From NCBI RefSeq assembly GCF_000382445.1, contig NZ_KB905474.1:310001-374000 (forward strand): a DNA stretch of 64,000 bases. The letters run 5' to 3'. Position numbers and translations under genes: made by a program. This DNA is from Phocaeicola massiliensis B84634 = Timone 84634 = DSM 17679 = JCM 13223. GTDB lineage: Bacteria > Bacteroidota > Bacteroidia > Bacteroidales > Bacteroidaceae. The notes below the pieces were generated by a model that worked only from the letters and a program-made list of their open reading frames with translations, searched no databases and was not told the DNA's origin. Positions 1 to 64,000 of the stretch are shown here, piece after piece; the first letter of the stretch is position 1; each line of letters begins with the position of its first letter.

Positions 1-411
1 ATCGGACAATTCGTAAAGAACATGAAATATAATGAAACCAAGATCGAACATCTGTTTAACAACGTCCGCATCCAGCAATTCGGTCGGGGGTGCTTTATTG
101 AAAAGAAGCCGGCACAAGAAGATATTGACGCAGCTTATGCGGGATTGGAAAGCTGCAAACAAATTCTCGCTTCGGGAGAGTATAATCTGGTCGTGCTCGA
201 TGAACTAACCATTGCCCTGTATTACGAGTTGCTTTCTATTGAGGAGGTATTGACGGCGATTTCTCGACGACATTCCGGGACAGAGTTGGTAATCACGGGA
301 CGGTACGCTCCGGCAGAATTGATCGACATAGCCGACTTGGTCACGGAGATGCGAGAAGTCAAACATTATTACACGGAAGGCGTCCTCTCCCGCAACGGGA
401 TAGACCGTTAG
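1..411 (+). CDS. cobO: Corrinoid adenosyltransferase (CobO/BtuR), 3' part
   Basis: The open frame runs in from the left edge, so the start and the N-terminal P-loop are missing. It transfers the adenosyl group of ATP to cob(I)alamin or cob(I)yrinic acid diamide, the last step that makes imported corrinoids usable as adenosylcobalamin. Family signatures visible are IGQFVKN at the extreme 5' end, VVLDELTIAL in the middle, and the C-terminal block VITGRYAP, ADLVTEM, VKHYY and NGID. The ATG at 22 is internal. The stop is followed by a convergent M23 gene. A B12-uptake operon with a riboswitch lies 20 kb away in the same window, so the gene may belong to a corrinoid gene group continuing to the left, or may be host DNA beyond an element end; the sequence does not decide. 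Confidence 0.9.
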   Translation: MGQFVKNMKYNETKIEHLFNNVRIQQFGRGCFIEKKPAQEDIDAAYAGLESCKQILASGEYNLVVLDELTIALYYELLSIEEVLTAISRRHSGTELVITGRYAPAELIDIADLVTEMREVKHYYTEGVLSRNGIDR

Positions 412-497
412 AGTCCGATCTCCCTACTCGGTCTTGGTTTCACAATCATTCAAATAAAAAATTACGATAAGTTCCAAAATGAAAAGTTCCCTGTTTT

Positions 498-536
498 AAT
501 CGAAAACCACATCACCTAATGACACTCTTTTCGATT
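498..536. repeat. Inverted repeat between convergent genes
   Basis: Perfect 9-base arms AATCGAAAA and TTTTCGATT flank a loop of about 21 bases, between the end of cobO and the end of the minus-strand M23 gene. There is no long U-run, so it is a weak terminator candidate. It could also be a protein-binding or element-boundary repeat. Confidence 0.4.
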
Positions 537-559
537 AGCGTTTGGCGACATAAACACTC

Positions 560-1213
560 TTACAACAGTCTGCTCAAAGCTGAAATGCACTCCTGCTGTG
601 TAGTCCGGATGTAATCGAAAACGACCGACGGATCGACACTCTTGCCATTTAGCTTGCAGGTTATGTGCAAGTGCTCGCCTGTACTTCGTCCGGTCGAGCC
701 GGTAATACCGACGGCATCACGGGGACGGACTACCGTACCCTTGGCGGTCAGCACCCGTGAAAGGTGGCAATAGCTGACGGTGTAATTTCCGTGCCGCAGG
801 GTCACATACTTGCCGGACGTCTTGTCCTGTCCCACTTTGACGACCACCCCCTCCATCATGGCCAATACCTGCTCGCCCCGTGCGTGCAGGTCGATACCGC
901 CGTGAAACTTCCTCTTTCCGGTAAACGGGTCTTTCCGGTAGCCGTATGGTGATGTAATTCTGATGCGCTGCAATGGATAAGACACACTGAGATAACGGTC
1001 AATCCACAACTTCTTACTTTCATCGGCAGGTTTTGTCGAAGTCTCCTGTACAGGAGCCATGCTTTCGGGTGTCGGCTCCGGCTTTTTCATACCCTCCTGC
1101 AAGGCTTCTACCTTGTATCTTTCTGGTGTCTTGGCAATCGTGTTGAACTGCGCCTGAGCGGGCATCGTGCAGAATGAAACACCCGATATTGCTATCAGTA
1201 AAATTTTTCTCAT
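560..1213 (-). CDS. Secreted M23-family metallopeptidase
   Basis: 217 residues with an N-terminal signal peptide (about residues 1-21, ending AQA before Gln). The C-terminal half is a LytM/M23 endopeptidase domain that would cleave peptidoglycan cross-links in the periplasm. Zinc and catalytic residues are present: His104 and Asp108 in FHGGIDLH, His150 in SYCHLS, and His181/His183 in GEHLHI. A Pro/Thr-rich linker (about residues 45-65) separates signal and domain. A TAACTTTG box (complement of 1218-1225) lies only about 5 bases from the ATG, so the transcript could be nearly leaderless or the start could be further in. Peptidoglycan hydrolases of this type are common in conjugative elements, where they open the wall for the transfer channel; that role is inferred from context. 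Confidence 0.85.
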   Translation of the reverse strand: MRKILLIAISGVSFCTMPAQAQFNTIAKTPERYKVEALQEGMKKPEPTPESMAPVQETSTKPADESKKLWIDRYLSVSYPLQRIRITSPYGYRKDPFTGKRKFHGGIDLHARGEQVLAMMEGVVVKVGQDKTSGKYVTLRHGNYTVSYCHLSRVLTAKGTVVRPRDAVGITGSTGRSTGEHLHITCKLNGKSVDPSVVFDYIRTTQQECISALSRLL

Positions 1214-1292
1214 TCGGCAAAGTTATAACGGGAGTTTTCATGTCGGAAACAAACTACCGTCATTTCTTGTATTGGTTTGATATTTTGCGTCT

Positions 1293-1326
1293 ATTAGTAC
1301 GATTTTGATTAGATAATTGTACTAAT
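1293..1326. promoter_or_regulatory. Operator-like inverted repeat upstream of the long operon
   Basis: Two 12-base arms, ATTAGTACGATT (1293-1304) and AATTGTACTAAT (1315-1326), are inverted with one mismatch and about one helical turn between centres. The half-site TAGTACRATT recurs at 1405-1414 on the transcription start of the operon, and near 39.0-39.17 kb. This pattern suits binding by a dimeric repressor or activator. Confidence 0.55.
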
Positions 1327-1394
1327 GAAGATAAAAACAGCATATTACAACCATTTATATAGCTGTATTTTTGTCCGTCATAATAAGATGTCTC

Positions 1395-1414
1395 TATCTT
1401 TGTATAGTACAATT
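1395..1414 (+). promoter_or_regulatory. Promoter with overlapping operator half-site
   Basis: TATCTTTG at 1395-1402 matches the Bacteroidetes -7 consensus TAnnTTTG. The expected start, about 1409, falls inside TAGTACAATT (1405-1414), a third copy of the operator half-site. A protein bound there would block initiation. The first gene begins at 1433, leaving a leader of about 24 bases. Confidence 0.65.
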
Positions 1415-1432
1415 TTATAATATGAATATAGT

Positions 1433-2191
1433 ATGAAAAAAGTTCAGATTGAATTTGATGAATTACCCTTTTCGACACTGGAACGATTCGGTCTTACAAG
1501 GGAAATGATCGAGGACTTGCCGATGCGTGTGTTGGAAGACATCTGCAACGGCCGGCATTCTCCCGTGCTTCCCGTGCGTGTCACTGACGAGCATGGCGGG
1601 CAAATCGAGAGCCGCAGCCGCTTTGCCTTTATCCGCATGGACGACGGTCAGGTGGATGTGGTGTTCTATCCGGCACTGAAATCCTCTCCACTGGAGCGGT
1701 ATGACGAAGCACAGCAGAAACAGTTGCTCGACGGCAAGGCGATTGTCGCCGATGTGGAAATGTCGGACGGACGGAGCAGCAAGGCTTTCGTACAGATTGA
1801 CGCCGAGACGAAACAGGTGATGTATGTCCCCACGCCCATCATCGCACGCAACCTGAAAGTGCTGGCCGAGGTCATGCGCCTCGGTACGGTGGAGGTAAAC
1901 GGGATGCAGCACGGCGAGCCGCTGACGGTAGTCGTGGGCGGCGAGCCTGCCACAGTGGGCATCGACCTTCATGCCAAGACCGGCATCCGCATCTGTTCGG
2001 GCGACGCGCAGCAATGGCGCAACCAACCCAAGCGAGAGTGGGACAAATACACCTTCGGGTGCTACGGCTGCTGGGTCATGGACGATGACGGTAACCTTGA
2101 CTACGTTTCGGAGGAAGACTACACCGAAGAGCTGTGGAACGAACAGAAGAAGAGCGGCGAGCGCAATCGTGCGACAGCTCTCCATAAGTAA
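1433..2191 (+). CDS. DUF4099/DUF3945-type ICE protein
   Basis: 252 residues, soluble, no signal peptide. The N-terminus (FDELPFSTLERFGLTREM, about residues 8-25) looks like the DUF4099 domain of Bacteroidetes mobile elements. The middle, including VPTPIIARNLKVL and a QHGEPL patch, resembles DUF3945-type segments such as those in the protein at 59819-61408. The biochemical function is unknown; relatives sit in conjugative elements next to primase and topoisomerase genes. This is the first gene of the operon, 24 bases after a predicted start site with an operator over it. Confidence 0.7.
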   Translation: MKKVQIEFDELPFSTLERFGLTREMIEDLPMRVLEDICNGRHSPVLPVRVTDEHGGQIESRSRFAFIRMDDGQVDVVFYPALKSSPLERYDEAQQKQLLDGKAIVADVEMSDGRSSKAFVQIDAETKQVMYVPTPIIARNLKVLAEVMRLGTVEVNGMQHGEPLTVVVGGEPATVGIDLHAKTGIRICSGDAQQWRNQPKREWDKYTFGCYGCWVMDDDGNLDYVSEEDYTEELWNEQKKSGERNRATALHK

Positions 2192-2209
2192 AACATCAAT
2201 CCGTACATT

Positions 2210-2434
2210 ATGGCACAGAACGAATATTATCCCGAAGACGTACTTGTCGGGAAGATGCAGAGCGGCGAATACGGCTGGCTCGATTACGTCAATCATTTCT
2301 CCGCCGACTGGCAGGAGGAATACGCCCGTTACTGCGAGGAAAAAGGGCTTGCAGTCGGCAACGAATCCGCCGCCGAGTTCGTCCGCTTCAAGGACGAACA
2401 GTTGGAGGCAGCAATGGAAAGCGGAGACGCATAA
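2210..2434 (+). CDS. Small acidic hypothetical protein
   Basis: 74 residues starting MAQNEYYPEDVLVGKM. It is acidic, rich in Trp, Tyr and Glu, with no signal or membrane segment. It sits 18 bases after the first operon gene and 16 bases before the next, so it is almost certainly co-translated with them. No fold or function can be assigned. Confidence 0.6.
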   Translation: MAQNEYYPEDVLVGKMQSGEYGWLDYVNHFSADWQEEYARYCEEKGLAVGNESAAEFVRFKDEQLEAAMESGDA

Positions 2435-2450
2435 CGAAAACAATCAGACT

Positions 2451-4028
2451 ATGGCGATACGAACGAATACCAATCCCCGGCAGATGGACTTGCAGCCCGA
2501 AATGCGCGATATGCTGATGCGCAACGGGCTTCAAGCCCATGTTGCACTTGACGATGCAGGGTATCGGCTGATCGTGCAGGGACATGACTCGCCCCTGCTG
2601 GTCTATCCGATCACCGAACGTCAGATGTTGGCACTCACGGACTGGGGAACGAACACTGCCAACAAGAAGGCCTACAACGTGCTGACGAGCATCGTGGGCA
2701 AGGACTTCTATATGCCCAAGAACTTCGTCCATGCCCGCAATGCCAACGGTCGTGTGGCTATGGGGCTGCACGGCTACCGCATCGTCATCGGCGAGTACGG
2801 GCGCATGGGGCGTATGGGAATGCCCCCGCCGTTCCTTGGCTGGACACCTCGCAACCAGTTGGGCTTCCACCTTCGCAGGGTCGGCGGCCAACTGTTCTTT
2901 CCGGGGCCGTCCATCGTACCCGAACGCCCCGACGGGCGCATGAAGCCCGGCGAACTGCAATCAGGCGGTTACGGCTTCTATTACAAGGGGCATCAACAGG
3001 AGCAGCCCGTACAGCAACGGGATGTGCTGCAGGACTTGCAGGCGGCTATCACGCCGATGGTCAGCCGTCCACGCAGCAAGGAACCGGCACGGCCGTACAA
3101 GGAGCTTATAGCCTCTCCGGTCTATTTCTCCAACGAGAAATGGGCGGAGTGCCTTGCCTCGCACGGTCTTGTCGTGGATGCGGAAAAGCAGACGCTGACC
3201 GTGCAGTCGGAAAGCGTCCAAGCCGATATGGTCTATGACCTGACGGAAGAGGAAGTGAGGACACTGGTTGCCGCACCCATCGAGGAGCAGCCCGTAGAGA
3301 AACGTCTGGAACTGCTGAACGGCATTATCGGGGCTGACTTTTCCGACAAAGTGACGATGGAGGCTCTCAACAGCGATCAACGCATCGCTATCGGTCTGCA
3401 TCCCGAAGTACAGCAGGATTTGAAACAACGCCAACGGCAGGAGCAAGAGGCTTTTATGCCAGTGAAAACCTCGCTGCAACAGCAAGAGGAATCCGTACAG
3501 GGAAATATCGGTGCGGTAGTGGACGGGCGTGACCTCCAGTTTTTGAATGAAAACAAGGGATGGTATCGGGAAGAGAAACACGGGCGGGAAGTCGAAGTGA
3601 GCCAGATAGCCGTTCAACCGGCACAGACCGAGGGGAAATACAGGATGACCGCCGTTATCGACGGTCAGGCTATCAGCCATGAGATAACCCAACGGGACTA
3701 CGACAAGTTCCTTGCTGTGGATGACTATCACCGGATGAAGCTCTTTTCCAAGATTTTCAGCGAAGTGGACATGAAAACACGCCCGGAAGCACAGCGGGGT
3801 CTCGGCACGAAAATCTTTGCCGCCCTCACCGCAGGTACGGTAGTCGCGGCGGGTGTCGCACACGGCATCCACCATCACTGCCATGCCCCGGAGTTCTACG
3901 GCGAGTGTTTCGGCGGTCCGCCACGCCCGTACTTCAAGCCGGGTGTCGATACGCCGAGGGATGTGGCCATCCGTTGTTTCGAGGCAGAGATGAACCGTGA
4001 AATCAATGATATGAGAATGGGGAGGTAA
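2451..4028 (+). CDS. Conserved ICE protein of unknown function, 525 aa
   Basis: The frame is open from 1971, but the ATG at 2451 is the sensible start because the upstream part overlaps two real genes. It begins MAIRTNTNPRQMDLQ. Two similar units are visible, each with a short domain reading 'VYPITERQMLAL' or 'VYDLTEEEVRTL' (about residues 45-90 and 255-300), which suggests an internal duplication. A Gln/Glu-rich linker follows. Near the C-terminus a hydrophobic stretch (about residues 455-475, AALTAGTVVAAGVAHG) is followed by a His/Cys-rich segment (HHHCHAPEFYGECFGG) that could bind metal. It may be a peripheral membrane protein of the transfer apparatus. No family function is recognised. 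Confidence 0.65.
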   Translation: MAIRTNTNPRQMDLQPEMRDMLMRNGLQAHVALDDAGYRLIVQGHDSPLLVYPITERQMLALTDWGTNTANKKAYNVLTSIVGKDFYMPKNFVHARNANGRVAMGLHGYRIVIGEYGRMGRMGMPPPFLGWTPRNQLGFHLRRVGGQLFFPGPSIVPERPDGRMKPGELQSGGYGFYYKGHQQEQPVQQRDVLQDLQAAITPMVSRPRSKEPARPYKELIASPVYFSNEKWAECLASHGLVVDAEKQTLTVQSESVQADMVYDLTEEEVRTLVAAPIEEQPVEKRLELLNGIIGADFSDKVTMEALNSDQRIAIGLHPEVQQDLKQRQRQEQEAFMPVKTSLQQQEESVQGNIGAVVDGRDLQFLNENKGWYREEKHGREVEVSQIAVQPAQTEGKYRMTAVIDGQAISHEITQRDYDKFLAVDDYHRMKLFSKIFSEVDMKTRPEAQRGLGTKIFAALTAGTVVAAGVAHGIHHHCHAPEFYGECFGGPPRPYFKPGVDTPRDVAIRCFEAEMNREINDMRMGR

Positions 4029-4031
4029 ACC

Positions 4032-5420
4032 ATGAGAGAGGGCGAACTGACTTATGACGATTTTCTGCGCAGGCTGAACATTCAGGACGTGCTTATCGAC
4101 GCGGGCTATCACCTGAACCGGCGTGACGGCCTGCGCTATCCCTCGTATGTCCGGTTGGACAGCGAGGGGCGGCGCATCCGCAACGACAAGTTCATTGTCA
4201 CGCAGCAAGGGAAATGCTGTTTCAAACCGCAACAGCAGAAGTCGTATAACATCATTTCCTTTATCAAGGAGCATCCGCATTTTTTTGCGGAATACCATGC
4301 CGGTGTGTCTCCCGACCGACTGGTAAACCTTGTCTGCAACCGGTTGCTGAACCATCCCGTCGCTGACCGGGATACCCGGATTATCCAGCCTAAACGGGAT
4401 GTGAAGCCGTTTGACATGGCGGATTACGACATTCACCAGTTCAATCCGCAGGATCGGGCGACACAAAAGAAGTTCTATCCGTTCTTCAAGCATCGGGGCA
4501 TCGACCTTTACACGCAATACGCCTTCCACCGGAACTTTTGTCTGGCGACGAAACACCGTGAGGACGGCATGAAATACACCAACCTCGCCTTTCCGCTGAC
4601 CGTTCCGAAAGATACGGGACAGGTTGTCGGTCTGGAAGAGCGAGGGCGCCCTCGCATGGATGGCAGCGGCAGTTATAAAGGGAAGGCGGAAGGGAGCAAT
4701 TCGAGCCAAGGGCTATGGATTGCCAGCCCAGCCAAAACTACGCTTACCGAAGCCAAGCATATCTACTGGTTCGAGAGTGCATACGACGCGATGGCCTATT
4801 ACCAGCTTCATCAGGCCAACGACAAGGATTTGCGGAAAGCGGTCTTCATATCTACCGGCGGTAACCCGACGGTGGAACAGATGCGGGGTGTCCTCACGCT
4901 CTCGCTTCCTGCCAAGCAACACATCTGTTTCGATACCGACCTTGCGGGAATCGAGTTTGCCAAGAACCTGCAACAGGAGATGTACCGGGCTGTCCGTTCC
5001 ACCATCGAGGAGACACCGGAGCGGAAGCCTTATCTGGATTCCGTCGCTGACGGCAAGAACCTCGATGAAGGAGACATAGACCTGCTGCCCGACGCTTTGC
5101 GGTCGAGCTACGGGAAATATGAATCCGCATGGGAAGAAGCCATGTCGATGCGTTCGAGCGGCCTGTGCCATCCGGACGACATACGGGAACAGACGGATAT
5201 CATGAACGGAAATTACAAGGAGTTCCGTGAAGGATTGCGGGAGTTCCTCGGTCTGGACAAGGCGAATGACGCCTCTTTTGTCCGTGAACAGCCTACCTAT
5301 CCCAACAAGGACTGGAACGAACAGCTTTTGGCCGGGCAGAAACAGGAAGAGACGGTCGATGAGACACAGGCGAGAGAACAGTCACCGGAAGAGGAACAAC
5401 AAACACACTTTCGCCGATGA
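4032..5420 (+). CDS. TOPRIM-domain DNA primase-like protein
   Basis: 462 residues. The N-terminal third (residues 1-125) resembles the DUF3991/CHC2-like region of mobile-element primases, with KFIVTQQGKCCFKPQQQKS around 53-71. A TOPRIM domain follows: acidic motif FESAYDAMAYY with Glu248, and FDTDLAGIEFA with Asp301 and Asp303, the usual metal-binding residues. Such proteins make RNA primers for replacement-strand synthesis after single-strand transfer, or assist element replication. The C-terminal 80 residues are Glu/Gln-rich and probably disordered. The end overlaps the next start as ATGA, implying translational coupling. Confidence 0.75.
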   Translation: MREGELTYDDFLRRLNIQDVLIDAGYHLNRRDGLRYPSYVRLDSEGRRIRNDKFIVTQQGKCCFKPQQQKSYNIISFIKEHPHFFAEYHAGVSPDRLVNLVCNRLLNHPVADRDTRIIQPKRDVKPFDMADYDIHQFNPQDRATQKKFYPFFKHRGIDLYTQYAFHRNFCLATKHREDGMKYTNLAFPLTVPKDTGQVVGLEERGRPRMDGSGSYKGKAEGSNSSQGLWIASPAKTTLTEAKHIYWFESAYDAMAYYQLHQANDKDLRKAVFISTGGNPTVEQMRGVLTLSLPAKQHICFDTDLAGIEFAKNLQQEMYRAVRSTIEETPERKPYLDSVADGKNLDEGDIDLLPDALRSSYGKYESAWEEAMSMRSSGLCHPDDIREQTDIMNGNYKEFREGLREFLGLDKANDASFVREQPTYPNKDWNEQLLAGQKQEETVDETQAREQSPEEEQQTHFRR

Positions 5421-5914
5421 TGACCGATGCACCCACAGGACATTTCCAAAGCATCGTGCTGCAACCGCACGCCGGACAGTTCGTCATCGACGAGCTGCCC
5501 GCAATCGTATTGTGCTGTGCAGCATGGGTGTACGGTGGCATGGAGGGACTGCCTCTGACAGCTCTTGCCGTATCGGTTGCCGCATTGCTTTCTTTGGCAT
5601 TGCTGTACCGTTTCATCTATCTGCGCCGGACACGCTACCACATCGGTAGCGAGCAGCTTATCAGCAGGCATGGGGTGCTGTCCCGGAAGACGGACTACAT
5701 GGAACAATATCGTATCGTGGACTTTGTGGAACACCAAAGCCTCATGCAGCAGCTTTGCGGCCTAAAGACGGTACGCATCTTCTCGATGGACAGGAATACA
5801 CCCCGGCTTGATTTGGTAGGCATCAGACACAACTTCGATGTGGTAACGCTTATCCGGGAACGGGTCGAGTATAACAAACGAAAAAAGGGAATATATGAAA
5901 TCACGAATCATTAG
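5417..5914 (+). CDS. Membrane protein with bPH2-type PH domain
   Basis: 165 residues. Two hydrophobic segments lie around residues 30-45 and 48-68 (ALAVSVAALLSLALLYRFIYL), then a segment typical of bacterial PH domains of the YdbT/bPH2 family: TRYHIGSEQLISRHGVLSRKTD and YMEQYRIVDFVEHQSLMQQL, ending in RNTPRLDLVGI. The soluble domain would lie on the cytoplasmic face. Its role in a conjugative operon is unknown; a scaffold at the inner membrane is plausible. The start overlaps the preceding stop by 4 bases and the end overlaps the next gene by 20 bases. Confidence 0.75.
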   Translation: MMTDAPTGHFQSIVLQPHAGQFVIDELPAIVLCCAAWVYGGMEGLPLTALAVSVAALLSLALLYRFIYLRRTRYHIGSEQLISRHGVLSRKTDYMEQYRIVDFVEHQSLMQQLCGLKTVRIFSMDRNTPRLDLVGIRHNFDVVTLIRERVEYNKRKKGIYEITNH

Positions 5915-6584
5915 TCTGGTCATTTTTGCCCTCTGCCTGATGCCACACTGGGCAAAAGCCCAAATCACGGCGTCCAATCCGTTGGAATGGATGGCGTTGG
6001 CCGAGGGCAACGAGGTTATCAATGACCAAATAGAGAAACAGATAAATGGTCAGACGAAGACAGCTATGCTGCAGAACAGCATCGCCGCCGAGTTTAACCG
6101 CATCCACAAATGGGAGAAGCAGTACAACAGTTATCTCAAGACGGTAAGCGGCTACGCTTCATCGCTGAAAGCCTGCACCCATCTCTACAACGACGGCGTG
6201 AGAATCTTTCTCACGTTAGGGAAATTGGGCAACGCCATCCGAAACAACCCGCAGGGCATCATCGCCTCCATGAGCATGAACAATCTGTATATCGAGACGG
6301 CAACGGAACTGGTATCGGTCTTCACGCTCCTGAATGACGCAGTGGCCAAGGGCGGCAAAGAGAATATGCTCACGGGTGCGGAACGCAGCAAGACCTTGTG
6401 GGCGTTGAACGACAAACTTTCGGTTTTCAGCCGGAAGCTACACCTGCTCTACCTGAGCATACGATACTATACCCTCAATGACGTGTGGAACAATGTGACG
6501 GCCGGGATGCTCGACCGCAACAATGGGGAGGCGGCACGGATGGCCATGACCCGTTGGCGCAGGGCTGCCGTCCTCGCACGATAA
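5895..6584 (+). CDS. Secreted TrbJ-like conjugation protein (first of a pair)
   Basis: 229 residues with a signal peptide (about residues 1-22, ending AKA before Gln). The mature part is mostly helical and coiled-coil-like with no catalytic motif. The C-terminus (RKLHLLYLSIRYYTLNDVW, then MAMTRWRRA) is clearly related to that of the next gene (KKLQRLTKAVKYTTMGDIW, then AKRRWRQ), so the two are paralogues. Size, signal and helix content resemble VirB5/TrbJ-type periplasmic or pilus-associated proteins of type IV secretion systems. That assignment is by general resemblance, not by a signature motif. Confidence 0.65.
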   Translation: MKSRIISLVIFALCLMPHWAKAQITASNPLEWMALAEGNEVINDQIEKQINGQTKTAMLQNSIAAEFNRIHKWEKQYNSYLKTVSGYASSLKACTHLYNDGVRIFLTLGKLGNAIRNNPQGIIASMSMNNLYIETATELVSVFTLLNDAVAKGGKENMLTGAERSKTLWALNDKLSVFSRKLHLLYLSIRYYTLNDVWNNVTAGMLDRNNGEAARMAMTRWRRAAVLAR

Positions 6585-6598
6585 AAACGGAACTGACA

Positions 6599-7282
6599 AT
6601 GAAACGGACGATTTGGATAGGCATCTTATTGTTGTGCATCGGTATCGGCAAGGTTCGGGCGCAAAACGACCCCGTGCTTGCCGGAATGATCCTGCTCTAT
6701 ACCGACAAGGCGGAAAAGGAGCTGAAGAACCAGGAGAAAGTCATGCTGATGCAGACCACCGGACACCTGTGGACGAAAGAGGAAGTGAAAGCCACGACCG
6801 ACCTGCAACGGGAGTTCAACAACTATTTGGACTCTTTCCGGTCGATAATCTGCTACGCAGCGCAGATATACGGTTTTTACCACGAAATATCAAGGCTGAC
6901 GGACAATATGGGAGACTTTACCAGACAGGTAAGCCGCAATAGTCCCAACGCGCTGGCCGTTGCTCTCTCCACGCAACGGAACCGCATTTACCGGGAACTG
7001 ATTATGAACAGCGTGGAGATTGTGAATGACATCCGCATGGCGTGCCTGTCAGACAACAAAATGACGGAGAAGGAGCGCATGGAAATCGTATTTGGCATCC
7101 GTCCGAAGCTCAAGATGATGAACAAGAAACTGCAACGGCTGACCAAGGCGGTGAAATACACGACGATGGGCGACATCTGGCGTGAAATCGACGAGGGGGC
7201 ACGCCCGGCAGCCGACAAACGGGATATCGTGGAAGCCGCCAAAAGACGCTGGCGGCAGATAGGAAGAAATGTAAGACCTTAA
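6599..7282 (+). CDS. Secreted TrbJ-like conjugation protein (second of a pair)
   Basis: The frame is open upstream, but ATG 6599 gives a proper signal peptide (MKRTIWIGILLLCIGIGKVRA before Gln) and lies 15 bases after the preceding stop. 227 residues, helical, with the C-terminal YTTMGDIW and RRWRQ motifs shared with the upstream paralogue. A pair of related periplasmic proteins suggests a hetero-oligomer or division of labour in the transfer channel. Function is inferred from context and gross features only. Confidence 0.65.
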   Translation: MKRTIWIGILLLCIGIGKVRAQNDPVLAGMILLYTDKAEKELKNQEKVMLMQTTGHLWTKEEVKATTDLQREFNNYLDSFRSIICYAAQIYGFYHEISRLTDNMGDFTRQVSRNSPNALAVALSTQRNRIYRELIMNSVEIVNDIRMACLSDNKMTEKERMEIVFGIRPKLKMMNKKLQRLTKAVKYTTMGDIWREIDEGARPAADKRDIVEAAKRRWRQIGRNVRP

Positions 7283-7295
7283 AAACAGACAACGT

Positions 7296-7961
7296 ATGGG
7301 CGTTTGGAGTACACTATTGAAATATGGCGGCAAGGCCATGAAAGGTGTCGGTACGGCTACAGCGACTACCGGCAAAAGTATGGGTAAGGCAGTGCTGCAC
7401 CCTTCGCAGACCTTGCGTGGCGCGGGTCAGGCCGTCAAGACGGCGACCATCGGCGGTGCGGTCGGTTATGTGGGCTGGGAGAAGCTGACCACCGACAAAA
7501 GCGTGGTGCGTATCGTGAGCGATGCGGTCATCGGCGAACCGGCAACGAATACCCTCGCGGAGACGGCGGACGGAGTGCGTGAACTGACGGGCAAGGCCGG
7601 GGAAGCCGTCAGTTCGGTCAGCGGTGCGGTAACCGGCATCGACAACAAGCTGAACGGTGTGTCGAACTTTTTGCGCCAAGCCTCCGGTGGCGGAGGCCTT
7701 GATATGTTCGGCAACTTTTTCCGTAACCTCGGCAGCGGCAACGTGTCGGGGCTGAGTATTGCCGGGCTGGTTGCGGCGGCGTTCCTCATATTCGGACGCT
7801 TCGGCTGGCTGGGCAAGATTGCCGGCGCATTCCTCGGCATGATGCTCATCGGCAACAATGCGGGTGTCTTCCGAACGCCGGAGACAGAAAACGTGCAGCG
7901 CACCCGGACGCCCGAACTTCCGGCAGAGGAACAGACGCATGGCGGAGGGATGAGAAGATAG
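7296..7961 (+). CDS. Gly/Ala-rich membrane-associated hypothetical protein
   Basis: 221 residues, starting MGVWSTLLKYGGKAMKGVG. The first 120 residues are rich in Gly, Ala, Thr and Val with repeated small-residue helices. A hydrophobic hairpin occupies about residues 150-190 (ISIAGLVAAAFLIFGRFG, then GAFLGMMLIG). The C-terminus is hydrophilic. It lies between secreted and peptidoglycan-type proteins in the operon, so an inner-membrane part of the transfer channel is possible. No family is recognised. Confidence 0.6.
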   Translation: MGVWSTLLKYGGKAMKGVGTATATTGKSMGKAVLHPSQTLRGAGQAVKTATIGGAVGYVGWEKLTTDKSVVRIVSDAVIGEPATNTLAETADGVRELTGKAGEAVSSVSGAVTGIDNKLNGVSNFLRQASGGGGLDMFGNFFRNLGSGNVSGLSIAGLVAAAFLIFGRFGWLGKIAGAFLGMMLIGNNAGVFRTPETENVQRTRTPELPAEEQTHGGGMRR

Positions 7962-7986
7962 GGATATGAATCAATAGGTAAACAGC

Positions 7987-8817
7987 ATGAAATATACAGA
8001 AGAAATGATCCTGCAATCCGATAGCGGTTATTGTATGCCTTTCGAGGAACAGCAGGGCAAAGACGTGGAGCTGTCGCTCGGCTACGGCGAACAGACCGAC
8101 CCGGCGACGGGCGAGAAATTCTTTCATCACGGCATTGACTTCAACGTGCGGTGCTATATGCTTTCTGCCCTCGCCAGCGGCATTGTGTCGGGCGTGGGCA
8201 ACGATTCCGGACACGGCATCTGCCAGACCATCCGCTACGGGGAGTATGAGGTGACATACGGAAATCTGTCCAATGTCTTCGCTCAATTCGGACAGCGTGT
8301 AAAGGCCGGACAGACGGTAGCTTTGAGCGGTGACAAACTGCACATGACCGTCCGCTTCAAGGGCGAGGAACTGAACCCGTTGGAATTCTTGACAATGCTG
8401 TACGGGAATATCCAGGCAATGCGTCAGGCCGGCGGACACGAGACAGACTATTTATCCGGCTTGGAGATGGAACTGAAAACCGATTATGAACGGGACAAAA
8501 GGGAGATAGAGGAACTGATGCTGCACTTCCTGCCGCACTATATGGAGGATTTGCGGCATGGAGCATACACCTTGCCCCGGAATACGGAGCAGTCGCTACG
8601 CCACATCTTCACGGTGGGTGCGATGAAGGAGTATTTCTACGAGAATATGCCGAGCATGGCCAATCCGCTCGGACTGGGACACAAGGCCATGCCGCTGGCC
8701 TGCAAGGTGCAGAACCTCCTTATTGCGGATTTCCTGCATTACCTCGCCCTGCGGCATGATGTGTACCTCTCCACTGCGAGCAGCGACATAAAAAAAAACT
8801 CCATGACGAAGCCCTGA
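7987..8817 (+). CDS. Degenerate M23-like protein, frame broken near the 3' end
   Basis: 276 residues in this frame. The N-terminal 120 residues are an M23/LytM fold: the zinc ligands are recognisable in FFHHGIDFNV (HxxxD) and the last His of KLHM. The catalytic His of HxH is Lys, and the usual YxHL His is Asn (TYGNLSNVF). It is therefore probably a catalytically inactive, structural member. The remaining 150 residues are helical. At 8790-8798 a run of nine A lets this frame stop at 8815, while the -1 frame continues in register to 9122. The full product would be about 378 residues. There is no signal peptide, unlike the other two M23 proteins here. Confidence 0.7.
   Translation: MKYTEEMILQSDSGYCMPFEEQQGKDVELSLGYGEQTDPATGEKFFHHGIDFNVRCYMLSALASGIVSGVGNDSGHGICQTIRYGEYEVTYGNLSNVFAQFGQRVKAGQTVALSGDKLHMTVRFKGEELNPLEFLTMLYGNIQAMRQAGGHETDYLSGLEMELKTDYERDKREIEELMLHFLPHYMEDLRHGAYTLPRNTEQSLRHIFTVGAMKEYFYENMPSMANPLGLGHKAMPLACKVQNLLIADFLHYLALRHDVYLSTASSDIKKNSMTKP
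8793..8799 (+). promoter_or_regulatory. Possible -1 frameshift site (A AAA AAC)
   Basis: In the zero frame the codons are AAA-AAA-AAC, which is a canonical slippery heptamer. Slipping back one base gives Lys-Leu-His-Asp-Glu-Ala and an open frame to 9122. Without slippage translation stops at 8817, 18 bases past the heptamer. A one-base loss in the A-run, by mutation or sequencing error, would look the same. Confidence 0.4.
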
Positions 8818-9122
8818 CCTATGGCGGCATCATAGACCCGTTGGCGGAACTGGACATCGACATACAGAGCTTCGACATACCGAGGCTTGTCACGGTCTAT
8901 CCCGACCGGGCGGGTGTGCGCTGGTGGACCAAGGCATGGTTCAACAATCGGGAAGAGGGCGAGACATCCGTCGAAATCGAACGGGAGCAGGCGATACGGT
9001 TCATGCAGGACAACATCGAAAAGGACGCATGGCTGGAAGAGTTCTTTCCCCGGCAGATGGAGGTTTACCACAACGCCATCGAGCAGACGAAAGAACAGCT
9101 ATTGAAACAGATAAATATATAA
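8799..9122 (+). CDS. C-terminal part of the frame-broken M23-like protein
   Basis: This -1 frame segment reads LHDEALTYGGIIDPLAEL and continues to LLKQINI, with codon use like its neighbours and no stop. It has no good independent start: the first candidate is a GTG-type or similar codon near 8841, inside the segment. It is therefore best read as the tail of the protein starting at 7987, produced by frameshifting or separated by a recent one-base deletion. The next gene starts 8 bases after its stop, as expected if this is the true gene end. No domain is recognised. Confidence 0.6.
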   Translation, partial: LHDEALTYGGIIDPLAELDIDIQSFDIPRLVTVYPDRAGVRWWTKAWFNNREEGETSVEIEREQAIRFMQDNIEKDAWLEEFFPRQMEVYHNAIEQTKEQLLKQINI

Positions 9123-9130
9123 TACACAAC

Positions 9131-10930
9131 ATGGATGGAATCAGACATAGCCGGCAATTCGCGGAAATAGAACGTCTTGTGAGCGATTATTTCCATTGCC
9201 ACCTTGCGCCCGTCATGTCGAAGACACAGGCTTACCTCACGAAGAAACAGGGCGAGGAAATGAGGGAGTATTCCACCTCTTTGGGCGGCATACTCAGCGC
9301 GATGGCGTCTGCGGCACAGCCGATGGGCGACCCGTACCAGGTACTCAAGGTCACGGGCGAATGGAACTCGAAGACAACGGAGGACTATATCGGAATGTGC
9401 AAGGCGGAGATTACCGGCTCCAAAGAGATACAGCAAGACCTCGCATACATGGCCGGGCAATGGCGCGATACTGTCGTGCAGGAAATCGGGCGCAAGCGTT
9501 ACGATGAACTGTCGGAACAATTAGGCGGCGACCTTGCCTATGCCTATATGGACTACCGGGTGGAGGAACTGATGATCGACCGGCTGGTCAAGGAGCGTAT
9601 GCCGAAATCGTCAGCCGACTACATCATCCGCAAAGCCGCAGAATCAAGCCTGCTTGGACTTTCGCAGACCTTCAACCGCTCGCCGCTTGCTGTGGAAATC
9701 GAGGCACGGGGCGAAGCCGCCTACCGTCCGAAAGGATGGGAAAAAGGCGCGGGTCGGGTACTGGGCGCAACGGCAGATACCGTGATGATGGGAGGCGTGG
9801 GTTCGTGGGCAACACTGGCGAAGTTTGTCGGGGCGGACGTGGCTATCTCGGCAGTCGCCTCACGCTTCGAGCCTGAAAAGTCGCCCAAGCTCTCTGTGGA
9901 GCAATGTATCAGCAAAGGGGTGTTCGGCAGCGAACGGAACGTATTTACGGACTTCCGCAAGGAGGCTGCAACGGTACAGACGGGTGACAGTGCGCTCATC
10001 GTGGCCGCCAACGAGCGGTTGAAGAAGAAAATACCGGTGATGGATTTCAGTTTCCCGAAGTGGATGCAGACACCAAAGTTTACCCCTTTCCAAATGCCAG
10101 AAATACCCGGACACCCTGAAAAGAAGAATGAACGTGCCGAACGGTACAAGGATGTGCCGCTGGTCGTCGCTCCCGGACAGGAAGAAGCCTATTTGAAGCA
10201 TTTGGAGAAATATAAGAATGCAACGGCTGTAACTGCCAAAAAGGAATCAACGCAGCCGGAGACGGAACAGAGGGAAAAAGTGGAGAAAGAGGAACGGCAG
10301 GTGGTTATTCCACGTGAGGAAGAAAAGCAAGAGAGAGAGGCTGTGCAGACCAACACGAACGGATGGAGCGGATTGCTCAGTACGTTGGGATTAGAGGGAT
10401 TGGGCGATATCACGGGCAACCTCGGATATGTCATGGCCATGCTGCCCGACATCCTGTTGGGGGCTTTTACCGGCAAGACACAATCGTTGCGCTTTGGGGA
10501 CAACCTGCTGCCGATAGCGAGTATTGTGGCCGGTCTGTTCGTGCGTAACCCGCTGCTGAAGATGCTCCTTGTCGGTCTGGGCGGCGCAAACCTGCTGAAC
10601 AAGGCGGGACACGAGGCTTTGGGGCGACCCATGCCGTCCGCTGCCGAACAGACGGAGAACCAGTACCGCCGTTATCCCGATGAACCGCTCAATCCCCGTA
10701 TTGTGAACCCGGTACTGCAAGGCAGTACGCTCATCGCCACGATAGACCGTGTGCCTTGTACCATCCAGCTCACGCCGACCGTCGCGGAGGCTTACCGTGC
10801 AGGGGCATTGCCGCTGAACACGCTGGCGAACGCCGTGCTTGCCAAGAGCGACCAGTTGCGCCATATCGCTTCGCAGAATTACGATGACGGACAGCGGGAA
10901 ACGGTCGTGCGTACACGGGGCATCCAATAA
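9131..10930 (+). CDS. Large conserved ICE protein, 599 aa, unknown function
   Basis: ATG 9131 (MDGIRHSRQFAEIERLV) follows the preceding stop by 8 bases and is preferred over upstream in-frame starts inside the previous gene. Residues 1-260 are helical with Gly-rich parts (GAGRVLGATADTVMMGG). Residues 310-410 form a Lys/Glu-rich linker. Around residues 415-500 is a hydrophobic region (LGYVMAMLPDILLGAF, LPIASIVAGLFV, MLLVGLGGANLL) that could insert in the inner membrane. The last 80 residues (IDRVPCTIQLTPTVAEAYRAG) form a compact domain. The layout suggests a membrane-anchored channel or coupling component, but no known family motif is seen. Confidence 0.6.
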   Translation: MDGIRHSRQFAEIERLVSDYFHCHLAPVMSKTQAYLTKKQGEEMREYSTSLGGILSAMASAAQPMGDPYQVLKVTGEWNSKTTEDYIGMCKAEITGSKEIQQDLAYMAGQWRDTVVQEIGRKRYDELSEQLGGDLAYAYMDYRVEELMIDRLVKERMPKSSADYIIRKAAESSLLGLSQTFNRSPLAVEIEARGEAAYRPKGWEKGAGRVLGATADTVMMGGVGSWATLAKFVGADVAISAVASRFEPEKSPKLSVEQCISKGVFGSERNVFTDFRKEAATVQTGDSALIVAANERLKKKIPVMDFSFPKWMQTPKFTPFQMPEIPGHPEKKNERAERYKDVPLVVAPGQEEAYLKHLEKYKNATAVTAKKESTQPETEQREKVEKEERQVVIPREEEKQEREAVQTNTNGWSGLLSTLGLEGLGDITGNLGYVMAMLPDILLGAFTGKTQSLRFGDNLLPIASIVAGLFVRNPLLKMLLVGLGGANLLNKAGHEALGRPMPSAAEQTENQYRRYPDEPLNPRIVNPVLQGSTLIATIDRVPCTIQLTPTVAEAYRAGALPLNTLANAVLAKSDQLRHIASQNYDDGQRETVVRTRGIQ

Positions 10931-10957
10931 TTCCATGAACAATAAAAGCATGATGAT

Positions 10958-13219
10958 ATGAAAGAAAAGTCGCAAATCGAGAAGAAAGCCGAGGCAAGGC
11001 AGGCGGAACTGCTGTCTGCCGCACTGAGCGGGGCGTCGAACGCTGGCGGCCATTGGCTCAACGTATCGGGCAAGGGATTTCCCCGGCTCTATCCGCAAGG
11101 GGTCTCGGCCAGCCCGTTCAATGCCCTCTTTATGGCCTTGCATTCGGACAATAACGGATGCAAGACCAACCTGTTCACGCTTTACTGTGAAACCAAGGTA
11201 CGGGGTGCTGCGGTGCGGGAGCATGAGCAGGGCGTACCGTTCCTGTTCTATAACTGGAACAAGTATGTCAACCGGAACAATCCGGATGAGACCATCGACC
11301 GTACCGCCTATCTCCAATTGGACGAAGAGCATAAGGCACAGTTCAAGGGTGTCCACAACCGGGAGATCCGCACGCTTTTCAATATCGACCAGACGACGTT
11401 GCCCTACGTTGACAAGCCGGCTTACGAGGATGCGGTAAAGCAGGATGGCAGTGTTCAGGAAAGAGGATATACCGAGGCGGACAACCGCAGGTTGCGCACC
11501 CGGTTCAACGACTTTCTATTGAAGATGCGGGACAACCTCGTTCCCGTGCGCTCGGACGGTAGCGGAGTTCCTCATTACGAGACGGACAAAGATGCGGTCT
11601 ATATGCCGCGTCAAAAGGATTTTGAACATTACCACGATTATATGCAGGAAGCCTTGCGGCAGATCGTGAGTGCTACGGGGCATCAACAGCGGCTCGCCCG
11701 TGAAGGCATGGTCATGAAGAACGGCGTGGCCCCGTCGGAGGATGCGGTAAAATATGAAAGGTTGGTCGTGGAACTGGCTTCGGGTATCAAAATGCTGGAA
11801 CTGGGACTGCCCGCCCGTCTGTCCGATGCAAGCCTGAAGACGGTGGATTACTGGTGCCGGGAGTTCAAGGAAAATCCGTGTATGATGGACGCTCTCGAAA
11901 GCGACGTGAACAATGCGCTTGATGTTATCCGAAAAGCGGAACGGGGCGAGAAAATTGAGTACGCCACCCTGCGAAACAGACGGCAGACCACGACCATGCA
12001 GGAACAGATGCACAAGCATTACTTTGTGGCGAATGAAATCCGCCAGCACCCGGACAAGGCGGCGAAAAGCATCGTCCTCGTCATAGACCGGGAGGCAAAA
12101 TCGGCAGATGTCATTTTGCCGGCAGGAGCTTCGACCGAGGCGAACAACGAGATTCCCGGCATGAACAAGGGACGTATCGAACGGGCATTGCAGAAAGAGG
12201 GTATCGAGCAGGTGCGTTTCTATAATACTGACGGTGCATTGGGCTACAGACCCGATGACAGCTATTTCAATGAAAAAATGGTGACACTGGCCCGGTTAAG
12301 GAACTACACGTTGGAAAAGCTCTCCACGCTGGACGTGTCGGAGGCGGTCAGACGGGCGAATGAGGTCGGGTTCGATGCCGTGCAGATGATTCAGGACGAC
12401 AAGAACCGTTGGGCACTCTATATCAAGCCGGAAAACAAGGAGGGGTACAGCGTCTATCCCGATAAGGAGGATGTGAACCGTTTTTTCTCCACGCTCAAGC
12501 AGGCGATGGACAACATCGACAAGGTACGGATGGAGCTGGCGCACAAGTATTATGCACTGGCGGAGGTCAAGCCCGACCTGAAAGTGGATTTGTTCGGCAG
12601 CGATACGCCGGAGATTGACCTGAACCGTATTCAGCGTGTTGCCATCTTCAAGACCAGGCAGGATGGAATCCAGTGTGTGGCAACCATCGACGGACAAAAG
12701 CTGCAGCCCCGCAGCGTCACTCCACAGCAGTGGCAACGGATGTGGGTGGCGGAAGACCGGGACGGCTACAAGCGGCATTTGGCGGCCACGCTGTTTGCCG
12801 ATGTGCTGCAAAAGGGACAATCCGTCGGGGAACAGAAAGCGGAAGAGCAGGTACGGCAACAGAATGAGACGGTGCCGGAAAATCGGTCGGAAGAGACGAA
12901 TGATGAAAATATGTCTCCGAAACGGCAGTTTTGGGACAACCTCAAGGAAAAGCATCCCGACGCCCTGTATCTGATTCGTGCAGGAGAAGTGTACCGGCTT
13001 TATAATGAGGATGCGGCAAAGGGAGCAAAAATACTGGGAATTACGGTCAAGGAATATCCGGAACATGGATTTTCGACTTTCGCAGAGTTCCCAAGGACGC
13101 AACTGGACAGCTATCTGCCCAAACTTGTCCGTGCCGGTGAGCGTGTCGCCATCAGTGAGATAGAGCTACAGGATAAACGGCAGGACGAGCAGGAAACACA
13201 TAGGGGTATTCATAGATAA
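10958..13219 (+). CDS. ArdC-N-like protein with MutS domain I-like C-terminus
   Basis: 753 residues. Residues 25-110 match the ArdC N-terminal (ssDNA-binding, DUF1738-like) pattern: WLNVSGKGFPRLYPQGVSAS, then FNALFMALHSDNNG and GVPFLFYNW. The middle is large and unassigned. Residues about 650-740 (FWDNLKEKHPDALYLIRAGE, then YRLYNEDAAKGAKILGI) resemble the mismatch-sensing domain I of MutS. Such proteins belong to the polyvalent sort carried into recipients with transferred DNA, where they may protect the incoming strand. That role is inferred. There is no zincin motif here, unlike the ArdC at 15674. It ends 12 bases before the muramidase gene. Confidence 0.65.
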   Translation: MKEKSQIEKKAEARQAELLSAALSGASNAGGHWLNVSGKGFPRLYPQGVSASPFNALFMALHSDNNGCKTNLFTLYCETKVRGAAVREHEQGVPFLFYNWNKYVNRNNPDETIDRTAYLQLDEEHKAQFKGVHNREIRTLFNIDQTTLPYVDKPAYEDAVKQDGSVQERGYTEADNRRLRTRFNDFLLKMRDNLVPVRSDGSGVPHYETDKDAVYMPRQKDFEHYHDYMQEALRQIVSATGHQQRLAREGMVMKNGVAPSEDAVKYERLVVELASGIKMLELGLPARLSDASLKTVDYWCREFKENPCMMDALESDVNNALDVIRKAERGEKIEYATLRNRRQTTTMQEQMHKHYFVANEIRQHPDKAAKSIVLVIDREAKSADVILPAGASTEANNEIPGMNKGRIERALQKEGIEQVRFYNTDGALGYRPDDSYFNEKMVTLARLRNYTLEKLSTLDVSEAVRRANEVGFDAVQMIQDDKNRWALYIKPENKEGYSVYPDKEDVNRFFSTLKQAMDNIDKVRMELAHKYYALAEVKPDLKVDLFGSDTPEIDLNRIQRVAIFKTRQDGIQCVATIDGQKLQPRSVTPQQWQRMWVAEDRDGYKRHLAATLFADVLQKGQSVGEQKAEEQVRQQNETVPENRSEETNDENMSPKRQFWDNLKEKHPDALYLIRAGEVYRLYNEDAAKGAKILGITVKEYPEHGFSTFAEFPRTQLDSYLPKLVRAGERVAISEIELQDKRQDEQETHRGIHR

Positions 13220-13231
13220 GGAGTGACGATT

Positions 13232-14788
13232 ATGAGCAAGAATCAGGAATATGCACTGCAATACGCGGATTATGCGATGGCACAGATGCGCAGGTATGGC
13301 ATTCCGGCTTCCGTCACATTGGCGCAAGGCATACTGGAAAGCAGCAACGGACAGAGCCGTCTGGCGAGGAACGAGAACAACCATTTCGGCATCAAGGCGA
13401 CACCCTCGTGGATTGCCGGAGGCGGCAAATACGGAATCTACACCGATGATAAGCCGAATGAAAAGTTCTGCAGCTATGACAGCGTGGGTGATTCATACGA
13501 GCATCACTCCCGCTTTTTGAAGGAGAACAGCCGCTATGCCGGTTGCTTCAAACTCTCCCCGGACGATTACAAGGGCTGGGCACAAAGCATTGAGAAAGCC
13601 GGTTACGCCACAGGCGGCAAGTATGCCGAGAACCTGCAAAAAATCATTGAGCAGAACGGCTTGCAGAAGTATGACAGGCAGGTGATGCAGGAGATGGCGG
13701 CACAAGGCAGGCAGTTCGGGGTAGAACACAATCCGCTCCAGACCTCCGAAGGTGCGGAACATGGAACGGGGTATTCGTTCCCGGTGGAACGGGAGGAATT
13801 TCTGTTCATTACCTCTCCGTTCGGAACACGGCAAGACCCGTTGGACGGCACAAAGCAACAGATGCACAAGGGCGTGGATATACGTTGCAAAGGCGATGCG
13901 GTACTGGCTACGGAGAACGGCGGCAAGGTCGTGGCGGTAAACCAGAACAAGAATACGCCCGGCGGCAAGTCGCTGACGGTGGAATATGCCCGGACGGACG
14001 GCAGCAAGGTACAATGTACCTATATGCACCTCAAGGAGATTTCCGTCAAGGTCGGCGATACGGTACAGGCCGGCGGACGGCTCGGCACATCGGGCAATAC
14101 GGGAACACGGACGACCGGGGAACATCTGCATTTCGGTGTGAAGAATATCTATGCCGACGGGACGAAACGGGATATAGACCCTGCGGCGTATCTGGCTGAA
14201 ATCGCACAGAAAGGACATATCAAATTGCAAATGCTGCACAACGGGAATGACCTGCTCGCCAAATACAAGGCGGCGGAAGATACCGTGCCTGAAAAGAACC
14301 TTTCGCCCGACGGATGGATGAAAAAACTCCTTTCGTCGGAGGATAGCGGTGTGGGAATGTCGGGATGCAACGACCCGATTGTGGAGATGGCGATGACCGC
14401 TTTCGCCTCCCTGATGCTGCTGGCCACACAGATTGACAACCGGAACGAAGAGGAACAGAAGGCGATGATATCCACCGCGATGGATCTTCGTACCATCGAC
14501 CTGAAGCCGTTGTTGCCGAATATGAAGAACTGCGACCTGACTATCGGCGAGAACGGCAAGGCCATTCTGAAAGCGGACAATGGGGAACTGCGTGTCTCGC
14601 GGGAGCTGACCGCTTCCGAGCTGAACCGGTTGTCTGCCACGTTGAACAACGGCACACTCACGGAAGAGACCAAACGGATGCGTGTAACCGGTATGCTGAA
14701 TACGGTTATCCTGTCGGAAGCGGCCTCACAGAATTTCGAGCAAGAGATGTCCCGGCAACAGGGACAGACGGAAAACCTGCGAAGATAA
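13232..14788 (+). CDS. Muramidase (GH73-like) fused to M23 peptidase
   Basis: 518 residues. ATG 13232 has an AAGGAG ribosome-binding site 8 bases upstream (13218-13223), which decides against the GTG at 13223. Residues 1-150 are a glucosaminidase/FlgJ-like lysozyme domain (PASVTLAQGILESSNGQS with the catalytic Glu, NNHFGIKA, YAENLQKIIE). Residues 190-330 are an M23 endopeptidase with all motifs: MHKGVDIR, CTYMHLKEI, GEHLHFGV. The C-terminal 170 residues are unassigned. The product can cut both glycan strand and peptide cross-link, as expected for a VirB1-like enzyme that opens the wall for conjugation. No signal peptide is obvious, so export may depend on the transfer system. Confidence 0.8.
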   Translation: MSKNQEYALQYADYAMAQMRRYGIPASVTLAQGILESSNGQSRLARNENNHFGIKATPSWIAGGGKYGIYTDDKPNEKFCSYDSVGDSYEHHSRFLKENSRYAGCFKLSPDDYKGWAQSIEKAGYATGGKYAENLQKIIEQNGLQKYDRQVMQEMAAQGRQFGVEHNPLQTSEGAEHGTGYSFPVEREEFLFITSPFGTRQDPLDGTKQQMHKGVDIRCKGDAVLATENGGKVVAVNQNKNTPGGKSLTVEYARTDGSKVQCTYMHLKEISVKVGDTVQAGGRLGTSGNTGTRTTGEHLHFGVKNIYADGTKRDIDPAAYLAEIAQKGHIKLQMLHNGNDLLAKYKAAEDTVPEKNLSPDGWMKKLLSSEDSGVGMSGCNDPIVEMAMTAFASLMLLATQIDNRNEEEQKAMISTAMDLRTIDLKPLLPNMKNCDLTIGENGKAILKADNGELRVSRELTASELNRLSATLNNGTLTEETKRMRVTGMLNTVILSEAASQNFEQEMSRQQGQTENLRR

Positions 14789-14800
14789 AGGCATGGCGAT

Positions 14801-14977
14801 ATGGTAAAATGCGTGATGATACAGCTATGCAAATGTCTGGCGGGAGTCTCCATCCTTGCGTTGCACGTCCGGTTCTGCTACCTGCTGTTGGGGTGGATCG
14901 GGACGCTCGTTGTCGTGGGCGTGCAATTAGCCATCGCCGGATGGATGGTCTGGGCGATGATACGTGCGCCTGACTGA
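14801..14977 (+). CDS. Small membrane protein, 58 aa
   Basis: A short ORF starting MVKCVMIQLCKCLAGVSI, 12 bases after the muramidase-M23 stop. It has two hydrophobic helices (about residues 9-20 and 27-52, LLGWIGTLVVVGVQLAIAG) and ends IRAPD. Position, spacing and a clear membrane profile support a real gene. It could anchor a channel component or regulate the adjacent hydrolase. No family is recognised. Confidence 0.5.
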   Translation: MVKCVMIQLCKCLAGVSILALHVRFCYLLLGWIGTLVVVGVQLAIAGWMVWAMIRAPD

Positions 14978-15059
14978 CCGTACCCTCCAACAGTTCAACA
15001 TCAATCAACCCATGTATCACTTGTCGGATGATCCATGTATCATTAAAGACAAAAAACAG

Positions 15060-15668
15060 ATGATTAAATGTAATGTTACGGTATGCGGCGTTATCGGCCG
15101 CGATGCGTCGGTTCGCAAGAACAGAGAGGAAAAGGAGTTTATGGCATTTCCGCTCCGGGTACAGATTCCGGCAACGGGTGGACGGCATACTATCGAGGTG
15201 GATGTCCGCAAGGAGTGCAGTCAGGAAGAAGCCACCGGTTATCGGAACGGCTCCCGTGTGGAAGTGAGGGGTACGATGTATCTCAAACGCCGGGGTGACA
15301 AGCTCTATTTCAACCTGTTCGCCGATGAAATCTGCAATGCCGCTACGGATGATGCGGATTGCGTCAAGGGTGAGCTGGCATTTCGTGGTAAAGTCGGCCA
15401 GAATATCGAGGAGAAAAGGGATAAGAAAGACCAGCCTTATACGGTGTTCTCGGCGTTCAGTGCGGAGAAGGTCGATGACGGCTTCGAATACCAGTGGGTG
15501 CGCTTCTTCTGTTTCGGCAAGGAGCGCGATGCGTGGCTACAGCCGGGTATAAAGGTGGATGCCATAGGTGAAATGAACCTGTCGGCACATAACGGGAAAA
15601 TCAATCTTTCCTGCAAGGTGGAGGAACTGACGCAATATGTGGCGGATTCGTCTAACTATAATCAGTAA
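15060..15668 (+). CDS. Tandem OB-fold, SSB-like protein
   Basis: 202 residues from ATG 15060; starts at 14964 or 15012 are possible but lie in poorly conserved sequence. Two OB-fold units are visible: residues 1-100 (VTVCGVIGRDASVRKNREEK, FPLRVQIPATGG, VRGTMYL) and residues 108-195 (AFRGKVGQNIEEKRDKKDQP, FFCFGKERDAWL, GEMNLSAHNG). The pattern is that of single-stranded-DNA-binding proteins, possibly with the two folds in one chain. There is no acidic C-terminal tail. It lies just before an ArdC gene, fitting protection of transferred single strands. A separate SSB is encoded at 40481. Confidence 0.65.
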   Translation: MIKCNVTVCGVIGRDASVRKNREEKEFMAFPLRVQIPATGGRHTIEVDVRKECSQEEATGYRNGSRVEVRGTMYLKRRGDKLYFNLFADEICNAATDDADCVKGELAFRGKVGQNIEEKRDKKDQPYTVFSAFSAEKVDDGFEYQWVRFFCFGKERDAWLQPGIKVDAIGEMNLSAHNGKINLSCKVEELTQYVADSSNYNQ

Positions 15669-15673
15669 GTAAT

Positions 15674-17362
15674 ATGGCCGGTTACAGAAAGAAGAATGCC
15701 GACGGACCGAACAGCGAGGACAAGGCTCTCGACCTGTTCGCCGAAATGATGATCGAGAAAATCGAGGGCATTCAAAAGGACTGGAAAAAGCCTTGGTTTA
15801 CCGAGGGTGCGTTGCAGTGGCCTCGCAACCTTCACGGGCGCGAGTACAACGGGATGAATGCTTTTATGCTGCTTTTGCACTGCGAGAAAGAAGGGTACAA
15901 GATTCCCCGTTTCTGCACCTTCGATTGTGTTCAGAAGCTCAATAAGTCCGGCAAGGATGGAGAGGAACTGCCGCGTGTCTCCGTGCTTCGTGGCGAGAAG
16001 TCCTTTCCGGTCATGCTCACCACGTTCACTTGTATCCATAAGGAGACCAAGGAGAAAATCAAGTATGACGATTACAAGAAACTCTCCGATGACGAAAAGG
16101 AACAGTACAATGTTTATCCGAAGATGCAGGTTTTCAGGGTCTTCAATGTTGCGCAGACCAATTTGCAGGAAGCGCGACCGGAGCTGTGGCAAAAACTGGA
16201 GCAGGAAAATTCGCGTCCGGCAATCGAGGAGGGCGAGCATTACAGTTTTGCCCCAGTCGATACGATGATAAGGGATAACCTGTGGATTTGTCCGATTACG
16301 CCGAAATATCAGAATGACGCCTACTATTCCATCACGAAGAATGAAATCATCGTGCCGGAAAAGGAACAGTTCAGATCGGGAGAATCGTTTTACGGGACAC
16401 TGTTCCATGAGATGACGCACTCGACCGGTGCGGAGGGTGTTCTCGATCGGTTCAAGCCGACTACCTTCGGTTCTCCTGAATATGCCCGTGAGGAACTGGT
16501 GGCAGAGTTAGGTAGCGCACTGGTCGCACAGCGTTACGGCATGACCAAGCATATCAAGGAAGAAAGTTGTGCATACCTCAAAGGATGGCTCGATGAGCTG
16601 AAGGAATCGCCGCAATTCATCAAGACAACGCTCCTGGACGTGAAAAGGGCAACCTCGATAATTACCCAGAAGGTGGATAAGATAGCGCAAGAACTGGAAC
16701 AAAATGTCGGCGAGAAGCAGGAAAACGGAGCGGCGGCAAAGGAGAAGACATTTTATTCCTCTGTCGCGTATCTCCAATTTTCGGATGACACGAGGCCGCT
16801 TGACGAACTCCGGGAGAAAGGCGATTGCGAGGGATTGCTGACGCTTGCCAAGGAGTATTACGACGGCAACGGCATCAACGAACAGCATACTTATTTATCA
16901 GCCACGAACAACAAGGGTGACAGCCTAATTGCCGAGGATGAGAATTTCGCTGTCGTGTACAACGGGAGTGTCGGGGGAACCTACGAGGTGATGTTGAAAT
17001 TCACGGAGCAGGAAATTCGCGACCATATCCGGCGTTACGGTGTCGATATCGCCGGAGATACAATAAAAGGGGTTGCCAGGGAGATGGCGGCGGAACAGTT
17101 CTCCGCTTTGGCGTATCAAAAGATTCCGGCCTTCGAGATGCCGAACGGTGAAGTGCTATATGTCGAATATAACAAGGAATCCGATACGCTTGATGTCGGG
17201 CAACCCACCAATGCCGGGCTGGTCGCGCAGCATCGTTTCCCTTACGACCACAATGTCGGGCTGGATGCCAATCTGCAAGCCGTGAACGAGAAGCTGAACG
17301 AGCTGGAAGAGTATCGGGCAGAACTACAAGAGGCAGAATACGGCAGCGGTATGCGCCGGTAA
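15674..17362 (+). CDS. ArdC-family antirestriction protein with zincin domain
   Basis: 562 residues. Residues 1-150 are the ArdC N-terminal ssDNA-binding domain (WKKPWFTEGALQWPRNLHGR, YNGMNAFMLLLHCEKEGY, VLRGEKSFPVML). Residues 160-300 are the zincin-like metallopeptidase domain: HEMTHSTG gives the HExxH zinc motif, and the downstream Glu lies in REELVAELGSAL. A C-terminal extension of about 200 residues is unassigned. ArdC proteins protect incoming plasmid or ICE DNA from restriction. It is the last gene of the operon, followed by an intrinsic terminator. Confidence 0.85.
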   Translation: MAGYRKKNADGPNSEDKALDLFAEMMIEKIEGIQKDWKKPWFTEGALQWPRNLHGREYNGMNAFMLLLHCEKEGYKIPRFCTFDCVQKLNKSGKDGEELPRVSVLRGEKSFPVMLTTFTCIHKETKEKIKYDDYKKLSDDEKEQYNVYPKMQVFRVFNVAQTNLQEARPELWQKLEQENSRPAIEEGEHYSFAPVDTMIRDNLWICPITPKYQNDAYYSITKNEIIVPEKEQFRSGESFYGTLFHEMTHSTGAEGVLDRFKPTTFGSPEYAREELVAELGSALVAQRYGMTKHIKEESCAYLKGWLDELKESPQFIKTTLLDVKRATSIITQKVDKIAQELEQNVGEKQENGAAAKEKTFYSSVAYLQFSDDTRPLDELREKGDCEGLLTLAKEYYDGNGINEQHTYLSATNNKGDSLIAEDENFAVVYNGSVGGTYEVMLKFTEQEIRDHIRRYGVDIAGDTIKGVAREMAAEQFSALAYQKIPAFEMPNGEVLYVEYNKESDTLDVGQPTNAGLVAQHRFPYDHNVGLDANLQAVNEKLNELEEYRAELQEAEYGSGMRR

Positions 17363-17374
17363 GGATGGAAAGAA

Positions 17375-17407
17375 AAAGATGCGGAACTGGTTGGCTCCGC
17401 ATCTTTT
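17375..17407 (+). terminator. Intrinsic terminator of the 16-kb operon
   Basis: AGATGCGGA and TCCGCATCT form a perfect stem with a 10-base loop, extended by A/T pairs and followed by a U-run. A preceding A-run makes it work for the convergent minus-strand genes as well. Confidence 0.9.
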
Positions 17408-17414
17408 TTGCAGT

Positions 17415-17789
17415 TTATTTCCCCAACAAACCGTCTATCATAGACTGTAAATTTGCTATGTCGCAATACTGGTTACATCCCCCTCGGTAGTCCTTTCCAT
17501 TTTGAGCTGTCCGTATCAGAAACGAATCGAGTTCAATTCTTACGCCGCTGCCCATTCGTGACAGACCGGAAGAGTGGCTGATGTAAACGAACTTGCCGTT
17601 GCGCTCAATGAAGCAGGAGGTGTCATAATGCCCTTTTGAATTGGAAGCCACCTTTGCACCAACGGCTGCGGCATATTTGGAAATCTCACGCACCAATGCT
17701 GTCTGGAAACTGCGGTACTCTTTTGAAACATAGTCTCCTGCATCTGCAAGTATAGCGTCCTGCCATTTGGTATAAAAATTCTGTGCCAT
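17415..17789 (-). CDS. Hypothetical accessory protein, 124 aa
   Basis: The start MAQNFYTKWQDAIL at 17789 is preferred; further in-frame codons to 17831 overlap the preceding gene. It is a soluble protein with a helical N-terminal half and a beta-rich middle (DTSCFIERNGKFVYISHSS). It is the last of three consecutive minus-strand genes and sits directly after the shared terminator. Small gene groups like this are typical accessory cargo of ICEs and may include toxin-immunity or defence parts, but no motif allows an assignment. Confidence 0.55.
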   Translation of the reverse strand: MAQNFYTKWQDAILADAGDYVSKEYRSFQTALVREISKYAAAVGAKVASNSKGHYDTSCFIERNGKFVYISHSSGLSRMGSGVRIELDSFLIRTAQNGKDYRGGCNQYCDIANLQSMIDGLLGK

Positions 17790-17803
17790 ATTGATATTTA
17801 TTA

Positions 17804-18058
17804 TTATTCGTTCCGCAAATAACTTTTCCATTTCTCGCCGTCAATGGTCAGTTTGCCCATTTCCCAATCGTATTCCACTTCCGGTATATTGGTATAAGGG
17901 AAATGAACGGTGTAGCCTATCTGTCCGTAAGAGCAATGCAGAGGGGTAACGCAAATCTCCCAACCGAAGTAAGATTGCGGCGTGCAGTATTTTCGCCAGT
18001 TGAAACGACCTGCGGCAATATTGCCGCAAAGTCGTTTGAGTATGTCGTTTGTTGTCAT
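17804..18058 (-). CDS. Hypothetical accessory protein, 84 aa
   Basis: The start MTTNDILKRLCGNIAAGRF at 18058 overlaps the upstream stop as ATGA, which fixes the start and implies translational coupling. The protein has aromatic-rich beta-type segments (SYFGWEICVTPLHCSYG, VEYDWEMGKLTIDGE). It has no signal or membrane segment. No family is recognised. Confidence 0.55.
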   Translation of the reverse strand: MTTNDILKRLCGNIAAGRFNWRKYCTPQSYFGWEICVTPLHCSYGQIGYTVHFPYTNIPEVEYDWEMGKLTIDGEKWKSYLRNE

Positions 18059-18522
18059 TCTGTACCTCCTTTGCTGAGTATGGTGAGTTGTTCGGGACGG
18101 TCTGGAAACCAATAAGCATCACTGTCGATATATACGCATCTATAGCCATTCCAAGGTTTTCTGAAAGCTAATACTTCTTTGGGGCCAAATACCACCCCGT
18201 AGTCGTTTGTAAACGCCACCATATCGCCTACAGCCAAATCACTGTCTGTTTCCATGACTTCGGACAACCGGCTGAAAAACTCCATGCCCTCGGCTTCACG
18301 CTCTTTCTTCCAGCGCATAAACTCCTCTTTGTGGCTTCTTGATGAGCCAATAGGTAATAACTCCGATGCCAAAACCTCTGTCTCGGAAGAGCTTGTTGAG
18401 ATTAAGATGATGCTGTCACTATCCACTTTTTCGGGAGTTGAGATAATTCGACATTCTATATCATTATCGGCAGTGTGCCAAAAAAGGAGGTTGCCTTGCT
18501 TGATGAAATCGTACTTGCTCAT
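18055..18522 (-). CDS. Hypothetical accessory protein, 155 aa
   Basis: Begins MSKYDFIKQGNLLFWHTADN. It is soluble and acidic, with a central helical part (EEFMRWKKEREAEGMEFF) and a C-terminal beta-rich domain (VGDMVAFTNDYGVVFGPK). It is the first gene of the three-gene minus-strand group. Its leader (18523-18745) contains a block shared with the leader at 19469-19494. Function unknown. Confidence 0.55.
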   Translation of the reverse strand: MSKYDFIKQGNLLFWHTADNDIECRIISTPEKVDSDSIILISTSSSETEVLASELLPIGSSRSHKEEFMRWKKEREAEGMEFFSRLSEVMETDSDLAVGDMVAFTNDYGVVFGPKEVLAFRKPWNGYRCVYIDSDAYWFPDRPEQLTILSKGGTE

Positions 18523-18948
18523 TGTCTTTTGATTTATTGTTTTTTTTATTTCCCTTTTCTTGAAGCCTTTTGACTTCGCCCAAAGGGGTTGTTTTCATGT
18601 GCGTCACAAACGGGGGGATGCAAGAACGATGAGCAAGGAACCTGCAATGAAATTTTATGAAATACCGTCATCTCCGATTACGGAAAGTTGTCGTCAAATT
18701 TTATTTCAGGTAGCGATAGCGGTACTTGGGCAATGTTCGTCCACCGTACCTTTGCACACGAAAACAGACCTGCGGCGTATGTCGGGGCTGTGAAGGGATT
18801 ATACCCTTAAAACAGGAATATACCGGCTGTGAAACCGGTGGCGGAAGCTCTGCAGAGCATATTTATAAAAGTAACCGGGGAGCCTGTGCAAAAAAGAGAG
18901 CAACCACCCACTTTTGAGGCGGGTGGTTGCCAATGTTTCGGACAAACA
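18523..18948. other. Gene-free stretch with shared leader block and plus-strand promoter-like site
   Basis: This holds no convincing gene. Near its left end is a block reading CCTTTTCTTGAAGCC followed by TTTTGACTTC (18553-18577), shared with 19469-19494. At 18746-18755 GTACCTTTGC matches the Bacteroidetes -7 box in plus orientation, with ACTTG 18 bases upstream. Downstream are short palindromes (CCGG-type near 18829-18840, GCTCTGCAGAGC near 18847-18858). A plus transcript would run antisense to the broken gene at 18949-19430. Confidence 0.4.
18900..18930 (-). terminator. Intrinsic terminator of the 18949-19430 gene
   Basis: GCAACCACCC (18900-18909) and GGGTGGTTGC (18921-18930) form a perfect 10-pair stem with an 11-base loop. 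On the minus strand it is followed by CTCTTTTTTG. It lies inside the 3' end of the longer reading frame to 18807, one reason to believe that frame is shifted. Confidence 0.85.
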
Positions 18949-19430
18949 TCAGAAGTGGTAATCAACAACTCCTCCGATGTAGAGTATCGTTCCCGGTTCA
19001 AGCCTACAAACAAACTCCATAAACGTAAAGGACTGTTCGGCAAAAGACTGCAGCCATCGCCATCCAAATAGAAATGATAGGCGACATCCAACGGATTTTC
19101 CACTGCCTGTTTGAGATAATAGGTCGAACCCCATTCCAACATATTATCTGCCGTAAGAGCATTCGCTCTTTTTTTGATATTGGCGACATACTCCTCTTTC
19201 CATTGCTCTATTCCACCATTATAGCGCATGGTGTCATCGGATATAAGCTCGAACATTCCTTTGGGCAAGGCATGATTGACCAAATTGGCAATATCCTCTT
19301 TACGGTCTTCCTCGTCTATTTCTGAACAATAGTCATAGAAGCTCCCGTCTCCTTGCTGGAGTGTGTCCTCATTCAGATAGTTTTCTTTGTCTATCGGCTC
19401 CGTTGAAATTTGAAAAATCCTGCTGTGCAT
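18949..19430 (-). pseudogene. Hypothetical accessory gene with a one-base frameshift
   Basis: From ATG 19430 the frame encodes MHSRIFQISTEPIDKENYL and reads well to LWSLFVG at about 19002. It then continues in an unlikely sequence through the terminator to 18807. In the next frame the sequence reads LEPGTILYIGGVVDYHF and stops at 18949, just before the terminator. Joining the two gives a natural protein of about 160 residues, so one base is probably missing near 19001-19007. The parent protein is acidic and soluble, of unknown function. It could be a sequencing error rather than a real mutation. Confidence 0.55.
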
Positions 19431-19946
19431 AATTGTAAATTTTAGATTGTCAAATATTTTCTTTTTTTCCTTTTCTTGAAACTCTTTTGGCTTCTCGTCG
19501 GGGAATGATTTTTATGCAGGACTGACAGCGGGAAAAGGACGGATAAGGCAAGTAAACAGTGTACGGGATGAAACGGAATACCCAACCGCCCAATGTAAGA
19601 GCACAGTCAGGCTCGTCCGACTATGCCCTGCAACGAGGTGGGGAGTGAAAGTCAATCTTCGATTTGTGGAAGGCTGCCGTGAAGAATATCCGGGAACCGT
19701 TAGTGAAAGCGATACTTGACGACCAGACGCACGCTGTACCTTTGCATATAAAATCTCTCCGAAGAGAATTGCCGACGTGAGATGAAAAGAGACCATAATT
19801 GAGAAACGCTATTATTCATAAGGGGAAAAGACTATTCGTGGTTGTTATAAATGCTTGATTAACATGAAAATACAATTCGCGCCATAAAATAATCCTTTCT
19901 TGAAATAAAAATCACAGAAAAAGAAACAAGATTAAAAAATAACCAT
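19431..19946. other. Gene-free leader region between accessory gene and B12 operon
   Basis: About 515 bases with no supported gene. The left part carries the shared leader block CCTTTTCTTGAAACT followed by CTTTTGGCTTC (19469-19494). At 19736-19745 GTACCTTTGC with ACTTG 18 bases upstream copies the arrangement at 18746. From 19800 the sequence becomes A/T-rich and leads to the riboswitch promoter. Confidence 0.4.
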
Positions 19947-19954
19947 TAACTTTG
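19947..19954 (+). promoter_or_regulatory. Promoter of the B12-uptake operon
   Basis: TAACTTTG fits the TAnnTTTG -7 consensus and lies about 25 bases before the first riboswitch element, so transcription should start near 19961. Confidence 0.65.
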
Positions 19955-19974
19955 CACCAGTCAAGTTTCCAATC

Positions 19975-20125
19975 GAAGCGTCGAACGGAATTAAAAGGGA
20001 ATCCCGGTGAAAATCCGGAGCTGTACTCGCAGCTGTAAGTCCTATTAAAGTTTATCGCACTCTTTGCCACTGGTGAAAGCTGGGAAGGCGCGATAAGCGG
20101 GATGAGCCAGAAGACCTGCTTGATG
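19975..20125 (+). promoter_or_regulatory. Cobalamin (B12) riboswitch
   Basis: The conserved cobalamin aptamer blocks appear in order: GGGAATCCCGGTGAAAATCC, GGAGCTGTACTCGCAGCTG, the B12 box GCCACTGGTGAAAGCTGGGA with AAGGCG, then GATGAGCCAGAAGACCTGC. Boundaries are approximate to about 10 bases. Adenosyl- or methylcobalamin binding would lower expression of the operon from 20295. About 170 bases separate the aptamer from the first start codon; no intrinsic terminator is seen there, so control of translation is more likely. Confidence 0.95.
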
Positions 20126-20294
20126 AGATAGATTTAGTGACCACGGGATAATTGGCATTAGATTAAAATGAACAGAGGCTCGTCCACAGGCACCTATATT
20201 CTTTTTGATAACCGATTTCTCATTCGTTGCAAATCTGTCGCAATAAAAACGAATGTGTGTTTAAACTTTTTGTTTAACTTTTAATAATTAAGTT

Positions 20295-21263
20295 ATGAAA
20301 AAGAATTTTAGATTCTTGGCAATGGCTGTTGTAGCAATGGCCGCCGCAGTGTTCACGGGATGTTCATCCGACGATGACTTCCTTGCTCCGTATGAGGAGA
20401 GTGCGATTCAAACCCGCGCGATAAGTTCTACCAATGCGCTTATCGATTTTGATAACGTACCTTCCAGCGTAATGGCTTCTGACCAGTATGGAAACAATCT
20501 CTATTCTGCCACGGCCAACGGCAAGCAGGTAACGACCGGCTACATCACTCAAATCGGGCAAACCGGTACGTACATTCAGTTCCCGATTAACTATTTGGAA
20601 CAAGAATGGGTAAGCGGACAGCCTTGGGAATATGAATTTTGGAATGGTGGTTTTGCCATCTCTAATTTCCATAATCTGACACAGGGGGATTATCAAAACC
20701 AATGTAGCGTGTACTGGCCCAACGGCGGTCATAGCGGTAAAAATTTTGCTGTAGCTTTCGGTTATAGCGATTCATACAATGATTCACAAGCAACCTATGA
20801 CAAATGTGCGAAGATTTACCTGACCGATGCAACCGGCTACAGAGTCGTTACCACAAACACTCCTGTCAAGGGTACACCGAAATATGGTAAATTCAACAGC
20901 GTATGGGTTTGTAATACGACTTATACCTACTTAGTCATGAAGGATGGCAACTCGTTTACACAAGGCTCTTTGTCGGCACAAAAAGGATGGTTTAAGGTGG
21001 TATTTGTTGCGTTGGATGCGACGGGTAAACCTACAGGTAAGGAAGTAGAATACTATTTGGCAAACTTCGATTCCAGTAAAGATGCAGAATCAGGTTTGAC
21101 CAATAAAATCCGTACCGGATGGAATCAAGTGGATTTAAGCGGTTTAGGTGACAGCGTATGTACTGTAGCTATCAATTTCGAAGGAAGCGATTCAAGCGCA
21201 TACGGATTGAACACTCCTGCTTACGTTGCTATAGACGATATTGATGTAACCGTAAACGAATAA
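20295..21263 (+). CDS. btuH: BtuH-type surface B12-binding lipoprotein (DUF4465)
   Basis: 322 residues. A lipoprotein signal (about residues 1-23, FTGC lipobox) is followed by SSDDDF, the acidic signature that sends Bacteroidetes lipoproteins to the cell surface. The body has DUF4465 features: FDNVPSS near residue 52, FWNGGFAISNFHN around 118, GGHSGKNFAVAFGYSDSYN around 147, and a C-terminal AYVAIDDIDVTV strand. Members encoded at btuB loci bind cobalamin at the outer surface (the BtuH class). It is the first gene after the riboswitch. A strong hairpin with U-run follows it, so it is probably expressed above the downstream genes. A/T-rich compared with btuB. Confidence 0.8.
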   Translation: MKKNFRFLAMAVVAMAAAVFTGCSSDDDFLAPYEESAIQTRAISSTNALIDFDNVPSSVMASDQYGNNLYSATANGKQVTTGYITQIGQTGTYIQFPINYLEQEWVSGQPWEYEFWNGGFAISNFHNLTQGDYQNQCSVYWPNGGHSGKNFAVAFGYSDSYNDSQATYDKCAKIYLTDATGYRVVTTNTPVKGTPKYGKFNSVWVCNTTYTYLVMKDGNSFTQGSLSAQKGWFKVVFVALDATGKPTGKEVEYYLANFDSSKDAESGLTNKIRTGWNQVDLSGLGDSVCTVAINFEGSDSSAYGLNTPAYVAIDDIDVTVNE

Positions 21264-21272
21264 CATGAATTT

Positions 21273-21319
21273 GGGGCAAATGCTTTTTAACGGCAAGTGC
21301 AAAGTATTTGCCCCTTTTT
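21273..21319 (+). terminator. Terminator-like hairpin inside the B12 operon
   Basis: GGGGCAAATGCTTT and AAAGTATTTGCCCC form a 14-pair stem (one G-T) around a 14-base loop, followed by TTTTTATT. It sits between btuH and the next lipoprotein gene and should stop part of the transcripts, or it may protect the btuH message from decay. Confidence 0.75.
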
Positions 21320-21390
21320 ATTATATCCCAATGGAGATTGGAATCAAATACTTTCTTCAAGGGAATTTCAGCATTAAAATTATAAATATA

Positions 21391-23166
21391 ATGAAGAAGT
21401 ATTTGCTTTTATTCTCCTTGACGATATTTCTATTTGCATGCAACAAAGACGAAGAAATATCGCAGGACGTGATATTGCCTCCTGTCATTGAGTTGGATAG
21501 CGAGGACGGAATCTACGTTGTAAAGATAGGAAAAGAGGTCGTTATTGAGCCGACCTATCAGAATGTCGATTACGCCGTTTATTCATGGAAATGCAACGGT
21601 CGTATCATTTCCGACGAGCCTCAATTGAAATACATTTTCAACGAATGCGGTTCGTATTACGTTACCCTGCGTGTGGATACGAGGGATGCCAGCACAGAGG
21701 AAGAAATTCGTGTGGATGTCAATGAATTGGCTCCGCCCGTTATTTCATTGGTAACCCCCTCTATAGGGCTTAAAGTTGTCGCAGGACGTGAGTATATCCT
21801 TACACCCGACATTCAAAATGCAGAAGGAGCTACTTATTTGTGGACTCTTAACGGAAACGAAGTCGGAACGGAAAATACTTATACATTCAAGCAAGATGAG
21901 TTGGGAACTTATGAACTGACCTTAACCGTAACAAATGAAGACGGACAATCAAAGAAGACAGTTTCTATTGAGGTTGTCGATAAACTTCCGATTGAAATCG
22001 TAGTTCCGTCATCTTTATATTTTACCGAGAATAATACCAAATACGTAGAATTAGGACGTACTTTGTTTGTCCGCCCCTTTGTATCAATAAGTGCCGAGCC
22101 TTCTTATCAATGGAGTTTGGACGGGCAACCGATTGAGGGAGCCAATTCTTTGGTTTACGGTTTCAAACCCGCTAAAACCGGAGAACACACGCTTACCTTT
22201 ACTGTGAAATACGACAATCAAGATACAAAAGCAGTGCTCACCCGTAATATTTCGGTCTCCGGTGTCGATGAAGTCAGTGTCAATATTCCGGTGAAATGTT
22301 GTGAAGCGGCCGGAAAAAGACCTTTTGCTGCCGGAAATTCCATTTACAGCAATAAAGTATATGAATTTGTTCCGGCTCCGGGACAATTTGTAAACGAAAC
22401 GAATACAGCAGGTTTCAATGGGGAAAGCACGCACGAAGCAGCCTGTGCTTACGCACAAAAACGTCTTGATAATGAACAATATGTTTCTCTCGGAGGTTGG
22501 GGAGGATATATTGTAGTAGGATTCGACCACAGTATCGAAAACAAAGGCGGTTATGATTTTTCCATCAAAGGAAATGCCTTTGATTCGTCAAATGAACCGG
22601 GCATTGTATGGGTAATGCAAGATGTCAATGGAGACGGCTTGCCCAACGATGAATGGTATGAACTGAAGGGTTCTGAATATGGAAAACCCGAAACCATTCA
22701 GGACTATGCCGTAACTTATTTCCGTCCCGGTCCCAACATGGACACCCAATGGCAAGACAACAAGGGAAATAAAGGGGCGATTGACCGTCTCGGCAACTAT
22801 CACCCGCAAGAGTTTTATTATCCTTTGTGGATTGAAGAGGATTCCTATACGTTATACGGCACATGCCTGAAAGCACGTACCGAACAAAGCCCGTCGACAG
22901 GCATGTGGTCCAATAATCCGTTCGGGTGGGGATATGCCGATAATATTGGTGATGATATGCCCAATAAAGACAATCCTAACGCGGGAGCACTTGGAAACTA
23001 TTTTAAGATTTCCGATGCGCTCAATATCGACGGCACGTCTGCAAACCTTTCCCATATCGACTTTATCAAGGTGCAGACCGGAGTCAATGTAAAAGCCGGA
23101 TGGTTAGGGGAAAATTCCACGGAAGTTTTCAAGTTCTGTGATGAAAACAACAATAACGACAAATAA
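21391..23166 (+). CDS. PKD-repeat surface lipoprotein of the B12 locus
   Basis: ATG 21391 gives a good lipoprotein signal (MKKYLLLFSLTIFLFAC) followed by NKDEE, a surface-export signature; the open frame to 21265 crosses a terminator and is rejected. 591 residues. Three Ig/PKD-like repeats span about residues 30-300, each with a YxWxxNG or YQWSLDGQ core. The C-terminal 270 residues are a distinct domain (VNIPVKCCEAAGKRPFAAGN, YVSLGGWGGYIVVGFDHSIE, NEPGIVWVMQDVNGDGLPND). Such proteins occur at Bacteroidetes corrinoid loci and may capture B12 or bind its carrier. That is inference from position and surface signal; no ligand site is identified. Confidence 0.65.
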   Translation: MKKYLLLFSLTIFLFACNKDEEISQDVILPPVIELDSEDGIYVVKIGKEVVIEPTYQNVDYAVYSWKCNGRIISDEPQLKYIFNECGSYYVTLRVDTRDASTEEEIRVDVNELAPPVISLVTPSIGLKVVAGREYILTPDIQNAEGATYLWTLNGNEVGTENTYTFKQDELGTYELTLTVTNEDGQSKKTVSIEVVDKLPIEIVVPSSLYFTENNTKYVELGRTLFVRPFVSISAEPSYQWSLDGQPIEGANSLVYGFKPAKTGEHTLTFTVKYDNQDTKAVLTRNISVSGVDEVSVNIPVKCCEAAGKRPFAAGNSIYSNKVYEFVPAPGQFVNETNTAGFNGESTHEAACAYAQKRLDNEQYVSLGGWGGYIVVGFDHSIENKGGYDFSIKGNAFDSSNEPGIVWVMQDVNGDGLPNDEWYELKGSEYGKPETIQDYAVTYFRPGPNMDTQWQDNKGNKGAIDRLGNYHPQEFYYPLWIEEDSYTLYGTCLKARTEQSPSTGMWSNNPFGWGYADNIGDDMPNKDNPNAGALGNYFKISDALNIDGTSANLSHIDFIKVQTGVNVKAGWLGENSTEVFKFCDENNNNDK

Positions 23167-23174
23167 AATTCATT

Positions 23175-25229
23175 ATGAACAAAATATATCATTTCATCCT
23201 ATTCTGTTTCGCTACGCTCTGCCTTGCTGCATGTAGTGATGACGACCCTGAAGTAAGCGGAATAGACGGCAAGGATCACTTCATCTCCGAGTTTGCTCTA
23301 ACTGTAGATGGCATTACCTATCAAGCCATGATAGTCGGGGACAAGATTACAGTTGAGATACCTTATAATACCAGTCTGAAAGGGGCTACCGTAGAGTATG
23401 CCCTTTGCGAGGGAGCCTCTATTAACCCGAATCCATCGACCATAGAGGATTGGGAGAATGAATGGAAATTCGTAGTTACCTCCAAAATGCAGGATAGCAA
23501 AGTATATTCCTATACTTATCAATATACAGACATCGAACAGAGCGGCAGCGTAGTACTTGCCACGCAAGCCGAGGTTGATAATTTTGCAAAGACAGGAATA
23601 AACAAAATCGAAGGCAGCCTGACCATCGGAACGGCAGACGGAGAAGAAATCACCAATCTGGACGGACTTGCCAACCTGAAACAAATCAGTAACTCCCTTG
23701 TCATCAATCCGTCTTACAAAGGAACGGATTTGACCGGGTTGGATAATCTGGAACAACTCGGAAGTTTCAAATTAGGTTCGACAACTTCTGCCAGTAAAAA
23801 CATAATGCTCAAAACGGTTAATCTGCCCTCTTTGCTTGGAGTGACCGGTGATTTTGTCGTTAACAGTTCTGTCATTGAAAAAATATCTATACCCAAAGTC
23901 GAGTTCATTGGTGAGGATATGTATATAACTTCCGATGCTTTACTTGATTTGGATGCAAATGCCGTTGAATCTGTCGGAGCTTCCTTAATTGTCAAAGGTT
24001 CGGTAGCACAAAAAGAATCAGCGACAACCGAAGCCATTGTTTTCTCAGCGCTCAAACAGGTCGGGAATGAACTTACAATCCAATATTTTCCCAAACTGCA
24101 AGGAATTTATCTACCGGCATTGGAAAGTGTGGCCGGTACTGCCTCATTCTCCGATATGTCCTCCATCGGAAGTCTTGCAATGACCGAATTACATTCGGTT
24201 GGAGGACTAACTATAAAAAATTGCAAAGAAATTTCCATTGTTGAACTTCCCGGTCTTATTTCCTGCGGAGAGACCAGTGTGGATGCGAATAAAGTCAATA
24301 AACTCAATATAGCTTCTTTGAAAGATGTACTCGGTGATATGACTTTAACTAATCTGCTCATAGAAGAACTGGATTTGTCCCAGATAAATTTTAACGGAAA
24401 TACACTTACCCTACAATGTAAGCAACTAAATAAAATCGTAGGATCGGAAACATTTAACGGTAGCCTTTTTCTACTTCCTAAAGATTGTCGATTGACAGAA
24501 TTTACGTTGGAAGGAATCTCAAATATACAGGGTGACTTCCAATGCATAGATTATTTTTATGTAAAAGAATTTGTTATGCCATTTATTCGTGTGGCAGGAG
24601 ATATGACTATTGCATTGAATTCGGGAAGTGTTAATACGGCGGCGGAAATCGAATTTCCTAAATTGCAGGAAATTGGAGGGACCTTAACATTAGGGACAAA
24701 TAGGAATGCAAATAATATTACCTTCCCGTTATTGAAAAAAATTCTCGGTTCATGTTCAGTTACGACTTACAAACTTAAGAATGATATTGAGTTTACCAAT
24801 CTGGAAAGCATTGGAACGGATGGAGCTGATGCACAAATTAAGTTTGAGATTGAGGCTACTAATATTCTATGTCCCAAATTAAAAACGATAAATGGGAAGT
24901 TTGATATTGCAACATCTTCTTTTATGTTTGATATGGAAGTAGATAAAGTATCTTATCCTAACGTAGAATCAATATCCGAAAATCTTTCAATAACATGCCC
25001 GTATTCTGATTTTGGTTCTAATGGTATTTTGTCCATTGATTTTTCAGGTCTCAAATCAGCAAAAGGGATTAGTATAAGCGGGCAAGGAGATGTTACTGAT
25101 TTCAGTTCTTTCAAATACCTGTTTGAAAACAATGTTCTAACAGGAGAATCTCAATGGTCTGTCAAAGAATGTGGTTACAACCCCACTTTCCAAGAGATGA
25201 AAGACGGGAAGTACAAGCTTGCCGAATAG
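23175..25229 (+). CDS. Leucine-rich-repeat surface lipoprotein of the B12 locus
   Basis: 684 residues. Signal and lipobox (LAAC, Cys about 20) are followed by SDDDPE, the surface-export signature. Residues 30-115 form a beta-sandwich-like domain of the DUF5018 sort (FISEFALTVDGITYQAMI). Residues 130-660 are irregular leucine-rich, receptor-L-like repeats (LDGLANLKQISNSLVI, LTGLDNLEQLGSF and others, about 23 residues each). Such folds bind proteins or ligands at the cell surface. Within a riboswitch-controlled operon it may assist corrinoid capture, or recognise host or bacterial B12-binding proteins. Strongly A/T-rich toward the 3' end. No function is proven for the family. Confidence 0.65.
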   Translation: MNKIYHFILFCFATLCLAACSDDDPEVSGIDGKDHFISEFALTVDGITYQAMIVGDKITVEIPYNTSLKGATVEYALCEGASINPNPSTIEDWENEWKFVVTSKMQDSKVYSYTYQYTDIEQSGSVVLATQAEVDNFAKTGINKIEGSLTIGTADGEEITNLDGLANLKQISNSLVINPSYKGTDLTGLDNLEQLGSFKLGSTTSASKNIMLKTVNLPSLLGVTGDFVVNSSVIEKISIPKVEFIGEDMYITSDALLDLDANAVESVGASLIVKGSVAQKESATTEAIVFSALKQVGNELTIQYFPKLQGIYLPALESVAGTASFSDMSSIGSLAMTELHSVGGLTIKNCKEISIVELPGLISCGETSVDANKVNKLNIASLKDVLGDMTLTNLLIEELDLSQINFNGNTLTLQCKQLNKIVGSETFNGSLFLLPKDCRLTEFTLEGISNIQGDFQCIDYFYVKEFVMPFIRVAGDMTIALNSGSVNTAAEIEFPKLQEIGGTLTLGTNRNANNITFPLLKKILGSCSVTTYKLKNDIEFTNLESIGTDGADAQIKFEIEATNILCPKLKTINGKFDIATSSFMFDMEVDKVSYPNVESISENLSITCPYSDFGSNGILSIDFSGLKSAKGISISGQGDVTDFSSFKYLFENNVLTGESQWSVKECGYNPTFQEMKDGKYKLAE

Positions 25230-25257
25230 ATAACGAAACAATAAATTTTCTGCCAAT

Positions 25258-25292
25258 CCTCGGTATGCTTACCGTAAGGTAAGCTGCCGGGG
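25258..25292 (+). repeat. Stable hairpin upstream of btuG
   Basis: CCTCGGTATGCTTACC and GGTAAGCTGCCGGGG pair over about 15 positions with a GTAA loop and one bulge. There is no U-run after it. It lies 21 bases before the btuG start and marks the change from A/T-rich to G/C-rich sequence. It may stabilise the downstream message, or be a joint left by module exchange. Confidence 0.6.
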
Positions 25293-25313
25293 ATTAACTA
25301 TAAAAATAACGGT

Positions 25314-26393
25314 ATGACCTATCACCAATTGAAATATCTGCTATGGAGCGTAGTTGTCGGAGTGACACTATCCTTGACATCCTGCATGAAGTGGGACTAC
25401 GGCGATGCCGTGGAAGATTTCAACGCCACGGGAGCCGGACTGTTCATCACCAACGAGGGCAACTTCCAGTACGGCAATGCTACCTTGTCCTATTACGACC
25501 CGGCAACCAAACAGGTGCAGAACGAAATCTTCTTCCGTGCCAACGGCATGAAACTCGGCGACGTGGCACAGTCGATGACCATCTACGACAACAAGGGCTG
25601 GGTCGTGGTGAACAACTCCCACGTGATTTTCGCCATCGACCTGAACACCTTCAAGGAGGTAGGACGCATCGAGAACCTGACCTCACCGCGCTACATTCAT
25701 TTCCTAAGCGACGAAAAAGCATACGTCACCCAATTGTGGGACAACCGCATCTTCATCATCAACCCGAAGAAATACGAAATTACCGGCTATATTCAAGTGC
25801 CGGACATGACGATGGAAAGCGGCTCGACGGAGCAAATGGTGCAGTACGGCAAATACGTCTATTGCAACTGCTGGAGTTACCAGAACCGCATCATCAAAAT
25901 CGACACCGAAACCGATCAAGTAGTCGATGAACTGAAGGTCGGCATACAACCGACATCGCTGGTCATGGACAAGTACAACAAAATGTGGACGGTGACCGAC
26001 GGCGGTTATGAGGGCAGCCCCTACGGTTACGAAGCCCCGTCGCTCTACCGCATCGATGCCGAGACCTTCACCGTGGAGAAGCAGTTCAAGTTCAAGTTGG
26101 GCGACTGGCCCTCGGAGGTGCAGCTCAATGGCGACAGGGACAAACTCTACTGGATCAACAAGGCCATTTGGAGCATGGACGTGACAGCCAGCCATGTGCC
26201 GGTACGTCCGTTCCTCGAATACAGCGGCACGATTTATTACGGACTGACGGTAAACCCCGCCAACGGAGAAGTGTACATCGCCGATGCCATCGATTACCAG
26301 CAGCAGGGCATGATATACCGCTACTCGCCCGAAGGGAAATTGATAGATGAATTTTATGTCGGGATTATCCCCGGTGCATTTTGTTGGAAATGA
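25314..26393 (+). CDS. btuG: BtuG-type surface cobalamin-binding lipoprotein
   Basis: 359 residues. A lipobox (LTSC, about Cys24) follows a hydrophobic signal. The body is a seven-bladed beta-propeller of the YVTN/DUF5074 type: NEGNFQYGNATLSYYDPATK, VVVNNSHVIFAIDLNTFKEV, YVTQLWDNRIFIINPKK, GIQPTSLVMDKYNKMWTVTD, GLTVNPANGEVYIADAID. BtuG proteins cap BtuB on the cell surface and bind B12 with very high affinity, passing it to the transporter. Placement just upstream of btuB supports the call. The stop overlaps the next gene as ATGA. Codon use is much more G/C-rich than in the three lipoprotein genes before it. Confidence 0.85.
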   Translation: MTYHQLKYLLWSVVVGVTLSLTSCMKWDYGDAVEDFNATGAGLFITNEGNFQYGNATLSYYDPATKQVQNEIFFRANGMKLGDVAQSMTIYDNKGWVVVNNSHVIFAIDLNTFKEVGRIENLTSPRYIHFLSDEKAYVTQLWDNRIFIINPKKYEITGYIQVPDMTMESGSTEQMVQYGKYVYCNCWSYQNRIIKIDTETDQVVDELKVGIQPTSLVMDKYNKMWTVTDGGYEGSPYGYEAPSLYRIDAETFTVEKQFKFKLGDWPSEVQLNGDRDKLYWINKAIWSMDVTASHVPVRPFLEYSGTIYYGLTVNPANGEVYIADAIDYQQQGMIYRYSPEGKLIDEFYVGIIPGAFCWK

Positions 26394-26890
26394 AGAATAA
26401 ATTGCGGCATATATACCATATTATTTTCATCACGAAAAGACAGGAGATGACGATTCCAATGACAACCAAAGGAATGATTCTCGATCAGATGGTACAAATT
26501 TTCACAAGGAAAGGCTGTCATGTCTATGCCTGCAATGCTTTTCTCAATCATGTTCATATACTTGTAGAGATACCATCTCCCACGGACTTCGCAAAGATTA
26601 TCAATAAAGTAAAAAGTTCTACAGGCGTTGTCTATCGAAAATATCCGGAATATGCGGATTTTTCAGGATGGGCAGCCGGATTTGATTCGTTTAGCGTGTC
26701 ATTCAATGATCTGAATCGGGTAAAACACCACATTGAGAAACAAGAGACGGTTCATCAGGAACTTTCATTCGAGGACGAATACGACCAACTGCTTGAAGAA
26801 AACGGATTCAATGCCTATCAAGATTTTATGCGGGCATCATTCTCTGCATATGCTGCGGTAAATAACCATATTAAAAACAAAAGGAAATGA
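26390..26890 (+). CDS. Y1/HUH (IS200-type) transposase-like protein, likely domesticated
   Basis: 166 residues, about the length of an IS200/IS605 TnpA. The HUH metal motif is intact (FLNHVHILVE, about residues 44-53). The family places the nucleophile Tyr in a YIxxQ-type motif; here the same position reads HHIEKQ, so Tyr is replaced by His. The C-terminal SFEDEYDQLLEENGFNAYQDF is the usual tail of this family in Bacteroidetes. The start ATG overlaps the btuG stop, and the stop overlaps the btuB start, both as ATGA. No transposon ends or target repeats are seen at the gene edges. Base composition is lower in G/C than both neighbours. It probably does not transpose and may act as a nucleic-acid-binding protein in the B12 operon. 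Confidence 0.8.
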   Translation: MKNKLRHIYHIIFITKRQEMTIPMTTKGMILDQMVQIFTRKGCHVYACNAFLNHVHILVEIPSPTDFAKIINKVKSSTGVVYRKYPEYADFSGWAAGFDSFSVSFNDLNRVKHHIEKQETVHQELSFEDEYDQLLEENGFNAYQDFMRASFSAYAAVNNHIKNKRK

Positions 26891-28965
26891 CATATACAAA
26901 ATATTTACTTTTCTCAATATTGGTTGTCTGTCCATCCGTGCTGTCTGCGCAGGGAATCACCCGGCGTATTCACCAGATAGACGAGGTGACCGTATGGGGC
27001 AAACGGCCGATGAAGGAAATCGGCGTGCAGAAGACGAAGTTCGATTCACTCGCACTGAAAGAAAATATCGCCCTCTCGATGGCGGACATCCTGACGTTCA
27101 ACTCGTCCGTGTTTGTCAAGAGCTACGGCCGCGCCACGCTCTCGACCGTCGCCTTCCGAGGCACGTCGCCCAGCCATACGCAGGTGACGTGGAACGGGAT
27201 GCGCATCAACAACCCCATGCTCGGCATGACCGACTTCTCCACCATTCCGTCCTACTTCATCGACCGGGCATCGCTGCTGCACGGTACTTCATCGGTGAAC
27301 GAAACGGGCGGTGGACTGGGCGGTCTGGTCAAACTCGGCACGGCTCCTGAAGTCGCTGAAGGGTTCAACGCCCAGTACGTGCAGGGCATCGGCTCGTTCA
27401 AGACCTTCGATGAGTTCGCCCGCTTCACCTACGGAAGTGAGCGGTGGCACGTCTCCACCCGTGCGGTCTATTCTTCCTCGCCTAACGATTACAAGTACAC
27501 CAACCACGACAAAAAGATAAACATCTACGACGAGGATAAGAACATCGTCGGACAGTATCACCCGAAAGAGCGCAACCGCTCCGGGGCGTTCAAGGACCTG
27601 CATTTGCTTCAGGAAGTGTATTACAATACCGGGAAAGGCGACCGTTTCGGGCTGAACGCCTGGTATATCAACTCCAACCGGGAACTTCCGATGTTGACGA
27701 CCGACTATGGAGATGCAACCGACTTCGAGAACCGCCAGCGAGAACAGACGTTCCGCAGCGTCTTGTCCTGGGATCACATGAAAAGCAACTGGAAACTCGG
27801 CGTGAAAGGCGGTTACATACACACATGGATGGCCTACGACTACAAGCGTGAGGTCGCACCTGACAACTGGGCGTCGATGACCCGCTCCCGCAGCAAGGTA
27901 AACACGTTTTACGGTCAGGCGGAGGGAGAGTATTCTTTGGATAAAAAATGGTTTTTCACCGCCAATGTATCGGCACACCAGCATTTGGTACGGAGCGAGG
28001 ACAAGAACATCATCTTGCAGGACGGTGGCAAGGCCATCGTGGGCTATGACAAGGGGCGCGTGGAACTCTCCGGCTCCGTATCCGCCAAGTGGCAGCCGAT
28101 AGACCGCTTGGGTATGTCGGTGGTACTGCGGGAAGAGATGTATGGTTCCGATTGGATTCCACTCATTCCGGCTTTCTTCATTGACGGTATCATTTCCCCG
28201 AAAGGAAATGTGATGCTGAAAGCATCCATATCGCGTAACTACCGTTTCCCAACTCTGAACGACCTATACTTTTTGCCGGGAGGTAATCCCAACCTGAAAA
28301 ACGAACAAGGTTTCAGTTATGATGCCGGGGTGAGTTTCGATGTCGGCAAGAAAGGCATTTACAAGTTGAGCGGCGGTGCGAACTGGTTCGACTCCTACAT
28401 CGACGACTGGATTATCTGGCTGCCCACCACCAAGGGCTTCTTCTCGCCCCGCAACGTAAAGAAGGTCCACGCCTACGGCGTCGAGGTCAAAGCGAACTTC
28501 GCCGTGCAGCCGGCGAAAGATTGGCTCATCGACTTGAACGGGTCCTATTCGTGGACACCCTCCATCAATGAAGGTGAGAAGATGTCGCCTGCTGACCAGT
28601 CAGTGGGCAAGCAGTTACCCTACGTGCCGAAGCACTCCGCATCGCTGACCGGACGGTTGTCGTGGCGGACTTGGGCGTTCCTTTACAAATGGGCGTTCTA
28701 CTCGGAACGTTACACCATGTCGAGCAACGACTATACGCTGACAGGACACCTGCCCGAATATTTCATGAGCAATGTCTCGTTGGAGAAAAACCTGTTTTTC
28801 AAACCGGTGGACATCCAGTTAAAATTCGCCGTCAACAACCTCTTCAACGAGGACTACCTTTCGGTACTCTCGCGCCCCATGCCCGGCATCAACTTCGAGT
28901 TCTTCATCGGCATTACCCCGAAGTTCGGGAAAAACAAGAAAAAGTCCGAAAATACAAATATGTAA
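26887..28965 (+). CDS. btuB: TonB-dependent B12 outer-membrane transporter BtuB
   Basis: 692 residues with a signal peptide (about residues 1-21). A TonB box-like IDEVTVWG (31-38) is followed by the plug domain (FVKSYGRATLSTVAFRGTSP, TQVTWNGMRINNPMLGM, GTSSVNETGGGLGG) and a 22-stranded barrel ending in an aromatic strand (FEFFIGITPKFGK). The gene lies between a cobalamin-binding propeller and btuFCD genes under a cobalamin riboswitch, which fixes the substrate as B12 or other corrinoids. The start overlaps the upstream stop as ATGA, so translation is coupled to the transposase-like gene. Confidence 0.92.
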   Translation: MTYTKYLLFSILVVCPSVLSAQGITRRIHQIDEVTVWGKRPMKEIGVQKTKFDSLALKENIALSMADILTFNSSVFVKSYGRATLSTVAFRGTSPSHTQVTWNGMRINNPMLGMTDFSTIPSYFIDRASLLHGTSSVNETGGGLGGLVKLGTAPEVAEGFNAQYVQGIGSFKTFDEFARFTYGSERWHVSTRAVYSSSPNDYKYTNHDKKINIYDEDKNIVGQYHPKERNRSGAFKDLHLLQEVYYNTGKGDRFGLNAWYINSNRELPMLTTDYGDATDFENRQREQTFRSVLSWDHMKSNWKLGVKGGYIHTWMAYDYKREVAPDNWASMTRSRSKVNTFYGQAEGEYSLDKKWFFTANVSAHQHLVRSEDKNIILQDGGKAIVGYDKGRVELSGSVSAKWQPIDRLGMSVVLREEMYGSDWIPLIPAFFIDGIISPKGNVMLKASISRNYRFPTLNDLYFLPGGNPNLKNEQGFSYDAGVSFDVGKKGIYKLSGGANWFDSYIDDWIIWLPTTKGFFSPRNVKKVHAYGVEVKANFAVQPAKDWLIDLNGSYSWTPSINEGEKMSPADQSVGKQLPYVPKHSASLTGRLSWRTWAFLYKWAFYSERYTMSSNDYTLTGHLPEYFMSNVSLEKNLFFKPVDIQLKFAVNNLFNEDYLSVLSRPMPGINFEFFIGITPKFGKNKKKSENTNM

Positions 28966-28969
28966 CGAT

Positions 28970-30109
28970 ATGAAAGCATTAAAGAATTTAAGCCTGCTGT
29001 TGCTACTTGTATTGGCATTCACAGGCTGCCACAATAAAAGTTCAAAACTCGCCGATTTCAACCGAACGGTCTATACACCTGAATACGCTTCGGGGTTTGA
29101 CATAAAAGGTGCAGACGGCAAAAAGAGCGTATTGGTTACCGTCACGAACCCTTGGCAGGGCGCCGACAGCATCACTACGAACCTGTTCATTGCCCGTGAT
29201 GACGAAGAGGTTCCGGCGGATTTCACCGGTCAGATGCTCAAGGGGGATGCCGAGCGCATCGTCTGCATGTCCTCGACCCATATCGCCATGCTCGACGCAA
29301 TCGGCGAAACGGGACGCGTAGTCGGCGTGTCAGGCATCGACTACATCTCCAATCCCGACATTCAGGCACGGCGGGACAGCGTTGGAGATGTGGGCTACGA
29401 AGGGAACATCAATTACGAACTGCTGCTCTCGCTTGACCCCGACCTCGTGTTGCTTTACGGCGTGAACGGGGCAAGCTCGATGGAGGGTAAGCTCAAAGAG
29501 TTGGATATCCCGTTCATGTATGTCGGCGATTACCTCGAAGAGTCTCCGCTGGGCAAAGCCGAATGGCTGGTGGCACTTTCGGAGGTTATCGGAAAACGGG
29601 CGGAGGGCGAAAAAGTATTCGCGGAAATCCCCGTCAGATACAATGTCCTGAAAAAGAAAGTAGCGGACAATATCCTCGACGCTCCGTCAGTCATGCTCAA
29701 CACGCCTTACGGCGACAGCTGGTTCATGCCCTCGACCGAAAGCTATGTCGCCCGGTTAATCAAAGATGCCGGAGGCGATTACATCTACAAGAAGAACACA
29801 GGAAACGCTTCCGCGCCCATCGACCTCGAAGAGGCGTATCTGCTGGCCTCGCAAGCCGATATGTGGCTGCATGTGGGGATGGCGAACACGCTTGATGAAC
29901 TGAAAGCCGCATGCCCGAAGTTCATCGACACCCGCTGTTTCCGTGGTGGACAGGTCTATAACAACAACGCCCGCACCAATGCTGCTGGCGGCAACGACTA
30001 CTATGAGTCGGCGGTCGTAAATCCCGACCTCGTGCTGCGAGACCTCGTGAAGATATTCCACCCCGAACTGGTCGAGGAAGATTTCGTCTATTACAAGCAA
30101 CTGAAATAG
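28970..30109 (+). CDS. btuF: B12 ABC transporter substrate-binding lipoprotein BtuF
   Basis: 379 residues, lipoprotein signal with Cys20 (AFTGC). It is a class III periplasmic binding protein as in siderophore and B12 systems: RIVCMSSTHIAMLDAIGE, VVGVSGIDYI, INYELLLSLDPDLVLLYG, then a long helix and a C-lobe with SWFMPSTESYVARLIKDAGG. It would take cobalamin from BtuB in the periplasm and deliver it to BtuCD. It is larger than E. coli BtuF, as is common in Bacteroidetes. It is 4 bases after btuB and abuts btuC without a gap. Confidence 0.88.
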   Translation: MKALKNLSLLLLLVLAFTGCHNKSSKLADFNRTVYTPEYASGFDIKGADGKKSVLVTVTNPWQGADSITTNLFIARDDEEVPADFTGQMLKGDAERIVCMSSTHIAMLDAIGETGRVVGVSGIDYISNPDIQARRDSVGDVGYEGNINYELLLSLDPDLVLLYGVNGASSMEGKLKELDIPFMYVGDYLEESPLGKAEWLVALSEVIGKRAEGEKVFAEIPVRYNVLKKKVADNILDAPSVMLNTPYGDSWFMPSTESYVARLIKDAGGDYIYKKNTGNASAPIDLEEAYLLASQADMWLHVGMANTLDELKAACPKFIDTRCFRGGQVYNNNARTNAAGGNDYYESAVVNPDLVLRDLVKIFHPELVEEDFVYYKQLK

Positions 30110-31090
30110 ATGCGCTCCCGTTCCGCCATATTGTTTGCCATGCTGGCCGCCCTCACCCTTTTCCTGTTTCTGCTGGATTTGGCGGTGGGGGCAGTCGCCG
30201 TACCGCTCGGCGATGTATGGGCGGCTTTGACGGGCGGCGACTGCCCGCGGGCGACGGCGAAAATTATACTGAATATCCGACTGATTAAGGCGGTGGTCGC
30301 GTTGCTGGCCGGAGCAGCTCTGTCGGTCAGCGGTCTTCAGATGCAAACCCTCTTCCGCAATCCTCTTGCCGGCCCCTACGTGCTCGGCATCAGTTCGGGC
30401 GCGAGCCTCGGCGTGGCACTCGTCGTGCTTGCAGGCTTCGGTTCGTCGATAGGCATTGCCGGGGCGGCTTGGCTCGGAGCGGCGCTCGTGCTGGTCGTCA
30501 TCGCCGCCGTCGGCCACCGCATCAAGGACATCATGGTGATTCTGATTCTCGGCATGATGTTCTCGTCGGGAGTCGGCGCGATTGTACAGATATTGCAATA
30601 TCTCAGCAAGGAAGAATCCCTGAAAGCCTTTGTCATTTGGACGATGGGGTCGCTCGGCGACGTGACCTTCGACCAGCTTGCGGTACTCGTCCCGTCGATT
30701 ATCGCCGGACTGTTGTTGGCGGTGGTGACGATCAAGCCGCTCAACTTACTGCTGTTCGGCGAGGAGTATGCCGTGACGATGGGGCTGAACATCCGACGCT
30801 CGCGCGGGCTGCTGTTCCTCTCCACGACGCTGCTTGCTGGTACGGTGACCGCCTTTTGCGGTCCGATAGGCTTCATCGGACTGGCCATGCCCCACGTCAC
30901 GAGAATGCTGTTCCGCAACAGCGACCATCGGGTACTCGTACCGGGAACCGTTCTTTCGGGTGCGGCGGTGCTGCTTCTTTGCGACCTCGTTTCTAAAATG
31001 TTCACCCTGCCGATCAACGCCATCACCGCATTGCTGGGAATCCCCATCGTGGTGTGGGTGGTCTTGCGCAATAAATCCGTCACCGCATGA
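30110..31090 (+). CDS. btuC: B12 ABC transporter permease BtuC
   Basis: 326 residues, about ten transmembrane helices, FecCD/BtuC family. Family blocks are VVALLAGAALSVSGLQMQTL, FRNPLAGPYVLGISSGASLG, WTMGSLGD, and GPIGFIGLAMPHVTRML near the cytoplasmic loop that contacts the ATPase. It starts directly after the btuF stop and overlaps btuD as ATGA. With BtuD it forms the inner-membrane cobalamin importer. Confidence 0.92.
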   Translation: MRSRSAILFAMLAALTLFLFLLDLAVGAVAVPLGDVWAALTGGDCPRATAKIILNIRLIKAVVALLAGAALSVSGLQMQTLFRNPLAGPYVLGISSGASLGVALVVLAGFGSSIGIAGAAWLGAALVLVVIAAVGHRIKDIMVILILGMMFSSGVGAIVQILQYLSKEESLKAFVIWTMGSLGDVTFDQLAVLVPSIIAGLLLAVVTIKPLNLLLFGEEYAVTMGLNIRRSRGLLFLSTTLLAGTVTAFCGPIGFIGLAMPHVTRMLFRNSDHRVLVPGTVLSGAAVLLLCDLVSKMFTLPINAITALLGIPIVVWVVLRNKSVTA

Positions 31091-31845
31091 TAAAGTTACA
31101 CGATTTTTCCATAGGCTACGGCGAGCGCACCTTGCTCTGCGAGGTGGAAACCACCATAGAAAAGGGCAGGCTGACTGCCCTTATCGGGCGCAACGGCACG
31201 GGCAAATCGACACTGCTTCGAGCCATCGCCGGACTGAACCGCCGTTATACCGGCCGAATCCTGCTCGACGGGCATAACGCCGCCGATATGCGAGCAGCAG
31301 AAATGGCCAGAACGCTGGCATTCGTCACGACCGAGCGCACACGCATCGCCAATCTCAAATGCAAGGATGTCGTGGCTATCGGCCGCGCACCCTATACCAA
31401 CTGGATTGGAAAGATGCAGGAGGTCGACAAGGAGATCGTCATGCGGTCGCTCGCCTCGGTGGGCATGGAGGCTTATGCGGAGCGCACGATGGACAAGATG
31501 TCGGACGGCGAGTGCCAGCGCATCATGATCGCACGGGCGTTGGCGCAGGATACGCCGATTATCCTGCTCGACGAACCCACCTCGTTTCTCGATATGCCCA
31601 ACCGCTACGAATTGTGTACACTGCTGGCACGGCTGGCGCATGAAGAAAACAAGTGCATCCTTTTTTCCACGCACGAGCTGGATATCGCCCTCTCGCTTGC
31701 CGATGCGATAGCCCTTATCGACCCACCCCAGTTGTCGTATATGCCGACCGAAGAGATGCGCCGGAGCGGCTGCATCGAGCGGCTGTTCCGAAATAATTGT
31801 GTGACGTTCGATGCCACGACAGGATTCATAAAAGTGGGACAATGA
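31087..31845 (+). CDS. btuD: B12 ABC transporter ATPase BtuD
   Basis: 252 residues. Walker A GRNGTGKST (34-42), signature MSDGECQR (138-145, a variant of LSGGQ with Asp at the third position), Walker B IILLDEPTS (158-166) and the H-loop STHELD are all present. It energises uptake through BtuC. The start overlaps btuC and the stop overlaps the DUF2284 gene, both as ATGA, so btuC, btuD and the last gene form a tightly coupled unit. Confidence 0.92.
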   Translation: MIKLHDFSIGYGERTLLCEVETTIEKGRLTALIGRNGTGKSTLLRAIAGLNRRYTGRILLDGHNAADMRAAEMARTLAFVTTERTRIANLKCKDVVAIGRAPYTNWIGKMQEVDKEIVMRSLASVGMEAYAERTMDKMSDGECQRIMIARALAQDTPIILLDEPTSFLDMPNRYELCTLLARLAHEENKCILFSTHELDIALSLADAIALIDPPQLSYMPTEEMRRSGCIERLFRNNCVTFDATTGFIKVGQ

Positions 31846-32438
31846 CTAAGGAATATATCATAGAGAATTTCACAGCAAATATCAGCGTGGACGAATATAT
31901 TTCACGCTTCCGGGACGAAAAACGTTTTGTCGAATTTTGCAAACAATGCCCCAACTACGGTAATAGTTGGGGATGCCCGCCGTTCGATTTCGATACCGGA
32001 GAATTTCTGCGCCAATATGAATATGCCCACCTGATGGCCACGAAAATAATTCCGGTCGAGAAAAATATTCCGATAGACAGAACGCAGGAATTGATTAAAC
32101 CGGAACGGCTCAGGATAGAAAGGGAATTGCTGGAAATGGAGCACAGATACGGAGGTCGGGCATTCGCCTATGTAGGAAAATGCCTATACTGTCCCGATTC
32201 CGAATGCGCCCGCAAATGCAACCGTCCTTGCCTGCATCCGGACAAAGTACGTCCCTCGCTTGAAGCATTCGGGTTCGATATGACACGAACACTCTCGGAA
32301 CTTTTCGGGATAGAGCTGCTTTGGGGAAAGGATGGTATTCTACCGGAATATCTTGTGATTGTAAGCGGATTATTTCATAATTCGGCAGAAAATATTATCA
32401 GTCATACGAAGCGTAATCAGGATTCAGGAAACCTATAA
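31842..32438 (+). CDS. DUF2284 predicted metal-binding protein
   Basis: ATG 31842 overlaps the btuD stop and is chosen over in-frame codons inside btuD. 198 residues with two Cys clusters: CKQCPNYGNSWGCPPF (about residues 33-48) and CLYCPDSECARKCNRPCLHP (about 114-133). These resemble the DUF2284 family, likely to bind iron-sulfur or another metal. Being last in a riboswitch-controlled cobalamin operon, and coupled to btuD, it may act on imported corrinoid, for example reduction or removal of the upper ligand, in the cytoplasm. That role is inference. G/C content is lower than in btuD. Confidence 0.75.
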   Translation: MTKEYIIENFTANISVDEYISRFRDEKRFVEFCKQCPNYGNSWGCPPFDFDTGEFLRQYEYAHLMATKIIPVEKNIPIDRTQELIKPERLRIERELLEMEHRYGGRAFAYVGKCLYCPDSECARKCNRPCLHPDKVRPSLEAFGFDMTRTLSELFGIELLWGKDGILPEYLVIVSGLFHNSAENIISHTKRNQDSGNL

Positions 32439-32463
32439 TCTTATTACCCTCATTGATAACAAA

Positions 32464-32497
32464 AGTCCCTGCAATCCGAATTATAGATTGAGGGACT
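32464..32497 (-). terminator. Terminator between convergent btu operon and OmpA gene
   Basis: AGTCCCT-G-CAATC and GATTG-AGGGACT pair with one bulge and a loop of about 9 bases. On the minus strand it is followed by TTTTGTT, so it best serves the OmpA-family gene; it lies 25 bases after the DUF2284 stop and could serve both. Confidence 0.65.
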
Positions 32498-32518
32498 CGA
32501 TGAAAGTGAATGTAAAAA

Positions 32519-33919
32519 CTAAAAGAACAACTCTACTTTCGTATGCCTGTTGACTTCGACCGGTACATGGTCGGCTATGCCGCCTCTGCTTACCTTGACG
32601 ATGCGTTCGATCGGTATGCCACGCTTTTTCAATTCTGCAACGATATAATCCGCTCTCGATGTACTTAATGAACCATTAAGCACAGGAGTTCCAGTCGAAC
32701 TGTCGGCCGCACCGGTTACTCTCAAGGATAATCCGTATTTCTTGGCCACGCGAGCCAGTTCATCAAGGTTAAGCATTTGGGAAGCATCCGTCAGGTGCGC
32801 CGTATTGAGGTTAAAAAAGAAATAGACAGGCGACCCGATGCAATTCCCGGCTTGTATGAGTTCCGTCCTTTCAGAGACGATTATGCCCGGTTTCTCGGCA
32901 TCATCTCCGTTGTTGCCATATCCAATACTTGCAGAATCAAGCGGCGAGATTCCATCCCAATGCCGGTTTTTCAATCTTGCCCGTAGTGAGTTCAATCCGC
33001 TGTAATTATTTCTGGGATAACCTTGACGGCGGTCGGTCTCATCGTCATTAACCAGATGACCGTACTTGTCAAGCAATCCTTCTATTTCCAGAATTTTCTT
33101 CAATTCTGCGACCGTCCGTCGGTTGCGGTCGTACCAGTCTTTATAACGCTTGTTTTCTCCGGATAAGATATTGGCATGATCCACGAGCCACTCATTCTGA
33201 CGAATGTAAGATGTCGCATCAACCGCGCGTTTCCAACCGACCTTTCCGAGATGAAACGTGAAACCGGCGGTCAGCGATACCATGTGGTCGCCGAGGCGGT
33301 TCGGGCGTCCGTAACCATCGAAGTCCTGAAAGGTGGTCGTGCCGGAGAGTTCCAACATGGCACTTACTCGTTTGGAAATCCGATATTCTCCCTGTACGCC
33401 ATACGAAACAGTAAAGGGATTATTCCCGTTAGAGGCATTGTGCAACAGGCCGACACCGGCAAAGGGAGCAAGATTCCAGCGTACCTGTTCTTGCCGGGCA
33501 TATCTGCAGCCAAGGACATTCCACAGCAGATCCGCATGGATATGGTGGTAGTCCTGATTGGACAATGTTCCATCTTTGAACTGCACACCGCTGTAATTGA
33601 TACGTGCGCCGACGGACGGAGTGAACCATTTTCCGACTGCGAAACTGTACGAGGGTTTCAAGCGTCCGAAGAGGTCTTCGCAGCCGAGAGGTGTGCCGAG
33701 AAAGGCGGACGTACCCCCGGCAATACTGACAAACCAGTTGCCAGTCAGGGATGCCGGAAGTACCACTCCGTCAAGATAGACGGGCTGTATCGGTTGCAGT
33801 TCCTCCGAGACATTATAGTACGGTGTATGTTGTACAGTATCCACCTGTACGGGTTGTATACTTGCCTGTGCCTGCAACGTGCAAAGCACGGCCAATATAA
33901 AAAAGATTTGTTTCGTCAT
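32519..33919 (-). CDS. OmpA-family outer-membrane protein
   Basis: 466 residues with a signal peptide (about residues 1-19). Residues 60-240 look like an eight-stranded beta-barrel (WFVSIAGGTSAFLG, HMVSLTAGFTFHLGKVGW). A helical linker follows. The C-terminal 115 residues are an OmpA/MotB peptidoglycan-binding domain (VYFFFNLNTAHLTD, LSLRVTGAADSSTG, LSTSRADYIVAEL). It would link the outer membrane to the wall. It lies 54 bases downstream of the relaxase gene in the same direction and probably shares its transcript. OmpA-like genes recur in Bacteroidetes ICEs; the role in transfer is unknown. Confidence 0.8.
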   Translation of the reverse strand: MTKQIFFILAVLCTLQAQASIQPVQVDTVQHTPYYNVSEELQPIQPVYLDGVVLPASLTGNWFVSIAGGTSAFLGTPLGCEDLFGRLKPSYSFAVGKWFTPSVGARINYSGVQFKDGTLSNQDYHHIHADLLWNVLGCRYARQEQVRWNLAPFAGVGLLHNASNGNNPFTVSYGVQGEYRISKRVSAMLELSGTTTFQDFDGYGRPNRLGDHMVSLTAGFTFHLGKVGWKRAVDATSYIRQNEWLVDHANILSGENKRYKDWYDRNRRTVAELKKILEIEGLLDKYGHLVNDDETDRRQGYPRNNYSGLNSLRARLKNRHWDGISPLDSASIGYGNNGDDAEKPGIIVSERTELIQAGNCIGSPVYFFFNLNTAHLTDASQMLNLDELARVAKKYGLSLRVTGAADSSTGTPVLNGSLSTSRADYIVAELKKRGIPIERIVKVSRGGIADHVPVEVNRHTKVELFF

Positions 33920-33973
33920 ATTCCAATGATATTATTCGTTATACTTTTTGATTTGTCATGAGACGTATGCCAC

Positions 33974-35431
33974 TTACCGTTTGGGTTTCTTGCCAATGGC
34001 CGGACGCATCATGCGGCTCGCCATCCTCATGCTGCGGAGTGCCCATGCACGGTTGTCCTCGTCCTCATCGCGCCCCCATTTCAGGTCGCTGCCGCCACCT
34101 CCGCCGCCACGAGTTTCGGCAAAAGTGGTGGCATCATCGACCATACCGAGAAACAGCATCGTCGCGCAGTGCATCACGTCTGTACCTTGTTCCGCTATGG
34201 ACTGGACGAGCGAGCCGTCGAACAGTTGCCGTTCCGCCACGTCCATCTGTGCCGATACGTTCCTATACTCGCCGACCACATTTTCCAGCAGGACATCCTT
34301 GAGCAACGTGTCCACTTTGGAATGTATATCATGGGAGTATTTGTAGGCTTCCTCCTTGAGTTCCCCGGTACGTTCCTCAATGGCATCCATGTTCTCTTTC
34401 AGCTCGGCAAGCTGCCGGTCAGCCGTCTGTAACTTCTCCTGCTTGTCTGCCAGTTGCCTGTTGATGCCTGCCAGCTCTTTCTCCAGACTTTTAACTTGTG
34501 CGGCTAATTGTTCCGCATCGCCCTTGTTCGCTTTCAAATCCTGTTCGGCTGCCGATAGCAGAGCCTCTTTTTCGGCTTTCGACTTCTCAAGGTTATCGAC
34601 CATTGTCGTAAGCCCCTTGACCCTGCGCTCTGCCAGACGGATGTCCGATTGAAGGGTTGCCAGCACCTTTTGGTGGCGGTCTATATTTTCCTCGATGGTC
34701 GTACATTCTTCCGATAGCATACGGCGGTATTCTTCGGTAGTCCTGTGCCGTGCGCCTGTTTCGGATATGCTTGTTCCTCTCGACATTCCCCACCTTGTAT
34801 TGACTTCGGCGAAAAAGTCGGTATGAAGCTGTTTCATCCTTGCGCTGTATTCAAACTTGTCCTTTCCGGCGAATATTTCCTTGTACGCAAAGCGGCCGTC
34901 TTTGATTGGCAACAAAGTACAATGCACATGAGGGTTCAATTCGTCAAGGTGTACGATGAATGCGGCGATGTTCTGCTCGCCATATTTGCCACTCACGAAT
35001 GAATAGACGTCTTTCGCCCAGCGTTCAATATCGCTCATTCTTTTGATACGGGTATTGTTCGCACCTTCATCAAAATCCACGTTCTGCGTGCCGAACGCGA
35101 GTTCGTGCATCCGCTTACGGGAACCGCCGAAAATGAAGTTCACCACCGTGCGGTACTTCGGTTCTGCCAGTCCTTCGTTGGGGTCTTTGATTCCACGCCT
35201 CTCCAATATGTCCGCCATCCGTTCGGGAATGTTGCGGCTCGTGTCAATGGGACGTACCTTGCCTCCGGGCGCAATCTCGAAGTTCAGGTGTTTGCGTGTG
35301 GGGTCGTAATTCCCCTTATTCATAGCGTACTTTTCCGCCCTTTCACTGCGGTCACGCAAATGTTCGTTGCTTTGGGCTGCGGTGATGCCTTTCGACACCT
35401 GCATATCAAGTACCTGTTTTTGATCTGCCAT
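33974..35431 (-). CDS. MobV-type (Pre/Mob) relaxase
   Basis: 485 residues from ATG 35431; the TTG at 35455 is less likely. Motifs fit MobV relaxases: an N-terminal AEKYAMNKGNYDPTRKHLNF region with conserved Asn and Arg residues, and the metal motif HLDELNPHVHCTLLP (HxDE..PHxH, about residues 155-169). Residues 240-400 form a long coiled coil. A Gly-rich and charged tail ends the protein. It nicks oriT and pilots the transferred strand. The 190 bases upstream contain palindromes typical of a transfer origin. Confidence 0.88.
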   Translation of the reverse strand: MADQKQVLDMQVSKGITAAQSNEHLRDRSERAEKYAMNKGNYDPTRKHLNFEIAPGGKVRPIDTSRNIPERMADILERRGIKDPNEGLAEPKYRTVVNFIFGGSRKRMHELAFGTQNVDFDEGANNTRIKRMSDIERWAKDVYSFVSGKYGEQNIAAFIVHLDELNPHVHCTLLPIKDGRFAYKEIFAGKDKFEYSARMKQLHTDFFAEVNTRWGMSRGTSISETGARHRTTEEYRRMLSEECTTIEENIDRHQKVLATLQSDIRLAERRVKGLTTMVDNLEKSKAEKEALLSAAEQDLKANKGDAEQLAAQVKSLEKELAGINRQLADKQEKLQTADRQLAELKENMDAIEERTGELKEEAYKYSHDIHSKVDTLLKDVLLENVVGEYRNVSAQMDVAERQLFDGSLVQSIAEQGTDVMHCATMLFLGMVDDATTFAETRGGGGGGSDLKWGRDEDEDNRAWALRSMRMASRMMRPAIGKKPKR

Positions 35432-35455
35432 ACTCTTTTCGTGTTGTTTGGACAA

Positions 35456-35648
35456 TCCGTCCTGTCCCAGCTTGCTGCTTGCCCGGACAGCCTACCGACG
35501 GTCGGAGACCTATCGGGGTATTAGGCTCCCCCTTCCCTTTGTTTCGTGGCAGACGGGCAAGCCCGTGTGCCTCCTATAACCGGCAGGATAACCGTTAAGG
35601 GATGGAGGTGGATTGTTCGCGTTATACAATCTGTTTTCGACTCCCGGT
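35456..35648. other. Candidate origin of transfer (oriT)
   Basis: Between the relaxase start and the winged-helix gene are close palindromes: CCGACGGTCGG (near 35495-35505) and ACGGGCAAGCCCGT (near 35552-35565), plus a GC-rich then pyrimidine-rich stretch (CTCCCCCTTCCCTTTG). MobV relaxases usually act just upstream of their own gene at an inverted repeat next to the nick. The nick site cannot be named from sequence. Confidence 0.45.
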
Positions 35649-36500
35649 TCAATCCACCATCGCCTGTGCCTTTGCCAGAAGCGATAAAAAAGGTTTGCGA
35701 AGCGATTTGAGGCGTTCTTGGTCTTCGTCCATGTCGAAGTCCGTCACTGATGCCTCGGTGTCGAGAATCAGCCCGGCGAGGTCTTTGGCGGACTCGATGA
35801 AAGCAGCCCATTCTTCACCGAGGTCAAACCGGAAGAAATCCACAAGCGGCGAACTGTCATCGAATCTCGACTTGTGCAGGATTTTTTGCAGGGCGGCGTG
35901 GGCGATGCAGCACAAGGCTGTTTCACGATGTTCCGTGACCAAAGTGCCGGAATGTGCGGAGGTCGTGTTGGAATGGGTGTCCAAACAGAGTCCGGTGTCA
36001 CGGTCGGCAATTTCAGTCTTTGCCAGACTTACGAGTTGTCCACATATTACGCCAGTTTCGGCAGCGGTCGTTTTGCCGATTACCCAATCGGACAATACCT
36101 CACGGAGCTGTCTGGCAAAGTCCGGCTGCTCCTGTGCATTGCGGGGCTGTGCTGCCTGACCGGATTGTACGGTCATGGTAATGACCACGCTTTTGGGAAG
36201 CTGGATGCGGGTCAGCAAACCGAATGCCTCCATTGCACTCAAAAAAGAACGGACGGTAGCCCTGTGCCAATGCCACTCCGATGCGAGGTCGGAAACGGTC
36301 AGGTGGCACTGGTTGGGTTGCAGCACGTAGGCCTTCTTTCTTAAAAACGGAGAAACGAAACCTGCCAGTGATTTGTCCAACAGGTCACAGTACGCTTCGG
36401 TGCGTGTTTTGCGTTCATCCCCTTTCTCCTTGAGATATTCGAATACCTCCCTGTCTGCCAATATGGAAACAGGTATCTTTTGGTTATTTTTCATTTTCAT
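35649..36500 (-). CDS. Winged-helix DNA-binding protein, mobilisation or replication type
   Basis: 283 residues. Residues 60-105 form a helix-turn-helix (LTVSDLASEWHWHRATVRSF, then FLSAMEAFGLL), as in initiator or regulatory proteins of mobile elements. The rest is helical with a Cys/His patch (ALCCIAHAALQKILH) around 200-215. It lies upstream of the candidate oriT and relaxase and is likely an accessory mobilisation protein or regulator. The start overlaps the end of the preceding membrane-protein gene by 17 bases. Confidence 0.6.
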   Translation of the reverse strand: MKMKNNQKIPVSILADREVFEYLKEKGDERKTRTEAYCDLLDKSLAGFVSPFLRKKAYVLQPNQCHLTVSDLASEWHWHRATVRSFLSAMEAFGLLTRIQLPKSVVITMTVQSGQAAQPRNAQEQPDFARQLREVLSDWVIGKTTAAETGVICGQLVSLAKTEIADRDTGLCLDTHSNTTSAHSGTLVTEHRETALCCIAHAALQKILHKSRFDDSSPLVDFFRFDLGEEWAAFIESAKDLAGLILDTEASVTDFDMDEDQERLKSLRKPFLSLLAKAQAMVD

Positions 36501-37074
36501 TCGGTTTTAATGATTCATATTGTGCGGATATATCAGTGTTGCCGCTGTCCGCTTCATGCGGCAGATTTGCGTGATGATTCTCGTGATAGGATTCTGACAA
36601 CATTCCGGGATGCTTTGCCCATCCGGAAAGTGTGTCCGTATCCTTGCATTCGGACATGACCCGAACGGAGGGATAGAACAGGGCTGCCAGAAGAAGATAG
36701 GCAATGGTTATCGCCAAGGTGTACAGATGCGGCACAAAGCCGATGACCAGTGCGCCCGATGCGAGTGTGACAAATGCACGGGGGCGGTCAAGCAACCTGC
36801 GTAACCAGTTGTCCGTCCGTCGGAACGAAAACATTGCGGCACAGACACCGGTAGAGAGTAGGATTCCAAACTCACCCATATGTCCACAGGCATATACATA
36901 ATGGAAAAGAAGCAGGCATATCAGCCATACTTGCACATACAGTTTACGGGCGTTGCCGCTTCGTGCCATTGCCATGTAAAAGGGTGTCATGAACCGCTTG
37001 TTGTTCTTGTACAATGACATTGATACCCCGAAAGGTATCGCGCAGAAAATGAGTAGCAGGATATTCAGTAACAT
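36484..37074 (-). CDS. Multi-pass membrane protein, 196 aa
   Basis: ATG 37074 (MLLNILLLIFCAIPFGVSMS) overlaps the previous gene by 10 bases; the longer frame to 37278 is antisense-like junk within that gene. Five or so hydrophobic segments are visible (LLNILLLIFCAIPFG, LYVQVWLICLLLFHYVYACG, GILLSTGVCAAMFSF, VTLASGALVIGFVPHLYTLAI, TIAYLLLAALFYPS). The C-terminus is polar and acidic. It may be an inner-membrane part of the transfer or mobilisation system. No family is recognised. Confidence 0.6.
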   Translation of the reverse strand: MLLNILLLIFCAIPFGVSMSLYKNNKRFMTPFYMAMARSGNARKLYVQVWLICLLLFHYVYACGHMGEFGILLSTGVCAAMFSFRRTDNWLRRLLDRPRAFVTLASGALVIGFVPHLYTLAITIAYLLLAALFYPSVRVMSECKDTDTLSGWAKHPGMLSESYHENHHANLPHEADSGNTDISAQYESLKPNENEK

Positions 37075-37466
37075 AAGTAATAGGGCTTTTCGGGTATGGG
37101 AGTGGGACGCACAATGAGTTCCAACTGGACAATACCGTATGTCGCCAGCCGGATAAGGGTTTCGGCATCCTTGGGCGAAAAGTACATGGCCGCTTTCTTG
37201 ATGCGCTGCTTGAATGTAATGTCTTGCTTTCGGTAGATGGCCAAAGCCTTGTCCAGTTCGTGTTCGGGAATAGTCCATGTCGTACCCTCGGCGTGTATGC
37301 CGTTCGTCTTGAAGGCACGCAGTACCAATGTACGGGAAACGAGGTAGTCGGTGCGGTCGGTTCTTGAGATGATATGCTCCTTGTAGAGATTGTCATCGGC
37401 AACCTCTATCCACGTCCGGTAGGCATTGATGCAATAGACCATCTGTCGGTATAAGGTGTTTCTCAT
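37065..37466 (-). CDS. Hypothetical protein, 133 aa
   Basis: ATG 37466 (MRNTLYRQMVYCINAYRTW) overlaps the preceding stop as ATGA, which fixes the start. It is a basic, helical protein (LDKALAIYRKQDITFKQRIK) with no signal or membrane segment. It belongs to a tightly packed four-gene run from 38986 toward the relaxase. Function unknown. Confidence 0.55.
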   Translation of the reverse strand: MRNTLYRQMVYCINAYRTWIEVADDNLYKEHIISRTDRTDYLVSRTLVLRAFKTNGIHAEGTTWTIPEHELDKALAIYRKQDITFKQRIKKAAMYFSPKDAETLIRLATYGIVQLELIVRPTPIPEKPYYLCY

Positions 37467-37915
37467 ATAAAATTCATCAGCACGTCGGACTTGTCTTTCT
37501 TGTATTTCAGGAACCCGCTTTTGGAGTGTAGTTCCAAGTCGAGGCATAAGTCCCCGTACATCTGCTCCAAAGAATCATAGATGGTGACAAGGATGCTGTT
37601 TACATTGCCCTCCGTATCCGTCTTGGCGTTCATCTTGAACATCTGTCCGAAAGCGGGATTCGAGTATGCACAAGTGCTGTGACCGAATTTTTCCGTCCGC
37701 ATCGGAATATGGTGGTAGAGCGTGATCAACTCCATGTCGTCCTCGAACATATCCATTACTTCGTCCAGTTCGTAAGGGGTGCGCAACGGAAACGTAAGCA
37801 GCACATAGTCGCCGTAGAACTGCGGTTCTTCCATCGTCGTCACATCGAGCAACTGCGGAAGTTGCAGGGGGACGAATGCCATGAAGTCATTATAAAAATG
37901 TCGTAACATATTCAT
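37463..37915 (-). CDS. Hypothetical protein, 150 aa
   Basis: Begins MNMLRHFYNDFMAFVPLQLP. Acidic, soluble, with a helical YELDEVMDMFEDDMELI segment and a beta-rich centre. It overlaps the following gene as ATGA and lies 21 bases after the lipoprotein gene. No motif allows a function. Confidence 0.55.
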   Translation of the reverse strand: MNMLRHFYNDFMAFVPLQLPQLLDVTTMEEPQFYGDYVLLTFPLRTPYELDEVMDMFEDDMELITLYHHIPMRTEKFGHSTCAYSNPAFGQMFKMNAKTDTEGNVNSILVTIYDSLEQMYGDLCLDLELHSKSGFLKYKKDKSDVLMNFI

Positions 37916-37936
37916 ATCTTTTTCTGTTGTTATATT

Positions 37937-38986
37937 TTACAGCGTGTGTATGAATGCCTCCATCAGCATTCCGGGCAGCTCGTCCAAGCGGTTGTCTCCG
38001 GGGTGCAGCATCCTGCCCAACTCCCTGAAAGCGTCGGGTGTCTGCGAGGCAAGCATATCGAGTTGCTCTCTTTCTTCGGCTGAAAGCAACGCCAGGCAGA
38101 AACCGTCCAACGACGAATAAGGCTGGAGAAGCATCCAGATGTAGGCTTGTGCCTGTGCCGGTGTCTTGACTTTTTTATTGCAGATGTCGTCGATACAGGT
38201 TCGGATATTCTGAATCAGCCTGCGGTTGGTGCGCATGGCCAGATAAATCATGGCATTGCGATAGGTGATGTCGTTCCGTTCGGCGGCAAGGAATATCTGT
38301 GCACAGCATCGTTCCGTGTCATGAGTGATGTCGGAAAGATTCTCGCCGTCGAAATCAGGCAGACGTGAAAGGAATGCCCGGTACACGGCATCCTCCTTTT
38401 CGATAAAGGTCGTCAGGTCTGCCATACAATGAATACCGTAATCAATCGTTTCAGCAAGGGTAGTTCGATAAGTGGCAAGAATGTGTTGTCGGTTTCTCTG
38501 ACTGACGGGCCGGTTATCCAATGAGGCAAAGAACGGTCGGATTGTTTCAGCCGCACGATGCAACTCTTTGTCTTCAAGATGCGGTGAGATTTGTTCTTTT
38601 ACCCACAGTATATCCTTATAAGTGCGTGTTTGAGACAGCACCATCCGTGAAAATTCCATGCGGATGGAATCATGTATCTGTTCACACTCTTCTCTTACAG
38701 TGGAATGAAGCCGGCCAAGCGTATCACATTCGAGATGCAGGAATACGGAATCCCTCAATGTTTGCCATTGCTTGAGGTGTCCGGCCAATTCTTTAATGGA
38801 GAGTTTTTTCTGCCTGCGTATGTCGGACAGGTATTCCCTGTATGTTCCGGCAGGGTCATTCTTGGCTTTCGCCAATCGTTTGCCATTGCCGTTGTCGCAT
38901 GACGCGCATAGGAATATGGCAATCGAAACGGCAATTATTTTGGCAAAGATTATCGGCTGTTTTAAGTTCGATTTTAATTTTTTCAT
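37937..38986 (-). CDS. Lipoprotein, 349 aa, unknown function
   Basis: Lipobox LCASC after a hydrophobic signal (residues about 12-30); the residues after Cys are DNGNGK without an acidic export tag, so a periplasm-facing location is likely. The rest is helical, with basic and acidic heptad-like stretches (YLSDIRRQKKLSIKELAGHL). It is the first gene of the run leading to the winged-helix and relaxase genes and has a TAGTTTTG box (complement of 39013-39020) about 27 bases before its start, beside operator repeats shared with the resolvase-like gene. Confidence 0.6.
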   Translation of the reverse strand: MKKLKSNLKQPIIFAKIIAVSIAIFLCASCDNGNGKRLAKAKNDPAGTYREYLSDIRRQKKLSIKELAGHLKQWQTLRDSVFLHLECDTLGRLHSTVREECEQIHDSIRMEFSRMVLSQTRTYKDILWVKEQISPHLEDKELHRAAETIRPFFASLDNRPVSQRNRQHILATYRTTLAETIDYGIHCMADLTTFIEKEDAVYRAFLSRLPDFDGENLSDITHDTERCCAQIFLAAERNDITYRNAMIYLAMRTNRRLIQNIRTCIDDICNKKVKTPAQAQAYIWMLLQPYSSLDGFCLALLSAEEREQLDMLASQTPDAFRELGRMLHPGDNRLDELPGMLMEAFIHTL

Positions 38987-38995
38987 ACTATATCA

Positions 38996-39194
38996 TTTCG
39001 TACTATTTAGTGCAAAACTATATATTATTTTTGATACTTCGCATCCGAAAAACCGTATTTTGTGCATTTTTTAATATCGTACTTAATAGTATGATTACCA
39101 ATGAAAACAAGTGAAGATAAAACACGTGGAAATGTACGATTTTCGTTTTTTAATATAGTATGATTCATATACTCGAATAAAACTTGTATATTTG
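38996..39194. promoter_or_regulatory. Divergent promoter region with repeated operator half-sites
   Basis: Minus-strand -7 box at 39013-39020 (TAGTTTTG) and plus-strand -7 box at 39187-39194 (TATATTTG). Between or beside them are five copies of a TAGTAYGATT-type half-site: about 38996-39007 (inverted, TTTCGTACTATT), 39073-39084 (inverted, AATATCGTACTT), 39087-39098 (TAGTATGATTAC), 39132-39143 (TGTACGATTTTC, partial) and 39156-39167 (TAGTATGATTCA). The same half-site occurs three times at 1293-1414. Confidence 0.55.
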
Positions 39195-39224
39195 CACTTG
39201 TTATCATGAATATTGTATATTGAT

Positions 39225-39836
39225 ATGGCAAAAGTCGGTTATATATTCGAGGCTAATTCCTACGATGCGTTTGATGCGGATAAGGAATGGATGCGCCAAT
39301 ATGGGTGTGTACAGGTGGTTGAAGAATCGGTCGGACACGAGACGCTTAGGCCGAGATGGAAACAACTGATGTCGAATCTTGAAAGAGGAGACGAATTGGT
39401 GATGTCAAAATTCAGCAATGCCGTTCGTGGTTTACGGGAACTATCGGCATTGATTGAGCTATGCCGCATCAAGGTCGTGCGTATTATCTCCATTCACGAT
39501 AAAATTGACACCGACAACAAATTGTTTCCGGACACGACACCGGCGGAAGTATTGGCCATGTTCGGGGCATTACCGGAGGAAGTGGCTGTTTTGCGGAAGT
39601 CGTCGGATAAAATTATACGCCTGCAGCAGAGTATCAGTATTCCGATTTCCAAAAAAAGTATGAGTAAAACTGAACGGGACAAAAAAATCGTGGATATGTA
39701 TAACAATGGGTATTCAATCCGTGATATTTGGAAAGAAAGCGGTGTCCAAAGTAAAAGCACCGTGTACAGCATTCTCAATAAATACAAGGTTCAGCTTAAC
39801 CGAACACCGGGACGAGTGCCGGGCATCCGGAAATAG
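39225..39836 (+). CDS. Serine-resolvase-like protein lacking catalytic residues, probable regulator
   Basis: 203 residues from ATG 39225. Residues 1-130 follow the serine recombinase fold: VGYIFEANSYD in place of the usual GYxRVST, RPRWKQLMSNLERGDELV, and MSKFSNAVRGLREL in place of KLDRLGRS. Thus the nucleophile Ser and the Asp-Arg of the DRxxR motif are replaced. A resolvase-type helix-turn-helix closes the protein (SIRDIWKESGVQSKSTVYSI). It most likely binds DNA without cutting, as a regulator. Its own promoter carries repeated half-sites shared with the long operon at 1433. Confidence 0.75.
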   Translation: MAKVGYIFEANSYDAFDADKEWMRQYGCVQVVEESVGHETLRPRWKQLMSNLERGDELVMSKFSNAVRGLRELSALIELCRIKVVRIISIHDKIDTDNKLFPDTTPAEVLAMFGALPEEVAVLRKSSDKIIRLQQSISIPISKKSMSKTERDKKIVDMYNNGYSIRDIWKESGVQSKSTVYSILNKYKVQLNRTPGRVPGIRK

Positions 39837-39939
39837 AACTTATAAATCAATATGGATATTGAAAATCAATAGATTGCTTGCGTAATTCATCGTTTTTTCG
39901 TATCTTTAAGTTGGATATAACTATATAAAAACAAGACCT

Positions 39940-40044
39940 ATGGGAGATATTATAATTTTATTGCTGGTGTTCTTGGTAGTGGGCAGGCTTTTGAGGGGCG
40001 TGTTCGGAGGATTCAGCAAAAGCAGTTTTCGGGATGACAAATAA
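39940..40044 (+). CDS. Small membrane protein, 34 aa
   Basis: Reads MGDIIILLLVFLVVGRLLRG and ends FRDDK. One hydrophobic helix (residues 3-15) is followed by an amphipathic basic part. A TATCTTTA near-match to the -7 box lies about 40 bases upstream. Small size limits certainty; no family is recognised. Confidence 0.45.
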   Translation: MGDIIILLLVFLVVGRLLRGVFGGFSKSSFRDDK

Positions 40045-40075
40045 CTCCGGATTGTTGTAACTGGCAGATATTTGT

Positions 40076-40083
40076 TAATTTTG
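40076..40083 (+). promoter_or_regulatory. Promoter of the HU gene
   Basis: TAATTTTG fits TAnnTTTG, 29 bases before the HU start codon. Confidence 0.6.
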
Positions 40084-40111
40084 CACCGTATTCATAAAAA
40101 TCAAGAACAAT

Positions 40112-40393
40112 ATGACAAAAGCGGAAATTGTCGCTCAGATCTCACGGCAGAGCGGAATAGAGAAAACGGTGGTGATGACTGTGATAGAATCATTCATGGA
40201 AAATGTAAAAGAGTCGATGGTTGCGGGAAACGAGGTGTTCTTGCGCGGGTTCGGTAGCTTTATCATCAAACGGAGAGCTGAAAAGACGGCCCGGAACATT
40301 TCGAAGAATACGACAATTAAAATTCCCGCTCACAATATCCCTGCATTCAAACCTGCCAAAGCATTTCTGAATGCGGTAAAAGAGAACAAGTAG
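40112..40393 (+). CDS. HU-family DNA-binding protein
   Basis: 93 residues, the normal length for HU/IHF subunits. It starts TKAEIVAQISRQSGIEKT, has the GNEVFLRGFGSF beta-hinge, and a basic arm with Pro (TTIKIPAHNIPAFKPAKAF). It bends DNA and may assist integrase complexes or compact the element. It is a single gene ending before a bidirectional terminator shared with ssb. Confidence 0.93.
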   Translation: MTKAEIVAQISRQSGIEKTVVMTVIESFMENVKESMVAGNEVFLRGFGSFIIKRRAEKTARNISKNTTIKIPAHNIPAFKPAKAFLNAVKENK

Positions 40394-40438
40394 AGTATAA
40401 AAGTACAGATGGTGCAACAACACCGTAATGAGTAAAAC

Positions 40439-40462
40439 AAAAGCGACCCGAAGGCCGCTTTT
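40439..40462. terminator. Bidirectional terminator between HU and ssb
   Basis: AAAAGCGACC and GGCCGCTTTT pair around CGAA with one A-C mismatch; A-run and U-run on either side serve both convergent genes. Confidence 0.8.
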
Positions 40463-40480
40463 GTCGTGATAAGGCAAGGA

Positions 40481-40861
40481 TTATTTCTTGCCTTTTTTCG
40501 CTGGTTTGGCCGGCTTTTCAGGAGTTTCCTCCTTCTCGACGGGCGGATAGAACTTGACGGCGACCATCACGATACGGTTGTGTTTCACACCGCTTTGGTC
40601 GCTCCATTCTTCGGGCTTGAAATACCCCTCGACGGTCAGCATCGTACCCTTGGTCAGTTGGTCGAACGACCCGGTGTTCTCGTTTTTACGCCACGCCTCA
40701 AAATTCATAAAGGCGGAAACGCGTTTGGATTCCTCGCCATTATTCTCCAATCGGCTTACTGCCAGAGGGAAACGTGCTACACTTGCGTTGGTGAACTGAC
40801 GGATTTCTGCATCCTTTCCTACGAAACCGGTTACTACGAAATTGTTTTCAATCTTTTTCAT
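40481..40861 (-). CDS. ssb: Single-stranded DNA-binding protein
   Basis: 126 residues with an SSB OB-fold: MKKIENNFVVTGFVGKDAEI, ARFPLAVSR, MNFEAWRKNENTG, KGTMLTVEGYFKPEEW and NRIVMVAVKFYPP. The C-terminus is basic (KPAKPAKKGKK) and lacks the acidic DDxxPF tail that recruits host repair and replication proteins. It is probably a specialised, element-encoded SSB. It faces the HU gene across a shared terminator. Confidence 0.88.
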   Translation of the reverse strand: MKKIENNFVVTGFVGKDAEIRQFTNASVARFPLAVSRLENNGEESKRVSAFMNFEAWRKNENTGSFDQLTKGTMLTVEGYFKPEEWSDQSGVKHNRIVMVAVKFYPPVEKEETPEKPAKPAKKGKK

Positions 40862-41544
40862 AATGAATTGTTTTTAGAAGTTATTAAATCAATTTTACGC
40901 TGCCTCAAAAAGTAGGTGCAGTTAAGGGGATGCACCAAGGCCGGACGCATCAATACTCTTTATTTTTGTCCGTAGGCAAAACCGGAAGGCTCGATAAAGG
41001 AAGATTGTACGGCTGCGCCATTGGTCAAGACTTCCAAAGTCGTTCCCGTCTGCATACTATCTTTGCATCGGAAAATGATGATGACTTCGGCGGAAAACTA
41101 TTCTGAAAATGAGCGGAAAACCGTAGTTGCAGGGGAAGTGAAAGTGCAATCCGTCCACCGGCACAATGGTGCGCGTTTCGGCTGTAAGTCCGCAGAATCG
41201 GCAGGTATTTTCGTGTAATTCGGTCGGACTGAATTGAGGTGGCTACAAACAGAACACTGAACTGACAACAGGTTGCGGTACCGCAGAAGGGAATATCAAC
41301 GAAGTGGCGACAAAAGGCGGAACGGGATATCGGGGTACTGCCATGTTCCCGTCCGGCAGAAAGAAAAGGGGACAAAAGGGAAAAAGGAAAGAACCCTGCT
41401 TTTCGGAAAAGCGGACGGAGCTTTTCACGAATGGCTGTTTTTTACAAAAGGATATGGCGCAGCCAAAAGAGAGAGATAGATGTAAAAAAGGGAATGCGGC
41501 GTGGCAGGAATGGAAGATTATCCCGTTCCTGCCTGCCTGTATCA
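40862..41544. other. Gene-free stretch upstream of ssb
   Basis: About 680 bases without a convincing gene. A plus-strand TATCTTTG box lies at 41058-41065. A 47-codon frame begins 12 bases or so after the predicted start (MMMTSAENYSENER) and ends at 41218, but it shows no recognisable features. The layout (leader, then plus-strand promoter-like site) repeats that at 18523, 19431 and 42647. Confidence 0.35.
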
Positions 41545-41802
41545 TCAAAATTCTGCCATGATTACCCGATGCTCGAAAATCTTTTTTTGATTACTGGGAC
41601 GTCTTTGGCAAACCCATAGGTGATGCTTGCCATAGCCGAAGACGAAATAATCATCAAGGCGTGTTTTTTCTTGTAGGCGTTCCATGCCGGTACGCAGTTC
41701 CGCTTCATCGGTTGAGAAAAGAATCGTGTTGATGATACGGAAGTAGAGTTCTGTTACCTCGTCACAATAAGGACAAAAGCTATGCTCAATCGTTGCTTTC
41801 AT
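41545..41802 (-). CDS. Small CxxC-containing hypothetical protein
   Basis: 85 residues with FCPYCDE near the N-terminus, a possible zinc knuckle half. It starts inside the end of the preceding gene (17-base overlap), so it is the last of a coupled minus-strand group. Function unknown. Confidence 0.5.
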   Translation of the reverse strand: MKATIEHSFCPYCDEVTELYFRIINTILFSTDEAELRTGMERLQEKTRLDDYFVFGYGKHHLWVCQRRPSNQKKIFEHRVIMAEF

Positions 41803-42145
41803 GTTTCTTTGATTTTAATTCTACTTCTACTATGTCTTCTATTCGACCATACAGGACAGAGCGCAACGCTGTTTTGTCAATGGCGTAATACTCGGCGATA
41901 TGTCCGTGCTGTTTTACGAAATATCGTTTGAGAACATCGGAGAAATCAAAGAAGTAGCCCATCAATGCGATACCTCTTTTGAAATGGATGCACTCTTTCA
42001 CGTTTCGGGTAATCCAGTTCTTGTCTTCACGGCTCAACTTGTCTCCGTTATCAAGTTGTTCCCGTAACTGGTAAACCCTGCTGTCTTTCAGCTTCTCTAA
42101 TTCGGGTACGTCCCATTGGACGAATTTCATTGCTATCTGCTGCAT
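41786..42145 (-). CDS. Conserved accessory protein, 119 aa
   Basis: Starts MQQIAMKFVQWDVPELEKL at 42145; an internal ATG at 42130 (MKFVQWDV) is equally possible. Basic and soluble, with REDKNWITRNVKECIHFKRG in the middle. Related-looking small proteins are common in Bacteroides ICE cargo. No function is known. Confidence 0.55.
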   Translation of the reverse strand: MQQIAMKFVQWDVPELEKLKDSRVYQLREQLDNGDKLSREDKNWITRNVKECIHFKRGIALMGYFFDFSDVLKRYFVKQHGHIAEYYAIDKTALRSVLYGRIEDIVEVELKSKKHESND

Positions 42146-42156
42146 CGCTCTTGTAT

Positions 42157-42333
42157 TTAATCGTAAATAATCACTTCATCACGATACTCGACCACCTCTT
42201 TGCCACTACTAAGACGCACCACTATTTTATTGCCGAAGTCGCCGACAACTGTTCCCTCAGAGTAGCCTTTATAGGGGGTAAGCAAGGTGCAGTGCGCACC
42301 TATAATTTCGCTATTTTCTTCGTATTCGTACAT
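42157..42333 (-). CDS. Small hypothetical protein, 58 aa
   Basis: Reads MYEYEENSEIIGAHCTLLTP and ends YRDEVIIYD. It looks like a small beta-barrel fold (YKGYSEGTVVGDFGNKIVV). The spacing of 11 bases to the next gene and 19 bases from the previous one supports a real gene in this minus-strand group. Confidence 0.5.
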   Translation of the reverse strand: MYEYEENSEIIGAHCTLLTPYKGYSEGTVVGDFGNKIVVRLSSGKEVVEYRDEVIIYD

Positions 42334-42352
42334 AAGTCATGTCATTTTACGG

Positions 42353-42646
42353 TTACAACTTGATATCCCATTTCCCCTGTGAGAAGATTCTGAAGCTCAC
42401 GTATTCGTCTGTAAATTCGTAGGACAGAATTTTGATATAAGTTTTGTCTTTGGCTTCCAACGAAGCTATCAGTCTGTCGATTTCTTCTTCCGGATAAACC
42501 CAACGAGAGGTAAACTCCGCATCCACGCTATCGCTGTGTCTATTGACAAAGCCGTCGAAAGTGTCATCCAAGAATGCCTCTATCTTGTCGAGGTCTGCTT
42601 TGTTTTCCGTCCTTGCGTAGAAAATGTTTGTTGCATAGTTTGCCAT
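42353..42646 (-). CDS. Small accessory protein, 97 aa
   Basis: Reads MANYATNIFYARTENKADL and ends FSQGKWDIKL. Acidic and aromatic-rich, mixed alpha/beta. It is the first gene of a four-gene minus-strand group; its leader has TTTTCCCTCTTTT resembling the other accessory leaders. Function unknown. Confidence 0.55.
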   Translation of the reverse strand: MANYATNIFYARTENKADLDKIEAFLDDTFDGFVNRHSDSVDAEFTSRWVYPEEEIDRLIASLEAKDKTYIKILSYEFTDEYVSFRIFSQGKWDIKL

Positions 42647-43573
42647 AATCCTAAGTTTTAAGTTTTTTATTTTCCCTCTTTTAGCATTTCAGCTACTTTC
42701 GGGCTTGATTGAAAATTATGTCGCCTCAAAAGGTGTTATGGCTCTTTATGCAGGGTTTCACGACCAAATACGACCTCTGCAAAGCGGAGCGTGGAGATTT
42801 TGTCGGGAACCGTCAGGCTGTGACCTTGAATACAAGAAAGACATGACAAGTACCTTTGCGACACAATTCTCATCAGGCAGACCGAAAGTTGGGATGCGAG
42901 GATAGAATGCCTATGGCAGAAGTTACGATAAAAGGAACTTCCGTAAAATTGGGATGCAGCGAAAAAAGAAAATATCGGTGCGATTATCTTCTCTTTTGAC
43001 TGTGAATATAAAAGTAAGGGGGAGAACTTCGGTAAAGGTTTAGTTTAGTCTATTAGCTTATATATATGCTAAACTAAAGTAAACTAAATATAGGCAGATA
43101 TATTGGACTGCCTGTATAGGTGTTTTGAGGGAAATGGTTACCTTTGCAAAAAACAATGTTCCTTGAAAGAAACAGAGATTTGTCCTTTTTTCTTTTGGCT
43201 GTAGTTATTCATCCATAGATGACTGCAACAATCACTCTTGGCGAGAGGATGAAAATCGTGTGAAAAGACTTGGAAAAATACTCAAAGTACGAACAAGTGA
43301 AGAGAAAGAAAGGTAGTGCAAACAAAAAAACAAGAAAATAAGATAATTCGTGTTTCTGTTCCTAATTTGTTTCTTGATAAAAACACATCACAATATAAAC
43401 TATTAATTTACAAGATATTATGATGTGAAATTTTGAGATATAACTAAATTTACCAGATTTTCGCTCGAAACGCCTTGCGGTCTTATGTTATATATAGGCG
43501 GCAAAAGGCTCTGCCAGTCGCCGTTACCTTCTAATATGTCATGCAAAGATAGCCATTTTCAGCGAATTGCGGG
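42647..43573. other. Gene-free stretch between accessory genes and rteB
   Basis: About 930 bases without a convincing gene, and no rteC. Plus-strand TAnnTTTG-type boxes lie at 42851-42858 (in GTACCTTTGC) and 43139-43146 (TACCTTTG). A dyad at 43039-43078 has perfect 10-base arms TTTAGTTTAG and CTAAACTAAA around an A/T-rich core, with a further AACTAAA at 43082. It could be the target of an element regulator, or an end sequence. Confidence 0.45.
43039..43078. promoter_or_regulatory. TTTAGTTTAG dyad near the end of rteB
   Basis: Perfect inverted 10-base arms (43039-43048 and 43069-43078), with a nested TTAGC/GCTAA pair and a TATATATA centre. It lies about 500 bases downstream of rteB, where related elements carry a regulator target and rteC. 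The binding protein is not known. Confidence 0.4.
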
Positions 43574-44896
43574 CTATGGTTGCTCAAATTTATACTTCAA
43601 TCCATATTCTTCCAGTTTATTATAGAGTGTTGTCCTGCCTATTCCAAGCAATTCGGCAGCGACCTTCCGGTTCCCGTCAGCCTGCTTCAAAGCACGCAGA
43701 ATCCGCTCTTTATCTTCCTCATCGTTGCGTAGGGAGAAGCCGGTAATAGAGGTTGTTTCGGTTATCCCAAGTTCCAGATGCTCTTTCGTGACAAGTCCCG
43801 TCTGTGCCTGCAACACCGCGCCCATGATTTTCTGCCGAAGCTCGCGCACGTTGCCCGGCCATGAATGGGTCAGCAACGCTTTCCGTGCTTCGGAGCTGAA
43901 TCCGCTAACCTTGCACTCCAATTCATTATTGGCAATCTCGCGGAAAAACTCTGCCAGCGGCATGATGTCTTCCTGACAATCACGCAGCGGCGGAACGGTT
44001 ATATCGAAGTCGTGCAGACGGTACAGCAAGTCCTGCCGGAAACGCTTTTCATTGACCGCCTTTTCCAGATTCTCGTTGGTGGCAGCGATAATACGGACAT
44101 TGAAACTTCTATCCGTCCTGTCACCAACGGGGCGGTATCGCCGCTCCTGTATGGCACGCAGAAGCATCTGTTGGGTTTCCGGTGCGAGGTTGCCCACTTC
44201 GTCCAAAAACAGCGTGCCGCCTTCGGCTTCATGGAAATATCCTTTCTTGGCACTGTCCGCACCGGTGAATGCGCCTTTGACGTGTCCGAAAAATGCCGAT
44301 GGAGCAAGCTCTTTGTTTAACGATCCGCAGTCCACAGCCACGAACGGCTTGCCGGAACGTTTGCTTTTATCATGCAGATGGTGGGCGATATGCTCCTTGC
44401 CCGTGCCGTTCTCTCCGAATATCAGTACGCTCATGTCGGTTGGTGCTACCAGCCTTATCCGGTGCATGATTTTCCGGAAGGCGGAACCGTCACGGGCAAA
44501 CACGGGCATACGGCTCCGCCCGATATTCCGCTCTTTCAGTATGGTACGGAGAAGAGGCACGAGTTTGTCCTCCACGAGTTGTTTGGGTATGTAGTCCAGC
44601 GAGCCGAGTTTCATACTTTCAACCGCCGTATGCACTTCGGCATAGTCGGTCATGATGATGAACGGCTGCGTCATACCCTCTTTGCGCATCCAACGCAACA
44701 GGTCGATACCATTGCCGTCAGGTAGGCGCAGGTCTGAAACCACGATGTCCCCGTCAGCGGCTTGTTGCAGAAGTTTCCTCGCTGTCGAGAGGTGGAAAGC
44801 CTGCACGGTACGGAATCCCTCACGTGCCAGCAGGTTACAGACAAACTCGCAATACACGATGTTGTCCTCCACCACGATGATTTTTATCTTATCCAT
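43574..44896 (-). CDS. rteB: RteB, NtrC-type response regulator
   Basis: 440 residues. Receiver domain with phospho-acceptor Asp55 (VVSDLRLPDG). AAA+ sigma-54-interacting domain with Walker A GENGTGKE (161-168), the sigma-54 contact motif GAFTGA (208-213) and Walker B TLFLDEVG (228-235). A C-terminal Fis-type helix-turn-helix (VAAELLGIGRTTLYNKLEEY). With RteA it senses tetracycline-linked induction in CTnDOT-family ICEs and activates rteC, which then turns on excision genes. The start overlaps rteA by 8 bases. In this window no rteC follows. Confidence 0.93.
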   Translation of the reverse strand: MDKIKIIVVEDNIVYCEFVCNLLAREGFRTVQAFHLSTARKLLQQAADGDIVVSDLRLPDGNGIDLLRWMRKEGMTQPFIIMTDYAEVHTAVESMKLGSLDYIPKQLVEDKLVPLLRTILKERNIGRSRMPVFARDGSAFRKIMHRIRLVAPTDMSVLIFGENGTGKEHIAHHLHDKSKRSGKPFVAVDCGSLNKELAPSAFFGHVKGAFTGADSAKKGYFHEAEGGTLFLDEVGNLAPETQQMLLRAIQERRYRPVGDRTDRSFNVRIIAATNENLEKAVNEKRFRQDLLYRLHDFDITVPPLRDCQEDIMPLAEFFREIANNELECKVSGFSSEARKALLTHSWPGNVRELRQKIMGAVLQAQTGLVTKEHLELGITETTSITGFSLRNDEEDKERILRALKQADGNRKVAAELLGIGRTTLYNKLEEYGLKYKFEQP

Positions 44897-47207
44897 TGTT
44901 GTATTTCTTCCTTTCTTCTTTTGCCAGCCGGATTATCTCCGAACCCTTATCCAGCACAGCTCTTACGGCATTGCCTATTGCTTTGTCGTCAGGTGTGCCA
45001 TTGTGATGAATCAGTTTATAAAGTTCCCTCAACGGTCTGTCGGCACGGAGTATCTCCCAAGAGCTGCGCAGGTGGTGTGTTAGGGCGTCCAGTTCCGGAA
45101 GGTCTTTCCGTTGTTCCGCATACCTGAGCGACTGCATTTCCTTTTCTGTTTCCGTTATCAATTTCTCCAGCATGACGGCTTCATTGCCGTAGGATAGCAG
45201 GGAGGTGAAACCCGGCTTTTCATTTTGTGCCGCATTCATGGCGCATTTATTTGAAATCTCCATCAGTTCAGATATGGAGAACGGCTTGAACAGGCATTCT
45301 GTGAATCCATGTTCTATAAGTTCCTCTTTGCCGCAACTGCCCGAAGCGGTTGTCACGATTACCGGGATATCCCTTGAATTGCCAACGTTGGAAGTGCGCA
45401 ACAGTTCCAGCAACTCGAAACCGTTTATATCCGGCATATTCAGATCCGTCAGAAGAAGGCTGTATTCCTTTTTTCGTATCAGTTCCATCAGCTCCGCAGC
45501 ATTGGTGCAGGTATCGCAGTGTATCCCTTCCTGTGCATACATTTCTTTCAGCATCAGGAGCAGCACTTCGTCATTGTCGATGGCAACCACATCGTGGAAT
45601 GTATGGTTATGATGAACCTGTGTTTGATTTATCCGTTCCGGTAGTTCCTCGGCTGTCTGCATGGGGATTTCCACCGTGAAACGGCTACCTTTGCCTTTAT
45701 CGCTCTCCAGACGGATTGTGCCGCCGAGCATTGTCACAATACGCTGAACAATGGAAAGACCTAATCCGAAGCCATCCTTTGCGGCAGCGTTTGACAGACG
45801 TTCAAACGCCCCGAATACCCGTTGCTGTTCCTCTTCGGTCATACCTGTACCCGTATCTTCGACGATAAGTTTCAGCAGACCGTTATCATAATCTGCCCGC
45901 AAAGAAACACTGCCGTTCTCCGTGAACTTGATAGCGTTGGACAGCAGGTTGTTCCCGATTTGCAAGATGCGTTCCTTATCTGTACATACAAAGGCATCCT
46001 TGTGGCAATGTATTGTCAGAGTCAGTCCTTTGTTTATGGCGATTGGCATAAACTCCGTTTCGAGCGTATGTGTGATTGCGGAAATCCTACATGCGGAGAA
46101 ATTAGGCTGTTCCTTGCCGTTGTCCAGCCGGAAAAAATTCAGCAGGGTGTTCAGCATTTCACGCATGCGGTCAGAAGATTCCTGAATGTTTCGGATATAC
46201 GTCCCGGTTTTATCCGTATTGCAGTCTTTCCGCATCAGTCCGGCATAACCCGTTATTGCCGTCAGTGGTGTACGTAATTCATGGGTAATGGTATGAACGG
46301 CTTTCTTGCGAGAGGCTATCAGTGCCTCGTTTCGCTTTGCCATTTGTTGCAGTCGCTCAATTAAATCTGCGGTTTCCTGTTTATATCGCTTGATGCGGTT
46401 GGCATTTCGGTGTATGATGATATATGATATGACCAGTAGCAGTATAACGAACCCTGTCAAGCCCCCAATCTGAATGAACGACCGTTCCCGCATGGCTGTT
46501 ATCTCGGCTTCCCGCTTTTGTAGGTCAGTTTGTACTTTCCCGTCTATTTGAACAACCAGTCCTTGCAGTTGCCTGTTAAGTTCCGCATTTCGTGCGGCAA
46601 GGCTATCGGCATGAACCGATAAGCGACGGCTTTGCGCCTGTTGTTCGGTTCTCATATTCCGGTTAAAGGAACGGTGCATCGTGGTAGTCACAGTTGGTTT
46701 CGCTTCTTCCTTTTTGCCGAAGATGCCCAAGAATCCTTTTCGTTTAGGTTTCTTGGGTTGTTCTTGCACACTTTTCTGCGCGATTACGGGTACTTGACGG
46801 GGTATCTTATCGTTGATGGCTTGTTGCTGTTCAAGTATCTGCACGATTTGGCACATCTGCCGTTCCTTATCTTCGAGAAGATGGCGTACGCTGTCTATAC
46901 GCTCTGCCGGATAGGTAGCTTTGAAACGGCAGAGCATACTGTCCATTGCCATACGCTGTGCATGGTAATGTTCGATATCTTTATCGTTCCATTCCAGTAT
47001 TGTTTCACCAAATAGAGAGAATTTTATCATTTGAATATTGATATTGTTTATCTCTTTTCGGAACTCGTCTATTTTTTTATTGTCAAGTTCTAATGCTTCT
47101 ATCTCCTGCCATTCATAGAAGCTATTATATGCTATACATCCGATAAGAACGGAGATAAGTATATACCCCAACCGTATTGTCTTATAGAAATTCCTGGATC
47201 GTTCCAT
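44889..47207 (-). CDS. rteA: RteA, hybrid sensor histidine kinase
   Basis: 772 residues. Two membrane helices (about 12-30 and 245-266) bound a periplasmic, coiled-coil-rich sensor part. The HisKA domain has His309 (HTITHELRTP). The ATPase domain has GNNLLSNAIKFT (418-429), DTGTGM (451-456) and GFGLGLSIV (479-487). A receiver follows with Asp588 (LLLTDLNMPD), and a C-terminal phosphotransfer (HPt)-like module has His711/712 (LTHHLRSSW). It feeds RteB, encoded just downstream. The start overlaps the tetQ stop by one base (TAATG), so RteA is translated with the resistance gene. Confidence 0.93.
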   Translation of the reverse strand: MERSRNFYKTIRLGYILISVLIGCIAYNSFYEWQEIEALELDNKKIDEFRKEINNINIQMIKFSLFGETILEWNDKDIEHYHAQRMAMDSMLCRFKATYPAERIDSVRHLLEDKERQMCQIVQILEQQQAINDKIPRQVPVIAQKSVQEQPKKPKRKGFLGIFGKKEEAKPTVTTTMHRSFNRNMRTEQQAQSRRLSVHADSLAARNAELNRQLQGLVVQIDGKVQTDLQKREAEITAMRERSFIQIGGLTGFVILLLVISYIIIHRNANRIKRYKQETADLIERLQQMAKRNEALIASRKKAVHTITHELRTPLTAITGYAGLMRKDCNTDKTGTYIRNIQESSDRMREMLNTLLNFFRLDNGKEQPNFSACRISAITHTLETEFMPIAINKGLTLTIHCHKDAFVCTDKERILQIGNNLLSNAIKFTENGSVSLRADYDNGLLKLIVEDTGTGMTEEEQQRVFGAFERLSNAAAKDGFGLGLSIVQRIVTMLGGTIRLESDKGKGSRFTVEIPMQTAEELPERINQTQVHHNHTFHDVVAIDNDEVLLLMLKEMYAQEGIHCDTCTNAAELMELIRKKEYSLLLTDLNMPDINGFELLELLRTSNVGNSRDIPVIVTTASGSCGKEELIEHGFTECLFKPFSISELMEISNKCAMNAAQNEKPGFTSLLSYGNEAVMLEKLITETEKEMQSLRYAEQRKDLPELDALTHHLRSSWEILRADRPLRELYKLIHHNGTPDDKAIGNAVRAVLDKGSEIIRLAKEERKKYNNG

Positions 47208-49132
47208 TATTTTGATGATACTGATTTTTCAAACATGAATAAAAGTTTATCCTTTTCTTCCATACGGGTATTATCAGAATAACCGCCTTTTGTTATTTGA
47301 TACCCACACGGCTTAACCATAAAAGTGCCTAAGCCTTTAGTGTATGAACTTACTTCTGAGGCATAGTCTTTACTTGTATTTAATGGAACTTTCCCTTCAA
47401 TAAGACACCACTCATTATTACAACTGATACCTTTAATCTCAGACATCATTTTTTGCAGATCTGTAATAGCTTTGGAACTTGCTACTTGTGGTATCTGTAA
47501 CTCAAAATAGAGCATCGGTTCGAGAATATCCACTCCTGATTGTTGCAAAGCCAACCTGAAGACATAAGGAGACAATTGTCTAAAATCGGCAGGGGTACTT
47601 ATCGGACTATAATAAAGGGCATAAGTAAAGGTTACTTTCAAATCCGTCACTTCCCATCCATGCAATCCCGATTGGCAAGACATACGGATTCCTTCAAAAA
47701 CGGCATTTTGAAAAGAATGGTTCAGATAACCAAAGGAGATTTCACTTTCGATTTGCAACCCTGACCCTATCGGTAAAGGTTCAAGAGTCAGTCCTATGGA
47801 GGCCCAGTAAGGGTTGGGAGGGACTTCGATATGGATAATCTTATTCACCTTCTTTTTAGGTCGTTCTTTGTAGATAGTCTTGATTTCATCAAAATGGGGC
47901 TTTACGGAGAATCGTTCTTCCAGCAATGTTTGTATGATTTCTTTTTGGGTTAAACCATATAACGAGATTTCCAATTCATCACTATATGAATTTATGGAAA
48001 AGGACAGAGACGGGTCTTCAATAAACAATACATTTAGAGCGGATATCAACTTGCTTCTCTCTTCGGGCTTGTCTGGTCGGACAGAAGATTTGAGGGCGGG
48101 ATGCTGATGAGATAATCCTTGAATCAGACAAGGTTTAACACCTAAATAATCTCCGATTCTTAATTCTTCTATATCTTCTATAATTGCGATATCATTAGCA
48201 ACCACTTCATCAACATTTATCTCTTTGCCCTGATAAATGGTTTTTAGATTTTTAATCTTGATGAATTTTTCAGAATCATTGACTTTTATAACGGTTCGAA
48301 GTCTCAGCCTTCCGTCAATAATTTTTAGAAAACTTCTTTTATGCCCTTTGGGGTCATGTTCTATTTTATAAAGATAAGCTGAAAGTCTATTGGGGACTGA
48401 TGCCGGAGGAAATATAAAAGAAATGATGGCGTCTAACAACTCATTGATGCCAATATTGCACATTGCTGATCCATGCAAGACCGGATAGGCTTTGGCTTTT
48501 GCCACAAGAGCGATTATCGCATTCCAATAATCTGCCGGTAAGATTTCTTTATCCGCCAAATATAGTTCTAATATATCGTCGTCATGGTTGCATACAAATT
48601 CTTTGTGTTCTGCCCTTATATCTGTTGGGGTGCAAATCGGGTAAACGACTCCATCGACAACCGTTTGCATAAACAAGACGTCTTGCGACAGATTTGTTTT
48701 TATGTCCAGATATAAACGCTCAAGATTTACGCCGGCACGATCAATCTTATTGATAAATATAATTGTCGGGATTTGCAGTTTTTGCAAAGTCTTGAACAGC
48801 AACTTTGTTTGTGCTTGTATGCCTTCCTTTGCCGATAATATGAGGACTGCACCATCAAGCATTTTGAATGTCCGCTCCACCTCTGCAATAAAATCCATGT
48901 GTCCCGGAGTGTCAATGATATTGCATTTCACACCATTCCAAACAATAGATGTCGTAGAAGCCCGAATAGTAATTCCTCTACGTTTTTCTATATCCATAGA
49001 GTCTGTTATGGTGTCACCTTTATCAACACTGCCGCGCTTTTCCGTTGCTCCGCAGGCAAATAGCAGATTTTCGGTTACGGAAGTTTTTCCTGCATCAATG
49101 TGAGCAAGAATTCCTAAATTTATAATGTTCAT
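47207..49132 (-). CDS. tetQ: TetQ, ribosomal protection tetracycline-resistance GTPase
   Basis: 641 residues from ATG 49132 ([20 protein letters not shown]). It is an EF-G-like GTPase with G1 [10 protein letters not shown]3 DTPGHMDF and G4 NKIDRAG, with the family's domains III-V behind. It removes tetracycline from the ribosome. Length and sequence agree with the Bacteroides tet(Q) class. It is the first gene of the tetQ-rteA-rteB operon, so drug exposure links resistance to the transfer regulators. The upstream MLNQ extension is less likely. Confidence 0.96.
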
Positions 49133-49151
49133 TTGATTAAGCAATAATATA

Positions 49152-49202
49152 CTACAATAGATGCATTGCCGAAACGCACCTTTTAATACCTCCTCGTAGC
49201 AT
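49152..49202 (-). CDS. tetQ leader peptide, 16 codons
   Basis: Reads [16 protein letters not shown] and ends 19 bases before the tetQ start. Tetracycline-family ribosome stalling on a leader upstream of tetQ is known to control this operon through translational attenuation. The leader sequence also has complementary stretches (AATAATATAC and its partners) able to hide the tetQ start. It is too short to be a functional protein by itself. Confidence 0.6.
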
Positions 49203-49267
49203 GTAGAAAACTACAGGATTCTTAACTCGTATTAATATGTATATTATTACTGCCGCATAATTGAACG

Positions 49268-49298
49268 CAAATTTACGAAAAAAAAGTTCCCTGACAAA
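49268..49298 (-). promoter_or_regulatory. tetQ operon promoter
   Basis: On the minus strand TTTG (49295-49298), a 19-base spacer and TAAATTTG (49268-49275) fit the Bacteroidetes promoter consensus exactly. Transcription would start near 49261, giving a leader of about 130 bases. Confidence 0.8.
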
Positions 49299-49388
49299 AG
49301 CACAAAGAACTTTTTTAATCTATACGTATTTTTATTTGGTATTATTAATTTGTTATTTGATGATGAGGGCTATTCATATAAATGTAGG

Positions 49389-50246
49389 TTAAATTTTTCT
49401 GACCATTTCAAACTGTTGTCCTTTTGGGGTAAGTCCTAATGATGACAAGAAACCAGTGACTGATTCACAATCGCAATCAACATTAGTAAATTTGAGTACA
49501 TCGCTTTGAAAATGACTGACAGCACTTTTAAGCAAAGACTTGCCTATTCCTTTACGCCGGTAATCTTTTGCAACTGCGAGGGATGAAATATCGCCAGATG
49601 CCGGTTCAAAGATAACAAATCCGACAAGTTCTTCTCTTTCATAAGCTCCCAATATGTCCAAATTGTCGATTCCGCGTTCCAGTGAAGCCCTGTCATTTTG
49701 CCATGAAGGATGAAAATCGAACCAGGCCGTTTGGTTAAGGCAGTTTTTTAAATCCGATGGGAGTATGCGACATGCGGTATGGTTTACTTGCAATACAGGA
49801 ACAATATCGCTCAGTTTGGCAGAGTAGTAGTTGAAATTTCTCTGTGTTTCAAAGCCTAATTTGCGATATATTTTTATTGCTTTGTGATTGTGTTGCAAAA
49901 CTTCCAGTACATATTGCCGAACTCCTTGTTGACATATCAATTCGAGGCTGAAAGTGAATATTTTTTGGGTTAGGTGTAATCCCCGGAATGAAGGTACGGT
50001 TCCCGTCCCTGTGTCATAGGCAGTCAAGATGTTGTTGTACATGCCTGTTCCGTTAAGCACAAAAGAAATCAGCCGTCCTTCGAAAAATACTCCGAAAGAT
50101 AGTTGTGGATTGTATCCTCGTCGGTCGAGCATGCGTCGCAATTCATCCGCATTCAAAGAGAAATCATAATCTTTGAATGCAGATGAGAATGCCGCATACA
50201 AATCTTTGAAAGAAACGGACTCTAAAGAATGAATGATGATTCCCAT
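49389..50246 (-). CDS. GNAT-family N-acetyltransferase, tandem domains
   Basis: 285 residues with two GNAT units. The first (residues 1-145) has FRGLHLTQKIFTFSLEL and ALKIYRKLGF-type motifs (KAIKIYRKLGFE). The second (150-285) has GDISSLAVAKDYRRKGIGKS, the acetyl-CoA-binding motif A (RRKGIG). Substrate unknown. It lies 11 bases after the SnoaL-like gene and the two likely share a transcript. The 240 bases between it and the tetQ promoter hold no gene. Confidence 0.8.
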   Translation of the reverse strand: MGIIIHSLESVSFKDLYAAFSSAFKDYDFSLNADELRRMLDRRGYNPQLSFGVFFEGRLISFVLNGTGMYNNILTAYDTGTGTVPSFRGLHLTQKIFTFSLELICQQGVRQYVLEVLQHNHKAIKIYRKLGFETQRNFNYYSAKLSDIVPVLQVNHTACRILPSDLKNCLNQTAWFDFHPSWQNDRASLERGIDNLDILGAYEREELVGFVIFEPASGDISSLAVAKDYRRKGIGKSLLKSAVSHFQSDVLKFTNVDCDCESVTGFLSSLGLTPKGQQFEMVRKI

Positions 50247-50257
50247 ATCGGACGGTG

Positions 50258-50635
50258 TTATGTGTTTGGATTTTCATCACTATTCTCTACGGGTAAACCG
50301 TGCTGTTTGAGAAAGCTGAGCTTATCCCAATAACCTCTTTGGAAAACTATTTTATCGTTTTGCACATGAAAGAATCCGCATCCTCGCAACCCGAGCGGAT
50401 CTTTCCATTCCATGATAGCCCATTCTCCATCCTCGAATATATGCTCAACAATACAAACCATTTTTGAGGTTGCAAATTCATTTACAAACATTTCATGGAT
50501 AGCTGTTTTTCCTATAACTGGGGTGTTTGCGACTTGATGGTTTATGGCATCCTGAGCGTATAAGTTTGCCAAAGCGACTGCATCGGCGGCGTTGAAGCAG
50601 TCAATCCATTTTTGTAGTATCTCTTTTGGCGTCAT
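50258..50635 (-). CDS. SnoaL-like/NTF2-fold protein
   Basis: 125 residues with the polyketide cyclase/ketosteroid-isomerase-type NTF2 fold: LQKWIDCFNAADAVALANLY, HEMFVNEFATS, WAIMEWKDPLGLRGCGFFHV. Many relatives are small enzymes or ligand-binding proteins; no specific activity can be read here. It precedes the GNAT gene on the same strand. Confidence 0.75.
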   Translation of the reverse strand: MTPKEILQKWIDCFNAADAVALANLYAQDAINHQVANTPVIGKTAIHEMFVNEFATSKMVCIVEHIFEDGEWAIMEWKDPLGLRGCGFFHVQNDKIVFQRGYWDKLSFLKQHGLPVENSDENPNT

Positions 50636-50692
50636 ATTTTTCGTATCTTTTATTCTTTAATATTTAATTGTTGCTTTTTCCTCTATAAGTTA

Positions 50693-50715
50693 GAATTAGA
50701 CATTTTTTCTAATTC
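50693..50715. repeat. Hairpin upstream of the SnoaL/GNAT pair
   Basis: GAATTAGA and TCTAATTC pair around a 7-base A/T loop, followed on the plus strand by a short CCTTTTGG. It may be a weak terminator or part of the promoter region of the minus-strand pair. Confidence 0.4.
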
Positions 50716-50814
50716 CTTTTGGAAGGATCATCAAAAACAAAATTAGTATTTTTTTCTGTTTTACTGATGATTCTGTAGAAATATTCTCGTTCATATTATT
50801 GTGTCATAAGGAAT

Positions 50815-51033
50815 GTGTCAAATAAAGCGGTTTCCACATTACAGCTTTATGGTAAAATGAGTTTAACCAACTACATAACGCAATCTGTTGTCGGTGCTGT
50901 TATCTATTTCCCATTCGTATTCTATTTAGCCCCTTATTGTGGGTATGCAGCAAGTTATCTTATCGAATTCATTCTCTTTGGGAGTCAAATATGGTTGTGC
51001 AAATGGTGGCTGACAAAACATAAACAAGGTTAG
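50815..51033 (+). pseudogene. Fragment of a DUF418-type membrane protein gene
   Basis: The frame reads LYGKMSLTNYITQSVVGAVI and IEFILFGSQIWLCKWW, which is the C-terminal part of DUF418 proteins (the GxMALTNYxxQS motif). The N-terminal membrane helices are missing, and the normal ending GPLEWLWR is cut after KQG. It is therefore a remnant left by rearrangement, close to an IS-like miniature element. Confidence 0.6.
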
Positions 51034-51089
51034 TTGGAATGTTTTTGGTATAATGTTTATAAACATAAATCAAGAAAGAGCAAATAAAT

Positions 51090-51196
51090 TTAATAGAGGC
51101 TGCCCAAAAAGAAAGAAAGTCTTGCAATCACTCTCCTACAGATACTTGCAGAGGGGATATGATTTACTTTTAGACCTTTTGGATAGCCCCTATTAA
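51090..51196. mobile_element. IS-derived miniature inverted-repeat element
   Basis: A 107-base unit bounded by 22-base inverted repeats matching at 18 positions: TTAATAGAGGCTGCCCAAAA at the left and its complement TTTTGGATAGCCCCTATTAA at the right. GGCTGYCCAAAA-type ends are typical of Bacteroides insertion sequences. There is no transposase inside. It lies between the DUF418 fragment and the end of the methylase/helicase gene, as expected for a deletion derivative. Confidence 0.6.
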
Positions 51197-51219
51197 TATT
51201 TTATATAAAATTCCTAATT

Positions 51220-54200
51220 TTAAATTTTTATCCCTTTCGATCGGTTTTTATTCTTTAACTGAAAACCCGGTCGTCCGATGATGACATGGTCGCCAATGAT
51301 GTTGCCCGTTGGATTTCGCTCATTCACCGGGCTGCGTATCTGCGGTGCATCATCAGTTTGTTGTGGCGATATGCTCCGTACACCTTCCGAAACAGGCTTG
51401 ACCTCCTGTCCATCCTTTTCTTTTTCGTCGGCTTCCTGCGTAGGCGGCGCAAGTTCCAGCTGTATCTTTCGGTCAAGTGCGGCAAGTTCGGACTTAAGCT
51501 GTTTCAGTTCGTCCTCCTTTTTCCATACCTTGCCCGCTATCTCCTGCAACTGCGGAACTTCCTTTTCCAGCACCTCGTTCTTTCCCTTGTACTGGTCGAT
51601 TATGGACGGAATCCGCTCCAATGCGTTCAGGAAATTACGTGCGGCGGCTACCGAATCAGCCATCGCCAGATGCCCGTTGTTGTAGGTGTACTTGTAGTTT
51701 CCCTCCACCACGAAGCGGTTATCGGTAAACTCCAGCCCCTCTTTGAGTATCCTCTCGCTTACCACCTTTATCGGAAAGCCGTAAAGTTCCCCGACAGGCT
51801 TGTACAGCCCGCCCGTAGTGGCGTTCTTGGCTATCTCCTGCAAACGCTTTCCGATAACCTTTTCATCGGTAGAATCCACGCCGTCCACCTTGACCGCATT
51901 CAGGCGGTTGCCCTCCTTGTCCGTCTGCACAACGGAAAGAAAGCGGTTCCAATCTTCCGTCATGGCTTCGATGACAGCCGTGTTGTTACGCAGTTCCCCC
52001 GTCTTGGCTTCCAGCTTGAACTCCGAATCGCGCTTGCCCTTGTTGAACGACTTGCGTTCCCCTTCAAGCGATGCGATACGCTTCTCCAGTTTCGCCTTGT
52101 CCAAAAGGTCGGTATTGCCGGAGAGCAACGCCATGTACTCCGAGAAATTCATGCCCGATTTCTCGTCCATCGCCCCCTCGTCGATGGTACGCGCGCCCAT
52201 CGCCCCGCTTTTAAGCTGCGAGATGAACGTCTGCTTGCAGTGCAGCAGGTTGAACTTGTAGCTGTCCAGCGACTTTTCCACCGCGTAGATGATGACATCC
52301 ACATTGTTCCCGGCAAAATGCTTGGCAATCTCGTTGCCTGCCCTGACTCCCCGTCCGTCACGCTGTTGCAGGTCGGACGGTCGCCAAGGCGTATCCAAAT
52401 GATGGATGGCGACACACCTTTTTTGCGCATTCACGCCCGTTCCGAGCATGGAGGTGGAACCGAACAGCACGCGCACCGTTCCGGCGTTCATGGCGTCTAT
52501 CACCGCCTTGCGCGCCTTGTCGGTCTTGCACTCCTGAATGAAGCGCACCTCGCTTGCCGGTATGCCGTAGTCCTCCGTCAGCTTCCGCTTTATCTCACTG
52601 TACACGTTCCACCCGTCGCCCGGCTGGTACGTCCCCAGATCCGAGAACACGAACTGCGTGCCTTTCTGCGCGTCGTATTTATGGTAATACTCCGCAATCG
52701 TCTTGGCACAGTGGGAAGCCTTGTTGTCGGGGTGGTCTTCGTAGTTCGGGTCTATCATGCGCATATCGAGAGCCATCTTCCGTGCGTAATCGGTGGCGAT
52801 CAGCATCTTTGCCTTCTCTTCCGTTTCCGACAGGGGCGGTCTACCGAGCAGCGTGGCGTCGCCCGTCTTGGCGAACTGCATCAGTTTTTGAATGAAGTCC
52901 TCCTGCTCCGGCGTGGGCGGTATATGGTGCAGTATCTCGTTCTTGTGCGGACGATCCACACCCACATCCTCTGCCGTGCGGTAGTCGGTTATCTCGTTGT
53001 AGAAGGCGGCAAGCTCCGGCACTTTGATGAAGTAGCGGAAACGCTCCTTCTGCACCACGTTGTTCGTCACGTTGAACTCGAAATCGGTCGTCTTCTTGGC
53101 GAAGATAGCCGCCCATGCGTCAAAGCACCGGATATCCTGCCGTTCCAGTTCCTTCGGGCGCAGGTACTTGAAGAGCAGGTACAGTTCCGTCAGCGAGTTG
53201 CTGATGGTCGTGCCGGATAGGAACGTCGCCCCCAAGTCCTTACCCGTGCGCTCTTGTATGGTGCGGATGGCAAAAAGCATATTCAGGGCTTTCTGGCTTC
53301 CTTCCGAGTTGCCCAAACCAGCCACACGGTCATGCCGCGTGTTGAAAGTCAAGTTCTTAAATTGATGCGATTCGTCAATAAAAATATGGTCGATGCCCAT
53401 CTGCTTGAAGTCCACCACGTCGTCCGTGCGCGACTTGATGGCGTGTTCCACCTTCTCCAGCTTCGCTTCAAGGTTGTGCTTGCGCTTTTCCAGACCTTTC
53501 AGCATCGCCCTCGATACGTTCTTGCCCTGCTGCCGCAAGACTTCGAGGTTTTCCTCCACCGTGTCAAGCTCCGCTTGCAGGATGCGCTGCTGCAACTCCG
53601 GCGACTGCGGAATCTTGCCGAACTGGTCGTGCGACATGATGACGCAATCATAGTCGTTGTTCTTGATGTTGTTGAAGAAACGCACGCGGTTGGCGGTCGA
53701 AAAGTCCTTCTCCGAGGCATAGAGAATCCGCGCGTTCGGGTATGCCGCCTGATAGGTGGCGGCAATCTCCGCGACATTGGCTTTCAGCCCGATAATCATC
53801 GGTTTGTGCGCCAAGTTCAGACGCTTCATCTCATGCGCTGCAATGCACATTATCAGCGTCTTGCCTGTACCGACTTCGTGGTCGCAGATGCCACCGCCGT
53901 TCTGTTTGAGCATCCAGACGCAATCCATCTGCGACGGATAGACGCTCTTGATACCCCTGCTTGCCAGCCCTTTGAGGTTGAGGTCCGGAAAGGTCTGGTG
54001 TGAGCCGTCATATTTCGGGCGCACGAAACAGTTGAACTTGCGGTTGTACATCGTCATCAGCCGTTCCTTGAACTGCGGCGACTGCTCTTCCAGCCATTCC
54101 GAGAACCCGTTACGGATTTCGTCAATCTTGGCGTTGGCGAGCTGTATGCCCTCGCTGTCGCGTACCTTGATGTCGTTTCCGTGTTCATCCTTTCCTATGG

Positions 54201-57063
54201 ACTTCATCATATCCGGGCAGGTGTTATGCAGGGCGTGTTTCAACAGGTGCATGCCGTCATAGTTCCGGTAATAGCCCTTCACTAAAAACTCGTCCGTGAT
54301 TTTCATGGTGCGGTAGCCGCACGCCACCGAAAATTCGTCCATGCTTGCGGAGTAGGCGATTTTCACGTCCGTGTCAAAAAGACGGCTCATGTAGGCGGCA
54401 TATACGCCCGTCGGAATCCAGCGTTCCCCGAAATTGAAGTCGAGGTCTTCAAAAGCGATGCGCGGCGGCTCGGCTTCTTTCAGAGCCTCCAACGCCTGCT
54501 TCACTTCCGGCATACGCCCGTTTTCGGGGTTGTCGCCCATCCATGCCTCGATGCGTTCCGCCTTCTCTATCACGTTCCCGGCGATGAACCTGTCCTTTAT
54601 CTCGTAACCGGTTACGAGCGGGTTGTAGAAGATGCGTCCTTTGAGGGCGTCAAGCAATCCCTCCTCCGTACTGTCGGTTATCTCCCGCATATAGTCGAGA
54701 TTGACCGTGCCGAACTTGTTGAGCGATGCGGAGAGTGCCTCTTCGGGAGAGCTTACGTTGGCATGGCTCTCTACCGAGAAGGAAACGGGACGCTCGAAAA
54801 TGTCCGCCTTGACGAACCTGCCGTCCTCCGCACGTTCCAGCGAAAGGATGTCGCGTCCTCCTGCATCCATCACCACCAGTTTCACGTTCTGCTTGGCGTT
54901 GAGGTTGCCGTAGCGCATGACAAACTCGTCATAGCAGGTGTTCAGATGCTCACGCCACTGCGGGTTTTCCTCGCGCCTGTTCGATTCATAACGGTACAGA
55001 CGCTCGTATGCGTCACGGAGCGACACATACAGCAACGCCTTCTCTTTCTGATAGCCTGTCAGTCCAAGCGGCTGGAATGTCGCGCCGTAAGGCGTGATGT
55101 CTTTCAGATAACCGATGTTACGACGCCCACTGTCAGCCACTAACGAGCCTTCACGCAAGTGCATTTCCGGCGTGCGGTGGTAGGGACGCGGCGACAGGTC
55201 GGGAGCTTCCTCTTTCGGTTTTTCCGCTTCCATTTCGGGAAAAAGGGAGGTTGCAGCCGCTTCCGTTGCGGGAGCGACAGGAATGGCGGCAACTTCCGGC
55301 TGTGTTTCGGGTTGCCGTGTTTCCTGCTCCGGCGCGGCTTTCACGTCCGGGACATGCTGCCGTTTCTCCTGATGCTGTGCCGCCAGCCTGCGAAGTTCCT
55401 TGCGTCGCTCCGGCGTGAGGTCCATCATCATTTCATAGAAGCCGTTGATGGGCGGATTGGTGTCCCAATCCAAAGTAGCGTAAATATCATCCGGATCGGC
55501 TTTGGCTGCGACACTCACCGGCTTTGTTTCATGGCTGTCCCTGCTTTCCGTCGGCGGTGCGGCAGACGGCTGTGGCGGTGCGGTCGTAACCTTCGGCGTA
55601 ACCTGCGCCTGCGGTTTGGGAGGCATGCGCCTTGCCGGGCTTTCCTTTTTCGCCGTCTTTTTCTTCTTGGCGGGTGCTTCCTGCTTGCGTACTTCCTCCG
55701 TCATGCCCCAGAGGTCGAGCAGGGAGAGCTGCACGCCCTCCGAATAATCGGGGCGGCGCGGCTCTATCTCCGACTTTTCTTCCTCCGGCTGCGGTGTTGC
55801 CGCTTCGGGCTTCACTGCCATTTCATGACGTGGCTGTATCTCAGGAGTGACAACCGGTGTGGAAATGGTTTCTGTCACCGTGCTTTTCCCCTGTGCCGGA
55901 TGCAGGCTGTGCATTTCATACAGCTTTTTGTCCAACTTATACAGCTCAATATCCATATGTTCCCGCAAATCCTCCGCCATTTGCTCGATGCCGTCCCGGT
56001 GCATGACTTTATAGGCTGGTTTCCCGTAAGGGTCTGTGCCGCTTATCAGATCCGAGTGGGGAATCATGCCGATGCTGCCGACATACCCGTTCTGGAAACT
56101 ACCTATCGGTGTCTTTTCCGTCTGCACGAACAACTCTTCATAATCGTACAGCTCCCGTTTCTTGCCGCTGTTCTTTTGCAGGATAATCAGGTCGCTACCC
56201 ACTTCCGTACCCGCGTTGTCCGTGAAGAGGTTGTTCGGCAGGCGTGCGACTCCCACCAGATTGGCATTACGCATCATATACTCGCGTATGGGCGCGTTGG
56301 ACGGTGCGTCCAGTACCCCTTGAGAGGTGATGAACGCCACGATGCCGCCCTCACGCACCGCGTCAAGGCTTTTCAGGAAGAAGTAGTTGTGTATTGCCTT
56401 CGGTGCGGAACGCCTTGCCGGGTCTTGGCTGCCCGTGAACTCCGGGTCGAACACAGCCACGTCGCCGAACGGGATGTTCGAGATAGCAAGGTCGAAATAG
56501 TCCGTGAATGGCTTCTCTATCTTCTCGAATCCCTGCACCCTTACCTTTTGGTCTGGATGCAGGTATCCCAATATTTTGCCCGTCATCAGGTCTTTCTCGA
56601 AAGCCATGATATCCGCGTCCGGCTTGTTTTCCAGCACGGCATCCACGAATGCGCCCACGCCCGCCGACGGCTCCAATACGCGATCGGGACGTATGCCGTG
56701 TTCATGCAGTACATCCGCGATAGTGCCGGTTATCTCCGGCGGGGTGTAGAAAGCGGTCAGCACGGACTGCTTCATGGCATCCACGTACCGCTTGTACTCC
56801 GTATCGTCCTTGCTGTTTTCACGCACCAGCCTGTGCAGCTCCACCGTAGGGGCAAACAGTTCGAGGTCCGATTTCGCCCAATGCACGGCATCCGTCAGTT
56901 CCTTTGCCGGGTTCAGTATGCACTTCAATCCGCCGAAACCGCAATACTTCCGAAGTATGGCTTGTTCCTCGGCGGTTGCCGTCCTCCGTTCCCTGTCAAG
57001 GATGAATGCCGTCCGTATCGCCTCGATGTTGTCCCGCAGCCGTTGTTTGCGGTTAAACGCCAT
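51220..57063 (-). CDS. Giant N6-DNA methylase/SNF2-type helicase (BmhA-like)
   Basis: 1947 residues. Residues 90-340 form an N6-adenine methyltransferase core ([10 protein letters not shown] near 130, SNIPFGD near 192 in place of NPPF). A Pro/Lys-rich linker covers about 400-640. The helicase part begins near 1000: HEVGTGKTL (Walker A, about 1064-1070), IFIDESHQF (about 1229), [15 protein letters not shown], and [10 protein letters not shown] (about 1567). The C-terminal 300 residues are coiled-coil and Pro-rich. Such proteins are conserved in CTnDOT-family ICEs between the topoisomerase region and cargo. They may modify or protect the element, or act as anti-restriction factors. Its start overlaps the DUF1896 gene by 11 bases. 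Confidence 0.85.
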
Positions 57064-57505
57064 ACTCGTCGATATAAAGGACGGCGGCTCCCGTCAGCTC
57101 CGTGTAGAGCAGGTCGTATTCGGGCGACAGGGCGAAGTTGTCGTCCGAAAGGTCATAGGCGGAGAATACATTACCGACAGGCGGCAGCAGCTTTCGGATG
57201 AAGGCTTCGCGTTTCTTTTCCGGCACTTCGTTGGCAAACTCGTTTTCCACGACTTCGCGGAGGATGGCGTACTTGGAATAGCGAAGCCCCCGCAGGAGCG
57301 TGTCCATCGCCAACTCCTGCGCCCCTTCGGGCGGATAGCCTTCGAGCCGCACACGCTCATACGTTTCGGCGGCACGGTCGGCACGCTCCCGGATGAAGGC
57401 ATCATCGGAAGCCTGTTCAAACCTGTTCGTGCGGAGGTAGTCCAGCAGGTACAGACCGTAATAGGAAAAGTCGGTCTGACCCTCGTTTTTCTTCTTGTTG
57501 TTCAT
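57053..57505 (-). CDS. DUF1896 family protein
   Basis: 150 residues from ATG 57505 ([20 protein letters not shown]); the frame open to 57571 crosses a hairpin. Typical DUF1896 features are [36 protein letters not shown] and [18 protein letters not shown]. It is found in Bacteroidetes conjugative elements before the methylase/helicase gene. Function unknown. It is helical and may bind its neighbour. Confidence 0.8.
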
Positions 57506-57566
57506 TACTTTGGAATTTAGTGGATTGGTAATGACGTGGATAATCGTCTGGAAAGGAGAAAGAAAA

Positions 57567-57591
57567 GGCACTCGGTATCCCTCCGAGTGCC
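57567..57591 (-). terminator. Intrinsic terminator or attenuator before DUF1896
   Basis: GGCACTCGG and CCGAGTGCC form a perfect 9-pair stem, followed on the minus strand by TTTTCTTT. It lies about 60 bases before the DUF1896 start and after a TACCTTTG promoter-like box (complement of 57658-57665), so it could attenuate the DUF1896-methylase transcript as well as end topB. Confidence 0.7.
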
Positions 57592-57668
57592 ACCACTAAA
57601 TCCAAAGTATGAGTGTAATCCGGTATCGAAGAACAATTCATTACTCTGAACCAGTGGCAAAGGTAATA

Positions 57669-59759
57669 CTATTTCTTCCGTCCTGAAAATTTCCTGCTCG
57701 TTTTCCTTTCGGGGAACACGAAAGTCGTGTTATAGTCCCCGTCAAAGGCGACTATGGCATCAAAGCTCTTGCCCTGTTTGCTTTTGAAGCCTTTGAGCAG
57801 CTTCGTATGCCCGTCGGTGAGCAGCTCTTTGATCTCGTCGTCGGAAAGGGTGCGGTTCGCCTTCAGGCGGAACACGGGCAGCCCGCACTCCGCGTTGTCG
57901 CAGCGTACCACCTTGCCGTAGAACTGCATGCTGCCCGTCCCGCACTTGGGACACTTGCAGCCGGAATCCCTGCGGGAGAACAGTTTGTCGCACGAGAGCA
58001 GTTCGGAGGTGATTTCACGTGTGTACGCCTCTATCTCCCTGCGGAAGGTGTCAGCGGGCAGTTCCCCGCGCTCGATGCGTGCCAGATTCTTCTCCCATTC
58101 GCCCGTCATGGCTACGTCGGCGATGCGCATCGTCTTCACGACCGAGTAGAGGGCAAGCCCTTTTTCTGTCGGCACAAGCGATTTCTTGCAGCGTTCCATG
58201 TAGCCGCGTTTGAAGAGCGTTTCGATAATCGCCGCACGGGTGGCGGGCGTGCCGATGCCGCAGTCCTTCAACGCCTGACGCAATGCGTCGTCCTCTATGT
58301 CCTTGCCCGCCGTTTCCATTGCCGACAACAGTGTCGCTTCGGTATGCAGCGGTTTGGGTTTGGTCTTGCCCTCCGTGATGGAGCAGCCTTTCAGCGTCAG
58401 CGTGTCGCCTTCCCGCCAATCGGGGATGGCGGTTTCTTCCTTGTCCTCCCCGCCATAGACGGCACGCCATCCGGCTTGCCTGATGATGCTGCCTTTCACC
58501 GTGAACTCCACTCCGGCACATTCCGCCGTGACGGTGGCGGTGTCCTTGACGCATTTCTCGGAGAAAGCCTCAATCATGCGCCCGGCAACCATCTGATAAA
58601 TGGTGCTGTCCTCTTTGGAGAGGAACAGCGGCTTCTCGCCAGTGACGAGCAGGGCGTGGTGGTCCGTCACCTTGCCGCCGTCCACACTGCGGCGTGTCGG
58701 CTGCGCTTTCGGCTGCACCTTGCCTTTCCATTCGGGCAAAGCCCCGATGAAGGCGAGCAGCTTGGGGATTTCAGCGAACATGTCTTCGGGTATGTAGCGG
58801 CTTCCGGTTCGCGGATAGGTGATGAGCTTCTTCTCATAGAGCTTCTGCGCGATTTCAAGCGTCTGTTCCGCCGTGAAGCCGTGCTTGGCGTTGGCTTCCT
58901 TCTGGAGCGTCGTCAGGTCGTACAGGAGCGGTGTTTCCTCCGTCTTCTCCTTGCGTTCGGCTTTCGTGACGGTGGCTGTGCCTGCCGACTTCACCTTATC
59001 ATACAGTTCCGTCGCAGGCTCTTTCTCTTTCCACTTTTCGGAAGAGGAAAACTTCACTGTTCCTTCGTCGCAGCCGTCCGTTGCGATATGGAGCTGCCAA
59101 AAGGCTTCGGGTGTGAAGCGGCGGTTCTCCCAATAGCGTGCGCACACCATTGCCAATGTAGGTGTCTGCACCCGTCCGATGGAATATGTGCCGTGTCCGG
59201 CGGCGATGGAGAGTGCCTGCGTGCCGTTGATGCCCACGAGCCAGTCTGATTCGCTCCGCGCTTTGGCGGCAAGATAGAGATTGTCGTATTTGCCGCCCGC
59301 TTCGAGGTTGCGCAGCCCCTCGCGGATAGCCTTGTCGGTAAGCGAGCTTATCCAAAGGCGCACAAACGGGGTGGTGCATCCGATATAATGGTAGAGGTAT
59401 CGGAAGATAAGCTCACCCTCACGCCCTGCATCGGTCGCCACGATGATTTGTTCGCTCCTGTTGAACAGGGTGGCGATAACCTTTATCTGCGCCGCCACAC
59501 CGCTGTCAGGCTTGTAACCCTTCTCCGTCTTGGTCTGGCGGGGGACGAGCGTGAAGGTGTCGGGGATGACGGGCAGGTTGTCACGGACGAAGCCGCGTAT
59601 GCCGTAGCCGTCGGGCATGGCAAGCTGCACGAGGTGTCCGAACGCCCATGTCACGGCGTAGCCGCCTCCCTCGAAATATCCTTCCTCTCTCTTTGTCGCG
59701 CCCACGATACGGGCGATCTCACGTGCCACAGACGGCTTTTCTGCAATGATTGTCTTCAT
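57669..59759 (-). CDS. topB: DNA topoisomerase III (Exc-like)
   Basis: 696 residues, type IA topoisomerase. The TOPRIM part starts MKTIIAEKPSVAREIARIVG; the active-site Tyr lies in ITYPRTGSRYIP (about residue 313). A C-terminal zinc ribbon has CKCPKCGTGSMQFYG and a second Cys pair in CDNAEC. In CTnDOT the matching gene, exc, is the last of the excision operon and is needed for excision in vivo. Order here (two helix-turn-helix genes, orf3-like, topoisomerase) is the same. It can relax or decatenate strands during excision and transfer. Confidence 0.93.
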   Translation of the reverse strand: MKTIIAEKPSVAREIARIVGATKREEGYFEGGGYAVTWAFGHLVQLAMPDGYGIRGFVRDNLPVIPDTFTLVPRQTKTEKGYKPDSGVAAQIKVIATLFNRSEQIIVATDAGREGELIFRYLYHYIGCTTPFVRLWISSLTDKAIREGLRNLEAGGKYDNLYLAAKARSESDWLVGINGTQALSIAAGHGTYSIGRVQTPTLAMVCARYWENRRFTPEAFWQLHIATDGCDEGTVKFSSSEKWKEKEPATELYDKVKSAGTATVTKAERKEKTEETPLLYDLTTLQKEANAKHGFTAEQTLEIAQKLYEKKLITYPRTGSRYIPEDMFAEIPKLLAFIGALPEWKGKVQPKAQPTRRSVDGGKVTDHHALLVTGEKPLFLSKEDSTIYQMVAGRMIEAFSEKCVKDTATVTAECAGVEFTVKGSIIRQAGWRAVYGGEDKEETAIPDWREGDTLTLKGCSITEGKTKPKPLHTEATLLSAMETAGKDIEDDALRQALKDCGIGTPATRAAIIETLFKRGYMERCKKSLVPTEKGLALYSVVKTMRIADVAMTGEWEKNLARIERGELPADTFRREIEAYTREITSELLSCDKLFSRRDSGCKCPKCGTGSMQFYGKVVRCDNAECGLPVFRLKANRTLSDDEIKELLTDGHTKLLKGFKSKQGKSFDAIVAFDGDYNTTFVFPERKTSRKFSGRKK

Positions 59760-59818
59760 ATTCTTCTGTCGTTTTGAATTTTACAAATGGTACTTCGGAT
59801 TTAGTGGCGGACACCGGA

Positions 59819-61408
59819 TTACATCTTCATGCCCTTATTGTTTCTTTTCTGCGGCTTCTCCTGCTGCTGTTGCTGTGCGGTGTCCTTCGGGGCGGTCTGT
59901 CCCTTCCGCAACGGTTCTTTCAGGTTCTTGGTAGCCTCGTTGGTCTTGCCCTCGCTGTTCACCGCCACCTGCGTGCGGCTCTCGTTGGACGGGGCGACCT
60001 TCTGAGCGTTGTCGGGGTTGGTGTCGTAGCGGTACGGGCGTCCCTTCTCCGGATTGAACTTGATGTACATCGTGGCGTGGAAGCCTTGCTTGTCGGTCAC
60101 GTTCTCTAATTTCACGGCTTTGCCAGCCACGTAGTCGGCTTTCTGCTGCTCGGTGAAGTCCACGCCGCTCCATTTGCTGATGGGTCGGATGCTGCCGTCG
60201 GCGTTAGTCCACGTGTTGCGGCGTTGCTCCTTCTGCGTGTTGGCGGCATTCTCCGTACCCTGCGCCTGTCCCTGTGCGGGGTTGTTCTTCGTTTCCTGCG
60301 TCTGGACGGCACGGGGCGACCTGCCGGTTCCCGGCACGAACTCCACGCCGCGCTGCTCCACGTTCACTTGCAGGGTGGTGACGAACTTCCTGCCGTCCTT
60401 GCGCTCGATGAGCTTGTCACGCACGGGCAGCCCGGCACGCAGCATGTCCTGCTCCTGCTTGGTGATTTCCGTCTTGCCGATGCGCTCCGGTATGCGCACC
60501 TTGTTTGCCGGGACATCCGTGATTTCGTTCGTCTTGCGGTCGATGCTGACGAACGAGGGGATGATCTCGCCCGTTCCCCTGTCCACGAGGTCCACGACCC
60601 TGCCGAGGTTGCCCGTTTCGCGCAGGTTCTTCCGGTCATCGTCGGAGAACTTGTGTTCCTTATACTCGTCGAGCTTCTGCTCCTTGCGGATGAAGTGCGG
60701 CACAAGGCTGACATTGCCCTCGCCGTCCTTCTTGAAGGAGAGGCGGGCGTCCAGTTCGAAAGCCTCTCCGCCGAAATTGGGCGACACCCTCACCAAGTCG
60801 GACTTGCCGTAGTTGAGCATCCTGTTAAGATCGCCCGACTTTTCAAGGTCGTCGCGCTTCACGCCCCATTTCTCCTCCAACTCCTGCCAGTTGATCTTGC
60901 TCTCGTCGATGGGCTGGTAGCCCCGGTTGCCCTGCGTCTGTTGCGGGCTTTCCTGATTCTGTTCGTTTTTCTGTTCCATTTCTTCCTGTTTTTTAGGTTC
61001 GTCATCTTGTTTCTGTTCCGGTTGTTCCTGCTTTTCGGCGGACTGCTCCTCCTGTACTTTCTTTTCGTAGCCGGAGGTGTCCACCTTGTGGGGCGCAAGC
61101 ATCTCCTTGTTGCCGTCGGGGTCTTTCAGCAAGTCCTTGATAACCTCCAGCAGTTTGTCGGCTTGGTCCGCCGCGACACGGTAGAAACCGAAGCGGCTGG
61201 GTTCCTTGCACTGGCGGAAGAAGTTCTTGAAGAAGTTGTCCAGCACGTCGCCGTGCCGGTCGAATTGCAGGAAGCTCTGCGAGTTCTCCGCTTTCGCGGG
61301 GATACGCTTGGGGGAGCCGTCGGCGTTCAGCCCGGCTACCACGCTGATTTCGCCCGTCTTCTCGTCACGGACAACCAGCACGTCCTTTTCGTCTTTTTTC
61401 TTTGCCAT
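59819..61408 (-). CDS. DUF3945/DUF4099 protein, orf3-like
   Basis: 529 residues. The N-terminus (MAKKKDEKDVLVVRDEKTGE) is followed by a helical domain. A Gln/Glu/Asn-rich linker is at about 115-170. DUF4099-type INWQELEEKWGVKRDDLEKS starts near 170, then DUF3945-like segments (DLVDRGTGEIIPSFVSIDRK; RAGLPVRDKLIERKDGRKF). A basic tail ends the chain. It lies between the xis-like genes and topB, as orf3 does in CTnDOT. A related shorter protein is encoded at 1433-2191. Function unknown. Confidence 0.82.
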   Translation of the reverse strand: MAKKKDEKDVLVVRDEKTGEISVVAGLNADGSPKRIPAKAENSQSFLQFDRHGDVLDNFFKNFFRQCKEPSRFGFYRVAADQADKLLEVIKDLLKDPDGNKEMLAPHKVDTSGYEKKVQEEQSAEKQEQPEQKQDDEPKKQEEMEQKNEQNQESPQQTQGNRGYQPIDESKINWQELEEKWGVKRDDLEKSGDLNRMLNYGKSDLVRVSPNFGGEAFELDARLSFKKDGEGNVSLVPHFIRKEQKLDEYKEHKFSDDDRKNLRETGNLGRVVDLVDRGTGEIIPSFVSIDRKTNEITDVPANKVRIPERIGKTEITKQEQDMLRAGLPVRDKLIERKDGRKFVTTLQVNVEQRGVEFVPGTGRSPRAVQTQETKNNPAQGQAQGTENAANTQKEQRRNTWTNADGSIRPISKWSGVDFTEQQKADYVAGKAVKLENVTDKQGFHATMYIKFNPEKGRPYRYDTNPDNAQKVAPSNESRTQVAVNSEGKTNEATKNLKEPLRKGQTAPKDTAQQQQQEKPQKRNNKGMKM

Positions 61409-61427
61409 CTGAAAAATGTTTTAATGG

Positions 61428-61778
61428 TTATTTTTGAAAGAAATTATGGATACGAGCCTTGTAGAAGGCTATATCTTCCTTGCGGAAGTCCTTTACATGT
61501 TCGGAGAGGAACGTCAGCACGTCCGCCTCGCTGTAATAGGTCTTTTTGCCGAGCGTCTTGTAGGGCAATGCGCCGATGCTGCGGTAGCGTTGCAGGGTGC
61601 GCTTGCTGATCTGGAGCAGCATGCACAGGTCTTGGTTGTCGAAAAGCCTGATCCCGTCCATCGGGTTCGGGGCTTTGCCGGACGGCTGCATGGAGAGCAG
61701 CATCTCGTCCTGACGGTCGAGCCGTTCCATAACTTTCTGCATCCAGTTCTCGAAATTGTTGCGGGTAAGCAGTTCCAT
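61428..61778 (-). CDS. Helix-turn-helix excision factor, xis2d-like
   Basis: 116 residues. MerR-like helix-turn-helix (LFDNQDLCMLLQISKRTLQR, YRSIGALPYKTLGKKTYYSE). Small basic proteins of this kind are the recombination directionality factors Xis2c and Xis2d of CTnDOT. This is the second of the pair, 3 bases after the first, and 19 bases before the orf3-like gene. The assignment rests on order, size and domain. Confidence 0.75.
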   Translation of the reverse strand: MELLTRNNFENWMQKVMERLDRQDEMLLSMQPSGKAPNPMDGIRLFDNQDLCMLLQISKRTLQRYRSIGALPYKTLGKKTYYSEADVLTFLSEHVKDFRKEDIAFYKARIHNFFQK

Positions 61779-61781
61779 GTC

Positions 61782-62138
61782 CTACGTCCTCCTTCCTTTG
61801 GGTTTGCCGCCCGTGCGCAGCGTGTGGTTGCGTTTCATCTGTTCCGGTGTCGCGGCATCACCCGTAATGGTGCTGTCTTCGAGCAGGCGGTCGATTTCCG
61901 ACTGCCGGTAGCGGCACTTGCCGCGCAGCACGACATAGGCGATGCGCTGTTCGCTGCGCATGCGCTGGAGGGTGCGGCAACTCACGTTCAGCAGGTGCGC
62001 CGCCTCGCGGGTGGTGAGCAGCCTGTCGGGGGATTCTTCCTTCCTCCCGCCGGAAACGGCACGCACGTGTGCCGCTATCTCGGCTATCTGTTCCGTCAAT
62101 GCGGTGAAGGCGGAACTTTCCATCGTTATCACTTTCAT
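61782..62138 (-). CDS. Helix-turn-helix excision factor, xis2c-like
   Basis: 118 residues, helix-turn-helix of the excisionase type: RLLTTREAAHLLNVSCRTLQ, then MRSEQRIAYVVLRGKCRYRQ. It is the first gene of the minus-strand operon that runs through orf3-like and topB, like xis2c in CTnDOT. In that system RteC activates the promoter upstream of xis2c; no RteC gene is visible here. A divergent helix-turn-helix gene starts about 200 bases away. Confidence 0.75.
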   Translation of the reverse strand: MKVITMESSAFTALTEQIAEIAAHVRAVSGGRKEESPDRLLTTREAAHLLNVSCRTLQRMRSEQRIAYVVLRGKCRYRQSEIDRLLEDSTITGDAATPEQMKRNHTLRTGGKPKGRRT

Positions 62139-62313
62139 ATTCAGTCTTTTCTTTTGGTTTCTGCGGCAAAATTCGGCAATAAACCAAAGGGGCTTTAACA
62201 GCTCACTACGTGGCTCACGTAAGATTTTTATGGATAATGGCTCCGTAACCCGGACAGACGGCGCAACAAGCTGCCTTTTAGCGGGAAACGGTGCGTGTTC
62301 ATGGCGGCTTCGT

Positions 62314-62321
62314 TACCTTTG
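62314..62321 (+). promoter_or_regulatory. Promoter of the divergent helix-turn-helix pair
   Basis: TACCTTTG fits the -7 consensus, 26 bases upstream of the ATG at 62347. Confidence 0.6.
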
Positions 62322-62346
62322 CGGCAAACTCTGAAATGTTTTGCTT

Positions 62347-62640
62347 ATGGAAATAGTATCTATCGAGAAAAAGACCTTCGAGATGATGGTGGTGTCCTTC
62401 AACGCCCTCGCGGAGAAGGTAGCCACCCTTAGGCGCAGGAGCGACGGCGGGCGGATGGAAAGGTGGCTCACGGGCGAGGAGGTCTGCGGGCAGTTGAGGA
62501 TCAGCCCGCGCACGTTGCAGACCTTGCGCGACAGGCGGCTTATCGGCTACTCGCAGATTAACCGCAGGTTCTATTACAAGCCGGAGGAGGTCAAAAGGCT
62601 CATTCCGCTTGTCGGCACGCTCTATCCCGGCGGAAAATGA
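62347..62640 (+). CDS. Helix-turn-helix protein, 97 aa
   Basis: ATG 62347 (MEIVSIEKKTFEMMVVSF) is preferred over the TTG at 62341. Excisionase-type helix-turn-helix: WLTGEEVCGQLRISPRTLQT, then RDRRLIGYSQINRRFYYKPE. It is related to the two xis-like proteins and may be another directionality factor or a regulator, similar to orf2a/2b-type genes of CTnDOT. Confidence 0.75.
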   Translation: MEIVSIEKKTFEMMVVSFNALAEKVATLRRRSDGGRMERWLTGEEVCGQLRISPRTLQTLRDRRLIGYSQINRRFYYKPEEVKRLIPLVGTLYPGGK

Positions 62641-62671
62641 TTTTTATTATTCACAACCCACTGAATCCGAA

Positions 62672-62980
62672 ATGATGATGAACGAGAACAATGAAGTGTT
62701 TACGATGGAGGACGAGCCGCTTGCCACCCTTGTGCAGAACATGCGCAAAGGCTCGAAATGGCTCTCCGCCTTTCTGGAAAGTTACCGCCCGCCGTTGGAC
62801 GGGGAGCGTTACCTGACGGACAGGGAGGTGGCGGAACTGCTCCGTGTCAGCCGCCGCACCTTGCAGGAGTACCGCAACAACAGGGTGTTGCCCTTTATCC
62901 TTTTGGGAGGGAAGGTGCTTTACCCTGAATCGGGGTTGCGTGAATTGTTGGAGGCGAACTATCGCAAGCCGATGGAATAA
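62672..62980 (+). CDS. Helix-turn-helix protein, 102 aa
   Basis: Starts at one of three consecutive ATG codons (62672, 62675, 62678). Helix-turn-helix YLTDREVAELLRVSRRTLQE, then YRNNRVLPFILLGGKVLYPE. It follows the previous gene by 31 bases and is its paralogue. It ends at a strong bidirectional terminator. Together the four helix-turn-helix genes form a divergent regulatory or excision cluster next to the integrase. Confidence 0.75.
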   Translation: MMMNENNEVFTMEDEPLATLVQNMRKGSKWLSAFLESYRPPLDGERYLTDREVAELLRVSRRTLQEYRNNRVLPFILLGGKVLYPESGLRELLEANYRKPME

Positions 62981-62998
62981 GGCGGCTGCATGAAAAAA

Positions 62999-63035
62999 GG
63001 AAACGGACAACTCCTTCACGGGGCTGTCCGTTTCC
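62999..63035. terminator. Bidirectional intrinsic terminator
   Basis: GGAAACGGACA and TGTCCGTTTCC form a perfect 11-pair stem with A-run on the left and U-run on the right, serving the plus-strand helix-turn-helix pair and the minus-strand gene at 63058. Confidence 0.92.
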
Positions 63036-63057
63036 TTTTTCTTATTTATATGCGTTA

Positions 63058-63420
63058 TCAGCAATACCCGGCTTTTCCGTTCTGTATGAACATCACGTAT
63101 GCCTGCCGCTTTTCCTTCGAGAGTGCTTTCTCTACCAGCCACGTGCGGAACACATGCGCATGGTAGGTGTTCAGCCGGAAGGCGACGGGGATGATGATTT
63201 CAAGAGAGTAAACATCCGCGTGCAGCCCGTTTTCAAGCCGCATGTAGCGGCACACTTCGTAGTCGTTCAGCACGTCCGGCTTGCGGACGGCTCTGATGGC
63301 GGCGTTCACTGCCGGGACGCCCGTGTGGAACAGTCCGGCGATTTCTGTGGCGGTCATCCATATCTCGTTACCGTTTACGCTGATCGTGTTGTCCTCTATG
63401 ATGATTATATCACGTTTCAT
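63058..63420 (-). CDS. Putative DNA-binding protein, RhuM/ORF6N-like
   Basis: 120 residues starting MKRDIIIIEDNTISVNGNEI. Residues 20-50 (WMTATEIAGLFHTGVPAVNA) read as a helix-turn-helix like that of RhuM or ORF6N proteins. The rest (VYSLEIIIPVAFRLNTYHAH, FRTWLVEKAL) is similar to the family core. It sits 12 bases after the integrase gene, so probably co-transcribed. Function unknown; a regulator of integration is possible. Confidence 0.6.
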   Translation of the reverse strand: MKRDIIIIEDNTISVNGNEIWMTATEIAGLFHTGVPAVNAAIRAVRKPDVLNDYEVCRYMRLENGLHADVYSLEIIIPVAFRLNTYHAHVFRTWLVEKALSKEKRQAYVMFIQNGKAGYC

Positions 63421-63432
63421 GGCTTCTCTGTT

Positions 63433-64000
63433 TTAGATGGTGCAACCTGCAAATTCCTCGATGCCGTTCAACCTTGCCGCAAGGTTTTCCATGTCTTGGT
63501 TGAGCTTCTCTTTGGTGATTTTCGCGTATATCTGTGTCGTCTTTATGCTCTTGTGTCCCAGCATGGAACTCACCGTTTCGATGGGTACGCCGTTGGAGAG
63601 GAACACCGTCGTGGCTGCCGTGTGGCGGCTCTGATGCCACGTGATATGCTTGGTGATGCCGCAACGCTTGGCGACGGAACGGATTCCGGCAAGGCACGTG
63701 TTGTAGTGGGGAACGGGGAAAATCCTGCCGTTCCCGCACAGACCCCGGTATTTGTCGATGATGCGCTTTGCGATGTCGAGCAGGCGGATATTGGACACCA
63801 CGCCCGTCTTCTGGCGGTTGATGTTTATCCACTCGTGTTCGTCGAAGTAGGTGTGGATGTTCTCTTCCGTCAGGTTGCGCATGTCGGCGAACGACAAGCC
63901 GGTGAAGGCGCAGAACAGGTAGAGGTCGCGGTAAAGCTCCTGCTTGGCGTTTTTCAGCCTGCCCTCCATCAGCAGCCGGATTTCCTCTTTCGTCAGGAAA
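63433..64000 (-). CDS. IntDOT-type tyrosine recombinase, C-terminal part
   Basis: The frame runs off the right edge, so the N-terminal and arm-binding domains are outside. Visible catalytic features: FTGLSFADMRNL, where the first Arg of the tyrosine recombinase set is Ser, as known for IntDOT; the Lys region RQKTGVVSNIRL; WHQSRHTAATT with His-x-x-Arg-His; MLGHKSIKTTQIYAKI with the second His and the nucleophile Tyr. It joins or excises the ICE at att sites and defines this end of the element. The true attachment end lies further right. Confidence 0.92.
   Translation of the reverse strand, partial: FLTKEEIRLLMEGRLKNAKQELYRDLYLFCAFTGLSFADMRNLTEENIHTYFDEHEWININRQKTGVVSNIRLLDIAKRIIDKYRGLCGNGRIFPVPHYNTCLAGIRSVAKRCGITKHITWHQSRHTAATTVFLSNGVPIETVSSMLGHKSIKTTQIYAKITKEKLNQDMENLAARLNGIEEFAGCTI

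What the first reader, a model, noticed from the sequence alone, without database searches (positions are those of the whole stretch)
26390..26890. A transposase-derived gene is wired into the B12 operon by two ATGA overlaps
Seen: a full-length Y1/HUH transposase-like gene sits between btuG and btuB, with its start in the btuG stop and its stop in the btuB start. The HUH motif is kept (NHVHILVE), but the family's nucleophile Tyr is His (HHIEKQ). No IS ends are visible. Known: IS200/IS605 TnpA needs that Tyr to cleave DNA. Inference: the gene is a domesticated, cleavage-dead nucleic-acid-binding protein translated with B12 transporter genes, perhaps regulating them or acting on transcripts.
Basis: partly seen in the sequence, partly recalled or inferred. 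Interest (0 to 1): 0.88.

Follow-up and report, generated by a model that had tools for sequence, protein, structure and literature searches.

The report
Tyrosine-less transposase relative in B12 operon
A gene descended from a small DNA-cutting transposase sits as a regular member of a gut-bacterial vitamin B12 uptake operon after losing the amino acid that cuts DNA while keeping its metal-binding residues, which suggests a jumping-gene enzyme tamed for another, still untested, job.

The parts
26390..26890 (+). Tyr-less Y1_Tnp-derived gene (166 aa), start overlaps btuG stop, stop overlaps btuB start
   Evidence: fold
26390..26393 (+). ATGA overlap btuG stop / gene start
26887..26890 (+). ATGA overlap gene stop / btuB start
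26549..26557 (+). HUH motif codons H54-V55-H56
26729..26731 (+). codon of H114 at the nucleophile-Tyr position
26741..26743 (+). codon of Q118, the +4 residue equivalent to the IS608 TnpA metal ligand Q131
   Evidence: role from PMC6006769
19946..20137 (+). cobalamin riboswitch heading the operon
   Evidence: RF00174 100.6 bits
20295..21263 (+). DUF4465 gene
21265..23166 (+). PKD_3-domain gene
23175..25229 (+). DUF4971/Recep_L-like gene
25314..26393 (+). btuG (DUF5074 beta-propeller)
26887..28965 (+). btuB (TonB-dependent receptor)
28970..30109 (+). btuF (Peripla_BP_2)
30110..31090 (+). btuC (FecCD)
31087..31845 (+). btuD (ABC ATPase)
31839..32438 (+). DUF2284 gene

Best explanation
It is a domesticated derivative of the IS200/IS605-like TnpA subclass 1.2. 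It lost the nucleophilic tyrosine, so it should not be able to do tyrosine-mediated strand cleavage and joining, but it keeps the fold, the HUH histidines and the metal-ligand glutamine. It lies behind the cobalamin riboswitch and its frame overlaps btuG and btuB. Shown: position, predicted fold, residue pattern, absence of border hairpins, purifying selection, conserved placement. Inferred: co-transcription and coupled translation; that it still binds a nucleic-acid hairpin or single strand (the ancestral activity) and works as an operon-borne regulator or mRNA-binding factor that tunes BtuG/BtuB output, with the overlaps tying its dose to theirs.
Against: No binding or expression data. No hairpin or motif private to gene-bearing operons was found: the hairpin before btuG also occurs in gene-less L080/L081, and the leader of the gene-less sister ICE is 92.7% identical over 504 nt. 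Most IS608/ISDra2 structure alignments end at model residue 104-110, so the Tyr position rests on sequence alignment, not on superposition. The gene is dispensable in evolution: 17 of 30 btuG loci examined have btuB directly after btuG. Truncated or rearranged alleles exist in the protein database (P0006, 64 members; P0007, 30 members). P0024 keeps Tyr inside the clade. Contexts of most protein-database members are unknown.
Confidence: 0.42

Rival explanations
1. It is still an enzyme: a Tyr-independent, metal-dependent nuclease or phosphoryl-transfer protein that uses the intact HUH/Gln site with water or another nucleophile, acting on operon mRNA or on ssDNA.
For: HUH and Gln118 invariant in 20 of 20 clade rows although the Tyr position drifted; Y131 and H122 are also invariant in the 15-row clade alignment.
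Against: HUH enzymes are known (recalled) to need the Tyr for cleavage. H122 is at 90% or more and Y131 is the majority residue in the 52-row alignment with Tyr-bearing relatives, so neither is a clade-specific new nucleophile; metal-ligand residues may be kept for structure.
Confidence: 0.18
2. It is a passenger: a relic carried in a cassette with the btuB 5' end that spreads by recombination between operons, whose only role is to keep translation running from btuG into btuB.
For: In the 10 operons printed, the 2 gene-bearing alleles share the first about 40 btuB codons and the 8 gene-less ones differ; nucleotide identity between the two alleles is 66-73% across the gene and 73-90% in the 100-column windows around it; broken alleles exist; gene-less sister ICE.
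Against: Purifying selection on the protein; invariant metal-site residues; intact clusters of 676 and 875 members.
Confidence: 0.2
3. It serves the mobile element rather than B12 uptake, for example as a dominant-negative partner or antagonist of active Y1 transposases.
For: The window type lies in ICE-like DNA; the L064 type is 99.94-100% identical over 3.5-19.9 kb in genomes of three families.
Against: In 10 of 10 places it stays inside the btu operon; own genome has no close relative.
Confidence: 0.1
4. It is an ordinary IS200/IS605 insertion.
For: Pfam Y1_Tnp 56.4 bits.
Against: Tyr lost in 19 of 20 clade rows, no border hairpins, no close second copy, placement with double overlap kept in two alleles.
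Confidence: 0.03

Closest known systems
TnpA(Y1) subclass 1.2 of Quentin et al. 2018 (PMC6006769)
   Same: Low copy, generally no IS200-type terminal structures, Bacteroidetes, shorter core with a conserved C-terminal domain (section 18 read); many of the Tyr-bearing relatives here carry its YIxNQxxHH motif.
   Different: Subclass 1.2 signature is Y---Q--HH; here Tyr is H/F/L/R in 19 of 20 rows and only the second His of HH is kept; the nine relatives looked at stand alone, this one is operonic.
IS200/IS605 TnpA (IS608, ISDra2)
   Different: No nucleophile Tyr, no border hairpins, no close second copy.
TnpAREP / RAYT (domesticated Y1 proteins; PMC8266576 seen as search listing; structure 4er8)
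   Different: Class 2 keeps Tyr (Y---NP, PMC6006769 section 31) and is tied to REP hairpins; NF047646 gives only 24.4 bits against cut-off 80.
TldR, a TnpB-related family (relation recalled) described as RNA-guided transcription factors (PMC13418256, abstract start in search listing)
   Same: By analogy: a transposon-linked protein turned into a gene regulator.
   Different: Different protein; TldR regulation is reported, here regulation is inferred.

Membership tests
IS200/IS605 family TnpA (active transposase) | HUH-fold with HUH histidines | tested here: met
IS200/IS605 family TnpA (active transposase) | nucleophilic Tyr on helix alphaD | tested here: not met
   H114; clade 19 of 20 non-Tyr, 73 of 78 other rows Tyr
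IS200/IS605 family TnpA (active transposase) | Gln metal ligand (Q131 in IS608) | tested here: met
   Q118, 20 of 20 clade rows; role per PMC6006769 section 31
IS200/IS605 family TnpA (active transposase) | subterminal hairpins / element ends | tested here: not met
   border folds z between -0.95 and 0.23; no repeat pair common to the borders of both alleles
IS200/IS605 family TnpA (active transposase) | NCBIfam NF033573 curated cut-off | tested here: not met
   42.4 against 55 bits
IS200/IS605 family TnpA (active transposase) | ssDNA cleavage and joining | not testable with these tools
   needs biochemistry
TnpA(Y1) subclass 1.2 | Y---Q--HH signature | tested here: not met
   H---Q--VH in the window
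TnpA(Y1) subclass 1.2 | low copy, no IS200 ends, Bacteroidetes | tested here: met
RAYT / TnpAREP | Y---NP motif | tested here: not met
   Q118 in place of NP; no Tyr
RAYT / TnpAREP | association with REP hairpins | tested here: inconclusive
   no hairpins at the borders; whole genome not scanned for REPs

The most novel reading that the evidence does not exclude
A family of cleavage-dead TnpA proteins has been recruited as operon-borne hairpin-binding regulators that work with the cobalamin riboswitch in B12 uptake operons: a TnpA counterpart of TldR, spread by conjugative elements across gut Bacteroidales.
Probability: 0.3. Interest if true: 0.82.

Novelty: new variant of a known kind. Interest (0 to 1): 0.62.

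Why it matters
Domestication of Y1 transposases is known through RAYTs, which keep their Tyr. Here the residue most released from constraint is the nucleophile, while the metal-site residues and fold are kept and the gene is built into a nutrient operon. If the regulatory reading holds, it shows a TnpA turned into a regulator and adds a second control layer to a B12 uptake system over which gut bacteria compete. Gene-bearing and gene-less sister ICEs form a natural comparison pair, so the question is directly testable.

Tried and rejected
Private target hairpin before btuG (25255-25295): rejected as gene-specific, since gene-less L080/L081 have a similar one and several other operons show terminator-like hairpins at the same place (own reading). 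Three-His metal or corrinoid site (H54, H56, H114): not supported, because position 114 is F, L, R or Y in 8 of 20 rows. Presence only in this strain: rejected. Single clean gain of the gene: not shown; BtuG and BtuB trees need two changes of the label (one change in 0% and 16% of 200 bootstrap trees), so gain plus loss, two gains, or cassette exchange. Internal promoter before the gene: 3 promoter-like sites against 2.7 expected in 25200-27200, no signal. Contexts for the protein-database alleles: viral-contig scans with the window gene, A2, P0023, P0024, P0021 and P0089 gave only partial or 25-38% hits (L005, L114-L117) or none; phage records gave MT835494 and one 30% hit; plasmids only a 26-28% hit. 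Literature on a transposase in btu operons: one search found 0 papers; the listings (20 of 24 shown; 3) show none; the main texts of PMC8941943, PMC6143338 and PMC10404256 hold the word 'transposase' 0 times (passages seen, not whole texts). Searches added no report of a Tyr-less TnpA in their listings. Not examined: L005, L114-L117, L119 (93 bits); 8 of 38 btuG places had no locus (one, G149 C1, was seen in L063). Correction made at checking: the first repeat search was limited to 120 nt, so I ran without a limit.

Full report
OBSERVATION. The btuG stop and the gene's start share ATGA at 26390-26393, and the gene's stop and btuB's start share ATGA at 26887-26890. It matches Pfam Y1_Tnp (56.4 bits, cut-off 23) but falls below the NCBIfam cut-offs for IS200 transposase (42.4 against 55) and REP-associated transposase (24.4 against 80). 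It lies in an operon DUF4465-PKD-DUF4971-btuG-gene-btuB-btuF-btuC-btuD-DUF2284 behind a cobalamin riboswitch (100.6 bits). In the 4.65-Mb own genome it has no close second copy. Four-nucleotide overlaps are ordinary packing: btuC/btuD have one too.

WHERE ELSE IT OCCURS. Clade members were found in 3 of 301 family genomes, 4 of 158 genomes of the genus of G149, 2 of 61 of the own genus, 2 of 393 and 3 of 397 order genomes and 1 of 9 of the family of G652; in the class draw of 395 only the own genome had one, plus a 93-bit hit that I did not examine. These draws overlap. Distinct genomes: G000, G149 (two copies), G245, G652, G692, G734, G836, G1059, with three family labels (f1, f106, f109), plus the phage-labelled faecal contig MT835494. 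All 10 places are btuG>gene>btuB (G1059 by 100% identity of its 3.5-kb locus to L064). They are only two DNA alleles: the window type (G000, G149 C2, G692, G734) and the L064 type (G149 C1, G245, G652, G836, G1059, MT835494), 63% identical in this protein. The L064 type is 99.94-100% identical over the shared stretches (3.5 to 19.9 kb) across three families, so it has moved recently. Two loci are also held as named records: L003 (Bacteroides ndongoniae) and L004 (Bacteroides sp. GM023) lie on contigs of the same lengths as G149 C2 and G734 C31.

GENE-LESS SISTERS. A btuG search hit 37 of 249 genomes, 38 places, 30 loci delivered. Of these 30, 5 have the gene between btuG and btuB, 17 run btuG to btuB directly (six of them near-identical, L085-L090), and 8 have a PKD-type gene after btuG. 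L108 (G721) carries the same operon between the same flanking ICE genes but without the gene; its btuG is 95% identical to the window's, closer than that of the gene-bearing L064 type (89%). Trees of BtuG and BtuB therefore need two changes of the label. Of 10 operons printed, the two gene-bearing alleles share the first about 40 codons of btuB and the eight gene-less ones differ there. Nucleotide identity between the two gene-bearing alleles is 66-73% across the gene and 73-90% in the 100-column windows around it. This could be a cassette that is exchanged between operons, but the contrast is moderate. In L080, L081 and L085 an AGGAGG-type sequence stands before btuB; it is absent in the gene-bearing alleles and also in L084 and L091-L094.

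THE ACTIVE SITE. In sequence alignments with four solved TnpA chains the Tyr of KYIExQ falls on this clade's variable position. I compared 98 near-full-length rows. In the 20 rows I assigned to the clade: H 12, F 3, L 3, R 1, Y 1 (P0024); HUH 20/20; Gln 20/20. Several of these rows are near-duplicates. Of the other 78 rows, 73 have Tyr; the five exceptions are P0030, P0004, P0005, P0011 (shortened or rearranged versions of clade proteins, P0004 with a gap there) and P0038 (a diverged relative, His). Among these 78, one lacks the second HUH His and one the Gln. Of 135 comparable columns the nucleophile column has the largest entropy gain (1.70 against 0.29 bits), the next gain being 0.56. A sister family, P0042 and P0089 (139 aa), keeps Tyr. 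Quentin et al. (PMC6006769, sections 18 and 31 read) describe subclass 1.2 as Y---Q--HH, low copy, generally without IS200 ends, and state that Q131 of IS608 TnpA is part of the metal site and essential for transposition. Many Tyr-bearing relatives carry that motif, so the clade is best read as a Tyr-less offshoot of subclass 1.2.

AGAINST. Truncated or rearranged alleles exist (P0006, 64 members; P0007, 30 members; against 676 and 44 for the intact window-type clusters P0001 and P0002). No private cis target was found. Contexts of the roughly ten further alleles in the protein database are unknown, except that P0020 reads on into what looks like out-of-frame btuB DNA (own reading).

CONCLUSION. 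Domestication with loss of the nucleophile is well supported (I would put it at about 0.85). What it does is not: regulator by nucleic-acid binding 0.42, passenger 0.20, Tyr-independent enzyme 0.18, mobile-element role 0.10, ordinary IS 0.03, the rest open.

Noticed in passing
window 25255-25295: Hairpin (perfect inner stem 25268-25283) between the DUF4971-like gene and btuG; similar in gene-less L080/L081, and several other btu operons show a terminator-like hairpin at this place, suggesting attenuation before btuG.
   Followed up: partly
window 1-18000 and 32500-64000: ICE-like surroundings: ArdC-like proteins, Mob_Pre relaxase, hybrid histidine kinase, EF-G-like gene (tetQ/rteA-like by recall), topoisomerase, methylase-helicase, DUF4099/DUF3945.
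   Followed up: partly
L108:2331-4474: btuD of the gene-less sister operon is split by about 2.1 kb of other DNA; the PKD gene in L065 and btuC in L113 are also split.
   Followed up: no
L072:5485-6845: Two tandem Tyr-bearing subclass 1.2-like genes in one genome.
   Followed up: no
P0089 (34 members, 139 aa): Sister family that keeps Tyr (YVEHQ); genomic context unknown.
   Followed up: partly
L064:3585-8523 against window 20295-25229: The three accessory genes before btuG are only 31-48% identical between operons whose btuG and btuB are about 90% identical: modular exchange.
   Followed up: no
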